DNA of 64,000 nt from positions 62,001 through 126,000 of the forward strand of contig NZ_JAQBIE010000007.1 of assembly GCF_028294535.1 (NCBI RefSeq). The letters run 5' to 3'. The stretch's first letter is position 1, and each line of letters begins with the position of its first letter. This document shows, piece after piece, positions 1 through 64,000 of the stretch. The DNA comes from Paracoccus onchidii (lineage in GTDB: Bacteria > Pseudomonadota > Alphaproteobacteria > Rhodobacterales > Rhodobacteraceae). Made by a program: the position numbers and the translations under genes. Under the pieces are notes generated by a model, which was not told the origin of the DNA, ran no database searches, and saw only the letters and a list, made by a program, of their open reading frames with translations.

Positions 1-894
1 AACTATCAGATCATCGCCTCTCTGGATGTCGGGCGGCGTCAGGTGGAGCTGGAAGGATATGAATTCGTCCAGCGTCAGATTGAAAGCGCAATGTCACTGC
101 GTCGCGCCGTCACCACCCATCCGCTGCTGTCGAAATACTTCAAGGTGCTGACCTTGGCGGACATGATTCCGTCGCAATACCGCGAAAGTGGGGTCGAGGC
201 CTATTACGATGCCCGGCGTGGCTGGACCGATACCTGGGATTACTGGGCGACGGATGAATTCGTTCTTGATCCGACCAAGGTCACGATCACCGTCGGTGGC
301 ACCGGCTGGGATGGAGATACGTTCAAGACCAAGATCCTAATGGACAAGCACGGGATTCAGATCAACAAGACCTCGCGCAATACCGTGCTGTTCATGACCA
401 ATATCGGCACGACGCGATCTTCGATTGCCTATCTGATCGAGGTGTTGATCAGCATCGCCAAGGATCTGGAGGATTTGTTGGATGACGCCTCCAAGATGGA
501 GCGGCGGGCCTTTGATGCGCGCGTGAAAAGCCTTGTCGAACAGGTGCCGCCGCTGCCCGATTTCAGCCGGTTCCACGCGGCGTTCCGTCAGGGTGGCACG
601 TCGGAAGGGGATATCCGCAGTGCGTTCTTCCTGTCGTATAACGAAGATAACTGCGACTACCTGGATCTTGATCAGGCCCTGCGCGAAAAGCTGGAGGCAG
701 GCGAAGAACTGGTTTCGGCCTCGTTCATCATTCCATATCCCCCCGGATTCCCGATTCTGGTGCCCGGTCAGGTCATCAGCCGTGAAATCCTGACCTTCAT
801 GCGGGCCTTGGATGTCAGCGAAATCCACGGCTATCGCCCCGATCTGGGGTTGCGGGTGTTTACGGCCGCGGCGTTGCAGTCGATGGCCGAATAG
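1..894 (+). CDS. Orn/Lys/Arg decarboxylase, C-terminal part (5' end outside window)
   Basis: The reading frame is open from base 1, so the gene starts upstream; 297 residues are visible. The protein resembles the C-terminal half of fold-type I PLP amino-acid decarboxylases (the biodegradative Arg/Lys/Orn class): the stretch KTSRNTVLFMTNIGTTRSS is typical of the wing after the PLP domain, and the end carries IPYPPGFPILVPGQ followed by EIHGY, hallmarks of the C-terminal domain. The PLP lysine region is not in the window. Such enzymes turn arginine, lysine or ornithine into agmatine, cadaverine or putrescine in the cytoplasm; the substrate cannot be told from this part. It faces an XRE-cupin regulator and lies near an aminotransferase, amidase, ligase and Ntn-hydrolase, which suggests a shared amine pathway. 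The family call is firm; the specificity is open. Confidence 0.88.
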   Translation, partial: NYQIIASLDVGRRQVELEGYEFVQRQIESAMSLRRAVTTHPLLSKYFKVLTLADMIPSQYRESGVEAYYDARRGWTDTWDYWATDEFVLDPTKVTITVGGTGWDGDTFKTKILMDKHGIQINKTSRNTVLFMTNIGTTRSSIAYLIEVLISIAKDLEDLLDDASKMERRAFDARVKSLVEQVPPLPDFSRFHAAFRQGGTSEGDIRSAFFLSYNEDNCDYLDLDQALREKLEAGEELVSASFIIPYPPGFPILVPGQVISREILTFMRALDVSEIHGYRPDLGLRVFTAAALQSMAE

Positions 895-911
895 CCGAAC
901 GCTCGGTTCGG
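895..911. terminator. Short hairpin between convergent genes
   Basis: CCGAAC (895-900) and GTTCGG (906-911) form a 6-bp stem with a 5-base loop directly after the decarboxylase stop and 13 bases from the stop of the opposing regulator. No T-run follows, so it may be a weak bidirectional terminator or an mRNA 3'-end hairpin. Confidence 0.4.
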
Positions 912-924
912 GCAATGCGTGGCG

Positions 925-1506
925 TCAAAAGGTCGGCGGCGTGCAGGCGCTGACCACGACACAACGCTTGGTGCCCGTGTTGCGAAAACGATGGGGGCGG
1001 CGGCTGTCAAAGATATAGGCGTCGCCCGGTCCCAGCACTTCGATCTCGTCGCCGACGGTGATTTCGATTTCGCCTTCCAGCACGATTCCGGCTTCTTCGG
1101 ATTCATGGCTATAGAGGGTGGGGCCGGTATCGGCGCCCGGATCATAGGTTTCGTGCAGCAGCATCAGGTTGTTCTGACCCGCGCGCCCGATCCGCAACAG
1201 CGACAGTTTGGCGCCGGTGGCCTCGGGGCCATGAACGGCGGCGGAACGGATCGATGGCAATTCAGTGCTGCGCCAGAAGGTCTTGGGTTCTTCGCTGTCT
1301 TCGACGAAGAACTCGACCATGCTGGTGGTCAGACCGTCCAGGATCTTTTTCAGATTCGCGACCGAGGGGCTGATCTTGTTCTGTTCGATCATGGATATCA
1401 GCCCGTTGGTCACGCCGGCCCGTGCGGCCAATTGGCGTTGCGACAGCTTTTTCAGCTGACGCAGCTTGCGCAGCCGGGTTCCAATATCGAAATCGTCTTC
1501 GTTCAT
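925..1506 (-). CDS. XRE-family transcriptional regulator with C-terminal cupin domain (PuuR-like)
   Basis: The 193-residue protein has an N-terminal helix-turn-helix (about residues 10-65, with LSQRQLAARAGVTNGLISMI as the HTH core) and a C-terminal cupin barrel (about 110-188, containing YSHESEEAGIVLEGEIE and GDAYIFDSRRPHRF). This is the architecture of PuuR and related regulators, which sense polyamines or other small ligands through the cupin. It is transcribed divergently from the aminotransferase gene; their 128-bp gap holds a promoter and a pair of GATCAC repeats that are good operator candidates. Its likely job is ligand-controlled repression of the aminotransferase and perhaps the neighbouring amine genes. 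The ligand is inferred from neighbours only. Confidence 0.88.
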   Translation of the reverse strand: MNEDDFDIGTRLRKLRQLKKLSQRQLAARAGVTNGLISMIEQNKISPSVANLKKILDGLTTSMVEFFVEDSEEPKTFWRSTELPSIRSAAVHGPEATGAKLSLLRIGRAGQNNLMLLHETYDPGADTGPTLYSHESEEAGIVLEGEIEITVGDEIEVLGPGDAYIFDSRRPHRFRNTGTKRCVVVSACTPPTF

Positions 1507-1579
1507 GCCTGCTCGCTTCGTTCGTTGTTCGCTGCCCCGGCAAAAATAGGCCGATCATATGTCGGTCATTCAAGGCATC

Positions 1580-1616
1580 TTGTCACTAAGATCACTTTGG
1601 TTAATATATTGATCAC
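1580..1616 (+). promoter_or_regulatory. Promoter and candidate operator for the aminotransferase gene
   Basis: TTGTCA (1580-1585) and TAATAT (1602-1607), 16 bp apart, form a good sigma-70-type promoter 28 bases before the ATG at 1635. Two GATCAC copies at 1590-1595 and 1611-1616 lie 21 bp apart (two helical turns) and flank the -10 box, the position expected for an XRE repressor site. The site assignment is inference. Confidence 0.5.
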
Positions 1617-1634
1617 AGTTTGAGGACATATGCC

Positions 1635-2930
1635 ATGACCAATGCAGAACTTTCCGCCCGCCGCGCAAGTGCGATCTCGCGCGGGGTGGGTGTGTCGACG
1701 CCCCTGTTCGCGACCCGTGCCAAGAATGCCGAGTTGTGGGACAGCGAAGGCAACCGTTTCATAGATTTCGCCGCCGGTATCGCGGTGGTGAATACCGGCC
1801 ACGGCCACCCGCGTCTGGTCGAGGCCGTCAAGGCCCAGATCGATCATTTCAGCCATACCTGCCATCAGGTTGCGCCATATGAAAACTATGTCGAACTGGC
1901 AGAGCGCCTGAATGCCGCCGCGCCCGGCGATTTCGCGAAGAAGACCTTGTTCGCCACCACCGGCGCCGAAGCGGTCGAGAACGCCATCAAGATCGCGCGC
2001 GCCCATACCGGCCGCCAGGCCGTGATCGCCTTTTCGGGCGGTTTCCACGGGCGGACCTTCATGGGCATGGCGCTGACCGGCAAGGTTCAGCCCTACAAGG
2101 CGGGTTTCGGTGCTCTGCCTGCCGATGTGTTCCATGTTCCGTTCCCGACCGAAGCGCATGGCATTTCGTCGGCGGATTCGCTGGCGGCGATCCAGAACCT
2201 GTTCAAGGCCGATGTCGATCCCGCGCGGGTTGCCGCGATCATTTTCGAACCGGTCCAGGGCGAGGGCGGCTTTTATCCTGCCCCGGCCGAGCTGGTGAGA
2301 GGGTTGCGCGAGATTTGCGATCAGCATGGCATTCTGTTGATTGCCGACGAGGTGCAGACCGGGTTTGCACGGACGGGCAAGCTGTTTGCGATGGATCACT
2401 ATGATGTTGCCCCGGACCTGATGACCATGGCGAAAAGCCTTGCCGGGGGCTATCCGCTGTCCGCGGTCGTGGGGCGCGCCGAAGTGATGGATGCGCCGCA
2501 GCCCGGCGGTTTGGGCGGCACCTATGGCGGCAGTCCGCTGGGAATTGCGGCTGCTCTGGCGGTTCTGGACGTGATTGCCGGCGAAGGACTGTGCGATCGC
2601 GCGCAGGCGCTTGGCGATCAATTGAAATCGCGCCTGACGGGGTTGCAGAACGAAGTGCCCGAGATGGCAGATATCCGTGGTCCGGGTTTCATGGTCGCGG
2701 CAGAGTTCATTGACGCCGATGGCACCCCAATGCCAGAGTTGACCGCCGCGGTGCGCGACGAGGCGTTGAAGCGCGGGTTGATCCTGTTGACTTGCGGCGT
2801 CTACGGCAACGTCATCCGCTTTCTGTCGCCCATCACGATCGAGGACGAGGTTTTTGCCGAATCCCTCGATATCCTGACCGAGTCTTTGCGCGTGGCGCGC
2901 GAATCCGTCGTGGGCACCCGCGCCGCCTGA
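1635..2930 (+). CDS. gabT: 4-aminobutyrate-type class III aminotransferase
   Basis: The 431-residue protein matches GABA aminotransferases (GabT/PuuE) over its full length. It moves an omega-amino group (from GABA or a related omega-amine) to 2-oxoglutarate using PLP. Visible are TTGAEAVENAIKIARAHTGR, the FEPVQGEGGF stretch, the cofactor-binding DEVQTGFART and the Schiff-base lysine K267 in MAKSLAGGYPL. The ATG at 1635 is chosen because TGAGGA lies 8 bases upstream; a TTG at 1620 is in frame but overlaps that ribosome site. A PuuR-like regulator is divergent. The class is certain; the natural amine donor is not, and other omega-amino acids are possible. Confidence 0.92.
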   Translation: MTNAELSARRASAISRGVGVSTPLFATRAKNAELWDSEGNRFIDFAAGIAVVNTGHGHPRLVEAVKAQIDHFSHTCHQVAPYENYVELAERLNAAAPGDFAKKTLFATTGAEAVENAIKIARAHTGRQAVIAFSGGFHGRTFMGMALTGKVQPYKAGFGALPADVFHVPFPTEAHGISSADSLAAIQNLFKADVDPARVAAIIFEPVQGEGGFYPAPAELVRGLREICDQHGILLIADEVQTGFARTGKLFAMDHYDVAPDLMTMAKSLAGGYPLSAVVGRAEVMDAPQPGGLGGTYGGSPLGIAAALAVLDVIAGEGLCDRAQALGDQLKSRLTGLQNEVPEMADIRGPGFMVAAEFIDADGTPMPELTAAVRDEALKRGLILLTCGVYGNVIRFLSPITIEDEVFAESLDILTESLRVARESVVGTRAA

Positions 2931-2938
2931 TTATCGAT

Positions 2939-2969
2939 CCCGCCCGTGCCGGGAACGGTATCGGGCGGG
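2939..2969 (+). terminator. GC-rich hairpin after the aminotransferase gene
   Basis: CCCGCCCG (2939-2946) pairs with CGGGCGGG (2962-2969), 9 bases after the stop codon. The loop is 15 bases and no T-run follows. It is a likely transcription end or attenuation structure before the nitrilase gene. The rest of the 227-bp gap to 3157 holds only a promoter candidate. Confidence 0.45.
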
Positions 2970-3063
2970 TATCGGCGCATGACAGGAGACTGAACGGCCG
3001 ATCTGTTTTGCCCGAAATTCAGGCAGATACCGCCCGGCGCTGCCTTGGACGTCGGGTTGCGCA

Positions 3064-3093
3064 TTGTAAACCGGGCAGCGCGCAACACATAAT
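3064..3093 (+). promoter_or_regulatory. Candidate promoter for the nitrilase-family gene
   Basis: TTGTAA (3064-3069) and CATAAT (3088-3093), spacing 18 bp, lie 64 bases before the ATG at 3158 and after the upstream hairpin. This suggests the nitrilase gene has its own promoter. Confidence 0.35.
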
Positions 3094-3157
3094 TATCAAG
3101 ATTTGGTCGTGCGCGGCGGGAGTGCCGCGGGCGAAATTGCAGGAGAATTGATTAAGA

Positions 3158-4156
3158 ATGACCCCCTTTGCGATTGCAGGCATACAGATGCATGTTTCGG
3201 CGCTGCAGTCGAATGTCGAAGCCATGTTGCAGCGCGTCGATATTCTGATGGCGCGCTTTCCCTGGACGCAGATGGCGCTTTTCAGCGAATTGGCGCCCTA
3301 TGGCCCCCTGAACAAATTTGCCCAGCCATTTCCCAACACGGCGCTTGAGCAGTTTCAGGACAAGGCCCGCCAGCACCGGATCTGGCTTATACCCGGCTCG
3401 ATGTTCGAACAGGCTGAAGACGGGCGGATTTTCAACACCTCTGTGGTGATCGATCCCGACGGGCAGATTGTCGCCAAATACTCCAAGATGTTCCCTTTCC
3501 GCCCCTATGAAGAGGGTATCGCTGCGGGAACCGAGTTCTGCGTGTTCGACGTACCCGAAGTGGGGCGGTTCGGGTTGTCGATCTGCTATGATATCTGGTT
3601 CCCGGAAACGACCCGTCAATTGACCAGCCAGGGTGTCGAGGTGTTGTTGCATCCGGTCCTGACCGGAACCACCGACCGGGATGCCGAACTGGCCATCGCG
3701 CGCGCAACGGCCGCGCAATTCCAGTGCTATGTCTTTGACGTCAATGGGCTAAGCGCGGGGGGCGTTGGACGGTCCCTGGTCGTTGATCCTTCTGCGACCG
3801 TGCTGCACCAATCCGGCGGTCAGGAAGACATCTTTCCGATCGAGGTCGATCTGGATCAGGTGCGCAGGCAGCGGGAAACCGGCATGAAAGGGCTTGGCCA
3901 GGTTCTGAAAAGCTTTCGTGATCGCAGCGTCGATTTCTCGGTCTATGATCGCAGCAGCGGCACCGACAGCTATCTGCAAAGGCTGGGTCCATTGCAGACG
4001 CCGGGGCAAGGTTCGGTGGCCGGGCTGCATGGCGCGGATCCGCGCAGCATGTTGGCCACGCCCGCAACCAGCGCAGTGCCCGGACCGGCCTTCGCGCCAT
4101 CGCAGCCGGCAATCGCGCCCGAGCTGCCGCTCAAGGTTGCCAATAGCGGCGAATGA
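3158..4156 (+). CDS. Carbon-nitrogen hydrolase (nitrilase superfamily amidase)
   Basis: This 332-residue protein is a nitrilase-superfamily C-N hydrolase. The catalytic triad is visible: Glu44 in LFSELAPYG, Lys110 in KYSKMFPFRPYEEG and Cys143 in SICYDIWFPE. Such enzymes hydrolyse amides or carbamoyl-amines through a thioester on the cysteine; relatives include N-carbamoylputrescine amidohydrolase and omega-amidase. The last 60 or so residues are rich in Pro, Ala and Ser and lie outside the catalytic fold. The start is backed by AGGAG about 13 bases upstream. The gene sits between a GABA-type aminotransferase and an ATP-grasp ligase, so an amide intermediate of the same pathway is a likely substrate. 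Family sure, substrate unknown. Confidence 0.85.
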   Translation: MTPFAIAGIQMHVSALQSNVEAMLQRVDILMARFPWTQMALFSELAPYGPLNKFAQPFPNTALEQFQDKARQHRIWLIPGSMFEQAEDGRIFNTSVVIDPDGQIVAKYSKMFPFRPYEEGIAAGTEFCVFDVPEVGRFGLSICYDIWFPETTRQLTSQGVEVLLHPVLTGTTDRDAELAIARATAAQFQCYVFDVNGLSAGGVGRSLVVDPSATVLHQSGGQEDIFPIEVDLDQVRRQRETGMKGLGQVLKSFRDRSVDFSVYDRSSGTDSYLQRLGPLQTPGQGSVAGLHGADPRSMLATPATSAVPGPAFAPSQPAIAPELPLKVANSGE

Positions 4157-4164
4157 ACGTCCGA

Positions 4165-4200
4165 AACACCCGTCTCCGCAAGCCGGTGGCGGGTGTTCTT
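4165..4200 (+). terminator. Rho-independent-like terminator
   Basis: AACACCCG (4165-4172) pairs with CGGGTGTT (4190-4197), followed by CTTTC. It lies 9 bases after the nitrilase stop. The remaining bases to 4322 hold a second short GC hairpin (4231-4244) and no gene. Confidence 0.5.
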
Positions 4201-4322
4201 TCATGATCAGAGCTTCCGATGACGCTGCCCGCCCGCCAGCGGGCTTGTGAGAAGCGCCCGGCTGTGCAAGCGTCATGGTAGCGACAATAAAAGATGTTGA
4301 CCTGCAACAGGGGGAACGGCAC

Positions 4323-5774
4323 ATGCCGAAGAAGACGCTGAAGAACATCTCGGAGATCCGGCGCTATTTCCACACCAATACCGACCCGGTCTATTTCGTC
4401 TCGGCCACGAATTTCAATTTGCTGGGCATCGACGAATGGGTGAAGAACTTCAAGTATATCTGCTATATGGACTGTTTTGACGGGCGGCATCCGAACGTAT
4501 TCGTTCCCTCCGAAGTCCCGCATGATGAGTTCCAGTCCATCGAGGATATCAACAACTATCTTCTTCAGCACAAGGAAGTCATCGATCTGGTCAAGCGCCG
4601 GGGTGGCAAGCCGAAATTCGTGTTCCTGATGTTTGATGAAAAGACAGAAATGCTGGTCAAGGAACTGGGCGGCGAGATCTGGTTCCCAAAGGCGAAGCTG
4701 CGTGAACGTTGCGACAACAAGATCGAAACCGTGCGTATCGGCAACAAGGCGGGTGTGCCGTCGGTGCCCAACACGCTGTCCGTCGTCAAGGACTATGCCG
4801 ACCTGAAAAAGATCTGCGCCAAGGCGGGACTGGGCAATGACCTCGTGCTGCAATCCGCCTTTGGCGATAGCGGCCACACCACGTTCTTCATCAAATCCGA
4901 GGCCGATTTCCGCAAGCATGAACACGAGATCGTCGGTCAGGGCGAGATCAAGATCATGAAGCGGATCAGTTGTCGCGGATCGGCAATCGAAGCTTGCGTC
5001 ACCCAGCAGGGCACGATTGTGGGGCCGTTGATGACCGAACTGGTCGGTTTCAAGGAACTGACCCCCTATCGTGGCGGCTGGTGTGGCAATGAAATCTTTG
5101 CGACCTCGTTCAAGCCGTCGGTGCGCCAGCAGGCCCGCGACCTGACCTTCAAATTCGGTGAGCAGCTGCGCAAGGAAGGGTATCGTGGCTATTTCGAACT
5201 GGATTTCCTGATCGACAAGAAGACGGGCGATCTGTGGCTGGGTGAGTTGAATCCGCGTATCACCGGCGCAAGCTCGATGACGAACCATGCGGCTTTCGCC
5301 CATGCGGATGCGCCGCTGTTCCTGTTCCACTTGCTGGCGTTTTCGAAAAAACCGTTCGAGCTGGACGTGGCCGAGCTGAATGCAAGATGGGCTGATCCCG
5401 ACATGATCGACAGCTGGTCGCAGATGGTGATCAAACACACCGAGGACAATGTCGACATGATCACCCATGCGCCGCAAAGCGGGATCTACAAGATGCTTGA
5501 CGATGGACGGGTGGTTTTTGACCGGTTCGATTACCACCGCCGCGCGGTCGAATCCGAGAACGAGGCCTTTTTCCTGCGGATCTCGGGTGCCGGGGACTAT
5601 CGCTATGAAGGTGCCGATCTGGGTATTCTGGTGACGCGCGGCAGGTCGATGACGGCCGGATTCAAATTGACCGAGCGGGCCCAGAAATGGATCCACGGTA
5701 TCAAGAACGCTTATGTCGCCGAACCGCTGCCCGCCGCGCAAGCCATGGAACCGCCGGCGTTCAAACTCATGTAA
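4323..5774 (+). CDS. ATP-grasp domain ligase (biotin-carboxylase-like)
   Basis: The 483-residue protein has the ATP-grasp fold: an N-terminal domain with NFNLLGIDEWV, a lysine-rich nucleotide-binding middle (about 130-220, KLRERCDNKIETVRIG and LQSAFGDSGHTTFF) and the metal/ATP site with Asp294 (FELDFL) and Glu308 in GELNPRITGASSM. ATP-grasp enzymes activate a carboxylate as acyl phosphate and join it to an amine or thiol. The product is unknown. The ATG at 4323 follows AGGGGG with suitable spacing; an in-frame ATG at 4275 lacks one. The C45 gene follows after 8 bases, so the two are co-transcribed, which pairs a ligase with an amide-cleaving or acyl-transferring enzyme. No carrier-protein gene is seen nearby, so a true biotin carboxylase role is unlikely. 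Confidence 0.8.
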   Translation: MPKKTLKNISEIRRYFHTNTDPVYFVSATNFNLLGIDEWVKNFKYICYMDCFDGRHPNVFVPSEVPHDEFQSIEDINNYLLQHKEVIDLVKRRGGKPKFVFLMFDEKTEMLVKELGGEIWFPKAKLRERCDNKIETVRIGNKAGVPSVPNTLSVVKDYADLKKICAKAGLGNDLVLQSAFGDSGHTTFFIKSEADFRKHEHEIVGQGEIKIMKRISCRGSAIEACVTQQGTIVGPLMTELVGFKELTPYRGGWCGNEIFATSFKPSVRQQARDLTFKFGEQLRKEGYRGYFELDFLIDKKTGDLWLGELNPRITGASSMTNHAAFAHADAPLFLFHLLAFSKKPFELDVAELNARWADPDMIDSWSQMVIKHTEDNVDMITHAPQSGIYKMLDDGRVVFDRFDYHRRAVESENEAFFLRISGAGDYRYEGADLGILVTRGRSMTAGFKLTERAQKWIHGIKNAYVAEPLPAAQAMEPPAFKLM

Positions 5775-5782
5775 AGCGCAAG

Positions 5783-6799
5783 ATGTCGTTGCTTTTCAAG
5801 GCTGTCAGCGAAGAACAGCCCGGTCCGATCTGGGCCGGGTTGTTTGACCTGTATTGGCCATCTTATCGCAAATGGTGGGCCAGCGAAGGGTTTTCAGGCC
5901 GCCCAACCTATCGCGAATGCCGACTGGCGCTGACGCAGCACATGCCCGAGATCCTGCCGCTTTACGACCGGCTTTGCGATCTGGCAGGCGGTGGCGACAG
6001 CGCCGCCCGCTTTCTCAGCTTTTATTGTCCGCCGCGTTATCTGTCGGGCTGCAGTCAGGCGATCTGGCAGGGCGACAAGCCTCTTTTGGTGCGCAATTAC
6101 GATTACAGCCCAAAGGCCTTCGATGCGATCCTGATGCACACGGCGTGGCAGGGCCGGCGCGTCATCGGGATGAGCGACGGGATGTTCGGGCTGATTGACG
6201 GGATGAACGATGCCGGGTTGGCATTGTCGCTGACATTTGGCGGGCGTCGCGATGTCGGCGAGGGTTTCGGAATTCCGCTGATCCTGCGCTATATCCTGCA
6301 AACCTGCGAAACGCTGGACGACGCGGCTGCAGTGCTGCGTCGCGTGCCCTGCCACATGAGCTATAACGTCACGGTCCTCGACGCCCAGAGGCGGTATTTC
6401 ACCGCATATCTGACGCCCGACCGACCCACGGTCATTTCACAGGTTCCGGTTGCCACCAACCATCAGGAACGCGTCGAATGGCCCGGACATGCCCGGTTTA
6501 CCGCAACCGTCGAACGCCAGCGTTTCCTGTTGAACCGGCTGACCCTGCATCCCGAAACGCAGGATCGTTTCATCAGCATGTTCCTGCGTCCGCCCCTGTA
6601 TTCGACGGCGTTTTCGATGGGGTTCGGCACCCTGTATACGGCGGCCTACATGCCCGCGGATGGTGCAATGCAGGTCTGGTGGCCCCATCACGTCTGGCGG
6701 CACAGCTTTGACAATTTCGAGGTCGGTTCCCAGATCGTGCTGCTTCCCGATGACGCGAACGCAGCCCCGCATGTCAAGGTGCCGGAGTCCGGTCATTGA
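5783..6799 (+). CDS. C45 family autoproteolytic acyltransferase/hydrolase (Ntn-hydrolase)
   Basis: The 338-residue protein resembles the acyl-CoA:6-APA acyltransferase (C45) family of Ntn-hydrolases, which cut themselves before a cysteine that then acts as nucleophile. The predicted cut is Gly89|Cys90 in RYLSGCSQAIWQ, followed by the family-typical LLVRNYDYSP and later GLIDGMNDAGLALSLTFGG. Family members hydrolyse or transfer acyl groups on amides. The ATG at 5783 is 8 bases after the ATP-grasp stop; a longer frame from 5687 would overlap that gene and is not favoured. Its 3' end overlaps cobF by 7 bp, convergently. Family likely, substrate unknown; its partner genes point to an acylated amine or amino acid. 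Confidence 0.8.
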   Translation: MSLLFKAVSEEQPGPIWAGLFDLYWPSYRKWWASEGFSGRPTYRECRLALTQHMPEILPLYDRLCDLAGGGDSAARFLSFYCPPRYLSGCSQAIWQGDKPLLVRNYDYSPKAFDAILMHTAWQGRRVIGMSDGMFGLIDGMNDAGLALSLTFGGRRDVGEGFGIPLILRYILQTCETLDDAAAVLRRVPCHMSYNVTVLDAQRRYFTAYLTPDRPTVISQVPVATNHQERVEWPGHARFTATVERQRFLLNRLTLHPETQDRFISMFLRPPLYSTAFSMGFGTLYTAAYMPADGAMQVWWPHHVWRHSFDNFEVGSQIVLLPDDANAAPHVKVPESGH

Positions 6800-7542
6800 C
6801 GCCGCAGCAGATAGACATCCATGATCCAGCCATGCGCGGCGCGGGCCTTTGCACGGGTTTCGGCGATTTGCGGTCCGATCCGGTCCAGCGGGCCGCTTAG
6901 CAAGACCTGTTCCGGCATGCCCAGGAATGCGCCCCACCATATATGCACCCTGTCAGGGGGCAGGGTCAGAAATGCATTGCCGCCGTCCAGCATCACGACC
7001 GCCGTGTTGGTTTGCGCGGGCCAGCCCTGATCGCGCAGGTCGCGACCGGTGGTGATGTGAACCGGCTCGCCGATCGTGTTCAGCGTTATGGCATGGGCGG
7101 CGCACAGTGCCTGAATGGCGGTGATTCCGGGAATCACCTGCCTGCGTATCGACAGTTTCGACTCCAGCCGGTCGGCGATACGCAGGCTGCTGTCATATAG
7201 AGAAGGATCCCCCCAGATCAGAAAGACGACTTTGCCGCCCCGGGGCAGATTGGCGCGGATCTGGTCGTGCCAGCACGTGGCGATGGCGTCGTGCCAATCG
7301 TCGACAGCCTTGCGATAACTGTCAGTGCCGGTATCGCGGCGGGGCAGGGGAAAGGCGGCGATCTTGCAGGATGGCAACGCATATGCGCGGCACATGGCCT
7401 GCCGAAGATCTGCGAGATCCTGTTTTTCTGCGCCTTTCAGCGGAATCAGGATCAGGTCGGCGGCTTGAATCGCGTCGATGGCCTGCAGGGACAGATGCCG
7501 GGGGTTGCCGGTGCCGATGCCGACCAGGCTCAGTTCGATCAT
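6793..7542 (-). CDS. cobF: Precorrin-6A synthase (deacetylating)
   Basis: CobF (249 residues) methylates precorrin-5 at C1 with loss of the acetyl group in the aerobic cobalamin pathway. It belongs to the SAM-dependent tetrapyrrole methylase family: the N-terminus IELSLVGIGTGNPRHLSLQA holds the glycine-rich SAM loop, and LIWGDPSLYDSSLRI and VIPGITAIQALCA are the second and third family motifs. CobF is typical of the aerobic route only. It lies 56 bp downstream of cbiM and is probably read from the same riboswitch-controlled transcript. Confidence 0.93.
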   Translation of the reverse strand: MIELSLVGIGTGNPRHLSLQAIDAIQAADLILIPLKGAEKQDLADLRQAMCRAYALPSCKIAAFPLPRRDTGTDSYRKAVDDWHDAIATCWHDQIRANLPRGGKVVFLIWGDPSLYDSSLRIADRLESKLSIRRQVIPGITAIQALCAAHAITLNTIGEPVHITTGRDLRDQGWPAQTNTAVVMLDGGNAFLTLPPDRVHIWWGAFLGMPEQVLLSGPLDRIGPQIAETRAKARAAHGWIMDVYLLRRQ

Positions 7543-7598
7543 GCAGACCTCTTTGTTGGGGTGCGCGGGATCAATGCCCCGCGCCGATACCGCGTTGC

Positions 7599-8264
7599 TC
7601 AGGCGAACAGACGCGGCGTGACAAGAGCGCTGCCTTGCAGGGCGCGCATGGATTTTGCTGCGGCCAGAACGGCCAAGTCTATCAGCGGCTCGATCAGAAT
7701 CACGGCCATATAAGCAATCCCGAACGTCGCCACGCCGCCGATGCCTGCGATGCCCTGACCGAAGATGGCCCAGAATGCCACCCAGGCAACAACACCGCCC
7801 TGATAGGCCGTGGACAGCGCCAGCGCCTGTCCGTAACGCAGATCAACATAGGCCGTGCCGGGCGCGATGATCCGGTTCGCCAGGGCCGACAGGCCGAAAA
7901 GCGGGACCAGAAGCGTTGTGACGTTCATGCCGTATTGCGCAAGATCGAAGGGCGCAAACAACACCCCTTGCGCCAGCAGCCCAAGTGCCAGGCCAATCGC
8001 GGCAGGCGCAGCGCCAAACAGCAGAAACAAGGTTGAGCCAAGAATGAAATGAACTTCCGAAACGCCCACCGGGAAATGGGGCAATATTTCGAAGAAGCAG
8101 AACACCAAAGCGGTGGTCAGCACGCTGCGCAATGCCAGCGATGTCCAGCCCTTTTCCTGTGCGCTCTGGAAGGCCAGCCGCAATCCATAGGCGCCGGCGG
8201 CCGCTGCCGTTCCATAGCTGAGCGCCAGTTTTGCGCCGGTGACGATTCCGGGTTCGATATGCAT
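7599..8264 (-). CDS. cbiM: CbiM-family cobalt transport protein (ECF-type permease component)
   Basis: The 221-residue membrane protein begins MHIEPG, the conserved CbiM N-terminus in which His2 and the amino terminus bind Co(II). Further His residues lie in FEILPHFPVGVSEVHFILG. About six hydrophobic segments are visible. CbiM is the substrate-capturing part of the energy-coupling-factor cobalt importer. No cbiN, cbiQ or cbiO follows here, so the energising parts are either elsewhere or not needed. AAAAGGAG precedes the start and is next to a riboswitch hairpin (see the regulatory entry). Role and regulation both point to cobalt uptake for B12 synthesis. Confidence 0.85.
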   Translation of the reverse strand: MHIEPGIVTGAKLALSYGTAAAAGAYGLRLAFQSAQEKGWTSLALRSVLTTALVFCFFEILPHFPVGVSEVHFILGSTLFLLFGAAPAAIGLALGLLAQGVLFAPFDLAQYGMNVTTLLVPLFGLSALANRIIAPGTAYVDLRYGQALALSTAYQGGVVAWVAFWAIFGQGIAGIGGVATFGIAYMAVILIEPLIDLAVLAAAKSMRALQGSALVTPRLFA

Positions 8265-8309
8265 GTCAGTCTCCTTTTGCCGTCACACCCGACGGCTGTT
8301 GGTTATGGG

Positions 8310-8510
8310 CTGACGGCCGGTCTCCTGGCTTGCGGGTCAAGGTGTGGCTTCGGCCTTCCCGGTCCCGAAAGGGGCCAGTGGCTTGGGTGAAGCACACTCT
8401 CCGCATACAGTCGCGGGGGCGGCTGGGGCTTTGGGTGCCGCGATTTGGTCCACCCTTCCCCATTCCCGATGAAGCCCGACGCTTTGCGTCCATGCGGGCA
8501 CCGATCAGGC
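8310..8510 (-). promoter_or_regulatory. Cobalamin riboswitch upstream of cbiM-cobF
   Basis: Read on the minus strand the region shows the conserved cobalamin-aptamer blocks in order: GGGAATGGGGAAGGG-like 5' part, CAGCCGCCCCCGCGAC, GCCACTGG, GGGAAGG and the B12 box AGCCAGGAGACCGGCC near the 3' end (8316-8331). Between the B12 box and the cbiM ATG, a 6-bp hairpin (GCCGTC/GACGGC, 8279-8296) abuts the ribosome site AAAAGGAG, while the same GCCGTC also occurs at the aptamer 3' end (8312-8317). This offers two exclusive pairings and suggests control of translation start. High B12 should shut off cbiM and cobF. Confidence 0.9.
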
Positions 8511-8515
8511 CCTTA

Positions 8516-8544
8516 GCTAAATGGCATCGCAGCTTGCGGGTCAA
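8516..8544 (-). promoter_or_regulatory. Candidate promoter for the cbiM-cobF riboswitch transcript
   Basis: On the minus strand TTGACC (8539-8544) and TTTAGC (8516-8521) are 17 bp apart, just upstream of the aptamer. The -35 box overlaps the cobB stop codon. The -10 match is weak. Confidence 0.4.
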
Positions 8545-9887
8545 GCGTTCCCGTGCCGGGAGATAAGATGAAAGAAGGTTCCCGATACCCGTCCACCACC
8601 GGGCAAGACGTGGTATGAACCGGTTTCCGGCACGGCATTGGCATTGGCATCGCTGACCTGTGCCAGCGGGGCATCGGGTTGCGACAGGATCGATGCATAA
8701 TGGAATTCATGCCCGCGCAGGGTCTGCCCTGCTGGCAAACCGGGCATCGGGGCCAGTAGCCGGGTCACACGATAGCCCAGATGCATCCGCCGTTTCTGAT
8801 AGCTGGTCTCCAGCCCCAGCAACCCGACCATGCGGTGACGCTGACCATCGGCATCGATCAGGCCCGCCCCCAGCGTCATGTAGCCGCCGCATTCGCCATG
8901 CACGGCGCGCGTCCGGGCAAACCGGGTCAAACCATCGCGAAAGCCGTTGGCCTCTGCGATCTTTCCGGCGTGCAGTTCCGGATAGCCGCCCGGCAACCAG
9001 CAGCAATCGGCACTGTCATCGGGGGCCTGATCGTCCAGCGGTGAAAACGGCAGGATTTCCGCGCCCTGACTGCGCCATTCTTCGATCAGATGCGGATATA
9101 CAAAGCTGAAGGCCGCATCACGGGCCAGGGCAATGCGCTGCCCTGGCGGTGGCGCCGGTCGGTATTGCGGCGTCGGTGCCGCCACCCTGGCTGCCGCGCA
9201 GGCCATGATGGCATCAATATCACAATGCTCGTCAACGAACTGCGATGCGTGATCCAGAATGGCGCGAAGATGGGGGGTTTCTTCGGCCTGAACCAGACCG
9301 AGATGGCGCTCGGGCAGTTCGATATTCCCCCGTCGGGGCAGCGCGCCCAGCACCGCGATACCGGCGCGCGCCATGCCTTCACGGATCAGGGCCTCGTGGC
9401 GGGGCGAGGCAACGCGGTTCAGGACCACGCCGGCAAACGGCATCTCGGGCATGAATGTCGCGAACCCCTGGGCGATGGCCGCTGCGGATTGTGCCTGACC
9501 CGACACATCCAGAACCAGCAATACCGGCCATCCGGTCATGGCCGCGATTTCCGCGCTTGCGCCGATGCCGACCTCGCCCGGCGTCGCCACGCCGTCAAAC
9601 AGCCCCATTGACCCTTCGGCCAGCACCATGTCTGCCGGATCGCGCCCTTGCAGATGCGCGCCGATCTGGGCCGCCCCCATCGCCCAACTGTCAAGATTGA
9701 ACGATGGCCGTCCCGAAGCCGCCAGATGAAAGGCCGGATCGATATAGTCCGGCCCCGATTTGAAGGGCTGCACCCGGATCCCGCGTTTGCGCAGCGCCCC
9801 AAGAAGGCCCAGCATCAGCATCGTCTTGCCGGTGCCCGAAGAGGGGGCCGAAATCATCAGGCCCGGGGTCAGTTCTGTCTGGGTCAT
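8541..9887 (-). CDS. cobB: Hydrogenobyrinic acid a,c-diamide synthase
   Basis: CobB/CbiA (448 residues) amidates the a and c side chains of hydrogenobyrinic acid with glutamine and ATP. The N-terminal ATPase domain carries the P-loop-like [18 protein letters not shown] and [13 protein letters not shown]; the C-terminal type I glutamine amidotransferase domain has its nucleophile Cys in [17 protein letters not shown]. It is the last gene of the cobL-cobE-cobM-cobB block, overlapping cobM by ATGA (9884-9887). The next gene downstream, cbiM, has its own riboswitch. Confidence 0.95.
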
Positions 9888-10657
9888 TCGGGAAACCTTG
9901 GTTCGGGGCCGACAGGCCGGTAGCGGCGGTCATAATCGGCTGCATAGAGCCGGCTGTCGTGAAAATCGCGGGCCGATAATGCCGGTCCGACCAAGATCAG
10001 TGCGGTGCGGTCGAAATGGCCGGCGCGATCGGCGATATTGGCAAGGGTTGCACGAACGATTTCCTGATCAGGCCAGCTGGCCCGCCAGACAATGGCGGCC
10101 GGGCAATCGGCACCATAGAACGGCGTCAGCTGTTGGGCGATATCCTTCAGTCCGTGGATCGACAGATGAATCGCCAAGGTCGCGCCGGTGCGGGCAAAAT
10201 TGCTCAGGGTCTCGGCCTCGGGCATGCCCGAGGCGCGCCCGGGCGTGCGCGTCAGCACCACCGACTGCGCCAGCCCCGGCAAGGTCAGCTCTGACCCAAG
10301 CGCGGCGGCGGCGGCCGCAAAGGCCGGAACACCGGGCGTCACGTCAAAGGGGATGTGCAACCGTTTCAGTCGACGAAGCTGTTCCCCCATTGCCGACCAA
10401 ACCGAAACATCCCCCGAATGCAACCGGGCCACATCCTGTCCCGCGGCATGGGCGCGCGCCATTTCGTCGATGATCTGGTCCAGCGACAAGGGCGCGGTAT
10501 TGATGACGCGGGCATCGGCAGGGCAATGGCTCAGCAATTCCGGGGGCACCAGACTGCCGGCATAGAGGCAGACCGGGCAGGCCGCGATCAGGTCGCGCCC
10601 CCGCAAGGTGATCAGATCGGCCGCGCCGGGACCGGCGCCGATGAAGTGAATGGTCAT
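9884..10657 (-). CDS. cobM: Precorrin-4 C11-methyltransferase
   Basis: CobM (257 residues) adds the C11 methyl group to precorrin-4. The SAM-binding loop [18 protein letters not shown], the [12 protein letters not shown] segment and [12 protein letters not shown] and [13 protein letters not shown] motifs are those of CobM/CbiF. It overlaps cobE upstream (10654-10657) and cobB downstream by ATGA, so the three are translationally coupled. Confidence 0.95.
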
Positions 10658-11001
10658 GATTGTTCGGGTCTTTCTGCAATGGCTGCCGTGGCGGTGCCGC
10701 AGGCGCTGATGACGCGCGACACCACGATCACGCCATCCTTGCCGCAGGCGGCCAGGGCGGCTGCCTCGGCGACAGAACCTGTGCGATACAGCCGCTGGAT
10801 GCGTGGTGATTGCGTAGGGGTTGATATTTCGGCGATTTCGACCAGCAGCAGGGGCAGGTTCAGGGCCTGCAACTCTGCCTTGCGGGCGGGAATTGTCGCG
10901 ATGGCCTGCACGGGGCCGGATTGCAGCAATGCGCGCAGCAACGCATCCCGCAGCGCGGCAGGTGGCGCGGCCTTGCGGCAGCCGATTCCGGCGATCCTCA
11001 T
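10654..11001 (-). CDS. cobE: Cobalamin biosynthesis protein CobE (CbiG C-terminal-like)
   Basis: The 115-residue protein matches the C-terminal domain of CbiG, called CobE in aerobic pathways. It starts [13 protein letters not shown] and includes [20 protein letters not shown], both family-typical. Its exact role in the pathway is not settled; it may help at the ring-contraction or lactone stage. The ATG at 11001 overlaps the cobL stop as ATGA; a frame five residues longer lacks this coupling. Confidence 0.87.
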
Positions 11002-12188
11002 CTGGTCACGCTCCATTGCGTGATCGGGCGGGCGGATTGCCAGCCACGGCCTTGGCCAAGGGGGGTCGCGTGTGAAAGCTGAATCCGCATCAGGTCACCG
11101 CCATATTCGGCATGGCGGGCGGTTAGCAGGCCGTCGGTTTCAAGCGTGACGGCATTGCAGACCAGCCTCGCACCCCGGGGCAGCAAAGCCCATATCCGGT
11201 CCAGAAGCGCCGCCGAAGCCCCCCCGCCGACGAACGCGGCGTCGGGTTCGGGCAGGCCATCCAGTGCCGCCGGTGCGTGGCCCTCGATCCCGGTGACGCG
11301 GTGCGATACACCGAAATCGGCGCAATTGCGTTTGATATTGGCCATCCGTTCGCGAAGGGGTTCGATACAGATCGCACGCCCCCCCGCCAGCGCCCATTCG
11401 ACGCTGATCGCACCCGAGCCGCCACCGATATCCCACAACAATTCACCGCGCCGCGGTGCCAGCGCCGCCAGAGTCATCGCGCGGATCGGCGCGCGCGAGA
11501 TCTGGCCGTCATGCGTGAACCCGGAATCGGGGCGACCGGGCGCGGCGGAAAGGCCCGCCCGGCGGGTCAGCTTGTTGCCATGCAGGGCAACGGCCACCGG
11601 TGCCGAGATACCGCCAAGATCGAAATCTTTTGCGCGACTCCACCGGATACGCTCTTCGGGGCCACCCAGGCGTTCCAATACCGCGATGTCCATGTCCCCA
11701 AGGCCCCTTGCGCTCAGCCAGGCTGCCAATTGCGCGGGGGCGTTCGGGTCTCGTATCGTGGCGATGATCTTGCAATGCCGCGACAGATAGGGGCGCAGTT
11801 GCGCGAACTCTGCCGCGTGCAGCCCAAGGCAGGGCGTGGCTTCCAGACGCCAGCCCAACCGCGCAGCGGCCAGTGAGAAACATCCCGCGACCGGCATGGC
11901 GCGCCATTCCGCAGGATCAAGATGGGTGGCCAATGTGCCCCCGACGCCGAACCAGAATGGATCGCCTGATGCCAGTACCGCCACGGGGGCAGGTTTGCAG
12001 GCCAGCAATTCAGAGATGTCAAAGGGCACCGGCCAGGCACGGCCCCGCGCCCCGACCCCGGCAAGGGCAAGGTGGCGCGACCCGCCAAAGACGATCCGCG
12101 CCTCTTGCAGTGCCAGGCGACTTGCATCCGACAGCCCGTCTGCCCCATCTTCGCCGATACCGATCAATGTCAGCCAGGGCCTAGTCAT
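10998..12188 (-). CDS. cobL: Precorrin-6Y C5,15-methyltransferase (decarboxylating)
   Basis: CobL (396 residues) is a fused CobL: the N-terminal CbiE-like tetrapyrrole methylase ([19 protein letters not shown]) and the C-terminal CbiT-like SAM methyltransferase ([20 protein letters not shown], then [17 protein letters not shown]). It methylates precorrin-6B at C5 and C15 and removes the C12 acetate carboxyl. The ATG at 12186-12188 is favoured by AAAGGA 7 bases upstream. That ATG lies in the palindrome CATG, whose other strand is the cobK start codon, so the two genes begin in the same four bases. cobL has no intergenic promoter: it must be read from inside cobK or from transcription antisense through cobK. 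Confidence 0.94.
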
Positions 12189-12939
12189 GACGCGCATCCT
12201 TTTGCTGGGGGGCACCACCGAAGCCAGCCATTTGGCGCGGCTGCTGGCGGATGCCGGTATTGACGCGATCTTTTCCTATGCCGGCCGCACCCATGTTCCG
12301 CGCACCCAACCGCTGCAGCAGCGGATCGGTGGGTTTGGCGGGGCAGATGGTCTGGCCGCCTATATCGGGCAGCACGGGATCAGCCATGTGGTTGACGCGA
12401 CCCATCCCTTCGCGGCCAATATCAGCCTGAACGCGATACGGGCCTGCACGGAACGCGCAACGCCGTTGTTGGCCCTGCAACGCCCGCCGTGGCAGGCCGA
12501 AGCGCAGGACAAATGGCTGAATGTCGCGGATTACAGGGGCGCTGCGGCGGCTTTGCCCGATGGAGGGGCGCGGGTGTTTCTTGCTATCGGACGGCAGAAT
12601 CTGGACCCGTTTGCCGAAAAGGCGAACCGTTACCTGTTGCGTCTGGTGGACAGACCCGAACATGAACTGCCGTTGGCAGACGCGCATGCCGTGATCGCGC
12701 GCGGACCATTTTCCGTTGACGATGATCTTGCGCTGATGGCCCGGTTTCGTGTCACGCATCTGGTGGCCAAGAACGCCGGGGGAATGGCGGCGCGGGCCAA
12801 GCTGCTTGCGGCGCGCCGCCTTGCCGTGCCGGTGGTGATGATCGAACGCCCCCGCATGCCGCAGCGCCAGATCGTGGACAGGGCCGAAGAAGTGCTGGAC
12901 TGGCTGCATCACCCGGCCTCGGCGCGGCGCGGGGTATAG
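12187..12939 (+). CDS. cobK: Precorrin-6A reductase
   Basis: CobK (250 residues) reduces precorrin-6A to precorrin-6B with NADPH. Typical parts are ILLLGGTTEASHLARLLADA, VVDATHPFAANISLNA, the FLAIGRQNLDPF stretch and VAKNAGGMAARAKLLAAR. It is the only plus-strand gene between cobB and cobW. Its ATG at 12187 shares CATG with the opposing cobL start, and its 3' end overlaps the cobJ 3' end by 31 bp. AGGG lies about 8 bases before the start, inside cobL. Its promoter would have to lie within cobL. Confidence 0.94.
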   Translation: MTRILLLGGTTEASHLARLLADAGIDAIFSYAGRTHVPRTQPLQQRIGGFGGADGLAAYIGQHGISHVVDATHPFAANISLNAIRACTERATPLLALQRPPWQAEAQDKWLNVADYRGAAAALPDGGARVFLAIGRQNLDPFAEKANRYLLRLVDRPEHELPLADAHAVIARGPFSVDDDLALMARFRVTHLVAKNAGGMAARAKLLAARRLAVPVVMIERPRMPQRQIVDRAEEVLDWLHHPASARRGV

Positions 12940-13646
12940 ATCCATCGACCGACTTGTCGCGTCATCGAGTTTCCGACCAGAACCACGGTGCGCATATCGG
13001 CCATTTCGGGCGTGGCTTGGGGCAGGGCCACGGTTTTCAGGCTTTCTTCCGGGGTCGAGACAGCACGGGCGAAAATGACCGGTCGGTCGTCGTTGCATTC
13101 CTCGCGCAGGATTTGCAGCACCCGCGCGAATTGATGCGGTCTTGTCGCCGAGCGGGGGTTGTAGAACGCCATCGCGAAGTCACCTCGCGCCGCGTGCCGC
13201 AACCGTCGTTCGATCAGCGCGAAGGGCTTGAGATTGTCCGACAGGTTGATGGCGCAGAAATCATGCCCCAGCGGAGCCCCCGCGCGTGCGGCGGCGGCCA
13301 GCATGGCCGTGATTCCGGGCAGGACATGTATTTCCGGCAGCGGCGCGGGCCAGCATTCGGCCGCCTCGAACAGGGCCGAGGCCATGGCAAAGACCCCCGG
13401 ATCGCCCGAGGATACGATCACGACCCGCGCCCCCGATGCCGCCAGTTCCAGCGCATGACAGGCGCGGTCCAGCTCGACCCGGTTGTCGGATGCGTGCAGG
13501 TTCAGGCCATCGCGTTGCGCAATGCGCGCGACATAGGGGCCATAGCCGATGATGTCGGTGGCTTTTTCCAGCGTGGCGGCAACGTCGGGGGTGATCAGTT
13601 CGGGCGCACCGGGACCCAATCCGGCGACCGCGATCCAGCCGCTCAT
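12909..13646 (-). CDS. cobJ: Precorrin-3B C17-methyltransferase
   Basis: CobJ (245 residues) methylates C17 and drives ring contraction of precorrin-3B. Motifs: WIAVAGLGPGAPELITPDV (SAM loop), DIIGYGPYVARI, VIVSSGDPGVFAMASALFEA and VLPGITAMLAAAARAGAPLG, then FYNPRSATRPHQFAR. The ATG at 13646 overlaps the cobI stop as ATGA, so a longer frame from 13721 is rejected. The 3' end overlaps cobK. Confidence 0.95.
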   Translation of the reverse strand: MSGWIAVAGLGPGAPELITPDVAATLEKATDIIGYGPYVARIAQRDGLNLHASDNRVELDRACHALELAASGARVVIVSSGDPGVFAMASALFEAAECWPAPLPEIHVLPGITAMLAAAARAGAPLGHDFCAINLSDNLKPFALIERRLRHAARGDFAMAFYNPRSATRPHQFARVLQILREECNDDRPVIFARAVSTPEESLKTVALPQATPEMADMRTVVLVGNSMTRQVGRWIYTPRRAEAG

Positions 13647-14389
13647 TGTGCGGCCTCGGGGATGCGGCGTTCGGGGCGTCGGCCCTGCCCATGCACCATG
13701 ACGATCGCGAAATAGGGACAATCATGGTCTTCGACTTCTTGCAGGCGGACGACGCGTTCCCCCGGCATCGTGCCACGTTCGATCAGCCAAGCGTCCTCCA
13801 GCCGCCCGGCCAGCGCCAGCGCCTGTCGGATCTTGGGCAGATTGCGCCCGGTTTTCATGATGACCAACGCATTTGCAACCTGCATATGACGAACCAGATC
13901 GGCCCGTGGCAGCGTGCCCATCAGCACCGACATGACATCATCGCCCCAGGTGACCGGTGTCCCCGTGGCGTTCCAGCACCCGGCCATGCCCGGAATGCCG
14001 GGGATCACCTCGATCTCGACCTTGTCGCGCAACCGCACATACAGATGCATGAAAGACCCGTAGAAAAACGGATCTCCTTCGCATGGCACGATGATGTCCC
14101 GGTCCGCGGCCATGGTTTCCAGCCGCGACGCCCAGCTGTCATAAAATGACGCAAGCAGGTCGTTATATTCGGGGCTGTCAAAGGGGATTTCGGTCGTGAC
14201 GGGATATTCCATCGGGTATTCGATCGCATCGTCAGGTATCAGTCCCTGAACGATCCGCCGTGCCTGTCCCTGACGCCCGGCCTTGCGGAAAAAGGCCACA
14301 TGCCGTGCGCTGCGCAGGATGCGATGCGCACGCACCGAGATCAGGTCGGGATCGCCGGGGCCGAGGCCCGCGCAAATGATCTTGCCCAA
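13643..14389 (-). CDS. cobI: Precorrin-2 C20-methyltransferase
   Basis: CobI (248 residues) methylates precorrin-2 at C20. It shows IICAGLGPGDPDLISVRA, VPCEGDPFFYGSFMHLYVRL and EVIPGIPGMAGCWNATGTPV, the last typical of CobI. No ATG fits; the TTG at 14389 has AAGGA 8 bases upstream (in the end of cobH) and places the first residue right before the SAM loop, so it is the best start. Confidence 0.94.
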   Translation of the reverse strand: MGKIICAGLGPGDPDLISVRAHRILRSARHVAFFRKAGRQGQARRIVQGLIPDDAIEYPMEYPVTTEIPFDSPEYNDLLASFYDSWASRLETMAADRDIIVPCEGDPFFYGSFMHLYVRLRDKVEIEVIPGIPGMAGCWNATGTPVTWGDDVMSVLMGTLPRADLVRHMQVANALVIMKTGRNLPKIRQALALAGRLEDAWLIERGTMPGERVVRLQEVEDHDCPYFAIVMVHGQGRRPERRIPEAAQ

Positions 14390-14393
14390 TGCC

Positions 14394-15023
14394 CTATTCC
14401 TTCCGGCTTGCCAATGCGTTGACGGCCGCAACCGTCATGGCGGATCCGCCCAGCCGGCCCTCGACAATCATCGAAGGAACGGGCGGTGCGCTGATCAGTG
14501 CCAGCTTGGATTCCGCCGCGCCGATAAAGCCGACCGGACAGCCGATAATCGCGGCCGGACGCGGACAGTCCGGGGATTCCAGCATGTTCAGCAGGTGAAA
14601 CAGGGCGGTGGGTGCATTGCCGATGGCGACCACGGCCCCCCCAAGATGGGGACGCCACAATTCAAGCGCCGCAGCAGACCGCGTGTTGCCGATTCTGGCT
14701 GCGATTTCGGGCACCGCAGGATCATGCAACATGCAGAGAACCCGGTTGTCGGCGGGCAGCCGGGCGCGCGTGACGCCTTCGCTGACCATGCGTGCGTCAC
14801 ACAGCACCGGCGCACCCGCCAGCAGCGCCTTGCGTGCCGCAATGGCCATGTCGGGGCTAAAGCGGATATGATGTTCCAATCCGATCATGCCCGCTGCGTG
14901 GATCATGCGCACCGCGACAATTTCTTCATCGGGGCCAAAGCGGGACAGATCGGCCTCGGCCCGAATGGTCGCGAATGAGCGGCGATAGATTTCCGCACCG
15001 TCCGTTTCATAGATATGTGGCAT
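14394..15023 (-). CDS. cobH: Precorrin-8X methylmutase
   Basis: CobH (209 residues) moves the methyl group from C11 to C12 of precorrin-8X, giving hydrogenobyrinic acid. The catalytic histidine is in VRMIHAAGMIGLEHHIRF; VLCDARMVSEGV and the end PAAIIGCPVGFIGAAESK are family hallmarks. Its start codon overlaps the cobG stop as TAATG. Confidence 0.95.
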   Translation of the reverse strand: MPHIYETDGAEIYRRSFATIRAEADLSRFGPDEEIVAVRMIHAAGMIGLEHHIRFSPDMAIAARKALLAGAPVLCDARMVSEGVTRARLPADNRVLCMLHDPAVPEIAARIGNTRSAAALELWRPHLGGAVVAIGNAPTALFHLLNMLESPDCPRPAAIIGCPVGFIGAAESKLALISAPPVPSMIVEGRLGGSAMTVAAVNALASRKE

Positions 15024-16135
15024 TAGAGTGCCTTTCTGGTTTCATGGGGCATCAGGGCGTGTTGCGCGGGCGGGTCTGATGCCGTGCCGTTGCGGATCAG
15101 GTCAAAGCGACCCGAGGCGGTTGCCGTCAGCGTGATGTCCGCCTTGCGCGGCCAAGCGCAGCCCTTGCTGCATCCCGACACATGCAGAACGGCATCGGCA
15201 GGCAGGCAAGGGGCAAGGCTGCGGGCAAGGTCGCGCGTGGGGGCATGCCCCTTGGGGCAGCCGGGCGCCCCGGTGCAGGCATGAACCCGCAGGCGGGGGT
15301 CGTCACCGTTCATCACAAGCCCCGTCGCGTTGCCGGGCTGCGCAGTGGCGGGAACCAGAATCATGCGCCATGGCGTCAGGCGCAGATCAGCCTGTTGGCT
15401 GAGAGAGATCAGCATCGCGGCATCAATCTGCCCGAATTCCAGCCCGATCAACCGGCCATGCGGGGTCAGTCCGGGCATATATGGCCCGGCCGCAGCGGTC
15501 GGGCGCATATCCGCGTTGTCTGGGTGGATCCCTTTTGCGATCAGCGCCTTCATCCGCCCTCGTCCGTCCGGGGCTCCGCCCATGTCCAAAAACCATTGTG
15601 CAAGTTCGATGATCTGATCCGGATCCTTCAATGCACGGCCGGTGGCGCAGCCATCCGCGCGCAGGATCAGCCCGTTGGTTTCCCCGCGTTCGACGCGGAT
15701 ATCGGCGGAATCCCTTGTCAGCACGCGCGCGGGGCCACAGTCGATGGCGAAGCCGAATTTTGCAGGCAGTGTGAGGCCGCAACCTGTCAGGCGAGCTTCC
15801 AGATCGGCAGCCAGCGCACGGGTTTCGGCATCCGCAAAGGGTGACAGGATGATATTGCGCCGCGTTTCGCCGGCGATATCGTTGTCGATCAGTCCTGCAG
15901 ATTGCAGGCCCCGCAACAGCTTGGGATAGGCGTCAGGCGTGATGCCGCGAATTTGCAGATTGGCGCGGCTGGTCAGTTCGATCTTGCCATGCCCGTATTG
16001 TCGCGCGGCCGTGACAACAGCCGCAGCCTGAGCGGCAGAGAGGCGGCCTTGTCGGGGTTTGATGCGCAAGATCAGCCCGTCACCCGATTCCATCGGCCGC
16101 AATGCCCCGGGGCACCAACCTCGGACCGCGCTCAT
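15023..16135 (-). CDS. cobG: Precorrin-3B synthase
   Basis: CobG (370 residues) is the oxygen-dependent enzyme that hydroxylates precorrin-3A and forms the lactone; it marks the aerobic route. It belongs to the sulfite/nitrite reductase-like family: residues near the N-terminus (GDGLILRIKPRQGRLSAAQA) form the half-domain, ELTSRANLQIRG is typical, and the cysteines in VHACTGAPGCPK and HVSGCSKGCAWP bind the 4Fe-4S cluster. The ATG at 16135 overlaps the cobN stop (ATGA). Confidence 0.93.
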   Translation of the reverse strand: MSAVRGWCPGALRPMESGDGLILRIKPRQGRLSAAQAAAVVTAARQYGHGKIELTSRANLQIRGITPDAYPKLLRGLQSAGLIDNDIAGETRRNIILSPFADAETRALAADLEARLTGCGLTLPAKFGFAIDCGPARVLTRDSADIRVERGETNGLILRADGCATGRALKDPDQIIELAQWFLDMGGAPDGRGRMKALIAKGIHPDNADMRPTAAAGPYMPGLTPHGRLIGLEFGQIDAAMLISLSQQADLRLTPWRMILVPATAQPGNATGLVMNGDDPRLRVHACTGAPGCPKGHAPTRDLARSLAPCLPADAVLHVSGCSKGCAWPRKADITLTATASGRFDLIRNGTASDPPAQHALMPHETRKAL

Positions 16136-19100
16136 CGTTCCGGCCCCATCATTGCCGCGATCGAATTGCTGCGCGTCACCCACAGTCCGGCCTGCGCAAG
16201 ACGATCAAAAAGATCGCGCATCGCGCAGAGCGCAGCCGGATTCGCCTGATCCATGAACGCCACGACCTCGGGGCGTCCCAGTGTCGCAGAATGGTAAAGA
16301 TCGAACAGATGTGGCGGCACGGTCTGCGCCAGATGTGCAAAAGCCGCCAGATGATCCAGCGTTGCGGCGATTTCCGCGGCACCGCGAAAGCCGTGCCGCA
16401 TCATGGAATCGGCCCATTGGGGCTGGGCCGCCCGTGCCCGAACCGTGCGGGCGATTTCTTCGGTCAGGCTGCGCGCAGAAGGGCGGTCGGGACGGGTATT
16501 GTCCAAATGGTAAAGCGCAGGTCGTGCCGCGCCGATCCGAGCCAACGCCGCAGCGAAGCCCGCTTCATGGCCGGCATAATCGGCCGCCAGCAGCAAATCG
16601 CTTTCCCGCAGATCCTGTGCATGGACGAAACTGTCCGCCTGTGAAAGCCTGGCTTCCAGCGCGGCACGTTCAGGTGTTGACCGCCCATCCTGGCCAATCG
16701 CCCAGGATGAGGCGTTCAACCACGCCTCGCCTGCCGCCTGGCGTGCCATGTCCGAAAAATCGTCCGTCAGATCGCCAAGACCCAGCCCGTATTGACCCGG
16801 TTGCGGTCCAAAGACGCGGGGCGAGCGGATGCCATAGGGGTTGTCGCCGGGATCTTCGTCGCGCTGCGCCAGTGCCTCGGCCCCGGTTTCGAACAGTTGC
16901 GCCAATGTCGGGAACACATCGCGGAACAATCCCGAGACCCGCAGGGTGACATCGATACGCGGGCGGTCCAGCAAGGCAAGGGGGATGACCTCGATACCCG
17001 TCACCCGCGCCGCGCCCTGATCCCAGACGGGTGCAAGTCCGGCCAGATGCAGCGCCATCGAGAATTCTTCGCCTGCGGTGCGCATTGTCGCACTGCCCCA
17101 CAGATCCACCACCAGCCCCCTTGGCCAATCCCCGTGATCCTGCAGGTGACGGCGCAGCAATTCCTCGGCCAGCCGGACACCCTGTGCCTGGGCGGCAGGT
17201 GTCGGCACCCCGCGCGGATCGACGCTGAACAGGTTGCGCCCCGTCGGGACCACGTCATGACGCCCGCGCGCCGGCGAACCGGATGGGCCGGGCGGGACAA
17301 AGGCACCGCTGAGGGCCGCCATCAGCCCTTTGGCTTCGGATTCGGCATGCGGCCCCGTTGCAAATACATGCAGCCCGTCGCCGAACTGGCTTTCCTTGAT
17401 GTCGCAGACAAACCGGTCGATACGGCTGATGACCTCGGCGGGGCCGGCCTGTTCGGGAATCCCCAGATCCTGTGCGACGCCGGCGGCCACGGCTTCGTCG
17501 CGAATGTCGCGCGTCAGTCGCTCGCGCCGCCTGGGGTCCAGCCCGTCGGCGGTCGAGTATTCATCCAGAAGCCGTTCAAGGTTCAGCAGCCCGTCAGGCA
17601 CATTTGCCGCAATCAGCGGTGGTGGCATATGGCCAAGTGTCACGGCCCCGATCCGGCGCTTGGCCTGTGCAGCCTCGCCCGGGTCGTTGACGATAAAGGG
17701 ATAGACAACCGGCAGGGTGCCAAGCAAGGCGTCAGGCCAGCAATCCTGTCCCAATGCAACCGATTTTCCCGGCAGCCATTCAAGCGTGCCATGGGCACCC
17801 ATATGGATCATCGCATCGATTCCCTGGCTGCGTAGCCACAGGTAAAACGCGACATAGGCATGGCGCGGCACGCGTGTCAGATCGTGATAATCGGCCTCTT
17901 TTTGCGATGCGTGTCCACGATCGGGTTGCAGGGCCAGAAGCAAATTCCCCCGCCACAGCGCCCCAAAGCGAAAACCATTTGTGCCGCAGGCAGGATCATC
18001 GGTCGGATCACCCCATTGCGCCGCAAGCTGGTCTTGCAGAATGGCGGGCAGGCCGGACAGCGCGGCCAGATAGTCATCCAGCGGCCATTCGATAGATGCG
18101 TGATCAAGGGCATCGGCGCGGGGTTCCGGTGCAACCCTGTACCCCCGGTCGCGCAAAAGTTGCGCGACGTGATCCGCGGATGCCAGCGCATCCAGCCCCA
18201 CGGCATGGGCCATCTGCCAGTCGCGTCCCGGATAGGTCGACAGCACCATTGCAATCCGTTGTGATGCGCGGGGTTCGCGGGACAGGTTGCACCAGGCCAG
18301 CACGCGGCGCACGGCAGCCGAAATCCGTTCGGGCATGGCTTGGTGGACAAAGCGGCTGTATTCCAGATCGGGATCGCGGGGGCTGACCGCCTTGCAGCTG
18401 ATCAATCCAAGAAAAAGACGGCCATCGACCTCGGGCAGCACGACATGCATGGCAAGATCGGCGGGCGACAGGCCGCGATCGGCCTTGGCCCATTCCTGGT
18501 GACGATTGGTCGACAACGCGACCTGAAAGACGGGGCAGTCAAAGGCATCAAAGGGTGTTGCACCATTTTCGGCACGCACGGAAAACCCGGTCGCGTTGAT
18601 GATCGCTATGGGTGCCGATGTCATCCTGTTGCCCAGCCATTCGGACAAGCCCGGTGCTTTCAGGGACGGAACAAAGACCCCGCACGCCGCCACGCCGGCC
18701 TGCACAAGTTGCCGGATCAATGCGTCAATCGGTGCAGTGTCGGCAGCCGTCAGGTAGCTGCGGTAAAAAGGGACCAGCACACAGGGCCGCGCCGGAGGGT
18801 TGGCCAGGATACCGCGATCGGGATCATAGAACCCCCATTCAGGTACAGGTTCCGCGCCCTCGACCAGCGCGGCATGAAGCCCGCCCGCAAGCGCAAGCTC
18901 TGCCAGCGCCGCCTGCGCCGCGACAGGGCCACCATTGTCGCAATGCCTACGCAGCACGTGCAGCACGGATCGCGGCACGGTCGATATGTCATCAAGCCGT
19001 GGATCGTCGCGACCATCTGCAGGCAGAACGGCAAGCGCGATCTTGTGCCGCATCGCATGATCGCGCAACGAGGCAAGCCCGTATGACCAATAGGATTCGC

Positions 19101-19365
19101 CACCGATCAGGCGAACCAGAATGGCCTTTGCACCACCCAGTGTCTGTTCGACATAGGTGTCAACCGAAACCGGGTGGCGCAAGGCGACCAGGTTGCACAG
19201 GCGCAGCGTCGGCAACGCGCCACCCGCGCGATGCCAGCCCGCCGCGAAAGCCCCCAGATCGCTGTCGGAATAGGAAAGCACCACCAGATCCGCCGGTGAT
19301 TGCCCTGGGTCAAAGGGTGTGTCCGCTTCTTCCAGGCCGTGGCTTTCGCGAAAAACGACATGCAT
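16132..19365 (-). CDS. cobN: Cobaltochelatase subunit CobN
   Basis: CobN (1077 residues) is the large subunit of the ATP-dependent cobaltochelatase that inserts Co(II) into hydrogenobyrinic acid a,c-diamide together with CobS and CobT, which are not in this window. The signature MIHMGAHGTLEWLPGKSVAL is present in the middle. It is somewhat shorter than some CobN proteins of about 1250 residues, but the ends look intact. Its ATG overlaps the cobW stop (ATGA), so metal-chaperone and chelatase subunit are coupled. Confidence 0.95.
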   Translation of the reverse strand: MHVVFRESHGLEEADTPFDPGQSPADLVVLSYSDSDLGAFAAGWHRAGGALPTLRLCNLVALRHPVSVDTYVEQTLGGAKAILVRLIGGESYWSYGLASLRDHAMRHKIALAVLPADGRDDPRLDDISTVPRSVLHVLRRHCDNGGPVAAQAALAELALAGGLHAALVEGAEPVPEWGFYDPDRGILANPPARPCVLVPFYRSYLTAADTAPIDALIRQLVQAGVAACGVFVPSLKAPGLSEWLGNRMTSAPIAIINATGFSVRAENGATPFDAFDCPVFQVALSTNRHQEWAKADRGLSPADLAMHVVLPEVDGRLFLGLISCKAVSPRDPDLEYSRFVHQAMPERISAAVRRVLAWCNLSREPRASQRIAMVLSTYPGRDWQMAHAVGLDALASADHVAQLLRDRGYRVAPEPRADALDHASIEWPLDDYLAALSGLPAILQDQLAAQWGDPTDDPACGTNGFRFGALWRGNLLLALQPDRGHASQKEADYHDLTRVPRHAYVAFYLWLRSQGIDAMIHMGAHGTLEWLPGKSVALGQDCWPDALLGTLPVVYPFIVNDPGEAAQAKRRIGAVTLGHMPPPLIAANVPDGLLNLERLLDEYSTADGLDPRRRERLTRDIRDEAVAAGVAQDLGIPEQAGPAEVISRIDRFVCDIKESQFGDGLHVFATGPHAESEAKGLMAALSGAFVPPGPSGSPARGRHDVVPTGRNLFSVDPRGVPTPAAQAQGVRLAEELLRRHLQDHGDWPRGLVVDLWGSATMRTAGEEFSMALHLAGLAPVWDQGAARVTGIEVIPLALLDRPRIDVTLRVSGLFRDVFPTLAQLFETGAEALAQRDEDPGDNPYGIRSPRVFGPQPGQYGLGLGDLTDDFSDMARQAAGEAWLNASSWAIGQDGRSTPERAALEARLSQADSFVHAQDLRESDLLLAADYAGHEAGFAAALARIGAARPALYHLDNTRPDRPSARSLTEEIARTVRARAAQPQWADSMMRHGFRGAAEIAATLDHLAAFAHLAQTVPPHLFDLYHSATLGRPEVVAFMDQANPAALCAMRDLFDRLAQAGLWVTRSNSIAAMMGPER

Positions 19366-20411
19366 CAGGCTGGCACTGGCCCTGTCAGGATGCGCCGGAT
19401 CGCTTCGGCGTCGATATGGTCATGTTCGGCAATCACGACCAGCCGCGACTGGCGCGGCATGTCGCCCCAAGGGCGGTCGAACTGGTGGCGTATTCGGGTG
19501 CCGACGGCCTGAACCAGCAGGCGCATGGGTTTTCCGGTGATGGCCACATGACCTTTGATCCGCAGGATGTTCTGTTCCCGCGCCAGTTTCTCGACTGCGG
19601 CGGCGACCTCTGCAGGGCTGGCGAATTCGGGCAGGTCGATGACCACGGTGTCGAAATCATCATGTTCGTGATCATGCGCGCCGTCATGATGGCTGGGGCG
19701 CGCGTCCAGATCGTTTTCGGCCGCCGCCGACAACCCCAGGATCAGCGCCGGATCAATCGCACCGTCAGCGACCGGCAGCATCGGCAGCTTGCGCGGCGCC
19801 ACGGCGGCAATCCGTTCACGTGCCGCCGCCAGACCGGTGTCGCCCGCCAGATCCGCCTTGGTCAGCAGAATGACATCGGCGCAGGCGATCTGATCCTGGA
19901 ACACCTCGGATAGCGGGGTGTCGTGATCCAGGCTGTCATCGGCCTCGCGCTGGGTCTGGACGGCTGCCTCGTCCGGCGCAAAGCGGCCTGCCGCCACGGC
20001 CTCGGCATCGGCCAGCGCGATCACCCCGTCAACGGTGATGCGCGACCGGATCGCAGGCCAGTCAAAGGCCTTGAGCAACGGTTTGGGCAAGGCCAATCCC
20101 GAGGTTTCCATCAGAATGTGATCGGGCTGGTGGTCCATTGCCATCAACCGTTCCAGCGTCGGAATGAAATCATCGGCCACGGTGCAGCAGATGCAGCCAT
20201 TGGACAGTTCCAGAATGCTCTCGGCCGGGCAGTTTTCGTCGGCGCAGCCTTTCAGGATGTCGCCATCGACGCCGACCGTGCCGAATTCATTCACCAGAAC
20301 CGCCAATCGCTTGCCTTGCGGGTTTTGCATCAGGTGGCGGATCAGGGTCGTTTTCCCCGACCCGAGGAATCCGGTAATCACGGTGACGGGCGTTTTGGTC
20401 AGGTCGGTCAT
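19365..20411 (-). CDS. cobW: Cobalamin biosynthesis GTPase CobW
   Basis: CobW (348 residues) is a COG0523 GTPase that delivers cobalt. The Walker A motif GFLGSGKT is at residues 14-21, and the metal-binding CxCC motif (Cys73, Cys75, Cys76 in NGCICCTVADD) is intact. A His/Asp-rich segment (HHDGAHDHEHDD, about residue 232 onward) adds metal ligands between the GTPase and C-terminal domains. It lies 3 bp after the DUF1636 gene and is coupled to cobN. Confidence 0.94.
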   Translation of the reverse strand: MTDLTKTPVTVITGFLGSGKTTLIRHLMQNPQGKRLAVLVNEFGTVGVDGDILKGCADENCPAESILELSNGCICCTVADDFIPTLERLMAMDHQPDHILMETSGLALPKPLLKAFDWPAIRSRITVDGVIALADAEAVAAGRFAPDEAAVQTQREADDSLDHDTPLSEVFQDQIACADVILLTKADLAGDTGLAAARERIAAVAPRKLPMLPVADGAIDPALILGLSAAAENDLDARPSHHDGAHDHEHDDFDTVVIDLPEFASPAEVAAAVEKLAREQNILRIKGHVAITGKPMRLLVQAVGTRIRHQFDRPWGDMPRQSRLVVIAEHDHIDAEAIRRILTGPVPA

Positions 20412-20414
20412 GGA

Positions 20415-20765
20415 TCACTCCTGTGGGGGGATGCGTGCGATGCTTTGCTTGCGAAAGATCACCGGGCGTTCGCGCCAGGGAACAAGGCCGTCATCGGTCG
20501 CGGCGTAGGCGGCAGCACCGGTCAGGATGTCGGCCCCGTCTTCGGGGGTCAGCCGACCATAGACATAGGTCCATTTCCCCGGCGCACTCAGCGCGACCGA
20601 ACACCCTTGCGAACAGGCCGACAGGCACTCAACGGCGCGCAGTTCGACGCCTTCGGGCAGCGCCGATGATGACAGGGCAGCGTGCAGACATGCGCCCGGG
20701 CGCGGATCGACCGGTTCGGCCGACTGGCCCCGGCAGGTGGTACAGACATGCAAAATCGCGCGCAT
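20415..20765 (-). CDS. DUF1636 family small metal-binding-like protein
   Basis: A 116-residue protein of the DUF1636 type, often next to cobW. It carries a thioredoxin-like ferredoxin cysteine pattern: HVCTTCRGQS near the start and VECLSACSQGCSVAL in the middle, which suggests a 2Fe-2S or metal site. Function is not known; its position as first gene of the riboswitch-controlled cobW-cobN operon points to cobalt handling. The ATG at 20765 has GAGGG upstream; longer starts (20777, 20858) lack support. Confidence 0.78.
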   Translation of the reverse strand: MRAILHVCTTCRGQSAEPVDPRPGACLHAALSSSALPEGVELRAVECLSACSQGCSVALSAPGKWTYVYGRLTPEDGADILTGAAAYAATDDGLVPWRERPVIFRKQSIARIPPQE

Positions 20766-20881
20766 CGCGGCCCTCATTCCTGGCGGCTTGCAGGGGGGCG
20801 GGGCCAGAAGGACAAGGGACCGTTCACGCCAGCACCTTGCCTGCCGGTCGCGAAACACCCCGTTCGCCGGTCAACTTTCAA

Positions 20882-21064
20882 CGCTGGCAGGTCTCCCGGC
20901 TTGCGGATTCAGGGTTTCCCCAGCGGTTGCCCTTCCTTCCCGGCTGATGCCAGTGGACATGGGCGACCTTTCCGGTCACGGTCGCGGGGGCGGCTGCTTT
21001 CAGGTTGTGCACCTGTCGCATTCCCTCTTCGCCTGTCATAGGACAGGAACCAACGCGCCTTCAC
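20882..21064 (-). promoter_or_regulatory. Cobalamin riboswitch upstream of DUF1636-cobW-cobN
   Basis: On the minus strand the aptamer blocks appear in order: hairpin CCTGTC/GACAGG (21032-21047), AGAGGGAATGCG, CAGCCGCCCCCGCGAC, CCACTGG, GGGAAGG and the B12 box AGCCGGGAGACCTGCC at the 3' end. This fills most of the 343-bp gap 20766-21108. It should reduce DUF1636, cobW and the genes behind them when B12 is plentiful. The leader of about 115 bases after the B12 box was not resolved into a clear terminator. Confidence 0.9.
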
Positions 21065-21091
21065 CAATCGCAGGACGGCGTGATTTGTCAA
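21063..21091 (-). promoter_or_regulatory. Candidate promoter for the cobW riboswitch transcript
   Basis: Minus-strand TTGACA (21086-21091, perfect) and ATTGGT (21063-21068, weak), 17 bp apart, sit just upstream of the aptamer. The -35 box lies only 18 bp from the cobO ATG on the other strand. Confidence 0.45.
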
Positions 21092-21108
21092 GCAAAAGGG
21101 GCGATCAC

Positions 21109-21738
21109 ATGAGCGAATCCCACGATGTTCCGGCCGAAGAACAGACGCGTCACGCGCAGAAAATGGCCAGGAAAAAGGCCGCGCGCGATCGAATGATGGA
21201 AACCAAGACCGGTGAAAAAGGGCTGGTTATCGTGCATACGGGGGCGGGCAAGGGCAAATCCAGTTCGGGCTTTGGAATGATCATGCGCTGTATCGCCCAC
21301 GAGATGCCTTGCGCCGTGGTGCAATTCATCAAGGGATCGTGGGACACGGGCGAGCGGCGCCTGCTGACCTCGAATTTCGGGGATCTGTGCCAGTTTCATG
21401 CCATGGGCGAAGGTTTCACATGGGAAACGCAGGACAAGTCGCGTGACATTGCCGCGGCCCGCGCCGGCTGGGCCAAGGCGCGGGACCTGATCCGCGATCC
21501 GTCGATCCGCATGGTCTTGCTGGATGAGATCAACATCGCGCTGCGATATGGCTATCTGGACCCCCAAGGCGTGGTTGATTTCCTGAACGCTGAAAAGCCG
21601 GAAATGACACATGTCGTGCTGACGGGGCGCGGCGCGCCGGAAATCCTGATAGAAACTGCTGATCTCGTGACCGAAATGGCCATGGTCAAGCATCCTTTCC
21701 GTGCGGGCGTAAAAGCACAGGCAGGGGTGGAATACTGA
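21109..21738 (+). CDS. cobO: Cob(I)yrinic acid a,c-diamide adenosyltransferase
   Basis: CobO (209 residues) attaches the 5'-deoxyadenosyl group of ATP to the cobalt. The unusual P-loop is VIVHTGAGKGKSSSGFG, and VLLDEINIALRYGY and VVLTGRGAPEILIETADLVT are typical of the CobA/CobO class. The ATG at 21109 has AAGGGG in place; the longer open frame upstream runs through the riboswitch antisense and is not real. It is divergent from the cobW operon, and no plus-strand riboswitch is seen in front of it. Confidence 0.94.
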   Translation: MSESHDVPAEEQTRHAQKMARKKAARDRMMETKTGEKGLVIVHTGAGKGKSSSGFGMIMRCIAHEMPCAVVQFIKGSWDTGERRLLTSNFGDLCQFHAMGEGFTWETQDKSRDIAAARAGWAKARDLIRDPSIRMVLLDEINIALRYGYLDPQGVVDFLNAEKPEMTHVVLTGRGAPEILIETADLVTEMAMVKHPFRAGVKAQAGVEY

Positions 21739-21851
21739 GCCTTGCAGGCGACCGGGCTGGTTTGCATGGTGGGGTGACCGGGCTGTGAACCAAACCGCGC
21801 GTCGCGTGTTTTCGTGATATCCCGCCATTTGGTTCAAGGAGTTGCCGATCA

Positions 21852-22577
21852 ATGAATCCGCCCGAACTGCCTGACGATGCCGCGTTGTTCCTGGACTTCG
21901 ATGGCTGCCTGGTCGAGATCGCCGCGCGCCCAGATGCCATTGTCGTTCCTGCGGGGTTGCCGGATCTCTTGCGTGATCTGTTTCGGCGACAGGGCGGGGC
22001 GCTTGCCCTGGTGTCGGGGCGCAGCATTGCGGATTTGCGTCGGTATCTGCCGGATTTTCCCGGCGCAATGTCAGGCAGCCACGGCGCAGAATTGTCGTTG
22101 AACGGGGGTGACACGGAAACGGCGCATGGGCTTGATCTGGATGTGGCGGCCCTGCATCGCGATGCCGCCACGCTGAGTGCCACCGAACCTGCCATCCTGA
22201 TCGAACAGAAGCCGCATGGCGTGGTCATGCACTATCGGGCCAATCCGGGGCTGAGACACCGGGCCGAAGAGATCGCGGGCGAACTGCTGTCGCGATATGC
22301 CGGGTTGGTTTTGCAGCCCGCCAAGATGGCAATCGAGCTGCGACCCGACGGTGTGGGCAAGGACAAGGCGCTGATCCGGCTGATGTCCGACCCGCCGTTT
22401 CGTGGACGCAGGCCGGTCTATATCGGCGATGATCTGACCGATGAGGTGGCGATGGAGGCTGCGCAGCGCCTGGGTGGCTTTGCGATCAAGATCGGTTCTG
22501 GCAAGACCGGTGCCCGGCACCGTCTGGGCGATCCTGCGGCCTTGGCGGCGTGGCTGTCGGATGGGGTGCGGTCATGA
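21852..22577 (+). CDS. otsB: Trehalose-6-phosphate phosphatase
   Basis: OtsB (241 residues) removes phosphate from trehalose-6-phosphate. It is an HAD phosphatase: Asp15 and Asp17 in LFLDFDGCLVEIA are the nucleophile and acid/base, LVSGRSIADLR and YIGDDLTDEVAMEAA are later HAD motifs. AAGGAG precedes the ATG. Its stop overlaps the otsA start (ATGA). Trehalose protects against osmotic stress and drying. Confidence 0.95.
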   Translation: MNPPELPDDAALFLDFDGCLVEIAARPDAIVVPAGLPDLLRDLFRRQGGALALVSGRSIADLRRYLPDFPGAMSGSHGAELSLNGGDTETAHGLDLDVAALHRDAATLSATEPAILIEQKPHGVVMHYRANPGLRHRAEEIAGELLSRYAGLVLQPAKMAIELRPDGVGKDKALIRLMSDPPFRGRRPVYIGDDLTDEVAMEAAQRLGGFAIKIGSGKTGARHRLGDPAALAAWLSDGVRS

Positions 22578-23926
22578 GCAGGCTTGTCGTCATATCCAAT
22601 CGCTTGCCCCTGGGCGACAACCCCTCGGGCGGGCTGGTCGTGGCCCTGGATGATGCCTTGCGCAGCTCTGGCGGGTTGTGGATCGGTTTCTCAGGCGAGA
22701 CGGTCGCGCAACCCAGCGACACATTGACCTTTCATGACGGCGCCCCGTTCCAGAGAGCGTCTTTCGATCTGGCCGATGCCGATCACGACGCCTATTACCT
22801 GGGGTTCTCGAATTCGGTTCTCTGGCCGTTGTGCCATGGCCGGGCGGACCTGACCGATATTGTGCCCGACCATGCCAACGGATACCGGCGGGTGAATGCA
22901 CGTATCGCCCGCCTGATGGTCGAACATCTGCGTCCGGATGACCGTATCTGGGTCCATGATTACCAGTTGTTCCCCCTTGCAGCAGAGCTGCGGGCCCTTG
23001 GTGTGCGCAACCCTATCGGGCATTTTCTGCACATTCCCTTTCCGGGGCCGGCCGATTGCGCGGCGATGCCCAACCCGCATGAGCTGTTCGAATGGTTGTC
23101 GCAATACGATCTGCTGGGATTTCAGGCGCAGCGCGATCTTTCGAATTTCACCGAAAGCGCACGCCAGCTGGCCGAGATCGAGCATCTCGATGGCAATCGC
23201 ATCCGTCTTTGCGGTCGCATGTTGCGGCGGGATGTGTTTCCCATCGGGATCGACACGGCATCCTTCATTGCCGAAGCACGCAATGCGCAGGAAGAAGACC
23301 GGATGCGTACCCTGACCGGGGCACAGATGATGATCGGCGTTGATCGTCTGGATTACTCGAAAGGCATCCCCCAACGGTTCAGGGCATTCCAGCTGTTGTT
23401 GGAAAACCACCCCGAGCTGCACGAGAGGATCGCCTTTCTGCAAATCGCTCCGCCAACACGCGAGGCTGTCGAGGCCTATCGCGATATTCGCGAGGAAACC
23501 GAACATCTGGCGGGGCGCATCAACGGGCAGTTTGCGACCGTGAACTGGACGCCGATCCGGTTTATTCACCGGCCCATTCCCCGGCATGTGCTGGCCGGTC
23601 TGTATCGACAGGCCCGCATCGGGCTGGTCACGCCATTGGCCGATGGCATGAACCTGGTTGCCAAGGAATATGTGGCCGCGCAGGACGTGTCCGATCCCGG
23701 TGTGCTGATCCTGTCACGCTTTGCAGGTGCCGCCGAAACGATGGGCGAAGCCTTGATCGTCAATCCCCATGATCCTTGGGAAATGTCCGAGGCGATGGCC
23801 CGCGCCATGTGCATGACCGCCAATGAACGTCGCCAGCGCCATTCGATCCTGTTGCGCGGTGTGGTCGAGCAGGATGTTTCCTGGTGGTCGGCGGGTTATC
23901 TGGATGCGCTGGCGATGACGCAGTGA
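22574..23926 (+). CDS. otsA: Trehalose-6-phosphate synthase
   Basis: OtsA (450 residues, GT20) makes trehalose-6-phosphate from UDP-glucose and glucose-6-phosphate. Seen are SNRLPLGDNPSGGL at the N-terminus, WVHDYQLFPLAAELRA, GVDRLDYSKGIPQRF and the donor-site PLADGMNLVAKEYVA. The start at 22574 is set by the ATGA overlap with otsB. The gene ends back to back with the opposite-strand SMR-like gene (23926/23927). Confidence 0.95.
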   Translation: MSRLVVISNRLPLGDNPSGGLVVALDDALRSSGGLWIGFSGETVAQPSDTLTFHDGAPFQRASFDLADADHDAYYLGFSNSVLWPLCHGRADLTDIVPDHANGYRRVNARIARLMVEHLRPDDRIWVHDYQLFPLAAELRALGVRNPIGHFLHIPFPGPADCAAMPNPHELFEWLSQYDLLGFQAQRDLSNFTESARQLAEIEHLDGNRIRLCGRMLRRDVFPIGIDTASFIAEARNAQEEDRMRTLTGAQMMIGVDRLDYSKGIPQRFRAFQLLLENHPELHERIAFLQIAPPTREAVEAYRDIREETEHLAGRINGQFATVNWTPIRFIHRPIPRHVLAGLYRQARIGLVTPLADGMNLVAKEYVAAQDVSDPGVLILSRFAGAAETMGEALIVNPHDPWEMSEAMARAMCMTANERRQRHSILLRGVVEQDVSWWSAGYLDALAMTQ

Positions 23927-24295
23927 TCAGCCGACATTGCCGGCCATGGCCGTGACCACCAGCCCGGCAACAATCAGCCCCAGCCCGGCAACGCGGGTCA
24001 GGCCGATGACCTCTTGCTGGAACAGCGCGCCGATCATGGTCAGGGTCACCATCGCCACTGCGGTCACTGCAGTATAGGTCATGCTTAGCGAATAGACCCG
24101 GATGGCCGAGACGAACGCCGTCAGCAGCGCCACGGCGCTGATCACCGCAAGCCACATCCAGCCGGATTTCAGGATCGACAGGATCAGCGGGAACATTCCA
24201 CTGGTATCCAGCCCTTGCCCGCCTTTTTTCAGGAAAAGATTCAGCGCCACGTTCGATCCGGCGGCGACAAAGATCAATACCCAGTGGTTCATCAT
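23927..24295 (-). CDS. Small multidrug-resistance/EmrE-like membrane protein
   Basis: A 122-residue protein with about four hydrophobic segments (for example VLIFVAAGSNVALNLFL and LIVAGLVVTAM), resembling the SMR/EamA half-transporters, including the ArnE/ArnF flippases for lipid-linked aminoarabinose. It is the last gene of an operon with an HAD-UbiA fusion and a GT39-like enzyme; its start overlaps the upstream stop. A flippase for a polyprenyl-phosphate sugar is the best inference; drug export is less likely in this context. Confidence 0.7.
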   Translation of the reverse strand: MMNHWVLIFVAAGSNVALNLFLKKGGQGLDTSGMFPLILSILKSGWMWLAVISAVALLTAFVSAIRVYSLSMTYTAVTAVAMVTLTMIGALFQQEVIGLTRVAGLGLIVAGLVVTAMAGNVG

Positions 24296-25524
24296 GCCAT
24301 AGCTATCCGGTTGAGTGATTTCTGTGTGCGTTTCTGCGCCATCGACACCAGGGTCACCGCGGCAAGCATCGCGATGAAGGCCGAGCTGGGCATGTGGTAT
24401 CTGTCCTCGGCCACAACCACCGCATGAAGCGACGTGTAATACCCCCATAACGCCACCGGCGGGTTGAAAAAGGCCGCGATCCAGCCGGTGCGTGCCACAA
24501 GCGTGGCGATGCCCGCAAACCCGCCCAGCAGGATCAGATACCAATACCCGGTCGATGCCAGCTTCAGCAGGGTCATGCCGTGATTGCCGATACGCGGTTC
24601 AAGAGCGTCATTGTTCCAGACCACGCCAATGGTTTCCCGATTGTTCAGCTTGACCAGCTTGATGCCCATCAGCTTCAGCGCGTCCAGCGGGTTCTGGGTG
24701 ATGAATGTCTTGGCTTCGTCTTTCAGATACTCGGCCCGTTCGATTTCGGACATGGTTTCGACTTCGGCGGGCAGGGGCATGTAGCCGCCCGTGCTGTCGG
24801 GGTTGTTGCCCATCCACAGATTGGGTCCGAAATTCGTCGACACCATCACCGGCGCGCCCAGCATACGGTCGTTGCGTGCGGTCCAGGGAAGCGCCACCAG
24901 CATGATCAGAAACACGGCGATTGCCGCTTCCAGTGCCGTGACCAGAAACCGGCGCGGCCCATGTGCCAAATCGACCAGCGCAAGGGTAACAGGCACCAGC
25001 AGGATTACGGGGCGAACATAGCCCGCGATACCCCAGACCAGCCCGGCAACCAGCAGGTTTGCCATCGGGCTTCCCGACGGACGTTGCCAGAAGAACAGGC
25101 CGGCAAGGCTCAGGGCGATAAAGAACAGCTCACTGGACAGAACCGTCGTGAAAAAGATCAGGTTCGGCCAGAATGCGACAAGCGCCATGGCGACGATGCC
25201 GACAGCCGCGCCGAAATAGCGGCTGGCCAGCTGAAATGTCAGCAGGATCGCCAGCAGGCTGGCCGCCAGGTTCAGCAGGACCACGCCCCAGAACCCATCC
25301 GTGAACAGATAGGTGAAAGCAATTGCCGCAGCGGTGCCGACGGCCCAATAGGCCGTGGGTTCGGTCGGGGACCAGCCATATATGCCGTGATCGACCAGAT
25401 TGCGCGCAAACTGATGATAGGCCCAACTGTCAGAGACAGGCTCGACGGGCACCAGCATCGCCCAAAGAATGCGCAATGCCATACCGGCGCAAAGGATCAT
25501 CCAGAAAGCGCGATTGACGTTCAT
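24292..25524 (-). CDS. GT39/PMT-like membrane glycosyltransferase
   Basis: A 410-residue integral membrane protein with about nine to ten hydrophobic segments and an acidic first loop (PVSDSWAYHQFARNLVD), as in GT-C enzymes such as ArnT and PMT that use polyprenyl-phosphate sugars on the outer face of the inner membrane. A soluble stretch (about residues 215-330, with FGPNLWMGNNPDSTGGYMP) lies between membrane segments. ATGA overlaps on both sides couple it to the HAD-UbiA and SMR-like genes. The sugar and the acceptor are unknown; the UbiA partner hints at a pentose. Confidence 0.75.
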   Translation of the reverse strand: MNVNRAFWMILCAGMALRILWAMLVPVEPVSDSWAYHQFARNLVDHGIYGWSPTEPTAYWAVGTAAAIAFTYLFTDGFWGVVLLNLAASLLAILLTFQLASRYFGAAVGIVAMALVAFWPNLIFFTTVLSSELFFIALSLAGLFFWQRPSGSPMANLLVAGLVWGIAGYVRPVILLVPVTLALVDLAHGPRRFLVTALEAAIAVFLIMLVALPWTARNDRMLGAPVMVSTNFGPNLWMGNNPDSTGGYMPLPAEVETMSEIERAEYLKDEAKTFITQNPLDALKLMGIKLVKLNNRETIGVVWNNDALEPRIGNHGMTLLKLASTGYWYLILLGGFAGIATLVARTGWIAAFFNPPVALWGYYTSLHAVVVAEDRYHMPSSAFIAMLAAVTLVSMAQKRTQKSLNRIAMA

Positions 25525-27011
25525 GCGACACCTCCACGCGCGGCCAGCGCGAAGATCGCGAACATGGTGACGCCGCTAAGCAGGCTGACCCGGTCACGCA
25601 GTGTAAAGACGATCGGGTCATCGGTCATGAAGCCGCGCCGCGTCATCAGTTGCATGCGACCCAGCCAGAAGAACAGGACCGGGCAGATGAACAGCAACAG
25701 GTCCGGTTGGCCGAACTGCGTCTGGACCTCGGGGTCCTGGGAATACAGCGCAAAGACCAGCACTGCCGCCTGCGCCGCGCCGATGGACATGGCTTGCAGA
25801 ATGGGCAGATCGGCGACAATCAGGTTGCGCCCGGCCGGCTTGTCCGCGCCCCGTTTTGCCATGTCTTCCAGTTCGGCCTGCCGCTTGATGGTAGCCAGCG
25901 AAAAGAACAGGAACATCGAAAACACCAGCAACCAGGGGGACAGGATGATGCCCGTCGCGGCCGCGCCCGCAACAATCCGGAGGGTATACAGCCCGGCCAG
26001 CCCCAGGACATCTGCAACCATCTTGCGTTTAAGCCAGAAGGAATAGGCAGAGGTGGCCAGCAAATAGACAATCAACGTGGCAACGAATGCGCCGGGCAAC
26101 AGGATGATGGCCGACAAGAGTGACAGAACCAGCAGGCCGGCAGCAATCGTCAGCCCCTGTCGCGCATCCGCCGCCCCCGCGGCAAAGGGGCGCAACCGCT
26201 TGCGTGGATGGGCGCGGTCGGCAGGCAGGTCGACCAGATCATTGATGATATAGATCGCCGAGGCGGCCAGCGAAAAGCACAGCATGGCCAGCAAGGCGGC
26301 AGGAAGCTGGGAAAAATCCTGTGCTGTCAGGACCGGCAACAGGATCAACAGGTTCTTGGCCCATTGATGTGGCCTGCACGCCCGGATCAGTGCCCGGACC
26401 GGCCAGCCCGCATCGTTCCCGAGCGTTTCCAGCGGTGTTCCCTGACCTGCAGCGGCGCGTTGAACCTTGGCGTCGGTTCTGACGCCATAGGCACGGCGGG
26501 CGACGGCCCAGACCGGCAGGTCGGTGCGGCTGTCGCCGATATAGTCAAAGCAACCTTCGCCGAAATTTTCGGCCAGAAAGCGGGCCTTGGCGGCGCCGCG
26601 CAGATTTCCCTCGGCGACCGGGCTGCCCGTTCCCAACGCCAGATCGAACAGGCCCAGATGATCCGCGACCGCCTCGACCTGACGGTGATCCGCCGCCGAG
26701 ACCAGCGCCACCGGTCGGCCCTGATCGCGGGCCTGATGGATCAGGTCCAGAACGTCCTGATCATAGGGCAGCAAGGCCGGGTCCAGAACATGTCCGTCAG
26801 CCACATGCCGTTTGAATCCTTCCTTGCCCTCGCGCAGCCAGACCGGCAGCCGCAGCGCTTTGGCCGGATCACGCCCCAAAAGCCCCAGCAGCCCTTCATG
26901 CAGGGTGTCCGTGCGGCATAGTGTTCCGTCAAGATCGACGATCAGCGGAACGGCTTCGGGCGGGAAGCTGGACCCTTCATCTGTGTCCAGAAGATCGATC
27001 TGTTCATTCAT
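25521..27011 (-). CDS. HAD phosphatase - UbiA prenyltransferase fusion (DPPR synthase-like)
   Basis: A 496-residue two-domain protein. Residues about 20-200 are an HAD phosphatase (PLIVDLDGTLCRTDTLHEG, YIGDSRTDLPVW). Residues about 215-496 are a UbiA membrane prenyltransferase with NDLVDLPADRAHPRKRLRP, which matches the ND..D...D..HP.K..RP pattern of decaprenyl-phosphate phosphoribosyl transferases. These enzymes join phosphoribose to a polyprenyl phosphate; the HAD domain would then remove the 5-phosphate. In mycobacteria the two steps are separate proteins. The downstream glycosyltransferase and flippase fit the use of polyprenyl-phospho-ribose or arabinose. No epimerase (DprE1/DprE2) is visible here. 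Family certain, pathway inferred. Confidence 0.85.
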   Translation of the reverse strand: MNEQIDLLDTDEGSSFPPEAVPLIVDLDGTLCRTDTLHEGLLGLLGRDPAKALRLPVWLREGKEGFKRHVADGHVLDPALLPYDQDVLDLIHQARDQGRPVALVSAADHRQVEAVADHLGLFDLALGTGSPVAEGNLRGAAKARFLAENFGEGCFDYIGDSRTDLPVWAVARRAYGVRTDAKVQRAAAGQGTPLETLGNDAGWPVRALIRACRPHQWAKNLLILLPVLTAQDFSQLPAALLAMLCFSLAASAIYIINDLVDLPADRAHPRKRLRPFAAGAADARQGLTIAAGLLVLSLLSAIILLPGAFVATLIVYLLATSAYSFWLKRKMVADVLGLAGLYTLRIVAGAAATGIILSPWLLVFSMFLFFSLATIKRQAELEDMAKRGADKPAGRNLIVADLPILQAMSIGAAQAAVLVFALYSQDPEVQTQFGQPDLLLFICPVLFFWLGRMQLMTRRGFMTDDPIVFTLRDRVSLLSGVTMFAIFALAARGGVA

Positions 27012-27143
27012 GATCGGCAGCTCGACCGGGTTGCAGGCAGGGTATCAGGGCGGCAGCGAATGCAGGGCATCTGACTTTTCCTTGGGGTCCGCGCGCCTGG
27101 GCGGACGGTAACTCGTGACAAAACAAAAGGCGCAACATCGCAC

Positions 27144-27176
27144 GCGGCAAACCTAGCCTCATGGCAGGTTTGCCGC
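27144..27176. repeat. Perfect 11-bp inverted repeat in the gap before the HAD-UbiA gene
   Basis: GCGGCAAACCT (27144-27154) and AGGTTTGCCGC (27166-27176) pair perfectly around an 11-base loop. It sits in the 260-bp gap 27012-27271 between DUF924 and the HAD-UbiA gene, both on the minus strand. It may end the DUF924 transcript (a T-rich stretch follows some bases later on that strand) or act as an operator. Nothing else was recognised in this gap. Confidence 0.6.
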
Positions 27177-27271
27177 AATCTTTAATACACGCAAAGGTTT
27201 ACAGGCCGGCCTGTCGTTATGGGCAGGTTCGGCGGCGGGTGTCACCACTTCGGGCGGAATTCGATGCCATT

Positions 27272-27817
27272 CTAGAACCCGGTATGGGTTTTCAGGAAGG
27301 CTTCCTCTTCGGGGCTGTTCTGGCGCCCCAGAACAGCGTTGCGGTGAGGAAATCGGCCGAATCGCGCGATGATATCGCGATGTTCTTTCGCGAAATGCAG
27401 CGAATGCGCATTGCCCAAGGCTTCGTACAGGGCAACCGACTTGTTCTGATCGTCCAGATCTTCGCTATGCATGAAGGGCAGATAGAAGAACTGCCGGCGC
27501 GTCGGATCGACCTTGCCGTCACAGCCATTTTCAAGCGCCCGTCTGGCAACGGTCAGTGCAAGGTCATTGCTTTCATAGCTGCGCGACGAGTTGCGGAACA
27601 TGTTCCGGGGAAACTGGTCCAGCACGATCACCAGCGCAAGCGCCGACTCGCAATCATGTGCCCAATCCGACAACCTGCCGGCATGAGCGGCTTCGTAGGT
27701 TTCGGCGAATAGCTGGATGATCTGGCGGTCGATATCGTCTGATTTCTTGAACCAGTAAGGCTGCATTTCGGCGGCGAACCAAAAGTTCGAGATATCCAGA
27801 GGGGTCTTCAGCGTCAT
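27272..27817 (-). CDS. DUF924 family protein
   Basis: A 181-residue soluble protein matching DUF924: ISNFWFAAEMQPYWFKKSD at the start, then LVIVLDQFPRNMFRNSSRSY, FFYLPFMHSEDLDDQ and HRDIIARFGRFPHRNAVLGR. The function is unknown. The ATG at 27817 has GGAG at good distance, and the longer frame adds an unconserved leader. It follows the FMN reductase gene by 52 bp on the same strand and may be part of that operon. Confidence 0.85.
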   Translation of the reverse strand: MTLKTPLDISNFWFAAEMQPYWFKKSDDIDRQIIQLFAETYEAAHAGRLSDWAHDCESALALVIVLDQFPRNMFRNSSRSYESNDLALTVARRALENGCDGKVDPTRRQFFYLPFMHSEDLDDQNKSVALYEALGNAHSLHFAKEHRDIIARFGRFPHRNAVLGRQNSPEEEAFLKTHTGF

Positions 27818-27869
27818 CTCTTGCTCCGTATCGATGGGTCTGCCGGTCGGGGTGCTGGCGGGACGGCGG

Positions 27870-28409
27870 TCATATCGTCCCGGCAAAGCCTGCGATGAAA
27901 TCGGCAACCCGCTTGCGCGTTCGCTCATCGGTCAGATTGCCGTTCCCGTCGCACAGGTCACCGGCCTTGGGCACCATCAGGCGGCCCTCCCAATAGGGGC
28001 GCATGTTCAGCGTGCGAATCACTGGCAGCCAATGGGTTTGCGCCAATGTGGTGCCGAAACTGCCGGGCGAGGCCCCCATGATCGCAACAGGCTTGCCCCG
28101 CAGGATCGACAGCCCGTCACCGCGCGACATCCAGTCCAGTGCATTTTTCAGCACGCCGGGAATGCCGTTGTTGTATTCCGGCGTTGCCAACAGTAGGCCG
28201 TCGGCCTGTGCCAGCGCCCCAGTCAGTTGTGACACCGCTGCAGGAATACCCTCTGCTTCTTCAAGGTCGCCATCATACAAGGGGACATCCCTGATTGATC
28301 CGATGTCGATCCTTACCCCTTCGGGGGCCGTTTCCTGTGCCGCGCGCAGCAGCCCGGTATTGAACGAGGCGCGCCGCAGGCTGCCGCTGAGGCCGAGAAT
28401 GGTGGTCAT
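27870..28409 (-). CDS. NADPH-dependent FMN reductase
   Basis: A 179-residue flavodoxin-like protein. The N-terminal LGLSGSLRRASFNTGLLRAA binds FMN phosphate, and TPEYNNGIPGVLKNALDWMS contacts the flavin; together they define the NADPH-dependent FMN/quinone reductase (ChrR/azoreductase) family. It reduces quinones or azo compounds in two-electron steps. It follows the ring-cleaving dioxygenase gene by 48 bp, so both may act on quinone/hydroquinone. Confidence 0.88.
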   Translation of the reverse strand: MTTILGLSGSLRRASFNTGLLRAAQETAPEGVRIDIGSIRDVPLYDGDLEEAEGIPAAVSQLTGALAQADGLLLATPEYNNGIPGVLKNALDWMSRGDGLSILRGKPVAIMGASPGSFGTTLAQTHWLPVIRTLNMRPYWEGRLMVPKAGDLCDGNGNLTDERTRKRVADFIAGFAGTI

Positions 28410-28457
28410 GGATCCTTTCCTTTCGTTGCGCCAATGATGTCATCGCCGGTCCGCCGA

Positions 28458-29399
28458 TCAGTCAAGCGGTTTCAGTCCGGCCTCGATCTCGGCCCGCCGG
28501 TCTTCCAGAAACGGGGGCAGGGACAAGGTTTCGCCCATTCTGTCCCGCGGCTCATCGACGTCGAAGCCGGGATCGTCCGTTGCCAGTTCGAACAGGTTGC
28601 CGCCGGGTTCACGGAAGTAGAGTGAGCGAAAATAGTAGCGTTCGACCTCGCCCGTGTTGGCTACGCGATGATTGCCAAGATGTCGCGCCCATTCGCTGAG
28701 TTGGGGTTTCCCCGGCACGCGGAAGGCGACGTGATGCACGCCGCCGGCGCCCTGACGCGCGACCGGCAGATCGGGTTGAACGGCGACATGCAATTCGGCC
28801 GCGCCGCCGCCATCGCCCATGGAATAGACATGGACCTGGCCGACACCATCGGGGCTGGCATAATCGCGATCCAGTCGCATGTTCATGACCTGCCGCAACA
28901 ATGTGTCGGTGGGGGCAAGTTCAGGCACGGATATGGTGATCGGACCCAGGCCGTGAATTTGGTGCTGCGCGGGAACGGGGCTGGAAGGCCATTGAACGCC
29001 CGCAGGATCGGGCGCGGCGACAAGGCGCAATCGCTGACCTTCCGGATCCTCGAAATCCAGTCCGGCACGAATGTCCTGCCTGTCGATCCTGCCGGTCGAC
29101 ATCCCCAGATCGGCCAGACGTCCGGCCCAGTATTCAAGGCTGTCTTCATCGACGCGCAGGGCGGTGCGGCTGATCGATCGGGTGCCCCTGCGTTCGCGCG
29201 CGGCGGGCCAGTCAAAGAAGGTGATATCGGTCCCGGGGCTGCCCGCGCCATCGGCAAAAAACAGATGATAGGCCGAGACGTCATCCTGATTGACGGTTTT
29301 CTTGACCCGGCGCAGCCCGAGCGTCTGCGTGTAGAAGCGGTTGTTTCCCGCTGCGTCCGCGGTAATCGCGGTCAGGTGATGTATGCCGGTCAACTGCAT
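28458..29399 (-). CDS. VOC-family ring-cleaving dioxygenase (hydroquinone type, MhqO/PcpA-like)
   Basis: A 313-residue protein with two glyoxalase/VOC domains. Metal-ligand positions are visible: HH in [19 protein letters not shown] in [13 protein letters not shown] and Glu in [18 protein letters not shown]. The pattern fits the extradiol dioxygenases that open hydroquinones. It is the first gene of a short minus-strand operon with an FMN reductase and is divergent from a LysR regulator. Substrate is inferred from the family. Confidence 0.82.
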
Positions 29400-29426
29400 G
29401 GCGCAGCCTCCTTGAATGATTGCTTG

Positions 29427-29498
29427 TCCGGAATATGGACGATCAGCCGGGGCGATGGCACTGCCTGCACATGCAACGCCGCATTCGCATATTGCGAA
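29427..29498. promoter_or_regulatory. Two LysR-type T-N11-A boxes in the divergent gap
   Basis: The 127-bp gap between the dioxygenase and LysR starts holds two palindromes of LysR type: TCCGGAATATGGA (29427-29439) and TTCGCATATTGCGAA (29484-29498), the latter with perfect 5-bp arms. Their centres are 58 bp apart. This is the usual place for autoregulation and activation by the neighbouring LysR protein. Confidence 0.55.
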
Positions 29499-29526
29499 CG
29501 CGCGTCATCGGGCTACTGTTCCGGGT

Positions 29527-30429
29527 ATGAGTTGGAGCATCAATGATATCGAGACATTTCTGTCGGTTCTGGATGCGGGCAGCATCTCGGGCGCGGCGGC
29601 GCGGCTGGATCTGTCGAAATCGGTGATCAGCAAACGTATCAGTGAATTTGAAGCGGTGCTGGGCGTGCCTTTGTTCCTGCGCCATGCCGGTCGGATCGCC
29701 CCGACAGATGAGGCGCATGCCTTGGCGCGCCGTTTACGCCCCGCGCTGGCGGAAATGATCGCCGCGACCGAAGATCTGGCCGGACCTGAACGGGAATTGC
29801 GCGGTCGTCTCGCCATCGCCGCACCGATGAGTTTCGGAATCCGCCATCTTGGGCCTGTGATCGCGGATTTCGCCAAGGCTCATCCCGGATTGGCGATCAG
29901 TCTGGATTATGACGATCAGCTGCGCGATCTTGCGCGGACGGGGTTCGATGCCGGGCTGCGCATCGGTGTATTGGCGGACAGCACGCTGATGGCGCGGCGC
30001 CTGTGTGAAGATCCAAGGATGCTGGTCGCAAGCCCCGATTATCTGGTAACCCATGGTTCGCCAACACGGGCCGAGGATCTGCCGGATCACGTCATCATTG
30101 GCTATCGCAACGCCCGTCTGGCCGATATCTGGCCCTTTGAACCCGCGGTTCCCCTGCCTGCGCGTGCCCGTGTCAGCGCCAATAATGGCGAAGCCATGCG
30201 GGATATGGCGATCGGGGGGATTGGCCTTGCCTTGTTGCCATTGTTCATCGTGCATGACGCATTGCGCGATGGCCGTCTGGTCAATGTGCTGCCCGATCTG
30301 GCGCGAAGCGTGTTGCCCGTCAGCGTGGTCTGGCCGCCGGTTCGGCCGATGCCTCGCAAGACCCGTTTACTCGTCGATCATCTGGCGGCGGCTTTTTCCG
30401 GCACTCCTCCCTGGCAACAAGGGCTGTAA
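29527..30429 (+). CDS. LysR-family transcriptional regulator
   Basis: A 300-residue LysR regulator: N-terminal winged HTH (INDIETFLSVLDAGSISGAA, then SKSVISKRISEFEAVLGVPL) and an effector domain from about residue 92. The ATG at 29527 is the conserved start (MSWSINDIETF); upstream extension would run into the operator region. It likely controls the divergent dioxygenase-FMN reductase genes in response to a quinone-like compound. Ligand inferred from context. Confidence 0.9.
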   Translation: MSWSINDIETFLSVLDAGSISGAAARLDLSKSVISKRISEFEAVLGVPLFLRHAGRIAPTDEAHALARRLRPALAEMIAATEDLAGPERELRGRLAIAAPMSFGIRHLGPVIADFAKAHPGLAISLDYDDQLRDLARTGFDAGLRIGVLADSTLMARRLCEDPRMLVASPDYLVTHGSPTRAEDLPDHVIIGYRNARLADIWPFEPAVPLPARARVSANNGEAMRDMAIGGIGLALLPLFIVHDALRDGRLVNVLPDLARSVLPVSVVWPPVRPMPRKTRLLVDHLAAAFSGTPPWQQGL

Positions 30430-30479
30430 TGCTGGCGGCTTTCAGATAGACCGGCATTTCATCGATTGAGGAAAACACG

Positions 30480-30662
30480 ATGCTGGTCGATCCCAATGCG
30501 CCGTTCTTTCGCCCCCGCTGGGTGCGAATTGTCTGTGTTGCACTGCCTTTGATCTGGGCCGGAGTCGAGCTGTACATGGGCAGCCCGTTCTGGGCGATCC
30601 TGTTTGGTGCATCGGGCCTGTATCTGGGCTATCAGCTATTCTTCTGTCGCGACGTGGATTGA
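30480..30662 (+). CDS. Small membrane protein of unknown function
   Basis: A 60-residue protein starting MLVDPNAPFFRPRWVRIV with two hydrophobic segments (about residues 18-34 and 38-55). GAGG lies 10 bases before the ATG. No function is known to me. The last 27 bp overlap the 3' end of the convergent alpha-glucosidase gene. It is 50 bp after the LysR gene. Confidence 0.7.
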   Translation: MLVDPNAPFFRPRWVRIVCVALPLIWAGVELYMGSPFWAILFGASGLYLGYQLFFCRDVD

Positions 30663-32249
30663 GCCGTTTGCGATAAAGGCAAAGCCGTTGGCCGGCAAGA
30701 CCAGCTGCCCCGCGTCGACTGTTGCCTGCGATGGGCCGATCAGGTCGCCGGAAAATTCGAAACGGATCTGGCTTGCGCGTGGCGACAGGTTGAACAGGCA
30801 GGTGATCATGTGCCCTTCATGCCGGCGCTGAAAGGCCAGATAGGGTTCGGGCAGGTCCAGAAATTGCGTGGCACCCCAGCGAAGGGCGGGCTGGGCGCGG
30901 CGAAAGGCCAGCATGGCGCGATAGGCACCCAAAACGCCGCCATTGTCGCCGCCCTGACGTGACACGGCGCGGGCAGCCTGTTCCGTCTTGACCGGCAACC
31001 AGGGCGTTGCCGTCGTGAAACCCGCATTTGGCAGGCTGTCGTCCCAGACCATCGGCGTGCGACAGCCGTCGCGGCCCTTCACCTCGGGCCAGAAGCGCAG
31101 GGCCGGGGGGTCGGTTAGCTCCGCATAGACAAGCTCGGTCTCGGTCTGGCCCAGCTCCTCGCCCTGATAAAGACAGACCGAGCCGGGAAAGGACAGCAGC
31201 ATCGCCGCCGCCTGTTTCGCCAGATCGTCCCGGTTCAGCGCGTGATCGCCCCAGCGGGTCACATGGCGCGGCACGTCATGGTTGGAAAAGGACCAGCAGG
31301 AATGCCCGTCGGGCGCGCCTTTCTGCACGCCCTCGATCACATGGCGGAAATGCCTGGCGGTAAAGGCGGGGCCAAGCATTTCAAAGCTGTAGCACATATG
31401 CAGACGGTCGCTGCCCTCGGTATATTCGGCCATGATGCGGATCGCGGTGTCGCCGCCATCGCCGACCTCGCCCACCATCATCCGCGCGTCGTATTCATCG
31501 GTCAGCGTCCGCAGCCGTTTCAGAAAGCCGATATTCTCGGGACGGTTCTTGGAATGAATATGCTGTTGATAACCATAGGTTTCCGGCCCGTCCGCGTCGG
31601 GGTTGGGCGGGTTGTCGCGCAGCTTGTCGTCGTGGAAATAGTAGTTCACCGTGTCCAGCCGGAACCCGTCGACGCCCCGGTCCAGCCAGAAGCGCATCGT
31701 GTCCAGCAGCGCATCCTGCACCGGGCGGTGGTGGAAATTCAGGTCCGGCTGCTGGATCAGGAAGTTGTGCAGGTAATACTGTCGGCGGCGCGGTTCCCAT
31801 TCCCAGGCCGGCCCACCAAAGACCGAGGGCCAGTTCGTCGGCGGCGTGCCGTCGGGGTTGGGATCGGCCCAGACATACCAGTCGGCCTTGGGGTTGCTGC
31901 GGCTTTGGCGCGATTCCTCGAACCAGGGATGCTTGTCGCTGGTATGGCTGATGACCTGATCGATGATGACTTTCAGGCCCAGATCATGCGCCCGCGCGAC
32001 CATTGCGTCGAAATCTGCCAGCGTGCCGAACAGCGGGTCGATATCGGTATAATCCGACACGTCATAGCCCATGTCCTTCATCGGCGAGGTGAAGATCGGC
32101 GACAGCCAGATCGCATCCACCCCCAGCGCGGCCACGTGATCCAGCCGCCGCGTGATGCCGCGCAGATCGCCGATCCCGTCGCCATTGTCGTCCTGAAAGC
32201 TGCGGGGATAGATCTGGTAGATCACCGCGTCTCGCCACCATTCGGTCAT
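30636..32249 (-). CDS. Alpha-glucosidase (GH13 family)
   Basis: A 537-residue GH13 enzyme of the oligo-1,6-glucosidase/alpha-glucosidase group. The catalytic residues are present: nucleophile Asp199 in DGFRLDTVNYY, acid Glu261 in MMVGEVGDGGD and the transition-state Asp in FSNHDVPRHVTR. Early motifs DVSDYTDIDPLFGT and VIIDQVISHTSDKH confirm the fold. No signal peptide is visible, so it acts in the cytoplasm on short alpha-glucans or maltose-type sugars. It is divergent from glgB (123 bp gap), linking it to glycogen or maltodextrin turnover. Confidence 0.92.
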   Translation of the reverse strand: MTEWWRDAVIYQIYPRSFQDDNGDGIGDLRGITRRLDHVAALGVDAIWLSPIFTSPMKDMGYDVSDYTDIDPLFGTLADFDAMVARAHDLGLKVIIDQVISHTSDKHPWFEESRQSRSNPKADWYVWADPNPDGTPPTNWPSVFGGPAWEWEPRRRQYYLHNFLIQQPDLNFHHRPVQDALLDTMRFWLDRGVDGFRLDTVNYYFHDDKLRDNPPNPDADGPETYGYQQHIHSKNRPENIGFLKRLRTLTDEYDARMMVGEVGDGGDTAIRIMAEYTEGSDRLHMCYSFEMLGPAFTARHFRHVIEGVQKGAPDGHSCWSFSNHDVPRHVTRWGDHALNRDDLAKQAAAMLLSFPGSVCLYQGEELGQTETELVYAELTDPPALRFWPEVKGRDGCRTPMVWDDSLPNAGFTTATPWLPVKTEQAARAVSRQGGDNGGVLGAYRAMLAFRRAQPALRWGATQFLDLPEPYLAFQRRHEGHMITCLFNLSPRASQIRFEFSGDLIGPSQATVDAGQLVLPANGFAFIANGSIHVATEE

Positions 32250-32372
32250 CGGAAACTCCTGTCCCGTGATGCGTGTCGGGGCCAGACAAGCACGACACCG
32301 GCAGCAAGGGAAAGTGGAAGTTAGCGTTCACATGCGCATTGTGTGAAAACTTGCGCAGGCTACAGTGCGGGT

Positions 32373-34559
<2,187 letters not shown>

Positions 34560-34580
34560 CATCATTGGGGAGGATCTGAC

Positions 34581-35840
34581 ATGGCCGAGACGAAACGACT
34601 GACCCGCCGGGCGATGGCCTTTGTTCTGGCGGGGGGGCGTGGCAGCCGCCTGAAGGAACTGACCGACCGGCGCGTCAAGCCCGCCGTCTATTTCGGCGGC
34701 AAGACCCGGATCATCGACTTCGCCCTGTCCAACGCGATGAACAGCGGCATCCGCAAGATCGCCGTCGCCACCCAGTACAAGGCCCACAGCCTGATCCGCC
34801 ATTGTCAGCGCGGCTGGAACTTCTTTCGGGCCGAGCGGAACGAATTTCTGGACATCCTGCCCGCCAGCCAGCGCATGTCCGAGGAACACTGGTATCGCGG
34901 CACCGCCGATGCGGTCGCGCAGAATATCGACATCGTCGACAGCTATGACGTGGATTACGTCATCATCCTTGCGGGCGATCACATCTACAAGATGGATTAC
35001 GAGATCATGCTGCGCGAGCATGTCGAAAGCGGCGCTGATGTCACCATCGGTTGCCTGACGGTTCCGCGCGCCGAAGCCTCGGCCTTTGGGGTGATGGCCG
35101 TCGATGATACGGGACGGATCACCTCGTTCCTGGAAAAGCCCGCCGATCCCCCGGCAATGCCGGATCATCCGAACAAGGCGCTGGCCTCGATGGGAATCTA
35201 TGTGTTCAGTTGGACTTTCCTGCGTGATCTGCTTCTGCGCGATGCCCAGAACCCGGATTCGACCCATGATTTCGGCACCGACCTGATCCCCGACATCGTC
35301 AGGCACGGCAAGGCGATGGCGCATCGTTTTGACGTGTCATGCGTGCGCGCGCCCTCGGAGCCTGCCTATTGGAAGGATGTTGGCACCGTCGATGCGTTCT
35401 GGAAGGCGAATATCGACCTGACCGATTTTACCCCGGAACTGAACCTGTGGGATCGTGACTGGCCGATCTGGACCTATTCCGAAAGCGTGCCTCCGGCCAA
35501 ATTCATCCATGACGAACAGAAACGGCGTGGAATCGCGGTGTCCTCGATGGTGTCGGGGGGCTGTATCATTTCGGGCACCGAGATCAGGAATTCGTTGTTG
35601 TTCACCCATGTGCACACCAATTCCTATGCGTCGCTGGATCATGTCGTGGCCTTGCCCTATGTGACGGTGCATCGCTCGGCACGGCTGACCAATGCCGTGA
35701 TCGATCGCGGCGTGGTCATCCCTGAAGGGCTGATCGTGGGCGAAGATCCCCGCGAAGATGCAAGATGGTTTCGCGTCAGCGAAGGTGGCGTGACACTGAT
35801 TACCCAGAAAATGCTGGACAAACGAGCGGCCGAGATCTGA
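34581..35840 (+). CDS. glgC: Glucose-1-phosphate adenylyltransferase
   Basis: GlgC (419 residues) makes ADP-glucose, the glycosyl donor for glycogen. [20 protein letters not shown] is the nucleotide-binding loop and [13 protein letters not shown] holds the glucose-1-phosphate lysine; the C-terminal part is the left-handed beta-helix. GGGGAGG precedes the ATG. Its stop overlaps the glgA start (TGATG). Confidence 0.96.
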
Positions 35841-37264
35841 TGAAGGTTCTTTCCATTACGTCTGAATGCGCGCCATTGGTAAAAACCGGCGGCCTTGCCG
35901 ATGTGGCCGGGGCCTTGCCCGCGGCCTTGGCGGGGCGGGGTGTGCAGATGCAGACCTTGATTCCGGGTTATCCTGCGGTGATGGCGGCCTTGTCCGATGC
36001 GGCCATCATCGAGGATTACGACGATTTGTTCGGGGCACCGGCGCGGCTGCTTGCCGGTCAGGCGGCGGGGCTGGACCTTCTGGTGATTGATGCGCCGCAT
36101 TTGTTCAGGCGTGATGGCAACCCCTATCTGGGACCGGACGGGCGCGACTGGCCCGACAATCCGGAACGTTTCGCGGCCCTGTCATGGGTCGGAGCGAAGA
36201 TCGGGGCCCGGGGTGCGGGTGGCTGGCAGCCGCAGGTTCTTCATGGACATGATTGGCAGGCCGGGCTGGTGACAGAATATCTGCACCAGACGGAGGGCGC
36301 GAAACCGCACACAGTGCTGACCATCCACAATGTCTCGTTTACGGGGCCTGTCGATCCCGGACGGTTGCATGATCTGCGGTTGGATCCATCGCGGTTCCAC
36401 AGCGAAGGGTATGAGTTCTGGGGCGCGATTTCCGCGCTGAAGGCCGGGTTGATGGGGGCTGATCGGTTGACCACGGTGTCGCCCCGCTATGCCGAAGAAC
36501 TGATGACCCCGGAATTCGGCATGGGCCTTGATGGCGTCATGCGCCACCGTCGCGATTCGTTGGTCGGGATCCTGAATGGCATCGATCAGGATGTCTGGGC
36601 ACCTGCCACCGATCCGCTGATCTTTGGTTACGACACCCCCGAGGGCAAAGAGGCGAACAAGGCCGCCTTGCGCGATGAGCTGGGTCTGCCCGAAAGCGAT
36701 GGGCCGCTTTGCGTGATCGTGTCGCGCATGACCCATCAGAAAGGGTTGGACATGGTCTTGCAGGCATTGCCGACCCTGCTGGAGGGCGGTGGTCAGCTGG
36801 CGTTGCTGGGGTCGGGCGACGCAGATTTGCAAGACGCCTTTGCCAAGGCGGCGCTTGGTCCGGGTGTGGCGGTGCGCATCGGTTATGACGAAGCGTTCTC
36901 GCACCGGATGATTGCCGGGGGCGATGCGATCCTTGTGCCTTCGCGCTTCGAGCCATGCGGGCTGACGCAGCTCTACGGTCTGCGATACGGCACCATTCCG
37001 CTGGTCGCACTGACGGGGGGGCTGGCGGATACGGTGATCAATGCGTCGCCCGCAGCCTTGGCGCGCGGGGTGGCGACGGGCGTGCAGTTTTCGCCGATAA
37101 ACACCGATACGCTGCGCCACGCCCTGACGCGGCTTTGCGCCCTTTATGCAGATCGCAGAACATGGCGGCAGATGCAGATGAATGCCATGAACCAACCTGT
37201 TGGATGGGATCAATCGGCCAGCGCCTATGCGGATCTGTATCGTCAGCTTGTCGTCGCCGAATGA
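35840..37264 (+). CDS. glgA: Glycogen synthase (ADP-glucose)
   Basis: GlgA (474 residues, GT5) extends alpha-1,4 chains with ADP-glucose. KTGGLADVAGALPAAL near the N-terminus binds ADP-glucose, LHGHDWQAGLVTEYL and PSRFEPCGLTQLYGLRYG are GT5 hallmarks with the catalytic EPCGL. The start at 35840 is set by the TGATG overlap with glgC, and the stop overlaps glgX (ATGA). Confidence 0.96.
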   Translation: MKVLSITSECAPLVKTGGLADVAGALPAALAGRGVQMQTLIPGYPAVMAALSDAAIIEDYDDLFGAPARLLAGQAAGLDLLVIDAPHLFRRDGNPYLGPDGRDWPDNPERFAALSWVGAKIGARGAGGWQPQVLHGHDWQAGLVTEYLHQTEGAKPHTVLTIHNVSFTGPVDPGRLHDLRLDPSRFHSEGYEFWGAISALKAGLMGADRLTTVSPRYAEELMTPEFGMGLDGVMRHRRDSLVGILNGIDQDVWAPATDPLIFGYDTPEGKEANKAALRDELGLPESDGPLCVIVSRMTHQKGLDMVLQALPTLLEGGGQLALLGSGDADLQDAFAKAALGPGVAVRIGYDEAFSHRMIAGGDAILVPSRFEPCGLTQLYGLRYGTIPLVALTGGLADTVINASPAALARGVATGVQFSPINTDTLRHALTRLCALYADRRTWRQMQMNAMNQPVGWDQSASAYADLYRQLVVAE

Positions 37265-39396
37265 CAGGCTACCCCAGGATCCTTGCCGGTCGCCCAACGC
37301 CGATTGGCGCCAGCTTCGACGGCGCGGGTGCGAACTTTGCAATTTTCTCGCAGCATGCCGAACGGGTCGAGCTGTGCCTGTTCGACGACCGGGGCATGGA
37401 AACGCGTGTCGATTTGCCCGAACGCGAAGGCCATGTCTGGCACGGCTATGTTCCGGGCCTGCAACCGGGGCAGAGATATGGTTATCGTGCGCATGGTCCC
37501 TATCGTCCATCGGAAGGGCATCGCTTCAACGCGAACAAGCTGTTGATGGACCCCTATGCCAAACGTCTGACGGGAACACCGCAAAATCACGATGCGCTGC
37601 TTGGATATCGTGCCGATGACCCGGATGGCGATCTCAGCTTTGATGACCGCGACAGTGCGCCTTTCATGCCGCGTTCGGTGATCGTGGATCCAAGTTTCGC
37701 CTGGGCCGATGATTGTCCGCCCAATCACGCGAAGACAGACACGGTGATCTACGAGGCCCATGTCAGGGGCATGACGGCCGGTCGTCGTGATATTGCCGAT
37801 CGCGGCACCTATCTGGCCATGACAAGCGAACCGATCCTGCAACATCTGAACGACCTGGGAATAACCACGGTCGAGCTGATGCCCGTGCATGCCTTTGCCG
37901 ATGATCGTTTTCTGACCCGCAAGGGGCTGACGAATTACTGGGGCTATATGTCCTATGGCTTTTTCGCGCCCGAGCCGCGCTATATGCGTGACGGCGACAT
38001 ATCGGAATTTCAGCAGATGGTCGCGCGTTTCCACAAGGCTGGAATCGAGGTCATTCTGGATGTCGTGTACAACCACACCGCCGAAGGCAATCAACTGGGT
38101 CCGACGCTGAATCTGCGGGGTCTGGACAATGCGGCTTATTACCGTCTGGCAGAGGACCGGCGCTTTTACGTGAATGATGCGGGAACCGGAAATGTCCTGA
38201 ATCTGGACAATCCCTTTGCGCAGCGTCTGGTCATGGATTCCCTGCGCTACTGGGTGCAGGTCATGCATGTTGACGGTTTCCGCTTTGACCTCTGTTCGGT
38301 TCTGGGGCGCAGCGATGGGGTTTTCGACAGGGATGGGCCGTTCTTTCGTGCGATCCGGCAGGACCCCGTCCTGAACCGGGTCAAGCTGATTGCCGAGCCG
38401 TGGGATCTTGGGCCGGATGGCTATCAGCTTGGCGCCTATCCTGCCCCGTTTGCCGAATGGAACGACCGATTTCGGGACCAGATCCGGGGGTTCTGGCGGG
38501 GGGATCACGGTCTTGTCGGAAAGCTGGCCAAGCGTATCGCGGGATCGGCGGCACGCTTCGACCATGACGGCCGCCACGCGACGTCGACGGTGAATTTCGT
38601 CGCGGCGCATGACGGTTTCACGCTGATGGACACCGTCAGCTATGACCAAAAGCACAACGACGCCAATGGCGAGGAAAATCGCGATGGCCATGATCACAAT
38701 GTCTCGGATAATTGCGGAGTCGAAGGGCCAAGTGCCGACCCGGACATTCTGAAACGGCGCGCCCGGCGCAGGCGCAACCTGATGGCGACCCTGCTTTTGT
38801 CGCAGGGCACGCCGATGATCCTTGCCGGGGACGAACTGGGCAATTCGCAGAATGGCAATAACAACGCCTATTGCCAGGATAACCAGCTTGGCTGGCTCGA
38901 CTGGGGGCAGGGCGATCCGCAGTTCCTGGCCTTTTGCCGCCATGCAATCGCCTTTCGCAAAGCCCATCCGATATTGCGGCAAAAGCGGTTTCTGCACAGT
39001 AGACCGCGCGCGCAGGACGGTTTGCCCGACCTGTTCTGGCGGCGCGCCGATGGCTCGCCGATGCGCAGTGAGGATTGGAGCAACCCCGAATTGCGGCTGC
39101 TGGCGGCAGAGATGCGCATGGCATCGGGCACGCCAGATTACGCATCGTTGCCCGGTGCGGTGTTCGTGGTGTTCAACGCTGGGCCGACAACACAGGTCCG
39201 GCTGCCCGAAACCGTCAAGGGGGGACGGTGGCGACGTCAGCTGGATACCGCCAGTGACGATCAGCCTGATCGGTTGGCCCGGTCCCGCGAGACCATCGAA
39301 CGCGACAGTGTAGTGGTTTTCACATCGTGTGATCCCGGTGCCACGGACGCCCGGTCGGCTGGCGCGCCATGTTCAGGCGTTGCGTCGAAACCATGA
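37261..39396 (+). CDS. glgX: Glycogen debranching enzyme
   Basis: GlgX (711 residues) cleaves alpha-1,6 branches left after phosphorolysis. It has an N-terminal CBM48 (PTPIGASFDGAGANFAIFSQ) and GH13 isoamylase-type catalytic motifs: Asp in VDGFRFDLCSVLGR, Glu in KLIAEPWDLGPDGYQL and Asp in NFVAAHDGFTLMDTVSY. The start at 37261 is the ATGA overlap with glgA; the open frame upstream lies inside glgA and is ignored. Confidence 0.95.
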   Translation: MTGYPRILAGRPTPIGASFDGAGANFAIFSQHAERVELCLFDDRGMETRVDLPEREGHVWHGYVPGLQPGQRYGYRAHGPYRPSEGHRFNANKLLMDPYAKRLTGTPQNHDALLGYRADDPDGDLSFDDRDSAPFMPRSVIVDPSFAWADDCPPNHAKTDTVIYEAHVRGMTAGRRDIADRGTYLAMTSEPILQHLNDLGITTVELMPVHAFADDRFLTRKGLTNYWGYMSYGFFAPEPRYMRDGDISEFQQMVARFHKAGIEVILDVVYNHTAEGNQLGPTLNLRGLDNAAYYRLAEDRRFYVNDAGTGNVLNLDNPFAQRLVMDSLRYWVQVMHVDGFRFDLCSVLGRSDGVFDRDGPFFRAIRQDPVLNRVKLIAEPWDLGPDGYQLGAYPAPFAEWNDRFRDQIRGFWRGDHGLVGKLAKRIAGSAARFDHDGRHATSTVNFVAAHDGFTLMDTVSYDQKHNDANGEENRDGHDHNVSDNCGVEGPSADPDILKRRARRRRNLMATLLLSQGTPMILAGDELGNSQNGNNNAYCQDNQLGWLDWGQGDPQFLAFCRHAIAFRKAHPILRQKRFLHSRPRAQDGLPDLFWRRADGSPMRSEDWSNPELRLLAAEMRMASGTPDYASLPGAVFVVFNAGPTTQVRLPETVKGGRWRRQLDTASDDQPDRLARSRETIERDSVVVFTSCDPGATDARSAGAPCSGVASKP

Positions 39397-39521
39397 CGGG
39401 GGCAACAAAGGCTTGCATTGGGGGCGAAAGCTGGCAACAGGTCGGATATTGCATTCGCGCCATGGTCCGGCGGGACATCCCGGCCCCCTTGGTTGCGGTG
39501 CCCGCTGTTTCATAGTTCCAA

Positions 39522-41927
39522 GTGCATGAGGTCCGTTTGACACCGCTTCTTTCCGCCCAGACGCTTCAAGACCGGATCTTGCATCACCTGACCTATACGC
39601 AAGGCCACGACCCGGAATGCGCATCGCGATCCGACTGGCGGCGGTCGGTCAGCCTGACGATCCGCGACCTGATTGTCGAGCCTTGGTTGTCGGCGGATCG
39701 CGCGGCCCGGGCGCAGCGGGCAAAGCGGGTCTATTACCTGTCGATGGAATTTCTGATCGGCCGCATTCTGGGTGATGCCATCATCAATCTTGGGCTTGAT
39801 GAGGCGATGGATCGGGCCTTTGATCAGCTGGGATTGGACAAGCGGGAAATCCTGGATGACGAACCCGACGCCGCCCTTGGAAATGGCGGGTTGGGGCGGT
39901 TAGCGGCCTGTTTCATGGAATCTCTGGCTTCGCTGAACCTGCCGGCTTTCGGCTATGGGATCCGCTATGAACACGGCCTGTTCAGGCAAAGCTTCGAAGC
40001 CGGCCAACAGGTAGAGCAGGCCGAAGACTGGTTGGAACAGGGAAATCCCTGGGAAATCCGTCGTGCCGATGACAGCTATCTGATCGGCTTCAAGGGGCAT
40101 GTCCGGGACATTGACGGCCATATGGTCTGGCACCCCGAAGAACAGGTTGTTGCCCGTGCTTATGATATGCCGGTGATCGGCTGGAACGGAGCATGGGCGA
40201 ACACGCTGCGCCTTTGGGCGGGCCATGCGGCCACGCCCTTTGATCTGCATCGTTTCAATGCAGGCGAGCATGTGGCCGCCGCCGAATCCGAGATCCTGGC
40301 GCGGACCCTGTCGCGGGTGCTTTATCCCGATGACAGCAGCGAGGCGGGAAAGGAACTGCGGCTCAAGCAGGAATTCTTTCTGACATCGGCGGCGCTTCAG
40401 GACATCTTGCACCGGTTTCTTGCCGAATATGACGATCTGGACCTGTTGCCCCAGAAGGTCGCGATTCAGCTGAACGACACACATCCCGCAATCGCCGGCC
40501 CCGAGCTGATCAGATTGCTGATGGATGATCACGGGCTTGCATTTGACCATGCGTGTGACCTGGCGCGTGGGGTGCTGAATTATACCAACCACACCCTGCT
40601 GCCCGAGGCGTTGGAGCGCTGGTCGACCTGGCTGATGGGGCGGGTGCTGCCCCGCCATATGCAGATTATCCAGATGATCGACGAGGATCATCGCAACACC
40701 AGCGGCCGCCCCGATCACATTGCGATCGTGCGCGACGATCAGGTGCATATGGGAGAGCTGGCCTTTGTCATGGCGGGCAGGGTGAATGGGGTGTCGGCGC
40801 TGCATACCGATCTGGTCAAAAGCACGGTGTTTGGCGACCTGCATCGCTTGCATCCTGACCGTATCCTGAACCAGACAAACGGCGTCACGCCGCGTCGCTG
40901 GTTGCGTCTGGCCAATCCTGCATTGTCGGGCCTGCTGGATGACAGTATCGGCCCGCATTGGACCGCCGATCTGAACCGGTTGAACGCGTTGGAGCCGATG
41001 GCCGCAGATGCTGCGTTTCTGGACCGGCTGCGTGCAGCCAAGCGCGCCAACAAGGTCCGGCTGTCCGATGGCATGCTGCGCGAACTGGGCGTCGTCGCGG
41101 ATCCTGATGCGATATTTGATGTGCAGGTCAAGCGCATCCACGAATACAAGCGGCAGTTGCTGAACATTCTGGAGGCCATTGCCCTGTGGCGCCGCATCCA
41201 TGACGATCCCAATGGCGACTGGACGCCTCGCGTCAAGATATTTGGCGGCAAGGCTGCGCCGGGCTATTGGCTGGCAAAGACAATCATCCATCTGATCAAT
41301 GATGTCGCGGCCACGATCAACAACGATCCGGCGACCTCGAAATTCCTGCAGATCGCCTATCCGGCCAACTACAATGTCTCGATGGCAGAGCGGCTGATCC
41401 CCGCTGCCGACCTGTCCGAACAGATCTCGACTGCCGGCAAAGAGGCGTCGGGCACGGGCAACATGAAGTTCACCATGAACGGCGCCCTGACGATCGGCAC
41501 GCTGGATGGGGCAAATGTCGAAATTCGCGAACATGTCGGCGCCGAGAACTTCTTTTTGTTCGGGCTGAGGGCGGATGAGGTTGGGGCGGTGATGGCCACG
41601 CCGGGCCATGCGCGTGCCGCGATCGAAGCGAATGACGATTTGCGAAATGCGTTACAGATGATCGCCGAAGGGCGCTTTTCGGGGGGAAGGCCGGACCCCT
41701 ATTTCGCGCTTCTGGACAGAAGCTGGAACGATGATCCGTTCCTTGTCGCAAGCGATTTCGGCGATTACTTCGACAGCCAGCGCCAAGTGGACCGTGCATT
41801 TCGCGATCATCGTCAATGGGATCGGATGGCGGCGTTGAATATCGCGCGGTCGGGCTATTTTTCATCGGATCGGACCATTCGTGGCTATGTCGATGACATC
41901 TGGCGGATCAAGGCGATCGCACCGTGA
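39522..41927 (+). CDS. glgP: Glycogen/alpha-glucan phosphorylase
   Basis: GlgP (801 residues, GT35) releases glucose-1-phosphate from glycogen with PLP. The PLP lysine lies in GTGNMKFTMNGALTIGTLDG and YLSMEFLIGRILGDAI and DVQVKRIHEYKRQLLNIL are family hallmarks. No ATG is near the N-terminus; the GTG at 39522 opens the frame, but a TTG at 39537 has GAGG close upstream and may be the true start. The 125-bp gap after glgX holds no clear terminator, so it may belong to the glg operon. It is convergent with the DUF1513 gene. Confidence 0.94.
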   Translation: MHEVRLTPLLSAQTLQDRILHHLTYTQGHDPECASRSDWRRSVSLTIRDLIVEPWLSADRAARAQRAKRVYYLSMEFLIGRILGDAIINLGLDEAMDRAFDQLGLDKREILDDEPDAALGNGGLGRLAACFMESLASLNLPAFGYGIRYEHGLFRQSFEAGQQVEQAEDWLEQGNPWEIRRADDSYLIGFKGHVRDIDGHMVWHPEEQVVARAYDMPVIGWNGAWANTLRLWAGHAATPFDLHRFNAGEHVAAAESEILARTLSRVLYPDDSSEAGKELRLKQEFFLTSAALQDILHRFLAEYDDLDLLPQKVAIQLNDTHPAIAGPELIRLLMDDHGLAFDHACDLARGVLNYTNHTLLPEALERWSTWLMGRVLPRHMQIIQMIDEDHRNTSGRPDHIAIVRDDQVHMGELAFVMAGRVNGVSALHTDLVKSTVFGDLHRLHPDRILNQTNGVTPRRWLRLANPALSGLLDDSIGPHWTADLNRLNALEPMAADAAFLDRLRAAKRANKVRLSDGMLRELGVVADPDAIFDVQVKRIHEYKRQLLNILEAIALWRRIHDDPNGDWTPRVKIFGGKAAPGYWLAKTIIHLINDVAATINNDPATSKFLQIAYPANYNVSMAERLIPAADLSEQISTAGKEASGTGNMKFTMNGALTIGTLDGANVEIREHVGAENFFLFGLRADEVGAVMATPGHARAAIEANDDLRNALQMIAEGRFSGGRPDPYFALLDRSWNDDPFLVASDFGDYFDSQRQVDRAFRDHRQWDRMAALNIARSGYFSSDRTIRGYVDDIWRIKAIAP

Positions 41928-41946
41928 TGCTGGCCCGATGTGGGCG

Positions 41947-43023
41947 TCAGATCGGCACAGGCACCAGATGATGATCCCAGGCGCGGCGGTCGTGTTTGGC
42001 CAGCGGGCGTAATGAACTGTCGGCAAGGATCAGCCCCCCAAGCCCATCGGACAGGAAGAAGCCGTGATCGGCGGGTGCTATGCCGCATACATCTTCGCGC
42101 AGGATGCTGTGCAGATGGGTGCCCTGATCGTCAAAGATCTGCACCCGTCCCCCGCGGGGCGAACTGATGGCGACTGATTTTCGGGTGGCGTCGAATGCGA
42201 CCGATCCGACATAGCCTTGCATCGCGATGGCTTCGTGGATGGGCATGGCGTCCAATATCGCGGCCTGTCCGCGCCGGTGCAGGCCCAGCAATGGCACGCC
42301 ATCGGCAGGATCCCCCTGCCATTGCATCCCAAAGGCTACCAGACCGTCGCGACCGAACGAGATGTGCCTGATCGAGTTCTGGCGCAGCGCGGGCTCCAGT
42401 TCGACCTGATCCAGCAATTGGCCGTCCGGGCTGACATAGGACAGGTTCGGCTGCATCCGGTCCACATCCAGCTTTTCGCCGGGGCGGGCGGGGTCGCTGC
42501 GATAACCGCCATTGGCTGCGACCAGAATATCATCGGCCATGCTCTTGATTTCATGCGGGCCGACGCCATGGGTTGCGATTTCGGCAATGCGGCGCCAGTT
42601 CTCGCGGCGTGACCACATGCCGATGCGGCCCTGCCCGGTGGTATAGTCGTTTTCCGATGTGCACAGGATGTCGCCATTGGCGATGAATGTTCCGTGACCA
42701 TAGAAATGCCGTCCTTGCGGTGCAGTCAGCCGGGCGATGACTTCGCCGGTGACGCAGTTCAACACCACGGCGAAAGTGCCCGGACTGCGGGCAAAGGCGA
42801 CCGCTTCGGGGGCGGTTGGATGTGCCGCACCCGCATGTCCCCGCGCGGGAAGCGCAACACGAAACCGGTCGGATCCGTCAGCGCCGATCCCGAAAAGAGC
42901 ATAGCTTCCGTCTGGTTCGCGCGCCGCGCCGAGGATGGCCGGTGCCCCGGCATCGGCCCATGACAGACGTGGCGCAATCGCGCCCGCAGCCAATGATGCC
43001 AGGAAACCGCGGCGACCCAGCAT
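41947..43023 (-). CDS. DUF1513 protein, Tat-exported beta-propeller-like
   Basis: A 358-residue DUF1513 protein with a Tat signal (LGRRGFLASLAAGAIAPRLS), so it is folded before export to the periplasm. Repeated blade-like stretches such as FYGHGTFIANGDILCTSEND and GPHEIKSMADDILVAANGGY suggest a beta-propeller. The function is unknown; it is the last gene of an imelysin/DUF1111 operon, one base after the previous stop. Such operons are linked to iron in other bacteria. Confidence 0.85.
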   Translation of the reverse strand: MLGRRGFLASLAAGAIAPRLSWADAGAPAILGAAREPDGSYALFGIGADGSDRFRVALPARGHAGAAHPTAPEAVAFARSPGTFAVVLNCVTGEVIARLTAPQGRHFYGHGTFIANGDILCTSENDYTTGQGRIGMWSRRENWRRIAEIATHGVGPHEIKSMADDILVAANGGYRSDPARPGEKLDVDRMQPNLSYVSPDGQLLDQVELEPALRQNSIRHISFGRDGLVAFGMQWQGDPADGVPLLGLHRRGQAAILDAMPIHEAIAMQGYVGSVAFDATRKSVAISSPRGGRVQIFDDQGTHLHSILREDVCGIAPADHGFFLSDGLGGLILADSSLRPLAKHDRRAWDHHLVPVPI

Positions 43024-43024
43024 G

Positions 43025-44005
43025 TCAGTCTCCGTCCTTGGAATTGAATCCGGCGGTCAGGCCCAGATCGCCGCCGATCTCGGCCTCGACGGCGCTGCGT
43101 ATGGCGCGGATCTGCTGTTGCAGGATTTCGATTTTCAACCGTTCCTGCGGATCCTCGACGCCGATCAGGCGAGGATCGTCCATCGCCTTGGCAGATGCCA
43201 TCGCCGTGGCAAATGCTGCCTCGGTTGCGGGGATTTCGGTTTCGGCCAGGGTGGTGGCCAGCTCGTGGGTGGCGGCCAGTGACAGCGCGATATTGCGCAT
43301 CGGCCGATCCGATCGCCAAGCTTCGGCCATCTTGGGGCGCGGTTTGTCAAAGCTGCCCATGGGGCGGCCCAATCGCTGGTCGGCGTCGAATTCAAGCGAA
43401 GACAGCAGCGCGGTATACAGCACCTGCGTGGGTTCCTTGTCAGACAGATACCGATTGTTGCCGGGCTGCCCGGCCTGTTGCATCAGCTGCGCATGTTGTT
43501 GCCAATCTTCGGCGATGGCATCCCCAATTGCGGCCATGTCGGTCGTCAAGGCACGAATGTAGCGACAGGTATAGTCCGCGCGGGCAAGATCGCCGATCTC
43601 TGGTTCGTAGAGCAACTGTTCCAGTGCCATCAGCCCGCGCCCGGCAATCGACACTTCTGGGAATTCTTGCGGATCGTCGACGATGGGGTCGGCATCACTT
43701 GCCATGCCCCGGACGGTTCTTGCCACCAGGCCCCGTGGATCTGGCCAGAACTCGACCGTCAAGGCCCGGCCATCGGTTTCCAGCGGCCCGAAAGCCAGAT
43801 GCGACAGGCCAAGCCAGGCATCGAAGCTGTCCTGATAGGCGGGCTTCAGTGTTTCCGCTGTGCAATCACGCGCCGCCAGATCGGCCAACGCGTGGCTGGC
43901 GGATGAAAATTGCGCGGTGGCGGGAAGGACATGATGATCGAGTGCCTTCGCCACATCGGCCATGGCAGGCAGGGGCATCAGAAAAAGCAAAGCTATCAGT
44001 CGCAT
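43025..44005 (-). CDS. Imelysin-like (peptidase M75 family) protein, motif altered
   Basis: A 326-residue protein with a signal peptide (LIALLFLMPLPAMA) and an imelysin-type helical body. The imelysin metal motif GxHxxE reads GLMALE (residues 124-129) in this copy, so the histidine is replaced by methionine and any metal site must differ. It is the smaller partner of the intact imelysin at 45548-46804 and lies between DUF1111 and DUF1513 genes; its start overlaps the DUF1111 stop (TAATG). Confidence 0.82.
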   Translation of the reverse strand: MRLIALLFLMPLPAMADVAKALDHHVLPATAQFSSASHALADLAARDCTAETLKPAYQDSFDAWLGLSHLAFGPLETDGRALTVEFWPDPRGLVARTVRGMASDADPIVDDPQEFPEVSIAGRGLMALEQLLYEPEIGDLARADYTCRYIRALTTDMAAIGDAIAEDWQQHAQLMQQAGQPGNNRYLSDKEPTQVLYTALLSSLEFDADQRLGRPMGSFDKPRPKMAEAWRSDRPMRNIALSLAATHELATTLAETEIPATEAAFATAMASAKAMDDPRLIGVEDPQERLKIEILQQQIRAIRSAVEAEIGGDLGLTAGFNSKDGD

Positions 44006-45543
44006 TACAGGCTATCCAGAAAACGCAGAAGATCCGCCCGGTTCTGGGGCGGCATGTTGACGACGGCATCGCGCGAGGCCCGTGCCTCGCCACCATGCCA
44101 CAATATCGCCTCGAGAACCGAGCGCGCGCGCCCGTCATGCAGCAGCATGGTGTGGCCATTGACCTGTTCCGTCATACCCAACCCCCAAAGCGGCGCGGTG
44201 CGCCATTCCCGCCCGGTCGCCAGGATTTCAGGTCGGTCATCGGCCAGACCTTCACCCATATCATGCAACAGAAGATCGCTATAGGGCCAGATCAACTGAA
44301 AGCTCTGTTCGGGCCGGGCTTCGAGGCGCGCGGTCACGTATTTGGGACGGTGGCAATCGACGCAGCCGGATTCGTAGAATACCTGTTTGCCGCGAAGAAC
44401 CTGCGGATCATCAACATCGCGCCGCGCGGGCACACCAAGGTTCCGGCTATAGAAGGTCACCAGGTCAAGCCCCTCGGCGTCGATCTCATCGCCGCGGATG
44501 TCGCCGGCGCCATGCGGTGCGTTCACACAGGCGGTTTGCGCATCGGTGCAATCCCCGGCGGGGCTTGGGTGCAAGGGCGTCGAGATGCCGATATCCCCCG
44601 AAAATGCCGCGGCGGATTGTTCTTCGATCGTGGGCATGCCCGCCTTCCAACCGAACCGACCCAGCATCGGTTGGTCATGACGGGCCGACCATGTGATCTG
44701 GGCACGCCCCGAAATGCCGTCGCCATCGGCGTCGTCAGGATCAGCACTGGCGAGAATATCGGCGGTTGGTATCGCTTCGAGAAGGCCCAGCCCGATCATG
44801 GGCGGGGCGACGCGCGGGCTGATCATCAGATCGTCACGCATATCGCCATATCCGGCATTGGAAATCGCATAGCTTGGCGCCCGCAAGCTGGCGGTTTCCC
44901 CGCCCGAAAGGGTCACCGGTATTTCTTGATACGAGATGTCCATCTGGCCTTCGGCGGGAATGCCCGCGACGGCCAGATCCTGTAGCTGACCACCGTAAAC
45001 AGGGTCGGGGCGGGTTGGGACGGCGGGATTTCCCACCCCTGCAAGATAGTCTTCGATTACGGTGCGTGGTGCGTTTGCATTCGCCGGAACCGACAGGCGC
45101 AGGAACATCGATCCGCCCTGTTCATCATCCCGGTCCGGGGGGTGGCCGCGACCGTCTTTCAGGTGGCAGTTCTGGCAACCCCGCGAATTATACAGCGGCC
45201 CAAGCCCGTCCGAGGCAAGGGTCGAAGAAGGTGATGACACCCATAATTTGCGAAACAGGCCGTTGCCCACCTTGAAATCCAGCTCACCCTCGAAGGAGAT
45301 GTTCGCCGATGGCAGGGAAAAGGCGTCGGCGTCATGGCGTGCCCGCACCGTCGCGGCTCCGGCTGGGTTGGTTTCAAAGGGTTCTGCCCGCGAAAAATCA
45401 CTGGTGCTGGCTGTCACCTCGTCAATCCGTGCGGTTTCGGCCGGGGTGCGGGCCGTGGCGTCCAGGTGCAAATCCGACAGCACCGGCCCTTTCGCAAGGA
45501 CCGGTGCGGCGCAAAGCAAGAGTGACGGCAACAGCCGCCACAT
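44005..45543 (-). CDS. Di-haem c-type cytochrome-like oxidoreductase (DUF1111)
   Basis: A 512-residue DUF1111 protein, exported by a signal peptide (MWRLLPSLLLCAAPVLA). Two CxxCH haem-binding motifs are visible: CQNCH at residues 123-127 and CVDCH in ESGCVDCHRPKY in the last third. It resembles di-haem peroxidase-like oxidoreductases and probably transfers electrons in the periplasm, possibly to change the redox state of iron. The ATG at 45543 starts at the signal peptide; the longer frame (to 45774) would overlap the upstream gene. It follows that gene by 4 bp. Confidence 0.87.
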   Translation of the reverse strand: MWRLLPSLLLCAAPVLAKGPVLSDLHLDATARTPAETARIDEVTASTSDFSRAEPFETNPAGAATVRARHDADAFSLPSANISFEGELDFKVGNGLFRKLWVSSPSSTLASDGLGPLYNSRGCQNCHLKDGRGHPPDRDDEQGGSMFLRLSVPANANAPRTVIEDYLAGVGNPAVPTRPDPVYGGQLQDLAVAGIPAEGQMDISYQEIPVTLSGGETASLRAPSYAISNAGYGDMRDDLMISPRVAPPMIGLGLLEAIPTADILASADPDDADGDGISGRAQITWSARHDQPMLGRFGWKAGMPTIEEQSAAAFSGDIGISTPLHPSPAGDCTDAQTACVNAPHGAGDIRGDEIDAEGLDLVTFYSRNLGVPARRDVDDPQVLRGKQVFYESGCVDCHRPKYVTARLEARPEQSFQLIWPYSDLLLHDMGEGLADDRPEILATGREWRTAPLWGLGMTEQVNGHTMLLHDGRARSVLEAILWHGGEARASRDAVVNMPPQNRADLLRFLDSL

Positions 45544-45547
45544 GGTC

Positions 45548-46804
45548 TTATTGGAACACGGCATCTGGGGAATCGAGACTGTCCGAACCTTCAAATCCGA
45601 TGTCCTGCAGGCCAAGTGCATTGACGGCCCGTTCAATGTCCTGGGTTTGTGCAACCAGCGCATCCACCGCCGCCATGACCAGCGCTTCGCCGGTTTCGTT
45701 CCCGCGTGCAAGCATCTGGTCATAGGAGGTGCCGGATTCGGCCACCGTCTTGATCCGGCCAAGCTGGGCGACACTGTTGTTCAGGCCGGCCGTCAGCGCC
45801 TGATCGACGTCGGCATCGGCGGCAGCCACCAGCGATGACAGGCTTTCCCCCGAAACCACGCTGCCATCCACGCGGGTATAAGTGCCCAGATAGACATTGC
45901 GGATACCCAGGCCGTCGAAGTAGTGGCTGTTATGCGTATTGTCCGAGAAGCAATCATGCTCTTCTTCGGGGTCATTCAGCATCACGCCCAGTTTCATCCG
46001 CTCGCCCGCAAGCTCGCCATAAGACAGGCTGCCCATGCCGGTCAGCATCGCGATGACGCCTGCATCCGGATCCGAGGTCAGGGTGGTCATTGCCTCGCCG
46101 CCCTCGGCCCATTGCGCGGTCATCCATTCAAGATCACTGATCAGCAAATCCGTCGCAGCCTGCAAGTATTCGCCGCGGCGGTCGCAATTTCCGCCCGTGC
46201 AATCGTCGCCAGCGGCGAAATCGGTCCAGGGGCGCTGGCCGGCGCCATGATCGGTGCCGTTCAGATCCTGTCCCCACAACAGGAATTCAATCGCATGATA
46301 GCCGGTGGCGACATTCGCTTCGATCGCATCAGCTTCGTGAAGCGTGTCCGACAACAGGGCCGGGGTGATCGAGGACGCGTCGACCGTCGTGCCCGACAGG
46401 GTGAATTCGGGATGGCTGATGACGTTCAGCGCCGCATATTCATTGGCATCCGATGCACCGCCATATGCGGGATCAACGTAATCGATCAGGCCTTCGTCCA
46501 GCGGCCAGGCGTTCACCTTGCCTTCCCAATCATCGACGATGGCATTGCCAAAGCGATAGACCTCGGTCTGTTGATAGGGCACTCGCGCCGCAATCCATGC
46601 CTGACGGGCGGCATTCAGCGTATCGGCGGACGGATCGGCCAGCAGGGCATCCACCGCGCCTTTCAGTTCCTGTGCCTTCAGCAAGCTGTCTTCATAGGCG
46701 GCATAGGCGATTGCAACATAGTTGGAAACTACTTCCGGCTTCCCGGCCATGGCCGGCGCCGCAATGGCGCAAGCCAGCGCGGAAATGGTGAGGGTCGTTT
46801 TCAT
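45548..46804 (-). CDS. Imelysin family protein (peptidase M75, IrpA-like)
   Basis: A 418-residue periplasmic or surface protein: signal peptide MKTTLTISALACAIAAPAMA and the imelysin core with the intact GxHxxE motif in TGYHAIEFLLWGQD (Gly168, His170, Glu173). Family members such as IrpA and ICMP bind or handle iron and are often made under iron limitation. It is the first gene of a four-gene operon with DUF1111, imelysin-like and DUF1513 genes. The ATG at 46804 begins the signal peptide. A possible iron-regulator site lies about 70 bp upstream. Confidence 0.88.
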   Translation of the reverse strand: MKTTLTISALACAIAAPAMAGKPEVVSNYVAIAYAAYEDSLLKAQELKGAVDALLADPSADTLNAARQAWIAARVPYQQTEVYRFGNAIVDDWEGKVNAWPLDEGLIDYVDPAYGGASDANEYAALNVISHPEFTLSGTTVDASSITPALLSDTLHEADAIEANVATGYHAIEFLLWGQDLNGTDHGAGQRPWTDFAAGDDCTGGNCDRRGEYLQAATDLLISDLEWMTAQWAEGGEAMTTLTSDPDAGVIAMLTGMGSLSYGELAGERMKLGVMLNDPEEEHDCFSDNTHNSHYFDGLGIRNVYLGTYTRVDGSVVSGESLSSLVAAADADVDQALTAGLNNSVAQLGRIKTVAESGTSYDQMLARGNETGEALVMAAVDALVAQTQDIERAVNALGLQDIGFEGSDSLDSPDAVFQ

Positions 46805-46873
46805 GCTGTCCTCTCGGTTCGGCTTGTTCGCCGCCTGATCGGGGCGACGTTGCGCTGAAATTCCTTGCAAACC

Positions 46874-46889
46874 TGATCCGGCCTGTCAA
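46874..46889 (-). promoter_or_regulatory. Possible iron-responsive site and -35 box for the imelysin operon
   Basis: TGA-N9-TCA (46874-46888) fits the dyad of RirA/Iron-Rhodo-type sites in alphaproteobacteria. It overlaps a perfect minus-strand TTGACA (46884-46889) whose -10 partner is weak (AAGGAA, 46861-46866). The motif is short and could occur by chance. Confidence 0.3.
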
Positions 46890-47418
46890 TCCTGAGAATT
46901 TTTATGGGTATTGTCGCGGCGTTCGTCCGGCGGTGTGTCGGTTTGGGCGATGATGTCAGGTTCAATTCAGGGTGGTGTTCTGTGGTGGTTGCGCGTCGCG
47001 AGTTATTCCGGTTTTCGGGTCATCGAAATGTAATGCCTCGTGTCGTTTTTCTGAATCTCGCCTTTTTGGGCGTCTGCTGAATAAAATCAGATGTGATGCA
47101 GGGAAATTTCGCAACGTGCAAGTCATGTACCCAAGGTGTTGATTCCGGCATCTGCCTGATGGCTGACATCTCGATGTAAATATTCATGTAATATATTGAA
47201 ATATAATATGTAATATCGCTGAAATTTCGGTTTCATGTCTGATGGCCCGGGTCTCACGTCTCGGGCACGATCAAGATCGTTCGTCATGGAAAGAATGTTT
47301 TTTGAGAGGGGGTTCAATAAAGTTTTATTGACATCACGATCCTGTTAATCTTTTTTTGAGACAAGCCATCACCATCGCCCCAGTGATGACGGCCCGAACG
47401 AAAAATCGGAAGGTGGCC
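46890..47418 (+). promoter_or_regulatory. Long AT-rich control region upstream of the giant autotransporter
   Basis: This gap has no supported gene. From about 47020 on it is clearly AT-rich, unlike the surroundings. It holds two direct copies of ATGTAATAT (47186-47194 and 47208-47216, 22 bp apart), a related ATGTAAATAT at 47174-47183, a consensus -10 TATAAT (47202-47207) between them without a recognised -35, and an AT-rich dyad CAATAAA-GT-TTTATTG (47315-47330) followed by TTGACA (47328-47333). These suggest several regulator sites, possibly of an AT-binding silencer such as MucR/Ros-type proteins (inference). Confidence 0.5.
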
Positions 47419-50400
47419 ATGCTACGTCTCGTCAGCACAACCTCTTGGTGTGCGCTGCTGTCTGTTGGGCAAAAGTGTACTGAAGCCGGAAATCACCGCA
47501 TGCTGCGGTTGGCAATCGTTGCGGCGGTCGCGTTGTTCTTGTCTGGCGCGCCGGGTGTCGCGCAGACACCGCCGCCGGAACCAAGCGACAGTTCGGCCGT
47601 AGATGATGCCGTTACCAATCCGGTAACGGGTGAGGAAACCACCGTCACCCGGCTGCTGCTCGATCCGGCAGGCACCCCGACGGCAGGGGATACCGCTTTT
47701 GTGCAGACCGCGGACGGATACACATTTCTGGTCAAGGATGCGGGCGAGATATTCTATAACAGCGATACGCCTCCGATCGCGTTTACGATTGTTTCGATCG
47801 CCGGCGACGACGCCTCGGTGTCCAGTCCGGAAGCATCCGGAAACGCGGATTTTCCCCTCGGCCAGACCACGACCGCGTTCGAGAATGATTTCAACAGCTC
47901 CGGCTCTGAGGGTACGATTGATCCGCCGATCGATGTGTCCGGGCCCAATGGCGTGCAACAGGTCGTATCGGGCCAGAACGGGCGGAACGGCCGTGCAGGT
48001 GCCCTGTTCGTGCCCCCCAGCAGCGGCGGGCGCGGGGATGACGGCCCTCTGCAGCGCCAAAGCCTGAGCAGCGATGTGAACGCGACCAGCAATATCGGTT
48101 GGGAGATCGGCAGCATCGGTGGTGATGGCGGCACCGGTGGCAATTCCTATCTGAGCTTCTGGAGCGGGCGCGACGGTGGCGATGGCGGGGCGGGCGGCAC
48201 GGTCGAGGCCACACAGACCAGCTCTAGCACCATCGCGACCAGTGGCAGCGGAAATTACGGAATATTCGCCTATAGCCGCAGCGGCGAGGCCGGTAACGGT
48301 GGTTCGGGCTTTGCTGCCCCCGGGGGTGGCACGGGTGGCCATTCGGCGGATGGCGGCACCGTGACGGTCAACCAATATGGCGAGGTGTCGACGACCGGCA
48401 GCAACGCCCACGGGATCTATGCGCTGAGTGTCAGCAACAATGGCGGCAATGGCGGCAACCAATGGGGGCTGGTCGGCGAGTCCGGCAGCGGAGGTTATGG
48501 CGGCGATGGCGGGCAGGTTTTCGTCAACACCCATGATGGCGCGACCATTCTGACCTCGGGTGATTTCGCCAATGGCATTTTGGCGCAATCCATCGGTGGC
48601 AGCGGTGGCTCGGCAGGGATCAGCGGCAACTTGCTGGTGTCGTTGCTGGGGCAACCCGACAATGGTGGCAATGGTTCTTCCGTCACGGTCAGCAATGGCG
48701 GTGCGATCCAGACCTCGGGGCGTTTGTCGCGCGGGATCATGGCGCAATCCATTGGCGGCGGCGGCGGTGCAGGGGGCGCCGCAGCTGGGTTGGTGTCATT
48801 GGCCCTGGGTGGTGTCGGCACGAATGGCGGTTCGGGCGGCGCGGTCAGCGTGACCAATACCGGCAGCGGCAGGATCTCGACCTCGGGCGATCTGTCTGAC
48901 GGGATCATGGCGCAATCCATCGGTGGCAGCGGCGGTCAGGGCGCGAATGCCTATGGTCTGGTCGGCGTTGGCGGCAGTGGATCTCGCGGCGGCAGCGGTT
49001 CTGCCGTCAGCGTCACGAATCTGGGCAGTATCCGGACTGAAGGCGACGGCGCACGCGGTATCGTGGCGCAGTCAATCGGTGGCGGCGGTGGCGATGGAGG
49101 ATCGTCTGCGGGCATGGTCGCGGTCGGTGGCAGCGGTGCGGGCGGCGGCGGCGGTGCCGCAGTTGATGTCGTGAATGACGGAATTATCACCACCCGGGGC
49201 GAGGATGCGATGGGCATTCTGGCGCAATCCATCGGTGGCGGTGGCGGCAACGGAGGTTCGGCGGGGTCGATCGGCGCTTTTGTCGGGGTCGGCATTGGCG
49301 GTGCGGGCGGCGGTGGCGGTGGCGGCGGTGCCGTATCGGTGGCGTTGTCGAACACGGATGGCAGCCAGCCTTCAAGCATCCGCACCGAAGGCGATCGCGC
49401 GACCGGTGTATTCGTGCAATCCGTCGGCGGTGGCGGCGGCAATGGCGGCGGTGCGGTCAGCGTCGCGCTTGGCGCGTTTGGCGCGGCATCGGTGTCTGTT
49501 GGCGGGTCGGGAGGATCTGGCGGTGCCGGAGGCACGGCAATCCTGAACGGATCGGGGGACAGTTCGGTCCAGACCGGCGGCGATGATGCCGCTGGCGTGA
49601 TCTTGCAATCTGTTGGCGGCGGCGGCGGCAATGGCGGGTATGCGATTTCGGCTGCGGTTTCCGGCGGTCCGGTATCGGGGTCGCTGTCGGTCGGCGTTGG
49701 TGGCTCGGGGGGCAGCGGAGGTGCGGGCGGCGAAGTGCGCGTCGGCAGCATTGACGGGTCGGGAAACCTGACAGCTTCAGGGTTTTCGGGCAGTGTCGTG
49801 ACAACGGGTGATCGGTCTTCTGGGCTGATCTTTCAATCGGTCGGCGGCGGTGGCGGCAATGGCGGTCTTGCGGTCTCAGGCTCCGGGGGTGCTTCGTTGG
49901 CATTCTCCGGGAATATCTCGGTTGGTGTCGGCGGGTCCGGCGGTTCTGGCGGGGCCGGTGGCCGTGTGCGCGTGCAAACCGATGCGGGTATCAGCACCGG
50001 GGGCGACAATTCGATCGGCTTGCTTGCGCAATCCGTCGGCGGTGGCGGCGGCAATGGCGGCGGTGCCATCGCAGCGGGGCTGAATGCCAGTGCAGGTGGC
50101 GCCTTTGGTATCAATCTGGGCGTTGGCGGTTCTGGTGCGGCGGCAAGCAATGGCGGTCAGGTCGATTTGATCGCGGGCGGTGACACGATCAGGACTTCGG
50201 GCCGGTTCTCGACAGGCGTCGTGGCGCAATCCATTGGTGGCGGTGGCGGCAATGGCGGCTATGCCGTAGCTGCAGGGGCCGATGCTGGCGGGGTCGGCGC
50301 GGGGAATGTCGGCATCGGTCTTGGCGGTGCGGCGGGCGGAGGCGGAGCCGGCGGCGCGGTGAATGCGCGGGTCGATGCCGCCGTGGGCACGCGAGGAGAT

Positions 50401-53400
50401 GACGCGGGCGCGGTGCTGGTCCAGTCGGTCGGCGGCGGTGGTGGCAGTGGTGGCTTCAGCGTTGCCGCAGGTGTTTCCGGCGGAGGTGCAGGGGCGGGGA
50501 ACGCCACGGTGTCGCTGGGTGGAACCGGTGGCAGCGGCGGGGCAGGCGGTGGCGTGACTGCGGATGTCACGAACGGCGTATCCACCGAAGGCGACAGATC
50601 TTCCGGCGTGGTCGTCCAATCGATTGGCGGCGGCGGCGGCAATGGTGGCTTCTCGGTATCAGGTGCGGTTTCGGGCGCTGGCACGGGCAGCGGTTCGGTT
50701 GCTGTCGGTTTGGGCGGCGCGGGCTCTGCCGGGGGCGCAGGGGGCAGCGTCGATGCGACGGTTGACGGCGGCGCGACGACCGAAGGCGATGATTCAACCG
50801 CGATTTTGGCGCAGTCCATCGGTGGCGGTGGCGGCAATGGCGGTTTCAGCATCGCCGGCACGCTGACCGGATCTGGTGTCGGCAGCGGTGCGGTCAGCGT
50901 CGGTCTGGGTGGCAGCGGTGGCGCCGGTTCGGATTCGGGCACGGTCAGTTTGACCAATAGCGGCGCGGTGTGGACCCAGGGCGATCGCTCTGCCGGGGTT
51001 GTCGCGCAATCCATTGGCGGCGGCGGTGGCAATGGTGGCTTCAGCGTTGCCGGCTCCGTGGCGGGGGCGGGCGTCGGGGCCGGAACGGTCAGCGTCGGAT
51101 TGGGCGGCAGCGGTGCCGGAGGCGGCAATGCCGATGCCGTCACGGCCTCGTCCAGTGGGACGATCCTGACCTATGGTTTCTCATCCTCGGGTTTCGTCGC
51201 GCAATCCATCGGTGGCGGCGGTGGCAATGGCGGTTTCAGCGTCAGCGCCGCCCTGGCCTTTGGGGGCACGGGGGCAGGCAGCGTCAGCGTGGGGCTGGGC
51301 GGCAGCGGCGCTGGCGGTGGAGACGGTGCGACGGTTACGGCCGACATGTCGGCCAATGTCGAAACGCGCGGTGACGCCTCAACCGGAATTCTGGCGCAAT
51401 CGATCGGTGGCGGTGGCGGCAACGGCGGTTTCAGCATTGCGCCCACCCTGTCAGGGGCCGGCGTTGGGTCAGGGGCGATCTCGGTCGGTCTTGGTGGCAG
51501 CGGCGCTGGCGGTGGCAATGGTGGCGATGTCGGGCTGACCGTTGCCAATGCTGTGTTGACGCGGGGTGATCAGTCATCGGCCGTGGTTGCGCAGTCGGTT
51601 GGCGGCGGCGGCGGCAATGGTGGCTTCAACGTTTCCGCAGCGGGCACCGGCGCGGGCACAGGCAGCGGAGCAATCGGTGTCGGTCTTGGCGGCAGCGGTG
51701 CGGCCGGCGGCGACGGGGCCAGAGTGGTCAGCGACGTGACGGGCAATCTGACAACCCTGGGCGACAGTTCGGCGGGGCTGGTCGTTCAGTCGCTTGGTGG
51801 TGGCGGCGGCAATGGCGGCATGAATGTTTCGGCTGCCGTTGCGGTTGCGGGGGGCGGATCGGGCGGCGCATCGGTCGGTCTGGGTGGCACGGGGGGTGCC
51901 GGAGGTAATGCGGGTGCGGTCACATCGACTCTGGCCGGGAATGTCGTGACGGCGGGGGCCGATTCTGGCGGTGTTACCGTTCAGTCGCTTGGCGGCGGCG
52001 GTGGCAATGGCGGCTTGAATGTGTCTGCAATCGTCTCTGGCGCGGGCACCGGCTCTGGTGGTGTATCTGTCGGTCTTGGCGGCAGTGGCGGCGGCGGCGG
52101 CGATGCGTCGGATGCCGACAGCACGATTGCCGGGAATATCTTGACCTTCGGGGAAAACGCATCGGCGGTTACCGTGCAATCCTTGGGCGGCGGCGGCGGC
52201 AATGGCGGCCTTAATGTTTCGGCTGCGGTCAATCTGAGCGGAACCGGCGGCGGTGCGTTGGCGGTGGGGCTGGGCGGCAGCGGCGGCGATGGCGGCAATG
52301 CCGGATCGGCCAGCAGTGTGGTGACCGGTGATATCAGCACTACGGGCGATGGTTCGGCGGGCATGAATGTTCAGTCGCTGGGTGGCGGCGGCGGAAACGG
52401 TGCCGTCAATGTCGCGGGAGCCTTGAATGCCGCGGGCACCGGGGGCGGTGCGGCGGCCGTCGGCATCGGCGGGTTCGGCGGCAGTGGCGGACAGGCGGGC
52501 GCGGCCTCGGGCACGGTGACGGGTGATGTCACTTCTCTTGGCGATCGCGCTGCCGGTGTGCTGGTTCAGTCTGTCGGCGGTGGCGGCGGCAATGGCGGCC
52601 TGAACGTGTCCGGCGCGGTTGCTCTGGCGGGAACAGGATCGGGTGCGGTCAGTGTCGGAGTCGGGGGTGCCGGCGGCGGTGGCGGGGCCGCAGGCACGGC
52701 CGCAGGAACCGTGACCGGTGATGTCTCGACCATGGGTGCGGATTCAACGGCCATTACCGTTCAGTCGCTGGGTGGCGGTGGCGGCAATGGCGGCGTGAAT
52801 GTCGCAGCCGCGATCAGCGCCGCCAGCAGCGGATCGGGCGCATTGGGTGTCGGGGTTGGTGGTTTCGGCGGTGATGGCGGAAACGCGGCGGCCGCGACCG
52901 GACAGTTTGAGGGTGACATTGGCACCGTGGGCGATCGTTCGGCTGGGGTTCTGGTGCAATCGCTTGGCGGTGGCGGCGGCAATGGCGGCGTGAATGTCAG
53001 CGGCGCTATCAGCCTGTCCAGCGAGACCAGCGGCGCGGTTGGCGTCGGAATAGGCGGTTTCGGCGGCGATGGCGGCGATGCGGGTGCCAGCTCGGGCGAC
53101 ATGGCGGGGGATGTAACCACCCGCGGCGATGACGCGACCGCCGTTCTGGTGCAGTCGCTTGGTGGCGGCGGCGGCAATGGCGGGCTGAATGTCAGCGGCG
53201 CCATCAGTCTGGGCGGAAGCGGCTCTGGCGCGGCTGCGTTCGGGATCGGCGGTTTCGGCGGGGGCGGAGGCGCTGCGGCAGATGCGACGGCCAGCTATCG
53301 CGGCACGGCCCTCAGCTTTGGTGATCGCTCAGCCGGGGTGGTCGCCCAAAGCCTCGGCGGCGGTGGCGGCAATGGCGGGTTGAACGTCGCCGCCGGCCTT

Positions 53401-56400
53401 TCTGTCGGGTCCAGCTTTTCGGGCGCGCTGGGGCTGGGCCTTGGCGGTTTCGGCGGCGGCGGCGGCGCGGCGGGATCGGTGGATCACGATGTGACGGGCT
53501 ATGTGGAAACTGCAGGTGTCGATGCGATCGGGATTCTCAGTCAAAGCCTTGGTGGCGGTGGCGGCAATGGCGGGCTGAATGTCAGCGGCGCAGTGTCTTT
53601 GTCGCGTTCGACCAGCGCGGCGGTCGGGCTGGGCGTTGGCGGGTTTGGCGGCGCGGGCGCGGATGCGGGCGCGCTGACGGCATCGACCGTCGCGGCGGGC
53701 GTGCTGACCTATGGTGATCGCAGTTCGGCCATCGTGACCCAAAGCCTTGGCGGCGGTGGCGGCAATGGTGGAACAAATGTCACCGGCAGCATCAATCTGA
53801 CCCAATCCAGCGGCGGTGCGGGCAGCCTTGGGTTGGGCGGCTTTGGCGGCGGCGGCGGAAATGGCGGGGCGGTGACCAGCACCGTTTCAACCACCACCGA
53901 GCATGACAGCATCACGACCTATGGCGATGACAGTCTGGGCGTTCTGGCGCAATCGGTTGGCGGTGGCGGCGGGACCGGCGGCGTCAATGTTTCTGGCGCG
54001 GTCAGCCTGACCGGCCAATCGGGTGCAGCCGTTGCACTGGGTGTCGGCGGCTTTGGCGGAGCGGGGGGCAACGCGGGCAGCGTGGATCTGGAGGTGACAG
54101 GCACGGTCCAGACACTGGGGAATCGCGCGCATGGCGTCATGGCCCAAAGTCTTGGCGGCGGCGGCGGCACAGGCGGAACCAATGTGTCGGGCACGCTGGC
54201 ACTGACCAAACCTGCCGGATCGGACACGATTTTCTCGATTTCGGCAGGGGTTGGCGGTTTTGGCGGCGGCGGTGGCGATGCTGCGGATGTGACACTTGGC
54301 TACGGAGGCGCGTTGACGGCGCTGCCGCGCAGTGTCGATGCCGGAGGCAATGTCGTGCTTGATGCGGCGCAGGGTGCCAACGGGCTGGTGGCGCAATCCA
54401 TCGGCGGCGGCGGCGGCGATGGCGGCGTGAATGTCAGCGCCGGGGTCGCCATCAGCAGCAAACCCGGTGCCGGCCAGGCTGATGACAGCAGCTCTTATGG
54501 GGTATTGGTCGGTGTCGGCGGCTTTGGCGGCACCGGCGGTGATGCGGGTGCCGTTTCGGTCGATGTCGCCTCTGGCAGCAACATCCGGGCGCATGGCACC
54601 GGTCGTTCAGGGCTGCTGGCGCAATCGATTGGCGGCGGCGGCGGCAATGGCGGATTGAACGTCAGCGGCGGAATCGTGTCGGACACTTCGCTGATCGTCG
54701 GGGTCGGCGGCATGGGGGGCAATGCCGGTTTGGCTGATGATGTCAGCGTGCTTGCCCGCGCCGATATTGCCGTGACGACGGATCCGACTGATATCGATGA
54801 ACCCAGCGATGACAGTTTCGAATCCAAGCTGCGCGACATCCTGGGCGATTCGATCGTGGATGGTGCGCGGGACATGGTGGATTCGAAAGGTCTGAAAACC
54901 TTGTTCGTGGATCTTGGCCTGTTCGAGGATGACGCCGACCTTCCCGAGACCGACGGATCCGCAGGGCTTTTGGCACAATCCATTGGCGGCGGCGGCGGCA
55001 ACGGCGGGTTGAATGTCAGCGGTGGCGTTGCGCTCAGCAAGGATGGCAAGATTCCCTCGATTACCTTCGGTATCGGTGGCTTTGGCGGCGCGGGCAATGT
55101 CTCGGGCGATGTCGATGTGGATCATCAGGGCACGATTGATGTCGCAGGTCGCTGGAAGCACGGTATCTTTGCGCAATCCATTGCGGGCGGCGGCGGCAAT
55201 GGCGGCCTGAATGTCAGCGGCCAGCTGAACTGGGGCAGTTCTGACAGCACCGGCGGCGCAACCGATCTGAGCGTGGTTGCCGGTCTTGGAGGGCACGGCG
55301 GCACGGGTGCGGATGCGGGCAATGTATCGGTTGTCTCAAGCGGAGATATCACCACGCAGGGCTATCACGCGCGCGGATTGTTTGCGCAATCCGTTGGCGG
55401 CGGCGGTGGCACCGGCGGCATGAACGTGACCGCGGTTGCAACCAAGGACAGCTCGCCCGTCGGAATAGGCGTCGGAGGATTTGGCGCAGGCGGCGGAAAT
55501 GCCGGAGATGTCACGGTGCAGCGCGGCACCGCGCTGGAACGGGCCGGAACGATCAGCACTGATGGGATCGGTGCCCATGGGATCGAGGCCAGCAGTATCG
55601 GTGGCGGTGGCGGTGATGCCGGGATCAATGCCGTGCTGGGATTCAGCAAGACAACCGGCAGCAACAGCGACGGCGGTTCGGCGTCAGAACGCAAGACGCC
55701 CACGAATACCGGCGTCGATGACAGCGTGATCGCGAATTTCAACTCGGTCCTGGACGAACTGGAAGGCAAGACGGGAAGCGGCTCGGGCGGAGGCGACGGC
55801 AAGCAGGTCAATTCAGCGATGATCGCGATTGGCGGCTCGGCCGGAAATGCCGGTGCAGGCGGCGATGTCAGCGTCACCCATTACGGAGATATCGTCACGG
55901 CCCGCAACAGCAGCCACGGCGTCATGGCCCAGTCACTTGGCGGCGGCGGTGGCAACGCGGCCTTCAATCTGGGCTTGATCTTCGAGGCAGGCAACAGCGA
56001 TAACAACAAGGGCTTTGGTCTGGCGATCGGCGGCGGCACCGGCGATGGAGGATCTGCGGGGAATGTCGTTCTGGACAATACCGGTCAGGTCGGCACATCG
56101 GGCGATGATGCCCATGGATTGTTTGCCCAATCGGTTGGTGGTGGCGGCGGGAACGCCGGATATACATCCCTGACCACCGGCGGCGACGGCGGCAACATCG
56201 CCATTCAGATCGGCCGGACGGGCGGCACGGGTGGCACCGCAGGCGATGTCGTGGCCAGCAGTGATGGCATGGTGCGCACCGAAGGTGCGCGTTCTCACGC
56301 GTTGTTTGCCCAATCGATCGGCAATGGCGGCGGTAATTCCAGCGCAAGCTCGGTTTCCCTTGCGACCGCAAAGACAGAGGATGACAAGGGCAACTCCTTC

Positions 56401-59400
56401 AGTCTCAGTGTCGGCCTGGAGGGCGGCGAAGGCGGCGCGGCGGGTAATGTCGAAGCCTATGCCATCGGTCTGTTGTCGACGATGGGCGATGAAGCCTATG
56501 GGCTGTTCGCGCAATCGGTCGGCGGTGGTGGCGGCACCGGTGGCGGTGCCGGGGGATCGGCATCGGCGGCGACCTCGTATTCGCTGAATATCGGCGGTAC
56601 CGGCGGCACCGGCGGTGTTTCGGGCACGGTCGATGTTACCAGCACGGCCCGTATCGATACCCGCGGTGACCGCGCATCGGCCATCATGGCGCAATCCATC
56701 GGTGGCGCGGGCGGCACGGGCGGATATGTCAAAAGCGGCACCAGCATCATCAGTATTCTGAAGAATACGGTCAAAGGGTCCGAGGTCGGCACGACGACAT
56801 CACTGAATATCGGCGGGAATGGCGGCGCGGGGATGACTGCGGATGATGTGACCGTCAGCAGCGCGGGCGTGGTGACGACAGCTGGGGCGTCTTCGCACGG
56901 GGTGTTCGCACAATCTGTTGGCGGCGGTGGCGGCATGGGCGGTTTGGTGGACAACACCATCGTCAATCTGCGCTCGACGATTGCCTCCACGGCGACATTG
57001 TCGGTTGGCGGAACCGGTGGAACCGGCGCGGAGTCCGGCGATGTCGCCGTGACGAATACCGGAACGATTGCGACCACGGGCAGGAAATCGGCCGGCATCA
57101 TGGCCCAATCCGTTGGCGGTGGCGGTGGCGATGCGCAATATGTGCGCAACATCATTGCCGGTGCGAATGCGGATAACAGTTCTCGCAACGCGTTGTTGAT
57201 CGGGGGGCGCGGGGGCACCGGTGCGGCGTCAGGCGCCGTGACGGTCGTGAATGCCCGGAATGGCGCCATCCAGACCGAGGGTGATGAAAGTCACGCCATT
57301 TTTGCCCAGTCCGTCGGCGGCGGCGGCGGCAATGGCAGCGATGTTCTGTCTGTTTCGGTCAGCCGTCCCGGCAGTTCTGCCAAGATGCGACAGGGATTAC
57401 AGCTGGGGCTGGGCGGGTCGGGCGGCAGTGGCGGCGCCGGCGGCGCGGTCGAGGTCACGAATGACGGCATGATCGCCACGGCGGGCGATGCCGCGCATGG
57501 AATTCTGGCGCAATCGGTTGGCGGCGGCGGCGGCAATGGCGGGTATTCCGTGACCGGAACCGTCACCTTGCAACAGGGCAGCGAAAGCGATCCGACGCTT
57601 GCGCTGAATCTTGGCGGTTCGGGTGGCGACGGAAATGCAGCGGGCGAGGTGTCCGTCAGCAATAGCGGCAGCATCGATGTGTCTGGCGACAAGTCCTATG
57701 GCGTCCTGGCGCAATCGGTTGGCGGTGGCGGCGGCAATGGCGGCCTGGCGGTTGCCTTGTCGGTCAATGATCTTGCCGATCAGGCCAAGGGGCAATCCTA
57801 TAGCAAGATCGCAATTGGCGGTGCCGGAGGCGATGGTGCCGATGGCGGGGATGTCACGGTGGATCACACGGGCAGCATCGTCGTGCGGGGCGACAACGCC
57901 TATGGCATTTTTGCGCAGTCCGTGGGCGGCAGCGGCGGCAATGCCGGACTGTCGATCTCGACCCCGGCGGTGATGGCCGCCGATTATGTCGTTTCGACCC
58001 TGCTGGGCGCACGTAGCGGTGCCAATGGCCATGCGGGCGATGTGGTCGTCAGCTCGACCGGTGACATTCTGGTGACCGGTGCCGGCAGCCAGGCCGTGTT
58101 CAGCCAATCGGTGAATGGCGGGGGCGGTAATGTGCAGACCTTCCTCGACTTTACCCGCGCGGATGACGGAGGCATCAGTGATGGGGCCGGCGACACCGCG
58201 CCCGAAGTGTCCGTGACCAGCCAGATGAATCTTGGCGGACAGGATGTCAGCGGAACATCGGCGTCCGATGTCGTTCAGGAACATAGCGGAGCGTTGATGA
58301 CCACGCAGGCCGGGTCAACCGCGATGCTGGTGCAGTCCATCGGCGGTGGCGGCGGAACGGCCAACACCAATGTCGCAGCCGGTCAGACAGGCGATCTGAA
58401 TTTCAGTGCCATGATCGGCGCGATCAATACCAGCGATGCGGATGGCGGCGATGTCACCCTGCGTCGGATTGGCGGCGCGCAAACCCTTGGCGATCTGTCA
58501 ACCGGTGGCCTTGCGCAATCCATTGGCGGCGGCGGCGGGCGTCTGACGCTGAACAGCGACGGTCAGGCCGGATCGGCTGCGTCGCGCAGCGCGGAAATCG
58601 TGCTGGGTGCCGATCCCTCGTTCCGCAATGACGGGGGTGATCTGGTTCTGACATTGTCGGGTGATGTCTCGACGGCGGGAGACAATGCCAGCGGCCAGAT
58701 CGTTCAGTCGATTGGCGCGGGCGGTGGCGAAACCTATCTGATCGGGCTGGACAGCGCCGCAGTTACATTGGGGGGCAGCGATATGTCCACCGGCGATGGT
58801 GGCGCGATCACATTGGCCAACAGCGGCAATATGCAGACTTCGGGCGATCTGTCGCATGGTTACGTTCTGCAAAGCATCGGCGGCGGCGGAGGCCTGGTGG
58901 GCACGGATCTGGCCGGGTCCGCGCTGCGTGTCGATCTGTCCGATGCAAATGGCGGCGACGGCGGAACGATCAGCTTTGACAATCGCGGCTATGTCCTGAC
59001 CACGGGGCGCGACGCTGTCGGCGTTCTGGCCCAAAGTCTGGGCGGCGGCGGTGGCAGCGCCGATGCGGTTTATCGCGGCGCAGCCGGTGGCGAAGGTCGG
59101 GGGGCGGCCATAGACCTTGCGCTGGACGGCAATATCATGGCGTTGGGCGATGGCGGCATTGCGGTCATGGCGCAATCTGCCGGGCGGGATGGTGGCGGAC
59201 CGATTTCCGTCGCACTTGATGGTGTGATTGTCGGAGGAGGGAACAGCCCCGCCGGGTCGAACCCCGCCGGAAACAGCGCCGGGCAGGCGGCCATCGTTCT
59301 GGATGGTGGTGCGGAAAACAGCCTGACGCTGGCGGCGGGCAGCTTCCTTACCTCGTTGAACGACCGGATCATCAGCGGCGGAGATGGGGAAGATCACGTC

Positions 59401-61080
59401 ACCCTGCGCGGCGATGCTGTCGGCGATATCGATCTTGGGGGTGGTGCCAACAGCCTGACGGTTGCCGAAAACGCGGATTTCTATGCGCATGATCTGATCG
59501 ATCTCGGGCCGGATGGCAGCATGCAGATGAATGGCAACCTGGCCTTGGGCGGGGAAGCGTATCTGGATGGCGCGGCGACCCTTGGGGCAGCCACACGTGC
59601 GTCGCAGTTCCGGCTGACCCGGAATGTCAGCCAAACCACGGCGGTGACGGGGTCGCTGACCTTTGGCAGCACCGCCAGCTATACACCCGATGTGTATTTC
59701 CGCGCGGATGGTGCCGCAGGCGGGCAAAGCGATCTGATCGTCGTATCCGGCGATGCCGCGATCAACGGCACGATTACCCCAGTGCTGCAGATGCTGGATC
59801 GTGCAGCTCCTCTCACGTTGATTGATGCGGGGGGCGCGGTTCGCGATGATGGCGCGGTTGTCATGGACACGGCGGTCATCGATTACTCGATCGGGATCGC
59901 AAGAACGGCGGATGGGCGTGGCCAGATCCAGTTGCTTGCCGATGCCGATTTCGTTCTACCGGGCACCAATCGCAATCAGGCAGAGGTTGCGCGGTACATC
60001 AATCGCGTTCTGGCGGGGCAGGGATCGTCCGAGATGGGGCCGGCCTTCGCGCTGATTGCCAATATGACATCCGCGGCAGAGGTGATCGACGCGCTTGATC
60101 GCCTGTCGTCCGAGGATTACGCCGCGACCCAGGCTGGGGCGTGGTATACGGGGCGGCGCTTTGCAAACCGTCTGGGCAATTGCGATCGGCACAACATGGC
60201 CTGGGCCGCCGATGACGAACGGTCATGCTACTGGATCTCGGCCGAGGCATCGGATCTGGAGCGCGGCGCGAGCTTTGAATACCGGCGCTTCGAGATGCAA
60301 AGCTCGAATTTTTCGGGCGGAATGCGGATGCCTGTCGGAGACGAGCTGTATCTTGGCCTTGCCGCCGGCGTCGAGGATTTCAGCCTGACCGATGGCGACC
60401 GCTTCAGCGCCGATGGCAGCCGCACACATCTGGGTGTGTCGCTGACGCATTATCGCGGTCCGTGGGAACTATATGGTGTCCTTTCCGGAAGCACGGGCAA
60501 AGCCGATGCCACGCGCGAAATCGGCTTGTCAGGAACTTTGCCGGATGGCCAGACAGTCAGCGCTGGCACGGCACGGGTGCGTCAGTCGATCGATCAGGCC
60601 AATATTCGTGTCGGCGCCGGCTATCGCCATGCGCCGACCGGAAGCAGCTATTACCTGCGGCCGGGGCTGGATCTGGATGCAACCTGGCTGCATTCGGGTG
60701 CGGTGAACGAATCCGGCAGCGATTATGCGCTGAACCTGAAATCGACCAGCCAGTGGGTATTGTCGGCAACGCCGTCGCTGGAAGTCGGTGCAGAGTTCCA
60801 GGTGGATGATCGAAGCCGGCTTCGCACCTATCTGCGCGCCGAGATGAGCTTTGCGAATGAAGACGACGTGTATATCAACGCGGCCTTTCCGGGCACCAGC
60901 GCGGCGGATGGCGTATTCCGCAACTATAGCCAGATCAGTGACCGCATGCGGCGCCTGCAAGCGGGCGTGACGGTCTTTGCCGATGACAGCAGCGGCTATA
61001 TGAGCGTCGGCTATGAAGGGGAATGGGGCGGCGATACCGTCGGCCACACGGCCGGGCTCAGCTTTGGAATGCGGTTCTAG
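47419..61080 (+). CDS. Giant Gly-rich repeat autotransporter (type Va secretion)
   Basis: One open frame of 4553 residues. It has a signal peptide (hydrophobic core at about residues 31-48, cleavage likely after PGVA), a passenger of about 4200 residues and a C-terminal beta-barrel (about 4270-4553) ending in Phe (GHTAGLSFGMRF), as autotransporters do. The passenger contains about fifty copies of a unit ending in AQS-(I/V/L)-GGGGGNGG; eighteen in a row (50227-53542) repeat every 65 residues exactly. No Cys is seen in the passenger; the pair in LGNCDRHNM and DERSCYWIS lies just before the barrel. Two acidic, less repetitive inserts occur at about residues 2443-2513 and 2738-2798. The start at 47419 has GGAAGG upstream and adds 27 residues before a second Met (47500) at the signal core; a TTG at 47356 is less likely. 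A surface adhesin, biofilm or shell-forming role is inferred. Confidence 0.9.
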   Translation: MLRLVSTTSWCALLSVGQKCTEAGNHRMLRLAIVAAVALFLSGAPGVAQTPPPEPSDSSAVDDAVTNPVTGEETTVTRLLLDPAGTPTAGDTAFVQTADGYTFLVKDAGEIFYNSDTPPIAFTIVSIAGDDASVSSPEASGNADFPLGQTTTAFENDFNSSGSEGTIDPPIDVSGPNGVQQVVSGQNGRNGRAGALFVPPSSGGRGDDGPLQRQSLSSDVNATSNIGWEIGSIGGDGGTGGNSYLSFWSGRDGGDGGAGGTVEATQTSSSTIATSGSGNYGIFAYSRSGEAGNGGSGFAAPGGGTGGHSADGGTVTVNQYGEVSTTGSNAHGIYALSVSNNGGNGGNQWGLVGESGSGGYGGDGGQVFVNTHDGATILTSGDFANGILAQSIGGSGGSAGISGNLLVSLLGQPDNGGNGSSVTVSNGGAIQTSGRLSRGIMAQSIGGGGGAGGAAAGLVSLALGGVGTNGGSGGAVSVTNTGSGRISTSGDLSDGIMAQSIGGSGGQGANAYGLVGVGGSGSRGGSGSAVSVTNLGSIRTEGDGARGIVAQSIGGGGGDGGSSAGMVAVGGSGAGGGGGAAVDVVNDGIITTRGEDAMGILAQSIGGGGGNGGSAGSIGAFVGVGIGGAGGGGGGGGAVSVALSNTDGSQPSSIRTEGDRATGVFVQSVGGGGGNGGGAVSVALGAFGAASVSVGGSGGSGGAGGTAILNGSGDSSVQTGGDDAAGVILQSVGGGGGNGGYAISAAVSGGPVSGSLSVGVGGSGGSGGAGGEVRVGSIDGSGNLTASGFSGSVVTTGDRSSGLIFQSVGGGGGNGGLAVSGSGGASLAFSGNISVGVGGSGGSGGAGGRVRVQTDAGISTGGDNSIGLLAQSVGGGGGNGGGAIAAGLNASAGGAFGINLGVGGSGAAASNGGQVDLIAGGDTIRTSGRFSTGVVAQSIGGGGGNGGYAVAAGADAGGVGAGNVGIGLGGAAGGGGAGGAVNARVDAAVGTRGDDAGAVLVQSVGGGGGSGGFSVAAGVSGGGAGAGNATVSLGGTGGSGGAGGGVTADVTNGVSTEGDRSSGVVVQSIGGGGGNGGFSVSGAVSGAGTGSGSVAVGLGGAGSAGGAGGSVDATVDGGATTEGDDSTAILAQSIGGGGGNGGFSIAGTLTGSGVGSGAVSVGLGGSGGAGSDSGTVSLTNSGAVWTQGDRSAGVVAQSIGGGGGNGGFSVAGSVAGAGVGAGTVSVGLGGSGAGGGNADAVTASSSGTILTYGFSSSGFVAQSIGGGGGNGGFSVSAALAFGGTGAGSVSVGLGGSGAGGGDGATVTADMSANVETRGDASTGILAQSIGGGGGNGGFSIAPTLSGAGVGSGAISVGLGGSGAGGGNGGDVGLTVANAVLTRGDQSSAVVAQSVGGGGGNGGFNVSAAGTGAGTGSGAIGVGLGGSGAAGGDGARVVSDVTGNLTTLGDSSAGLVVQSLGGGGGNGGMNVSAAVAVAGGGSGGASVGLGGTGGAGGNAGAVTSTLAGNVVTAGADSGGVTVQSLGGGGGNGGLNVSAIVSGAGTGSGGVSVGLGGSGGGGGDASDADSTIAGNILTFGENASAVTVQSLGGGGGNGGLNVSAAVNLSGTGGGALAVGLGGSGGDGGNAGSASSVVTGDISTTGDGSAGMNVQSLGGGGGNGAVNVAGALNAAGTGGGAAAVGIGGFGGSGGQAGAASGTVTGDVTSLGDRAAGVLVQSVGGGGGNGGLNVSGAVALAGTGSGAVSVGVGGAGGGGGAAGTAAGTVTGDVSTMGADSTAITVQSLGGGGGNGGVNVAAAISAASSGSGALGVGVGGFGGDGGNAAAATGQFEGDIGTVGDRSAGVLVQSLGGGGGNGGVNVSGAISLSSETSGAVGVGIGGFGGDGGDAGASSGDMAGDVTTRGDDATAVLVQSLGGGGGNGGLNVSGAISLGGSGSGAAAFGIGGFGGGGGAAADATASYRGTALSFGDRSAGVVAQSLGGGGGNGGLNVAAGLSVGSSFSGALGLGLGGFGGGGGAAGSVDHDVTGYVETAGVDAIGILSQSLGGGGGNGGLNVSGAVSLSRSTSAAVGLGVGGFGGAGADAGALTASTVAAGVLTYGDRSSAIVTQSLGGGGGNGGTNVTGSINLTQSSGGAGSLGLGGFGGGGGNGGAVTSTVSTTTEHDSITTYGDDSLGVLAQSVGGGGGTGGVNVSGAVSLTGQSGAAVALGVGGFGGAGGNAGSVDLEVTGTVQTLGNRAHGVMAQSLGGGGGTGGTNVSGTLALTKPAGSDTIFSISAGVGGFGGGGGDAADVTLGYGGALTALPRSVDAGGNVVLDAAQGANGLVAQSIGGGGGDGGVNVSAGVAISSKPGAGQADDSSSYGVLVGVGGFGGTGGDAGAVSVDVASGSNIRAHGTGRSGLLAQSIGGGGGNGGLNVSGGIVSDTSLIVGVGGMGGNAGLADDVSVLARADIAVTTDPTDIDEPSDDSFESKLRDILGDSIVDGARDMVDSKGLKTLFVDLGLFEDDADLPETDGSAGLLAQSIGGGGGNGGLNVSGGVALSKDGKIPSITFGIGGFGGAGNVSGDVDVDHQGTIDVAGRWKHGIFAQSIAGGGGNGGLNVSGQLNWGSSDSTGGATDLSVVAGLGGHGGTGADAGNVSVVSSGDITTQGYHARGLFAQSVGGGGGTGGMNVTAVATKDSSPVGIGVGGFGAGGGNAGDVTVQRGTALERAGTISTDGIGAHGIEASSIGGGGGDAGINAVLGFSKTTGSNSDGGSASERKTPTNTGVDDSVIANFNSVLDELEGKTGSGSGGGDGKQVNSAMIAIGGSAGNAGAGGDVSVTHYGDIVTARNSSHGVMAQSLGGGGGNAAFNLGLIFEAGNSDNNKGFGLAIGGGTGDGGSAGNVVLDNTGQVGTSGDDAHGLFAQSVGGGGGNAGYTSLTTGGDGGNIAIQIGRTGGTGGTAGDVVASSDGMVRTEGARSHALFAQSIGNGGGNSSASSVSLATAKTEDDKGNSFSLSVGLEGGEGGAAGNVEAYAIGLLSTMGDEAYGLFAQSVGGGGGTGGGAGGSASAATSYSLNIGGTGGTGGVSGTVDVTSTARIDTRGDRASAIMAQSIGGAGGTGGYVKSGTSIISILKNTVKGSEVGTTTSLNIGGNGGAGMTADDVTVSSAGVVTTAGASSHGVFAQSVGGGGGMGGLVDNTIVNLRSTIASTATLSVGGTGGTGAESGDVAVTNTGTIATTGRKSAGIMAQSVGGGGGDAQYVRNIIAGANADNSSRNALLIGGRGGTGAASGAVTVVNARNGAIQTEGDESHAIFAQSVGGGGGNGSDVLSVSVSRPGSSAKMRQGLQLGLGGSGGSGGAGGAVEVTNDGMIATAGDAAHGILAQSVGGGGGNGGYSVTGTVTLQQGSESDPTLALNLGGSGGDGNAAGEVSVSNSGSIDVSGDKSYGVLAQSVGGGGGNGGLAVALSVNDLADQAKGQSYSKIAIGGAGGDGADGGDVTVDHTGSIVVRGDNAYGIFAQSVGGSGGNAGLSISTPAVMAADYVVSTLLGARSGANGHAGDVVVSSTGDILVTGAGSQAVFSQSVNGGGGNVQTFLDFTRADDGGISDGAGDTAPEVSVTSQMNLGGQDVSGTSASDVVQEHSGALMTTQAGSTAMLVQSIGGGGGTANTNVAAGQTGDLNFSAMIGAINTSDADGGDVTLRRIGGAQTLGDLSTGGLAQSIGGGGGRLTLNSDGQAGSAASRSAEIVLGADPSFRNDGGDLVLTLSGDVSTAGDNASGQIVQSIGAGGGETYLIGLDSAAVTLGGSDMSTGDGGAITLANSGNMQTSGDLSHGYVLQSIGGGGGLVGTDLAGSALRVDLSDANGGDGGTISFDNRGYVLTTGRDAVGVLAQSLGGGGGSADAVYRGAAGGEGRGAAIDLALDGNIMALGDGGIAVMAQSAGRDGGGPISVALDGVIVGGGNSPAGSNPAGNSAGQAAIVLDGGAENSLTLAAGSFLTSLNDRIISGGDGEDHVTLRGDAVGDIDLGGGANSLTVAENADFYAHDLIDLGPDGSMQMNGNLALGGEAYLDGAATLGAATRASQFRLTRNVSQTTAVTGSLTFGSTASYTPDVYFRADGAAGGQSDLIVVSGDAAINGTITPVLQMLDRAAPLTLIDAGGAVRDDGAVVMDTAVIDYSIGIARTADGRGQIQLLADADFVLPGTNRNQAEVARYINRVLAGQGSSEMGPAFALIANMTSAAEVIDALDRLSSEDYAATQAGAWYTGRRFANRLGNCDRHNMAWAADDERSCYWISAEASDLERGASFEYRRFEMQSSNFSGGMRMPVGDELYLGLAAGVEDFSLTDGDRFSADGSRTHLGVSLTHYRGPWELYGVLSGSTGKADATREIGLSGTLPDGQTVSAGTARVRQSIDQANIRVGAGYRHAPTGSSYYLRPGLDLDATWLHSGAVNESGSDYALNLKSTSQWVLSATPSLEVGAEFQVDDRSRLRTYLRAEMSFANEDDVYINAAFPGTSAADGVFRNYSQISDRMRRLQAGVTVFADDSSGYMSVGYEGEWGGDTVGHTAGLSFGMRF
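50227..53739 (+). repeat. Array of eighteen 195-bp coding repeats in exact register
   Basis: The CAA/CAG codon that opens the QS-GGGGG motif recurs at 50227, 50422, 50617 and so on every 195 bp up to 53542 without one indel. The next interval is 198 bp and the following 210. Before 50227 the spacing varies (156-228 bp). The Gly codons differ between copies (GGC/GGT/GGG/GGA), so the repeats are old but length-locked at the protein level. Confidence 0.9.
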
Positions 61081-61100
61081 GCCGTGGCTGCCCCGCAATG

Positions 61101-61140
61101 CATGAAGACGGGCGCGCCCTGGGCCGCGCCCGTCTTCATG
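61101..61140. terminator. Perfect 16-bp stem-loop between convergent genes
   Basis: CATGAAGACGGGCGCG (61101-61116) pairs with 61125-61140 over 16 bp without mismatch, loop of 8 bases. It starts 20 bases after the autotransporter stop and 12 bases before the stop of the opposing small membrane protein, so it likely ends transcription from both sides. No T-run follows. Confidence 0.8.
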
Positions 61141-61152
61141 TCGGTGATCGGA

Positions 61153-61401
61153 TCAGCCGTTTGACATGCCGGCGATCATTGCCGCCAACGCGACAAGGTG
61201 GATCAACATGATGGCACGATCCTTCCACATGACCCCGACGACGAACCAGCCGATCACGCCCAGGACAAAGAAATAGAGGTTCCACGGCGTCTCCCCGAAT
61301 GCGGTTGCCGCGTATCCCGCGATCTGCACAAGCGACGCCGCCCATTTCACCACAAGGACAAACGTCTCGGTGCGTGGGGCGGCCGACAGATCAGACTGCA
61401 C
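61153..61401 (-). CDS. Small membrane protein of unknown function
   Basis: An 82-residue protein with about three hydrophobic segments (FVLVVKWAASLVQIAGYAAT, NLYFFVLGVIGWFVVGVMW, IMLIHLVALAAMIAG). It starts with GTG at 61401, inside the last 11 bases of the SDR gene, so the two are probably translationally coupled. I do not recognise the family's function. Confidence 0.68.
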   Translation of the reverse strand: MQSDLSAAPRTETFVLVVKWAASLVQIAGYAATAFGETPWNLYFFVLGVIGWFVVGVMWKDRAIMLIHLVALAAMIAGMSNG

Positions 61402-62095
61402 GGGTCAACCCGCCGTCGACGCGCAGGTTCTGTCCGGTCATGTAGCCGCCGCCTTCGGATGCCAGCCATGAGATCAACGACGAAACCTCGGCGGCATGGC
61501 CATAGCGGCCCATCGGAATACGGGCACGACGGTCTTCGGTTTCGGGCAGGCTGTCGATGAAACCGGGCAGAACATTGTTCATACGGATATTGTCGCCGGC
61601 ATGTTTATCGGCAAACAGCTTGGAAAATGCCGCCAGCCCGGCGCGAAACACGCCCGAGGTCGGAAACAGCGGATCGGGTTCGAACGCTGCGAAGGTCGAG
61701 ATGTTGATGATCGCGCCGCCACCTTGCGCCTGCATTAGCGGGGTGACAAGGCGGGTCGGTCTGATCACATTCAGCAGATAGACCTCCATGCCTTGGTGCC
61801 AATCGTCATCTGAAATGTCGAGAACCGGTCCCTTTGGGCCATGCCCCGCCGAATTGACCAGCACATCGACCCGCCCCCAGCGTTCGACCGCGCCGTTGAC
61901 CAATGCTTCCAGGTCGGTTTGCGACAGGTTCGATCCGGTGACGCCGAAGCCGCCCAGCTCCCGGCCCAATGCCTCGCCCTTGCCAGAAGAAGACAGGACA
62001 CCGACACGAAATCCGTCAGCAGCAAGCCGGCGCGCGGCATCCGCGCCCATTCCGCTTCCGCCTGCCGTGATCAACGCAACTTTTTCTACAGCCAT
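61391..62095 (-). CDS. SDR-fold protein with altered active site
   Basis: A 234-residue short-chain dehydrogenase/reductase-like protein. The dinucleotide-binding TAGGSGMGADAARRLAADGF and the structural DVLVNSAGHGPKG are present. The usual catalytic YxxxK is replaced: the aligned stretch reads SGVFRAGLAAFSK, with Ser and Arg in place of Tyr and Lys, so classical reductase chemistry is doubtful. The ATG at 62095 is preferred over a TTG at 62110. It is divergent from a LysR regulator, which probably controls it, and is followed by a small membrane protein. Confidence 0.85.
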   Translation of the reverse strand: MAVEKVALITAGGSGMGADAARRLAADGFRVGVLSSSGKGEALGRELGGFGVTGSNLSQTDLEALVNGAVERWGRVDVLVNSAGHGPKGPVLDISDDDWHQGMEVYLLNVIRPTRLVTPLMQAQGGGAIINISTFAAFEPDPLFPTSGVFRAGLAAFSKLFADKHAGDNIRMNNVLPGFIDSLPETEDRRARIPMGRYGHAAEVSSLISWLASEGGGYMTGQNLRVDGGLTRAV

Positions 62096-62197
62096 TTTCC
62101 GATTTCCCAATTCGATTCTTTCACGTTAGGCTAAATTTAGGACGCGACGTGAACTGGCGCGAGAGAGAAGCCCTACAACCTGACAGTAGGAAATCTA

Positions 62198-63076
62198 TTG
62201 ACAAAAACGACCGGACTACCGCCGTTGAACGCCTTGCGGGCATTCGAGATGTCGGGCAGGCATCTGAATTTCCGTGCCGCAGCCGAAGAGCTTGGCGTGA
62301 CCCAGGGGGCGATCGCTCAGCAGGTCAGGGGATTGGAAGACCGGCTTGGAATGCGCCTGTTCCAGCGCCGTTCCAAGGGGCTGGCCTTTACCGCCGTGGG
62401 GCGGCGCTATCATCAACAGGTCAGCCGGGCCTTCGACATTCTGGTATCGGCCACCGATGAGTTGCGGCCACGCAGGGCGGTGGTCACTATAAGCGTCACA
62501 CCGACATTGGCGTCGAAATGGCTGATCCCGGCCTTGCCCAAATTCACCCGTGAACACCCGGATATCGAAATGCGGATCCTGGCGACAGAAGCGATTTCCA
62601 GCTTTCATGCGGATGGGATCGATCTGGCGATTCGGCAGGGACAGCCACCCTTTGGGGCAAGCCTGGATCCCCATTTGCTGTTTGCGCAGGATGTGGTCGC
62701 GGTCGCGTCGCCCAATCTGGTGCAGGGGCGGGAACTGCCCCTGACCGCCCGGCAGTTCGAGGATTTTACCCTGTTGCATGACGCCCATGATCTGTGGCCC
62801 GAATTCGCACGGCGCGTTCTGGGCAATGCCGCGCTGAGCGCGCCGGCCATGCGACTTAGCCAGACTTCGCTGGCCATTGATGCGGCGCTGGCAGGGCAGG
62901 GGATTGCGCTGGCCGCGCATTTCATGGTCAGGGCCGATGTCGAGGCGGGCCGGCTGGTGCAGGTCCATGACAGCGCCTTGCGCGGGGCGGGTGATTTCTA
63001 CCTGTTGTCGCGCCGCTCAGCCAAAGGCGGCGAACCTGTCGAAGCGGTCATCGGCTGGCTGTTGGCTCAGCGCTGA
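62198..63076 (+). CDS. LysR-family regulator (GcvA-like)
   Basis: A 292-residue LysR regulator of the GcvA subtype: PLNALRAFEMSGRHLNFRAA and VTQGAIAQQVRGLEDRLGM form the HTH; the effector domain follows from about residue 95 (TPTLASKWLIPALPKF). The start is TTG at 62198 with AGGA 7 bases upstream, as no ATG fits. It is divergent from the SDR gene with a gap of 102 bp. Its target and ligand are not known. Confidence 0.88.
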   Translation: MTKTTGLPPLNALRAFEMSGRHLNFRAAAEELGVTQGAIAQQVRGLEDRLGMRLFQRRSKGLAFTAVGRRYHQQVSRAFDILVSATDELRPRRAVVTISVTPTLASKWLIPALPKFTREHPDIEMRILATEAISSFHADGIDLAIRQGQPPFGASLDPHLLFAQDVVAVASPNLVQGRELPLTARQFEDFTLLHDAHDLWPEFARRVLGNAALSAPAMRLSQTSLAIDAALAGQGIALAAHFMVRADVEAGRLVQVHDSALRGAGDFYLLSRRSAKGGEPVEAVIGWLLAQR

Positions 63077-63084
63077 GCGGGGCA

Positions 63085-63840
63085 TCAATCGAAACGCTGC
63101 ACGGCAATGGCCGCCGATGTCAGGTGATCGCGCAAGGCACCGGCCATGGCCACGGCATCGGCACTGTCACCATGCACGCAGATCGTGTCGATCTTGCAGG
63201 GGATGTGCTTGCCGCTGGCGGTGATGATGGCCTTGGCGCGGATCATCGCCTCCATCCGGCGGCCCACTTCGGCGGCGTCATGCAGAACCGCGCCGGGCTT
63301 GCCGCGATCCAGCAAGGTGGCGTCGTCGTTATAGGCGCGGTCGGCAAAAATCTCGCCTGCCCATTTCGCCCCCAGTTCTTCGGCGACGGTCTGCATCGGC
63401 GTGGCCGAAAGCACCACAAGGGTCAGGTCGGGGTCGACCCGCAAGGCGGCCCGGTAACAGGCCCGCGCGATTTCAGGGGATTCACTGGCCATGTTTGACA
63501 ACGCCCCATGCAGCTTCAGGTGGCGAACCGTGGTTCCGAGACTGCGGGCAATCCCTTGCGCTGCCCCCAGTTGATAGGCGACCATATTGCCCAGTTCCTC
63601 GGATGACATCCGCATTCTGCGGCGCCCAAAGCCCTGCAGGTCGGCAAAGCCCGGATGCGCGCCGATCCCGACCCCGGTTTCGGCCGCGCGGCGCATCACG
63701 CGTGCCATGACATCAGGATCGCCGGCGTGAAACCCACAGGCGATATTGGCCGAAGTGACAATATCGAGCAGGGCAGAGTCATCGCCCATTCGCCAGGGGC
63801 CGAAACCCTCGCCCATGTCTGAGTTCAGGTCTACGCGCAT
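63085..63840 (-). CDS. pxpA: 5-oxoprolinase subunit PxpA (LamB/YcsF family)
   Basis: PxpA (251 residues) is part of the PxpABC 5-oxoprolinase, which opens pyroglutamate to glutamate with ATP. Motifs: MRVDLNSDMGEGFGPWRMGD, ANIACGFHAGDPDVMARV and GAHPGFADLQGFGRRRM. The ATG at 63840 is the conserved start; the longer frame overlaps the upstream gene. pxpB and pxpC are not visible here and may lie beyond the window. Confidence 0.9.
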   Translation of the reverse strand: MRVDLNSDMGEGFGPWRMGDDSALLDIVTSANIACGFHAGDPDVMARVMRRAAETGVGIGAHPGFADLQGFGRRRMRMSSEELGNMVAYQLGAAQGIARSLGTTVRHLKLHGALSNMASESPEIARACYRAALRVDPDLTLVVLSATPMQTVAEELGAKWAGEIFADRAYNDDATLLDRGKPGAVLHDAAEVGRRMEAMIRAKAIITASGKHIPCKIDTICVHGDSADAVAMAGALRDHLTSAAIAVQRFD

Positions 63841-64000
63841 TGGCTTTCTTCCAGTTCGGTTCCGGCGGTGACGCCGCCGATCAATTGATAGGACAACAGA
63901 TCCGGGATCGTGGACGGGTCCCGGATCAGGTTGCGACATCTTGCGGCGGCATCGGCAATCAGGCTGGCATCGCTGCGATAGATGTCATCCGATTGCGTGG
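63831..64000 (-). CDS. Unrecognised protein, C-terminal end only
   Basis: A reading frame enters from beyond the window and stops at 63831-63833, overlapping the pxpA start by 10 bases, which is typical of a coupled operon. The 55 visible residues end in LLSYQLIGGVTAGTELEESQ plus two more residues. I do not recognise the family. A pxp partner, or a transport or carboxylase-related gene, is possible. Confidence 0.5.
   Translation of the reverse strand, partial: TQSDDIYRSDASLIADAAARCRNLIRDPSTIPDLLSYQLIGGVTAGTELEESQCA

Follow-up and report, generated by a model that had tools for sequence, protein, structure and literature searches.

A recurrent module of nitrilase, decarboxylase, ATP-grasp ligase and C45 hydrolase with a possible role in the breakdown of arginine-derived amino acids

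Why would a bacterium keep an ATP-grasp ligase and a putative self-cleaving amidase next to a GABA transaminase? The question is raised by the first genes of a 64,000-nucleotide stretch of Paracoccus onchidii DNA (the window), for which a first-pass annotation had suggested an acyl-protected amine pathway. Our data support the co-occurrence of the genes and place enzymes of arginine, ornithine and GABA metabolism among their neighbors; the cap chemistry, by contrast, is a proposal from sequence, and the cap may be set on a diamino acid before decarboxylation.

A conserved core of four genes

All six genes named in the first-pass annotation are present and real (Table 1). The decarboxylase gene starts about 1.9 kb outside the window (full reading frame, L002:8120-10894) and has a match within its own genome (G000:C7:60186-62894). 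The LIG frame opens at 4275 and the C45 frame spans 5687-6799; homologs favor starts at 4323 and 5783, respectively.

Table 1. Genes at the left end of the window, with positions within it
Gene	Positions	Strand	Assignment
DC	1..894	+	3' part of a 924-aa PLP fold-I amino-acid decarboxylase; OKR_DC_1
REG	925..1506	-	XRE HTH plus cupin regulator, PuuR-like; companion
AT	1635..2930	+	GABA:2-oxoglutarate transaminase; companion
NIT	3158..4156	+	nitrilase-superfamily amidase/ureidase, CN_hydrolase; core
LIG	4323..5774	+	candidate ATP-grasp carboxylate-amine ligase; core
C45	5783..6799	+	predicted autoproteolytic Ntn amidase/acyltransferase; core

Among the best 80 of 323 LIG loci, which are the nearest relatives and, judged by title, chiefly Rhodobacterales, C45 accompanies LIG in 80/80, DC in 79/80 and NIT in 75/80; the five NIT-less loci lie on contigs that stop upstream of LIG, short of the usual place of NIT. 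No DC was found within the 21-kb locus of Paracoccus marinaquae (L006). Evenly drawn genomes of the window's class carry LIG in 11 of 385 cases, with C45 and DC each at nine of the 11 loci and NIT at seven, and in the class of genome G070 there are 11 LIG loci in 10 of 369 genomes (C45, 11/11; DC, 8/11; NIT, 7/11). LIG reached at least 510 bits in 9 of the 299 genomes of a phylum sample, whose loci besides the window (L101-L108, overlapping our other samples) have both DC and C45 in 8/8 and NIT in 6/8. The analysis also took in eight of the 32 plasmid records that match LIG; NIT is missing from three rhizobial plasmid copies. The genes appear as NIT-DC-LIG-C45, as NIT-LIG-C45-DC or divergently, with LIG identity down to about 40 to 44% among loci of differing order. 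The same association turns up in other classes with the genes in a different order, which is more than chance would explain. Exceptions are G612, where LIG (46% identity) has only a class-III aminotransferase beside it, and G476, where a short LIG frame and C45 occur with neither DC nor NIT.

The conserved core is thus NIT, DC, LIG and C45. Ligase and C45 stand together at nearly all loci and the decarboxylase at most, so that the co-occurrence on which the first-pass annotation hinged holds. Its six-gene unit contracts to this core, with the regulator and aminotransferase as companions in about 40% of loci (REG in 33 and gabT in 34 of the same best 80), and the decarboxylase, although it does lie at the window edge, is part of the core. 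REG has HTH and Cupin_2 domains and PuuR as its best NCBIfam match, with a score (136.1 bits) below the model's cut-off of 211. AT scores as a GABA transaminase, exceeding the cut-offs of both PRK07495 (770.1 versus 724) and TIGR00700 (598.1 versus 506.65).

Residues and folds of the core proteins

LIG passes the cut-off of NF005096/PRK06524, named "biotin carboxylase" (763.8 versus 684 bits). It had no Pfam match in a profile search and nothing specific in a search of solved-structure sequences. Its AlphaFold2 model (pLDDT, 82.2), built from 20 of 27 alignment rows with seven plasmid-record rows left out, falls in the biotin-carboxylase/PurK/PylC fold class, in agreement with the earlier statement that the ligase is not glutamine-synthetase-like. 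In biotin carboxylases, the Q-V-E segment that follows the E-x-N-x-R motif is catalytic. LIG has T-G-A there (positions 330-332), the QVE segment is absent when LIG ELNPRITGASSMT is aligned with pyruvate carboxylase EVNPRIQVEHTVT, and none of 27 rows has a Glu at position 332. The family name is very probably wrong, and we rejected LIG as a biotin carboxylase on the loss of QVE. That LIG should be a genuine biotin carboxylase in an accidental neighborhood is hardly credible: annotation and fold would fit, but, besides the lost segment, no carboxyltransferase or biotin-carrier partner gene was seen by eye near LIG, and C45 is its constant companion in the best 80 of 323 loci.

The part of DC in the window matches OKR_DC_1 (32.9 bits; cut-off, 27) and OKR_DC_1_C (25.4; cut-off, 24.2). 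K426, D513, W516 and K589, the PLP lysine and catalytic core, are each found in 17/17 aligned rows, and the CHKS, DEAW and STHK motifs align with those of arginine and lysine decarboxylases. One position departs from this pattern. PMC5607190 postulates Glu526 of LdcI as a substrate binder, a role based on docking and not on mutation. Glu occupies this position in the three chains compared, one of an arginine and two of lysine decarboxylases, whereas all 17 DC rows have Asn (Asn749), and so the DC substrate may be a side-chain-capped amino acid. As Rv2531c of Mycobacterium tuberculosis also has Asn, the residue may instead be a feature of the whole long decarboxylase family. The label "basic amino-acid decarboxylase" is therefore unproven, since no Glu stands at the proposed substrate-binding position in this family. 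The text consulted in PMC8503589 deals with shorter decarboxylases, of types called "ancestral" and "extended", and "Rv2531" is absent from it; that of PMC8983666 gives no residue-level substrate information.

NIT belongs to PF00795 (107.1 bits). The nitrilase triad named in the first-pass annotation, E44, K110 and C143, is borne out and, with a second Glu (E118), is invariant in 23/23 aligned relatives. The best NCBIfam match, N-carbamoylputrescine amidase (AguB), lies far below its equivalog cut-off (70.4 versus 410.25 bits), and deaminated-glutathione amidase scores nearly as high (69.9; cut-off, 355). In Price et al. 2022 (PMC9007349), the citrullinase CtlX belongs to another family, PF02274, and was dropped as a lead for NIT; the same paper places the Francisella citrullinase in PF00795, which makes a citrulline-ureidase role of NIT possible.

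C45 matches NF040521 (185.5 bits; cut-off, 85) and PF03417. The Cys of the predicted cleavage site is found in 27/27 aligned rows and the preceding Gly in 26/27, and read from the ATG at 5783 the site is S88-G89-C90, in line with the Gly89|Cys90 of the first-pass annotation. Its model (pLDDT, 92.2; 22 of 27 rows, five plasmid-record rows left out) has 2x1c, the isopenicillin N acyltransferase fold, as its top Foldseek match (TM, 0.70); a search of solved-structure sequences gave nothing specific. Profile, residues and model assign C45 to the autoproteolytic acyltransferase/hydrolase family, with cleavage predicted at G89|C90.

A tentative route from ornithine to GABA and its alternatives

Many neighboring genes, among them those for transporters, aldehyde dehydrogenases and regulators, were identified by eye; scores are given where a profile was used. 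At L125, Shinella L100 and L112, DC is replaced by a set of racemase, dehydrogenase, decarboxylase and ureohydrolase genes. L125 and L100 encode an ornithine-racemase-like (Orr-like) protein (400.7 and 393.3 bits; cut-off, 480), a 5-guanidino-2-oxopentanoate decarboxylase (769.9 and 737; cut-off, 500) and a TIGR01230 agmatinase (208.2 and 212.3; cut-off, 174.3); both also have a D-amino-acid dehydrogenase (in L125, 447.3; cut-off, 383), the L100 racemase includes an arginase-family stretch, and L112 has the same annotated layout. These replacements link the module to arginine/ornithine and GABA. L124 has gabT, an apparent aldehyde dehydrogenase gene and an agmatinase-family gene over its cut-off. 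The idea of an amine-linked locus thus gains from its neighbors, while the amine pathway itself is putative. One copy (L102) lies within a cluster for ectoine degradation (DoeA, 653.7/613; DoeB, 491.3/402.7); a different diamino acid may therefore be the acceptor, or the link may be looser. By look, L103:4372-5451 is acetylpolyamine-amidohydrolase-like; a family scan at 1e-40 returned nothing.

We tentatively favor, at somewhat less than an even chance, a catabolic role for NIT, DC, LIG and C45, in which an arginine-derived diamino acid, most likely ornithine, is converted to GABA under a temporary side-chain acyl cap. LIG would use ATP to attach a carboxylate, for which the gamma-carboxyl of glutamate is a candidate, to the omega-amine of ornithine, and DC would decarboxylate the resulting capped amino acid, giving a mono-acyl diamine, a job that in some bacteria a racemase, a D-amino-acid dehydrogenase and a 2-oxo-acid decarboxylase could do instead. 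The free end would then be oxidized by an aminotransferase or oxidase and an aldehyde dehydrogenase, the cap keeping the amino-aldehyde or amino-oxo-acid from cyclizing, after which C45 would hydrolyze the amide to GABA and the acyl group, and GabT and succinate-semialdehyde dehydrogenase would complete the breakdown. NIT might supply ornithine, like a citrulline ureidase, or repair deaminated cap by-products, like an omega-amidase. The stricter form, in which LIG caps free ornithine (or, e.g., 2,4-diaminobutyrate), the long Asn-type decarboxylase takes only the capped form and C45 uncaps it to GABA, is rather doubtful. Running against a cap, the racemase-type cluster could lead from arginine through 2-ketoarginine and 4-guanidinobutyrate to GABA without LIG or C45.

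Closest to the original idea is the reverse order, in which DC makes putrescine (or agmatine/cadaverine), LIG acylates the diamine like PuuA, an aminotransferase/aldehyde dehydrogenase pair oxidizes it and C45 acts as PuuD. The family and intact core of DC suit this order, as do gabT and the PuuR-like regulator in about 40% of the best 80 of 323 loci, but the invariant Asn at the postulated substrate-binding position does not, and L125, L100 and L112 keep LIG and C45 in clusters with no recognized diamine-forming enzyme. A GATase/GS-like/DAO cluster apart from this locus could, moreover, take care of putrescine in the window genome; the locus may thus be something other than a plain Puu replacement, and we regard this order as unlikely. 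Were DC to make N-carbamoylputrescine from citrulline, NIT would be the N-carbamoylputrescine amidase that its best match names, LIG and C45 would act on putrescine in the Puu manner, and the neutral citrulline side chain would fit Asn749 of a decarboxylase without the acidic residue. The low and nearly tied NIT score speaks against this, as does the distribution of NIT, which is kept in the DC-less L125, L100, L111 and L112 and missing from the DC-bearing L105, L106, L128, L129 and L131; this citrulline route is very unlikely.

A biosynthetic module, in which C45 would act as an acyltransferase and an amine and an amino acid would be combined into a small amide (signal, osmolyte or natural product), is distinctly unlikely but a little less so. 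Isopenicillin N acyltransferase, whose fold C45 matches, is one of the true acyltransferases in the C45 family, and a rhizobial plasmid copy adjoins nif genes, making a symbiosis product conceivable. Yet most of the neighbors that were recognized have catabolic roles (gabT, D-amino-acid dehydrogenase, ureohydrolase, DoeA/DoeB), the transporters are of uptake type (TAXI-TRAP in L115, oligopeptide/dipeptide ABC in L113), and by eye no carrier-protein or assembly-line gene lies beside the core, save an ACP/AsnB block near the Shinella copy.

The module recurs in several classes of Pseudomonadota, in settings as different as roseobacters, a rhizobial nif plasmid and an ectoine cluster. We found no paper on it in one open-access library (subscription journals and preprints fall outside that scope), and the literature searched assigns no reaction to the PRK06524 ligase, the window-type C45 group or the long Rv2531c-type decarboxylase. 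With its reaction solved, the name "biotin carboxylase" could be corrected, a pathway for the nitrogen of arginine/ornithine would be explained, and a substrate class would be suggested for the decarboxylase family, whose structures are already solved. If capping does precede decarboxylation, that class would extend to the long family including Rv2531c, and the misnamed PRK06524 family would gain a function.

Comparison with known systems

Rv2531c, a "probable amino acid decarboxylase" (9n0n/9n0o/9n0p), is a full-length homolog of DC and, as 9n0n, its closest solved chain (834 bits), sharing the Asn in place of LdcI Glu526; PMC12910592 describes its activity as unknown. PylC, the ATP-grasp ligase of pyrrolysine biosynthesis, joins a carboxylate to the omega-amine of lysine. 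It has the overall fold of LIG (4ffr, Z 22.5; 4ffl, Z 22.1) at 8% identity, as one row amid biotin carboxylases, and since many of these and PurK reach equal Z scores, no specific kinship with PylC is shown. C45 resembles isopenicillin N acyltransferase and other C45/choloylglycine-type Ntn enzymes in fold and Gly-Cys site, although identity to the former is about 15% and self-cleavage of C45 is predicted only; isopenicillin N acyltransferase can cleave an alpha-aminoadipyl amide, a homolog of a gamma-glutamyl amide.

The enzyme types that replace DC are those of the arginine/2-ketoarginine route, which is not known to need an ATP-grasp ligase, C45 or nitrilase. In the CATCH-N scheme of arginine use in Sinorhizobium meliloti, OdcA and OdcB act on ornithine or 5-amino-2-oxopentanoate, and the main text of PMC7268258 mentions neither "biotin carboxylase" nor "acyltransferase".

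An ordinary Puu locus was rejected, as ligase and hydrolase belong to other families: PuuA is glutamine-synthetase-like and LIG an ATP-grasp protein, PuuD a C26 class-I amidotransferase-like enzyme and the window hydrolase PF03417/C45. A decarboxylase and a nitrilase in the core are likewise foreign to Puu, and no DAO-type oxidase or aldehyde dehydrogenase was recognized by eye beside the window genes. The echo of Puu noted at the outset survives in the GABA transaminase, perhaps in the PuuR-like regulator and, if our reading is right, in a shared logic of ATP-dependent amine capping, oxidation, deamidation and GABA transamination.

Genes of the locus and conservation of the module

The long PLP-dependent decarboxylase (DC), the ATP-grasp ligase candidate (LIG; NF005096/PRK06524), the C45 Ntn amidase/acyltransferase (C45) and the nitrilase-superfamily enzyme (NIT) form a module that is real and conserved. 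All six genes named in the first-pass annotation, namely, these four and their companions gabT (GABA transaminase) and the PuuR-like XRE-cupin regulator, are present where it placed them. A genome search with the DC family alignment matched this DC gene only. With the most likely start codons of LIG and C45 (see the table), 8 bases separate the LIG stop from the C45 start, and the predicted C45 self-cleavage site falls at G89|C90, in agreement with the first-pass annotation, which also placed the nitrilase residues E44, K110 and C143 of NIT correctly. Among the matches listed, the nearest named relatives of LIG are from Paracoccus (91 to 92% identity). By eye, neither a DAO-type oxidase nor an aldehyde dehydrogenase could be recognized next to the window genes.

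Coordinates of features in the window and in the fetched loci (L numbers; L002 is the window's own locus, extended upstream)
Feature	Location	Strand	Observation
DC, full gene	L002:8120-10894		924 aa; the window starts within it
FAD-protein-like ORF	L002:4329-7274	minus	Large ORF, upstream
LIG, most likely start	window 4323
C45, most likely start	window 5783
Regulator-gabT gap	window 1507-1634		GATCAC occurs twice within a short A+T-rich stretch; possible operator (by eye)
ORF run	window 6793-14431	minus	Resembles cobalamin (corrin ring) biosynthesis enzymes (by eye only)
G+C-rich segment	window 48001-56000		G+C up at 0.67-0.68 and GC skew strongly positive (0.20-0.23) relative to most of the window
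Paracoccus marinaquae locus	L006:5908-7295		DC gone; regulator, gabT, NIT, LIG and C45 kept
Rhizobium leguminosarum plasmid	L098:552-12477		DC-LIG-C45 adjoins nifHDKEN; ABC transporter and amidase come after
Rhizobium leguminosarum plasmid p3	L099:5165-10742		Broken-looking copy; DC matches split over two ORFs; C45 a short fragment, then IS30 transposase
Racemase, Shinella plasmid	L100:11785-13572		Orr-like, 595 aa; arginase-family stretch at residues 415-564, 45.7 bits (cut-off 22)
Module in ectoine-degradation cluster	L102 (G086:C78:87001-107000), 2242-14943		All four genes; Lrp-like gene, DoeB (491.3 bits, cut-off 402.7) and DoeA (653.7 bits, cut-off 613) on one side, aldehyde dehydrogenase and class-III aminotransferase genes on the other
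Divergent NIT-less copies	L105:9217-12735; L131:699-6778; L132		DC-LIG-C45, LIG identity about 39-44%; L132 begins within LIG; proteins resembling outer-membrane beta-barrels come next (by eye)
Second C45-like ORF	L124:13087-14391		41% identity; after the module, beside a small ribbon-helix-helix-like ORF

One genome per species was scanned, which yielded 323 loci with a LIG relative; in the best 80 of these, tblastn found C45 in 80/80, DC (queried with its C-terminal part) in 79/80 and NIT in 75/80; at the five loci lacking NIT, the contig stops before its usual place. The conserved co-occurrence of ligase, C45 and decarboxylase on which the first-pass annotation had staked its reading is thus upheld, while its wider grouping of six families holds for DC, NIT, LIG and C45 but not for gabT-like genes (at least 50% identity; 34 of the same 80 loci) or the regulator (33 of 80). 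The commonest order in this set is NIT-DC-LIG-C45 on one strand, and Paracoccus loci mostly read DC, regulator (minus strand), gabT, NIT, LIG, C45. The P. marinaquae locus alone among the 80 lacks DC, with flanks otherwise like those of the window. Upstream, three ORF families recur in 30, 30 and 28 of 81 clustered loci and were taken on inspection for a TAXI-TRAP receptor, a TRAP permease and a universal stress protein, respectively; the TAXI family was verified by profile in one additional locus, L115. LIG is carried by 7 of the 101 genomes of the window's genus, one of which (G1089) has two LIG genes, on contigs C89 and C126, the second scoring 624 bits versus 948 for the first.

Since the 80 loci are nearest relatives, evenly drawn genomes were sampled as well. 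In the window's class, LIG occurs in 11/385 genomes, and its loci (L002, L107 and L115 to L123) hold C45 in 9/11, DC in 9/11 and NIT in 7/11; contig ends fall inside or beside the module in three (L116, L117 and L121). The exceptions are G612, where LIG (46% identity) is adjoined by a class-III aminotransferase only, and G476, with a 217-aa LIG frame and C45 without DC or NIT. A second class, probably Gammaproteobacteria in the broad sense (that of genome G070), yielded 11 LIG loci in 10/369 genomes (L103, L104 and L124 to L132), with C45 in all 11, DC in 8 and NIT in 7. In a sample of the phylum, 9/299 genomes have a LIG match of at least 510 bits, 6 of them above the family cut-off, and the eight loci besides the window (L101 to L108, partly overlapping the other samples) all hold DC and C45, with NIT in six. 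LIG matches were also found in 32 plasmid records, and the eight examined (L098 to L100 and L109 to L113) carry C45 in 8/8, a fragment in L099, and DC and NIT in 5/8 each. Other gene orders include NIT-LIG-C45-DC and divergent layouts, with LIG identity to the window down to about 40%. The gene set is mostly kept while the order varies, as a shared pathway would predict. The NIT-less copies at L105, L131 and L132 possibly represent the same enzymes in a different use, and the copy beside nifHDKEN has a possible link to symbiosis.

Enzymes of the module

LIG has no Pfam match and scores above the NF005096/PRK06524 cut-off. Its AlphaFold2 model (mean pLDDT 82.2) matches biotin carboxylases, PurK and PylC with similar Z scores. 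Its segment EVNPRIQVEHTVT aligns with ELNPRITGASSMT of a pyruvate carboxylase, and none of 27 rows has Glu at LIG position 332, which makes a biotin carboxylase very improbable; LIG is most naturally read as a carboxylate-amine ligase. The C45 model (pLDDT 92.2) has the isopenicillin N acyltransferase precursor as its best fold match (TM 0.70), followed by N-acylethanolamine acid amidase and acid ceramidase. In NIT the nitrilase residues are intact; its top profile matches, N-carbamoylputrescine amidase (70.4) and deaminated-glutathione amidase (69.9), are both far under cut-off.

Over its full length, DC is homologous to Rv2531c (834 bits), whose activity is described as unclarified in a 2026 review (PMC12910592). 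DC retains its PLP lysine along with other core residues. The Glu in "VEK" of the chains compared, one arginine and two lysine decarboxylases, is replaced by Asn in "INK" of DC and Rv2531c, and Asn749 of DC is invariant (17/17 rows). Counted on the alignment, this Glu falls at residue 526 in the chain of the inducible lysine decarboxylase, and Glu526 has been postulated to bind substrate (PMC5607190).

Neighbouring genes and a proposed capped route to GABA

Three loci without DC carry an alternative gene set around NIT, LIG and C45: a Shinella zoogloeoides plasmid (L100), a plasmid labelled Roseateles in a record flagged unverified, with the same layout (L112), and a locus of genome G943 (L125). 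The set comprises an amino-acid permease, an agmatinase-family ureohydrolase, a 5-guanidino-2-oxopentanoate decarboxylase family enzyme, an aldehyde dehydrogenase, a D-amino-acid dehydrogenase and a racemase. Profiles were scanned in L125 and L100, where the oxopentanoate decarboxylase family matches at 769.9 and 737 bits (cut-off 500). At 1e-30 the racemase matches a single NCBIfam model, ornithine racemase Orr, and does not reach its cut-off of 480 (400.7 and 393.3 bits). The permease and the aldehyde dehydrogenase of these two loci were assigned by eye or annotation, and the L112 genes by annotation only. On Cupriavidus necator pBB1 (L111), also DC-less, NIT-LIG-C45 has close by a gene resembling D-amino-acid dehydrogenase, which at 158.4 bits misses the cut-off of 383, with amino-acid ABC transporter genes nearby by look. 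L124 combines gabT with a gene that looks like an aldehyde dehydrogenase and an opposite-strand ureohydrolase above the TIGR01230 cut-off. Taken together, these neighbours indicate that arginine or ornithine feeds the module and that GABA is its outlet. The window genome holds three arginase-family and four ornithine-cyclodeaminase-family genes, so ornithine can probably be made and used there in other ways too. The ectoine context of L102 is not easily fitted to this reading. Ectoine degradation leads to 2,4-diaminobutyrate, a shorter relative of ornithine, and the module may therefore serve diamino acids more widely.

With moderate confidence, we infer that the module converts an arginine-derived diamino acid into GABA by a capped route that consumes ATP; our confidence in the exact step order and the acyl group is low. 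We propose that LIG would act on the amino acid, ahead of decarboxylation, as this is the simplest scheme to accommodate clusters with DC as well as those with the racemase. 5-Amino-2-oxopentanoate and 4-aminobutanal cyclise, which capping of the side-chain amine would prevent. A capped side chain would also account for a DC pocket without the acidic residue, although the Asn may characterise the decarboxylase family more widely. Such a cap would require a final amidase, a role to which C45 appears suited. A weak point of the scheme is that the racemase-type cluster could in principle break down arginine without LIG and C45. Were DC instead to act first, yielding a diamine, and LIG then to cap putrescine, the DC-less clusters would make no substrate, barring a decarboxylase elsewhere in those genomes, and we consider this order unlikely. 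A biosynthetic role for the module is quite unlikely, and a variant of the route by way of citrulline more doubtful still. Our search of one open-access library found no description of the four-gene module.

Relation to the gamma-glutamylputrescine pathway

The gene types had first suggested the logic of the gamma-glutamylputrescine (Puu) pathway, a known capped-amine route. The window genome has a second cluster, on contig C18 (L133), whose products are a GATase protein with a further match to Peptidase_C26, a glutamine-synthetase-like protein and a DAO oxidoreductase. NCBIfam Puu models gave no match to this cluster at 1e-60, the sole threshold used; the bacterium may have its ordinary capped-amine route here. 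The likeness between the module and Puu stands in outline, but by the tests made, the module is not a member of the Puu pathway.
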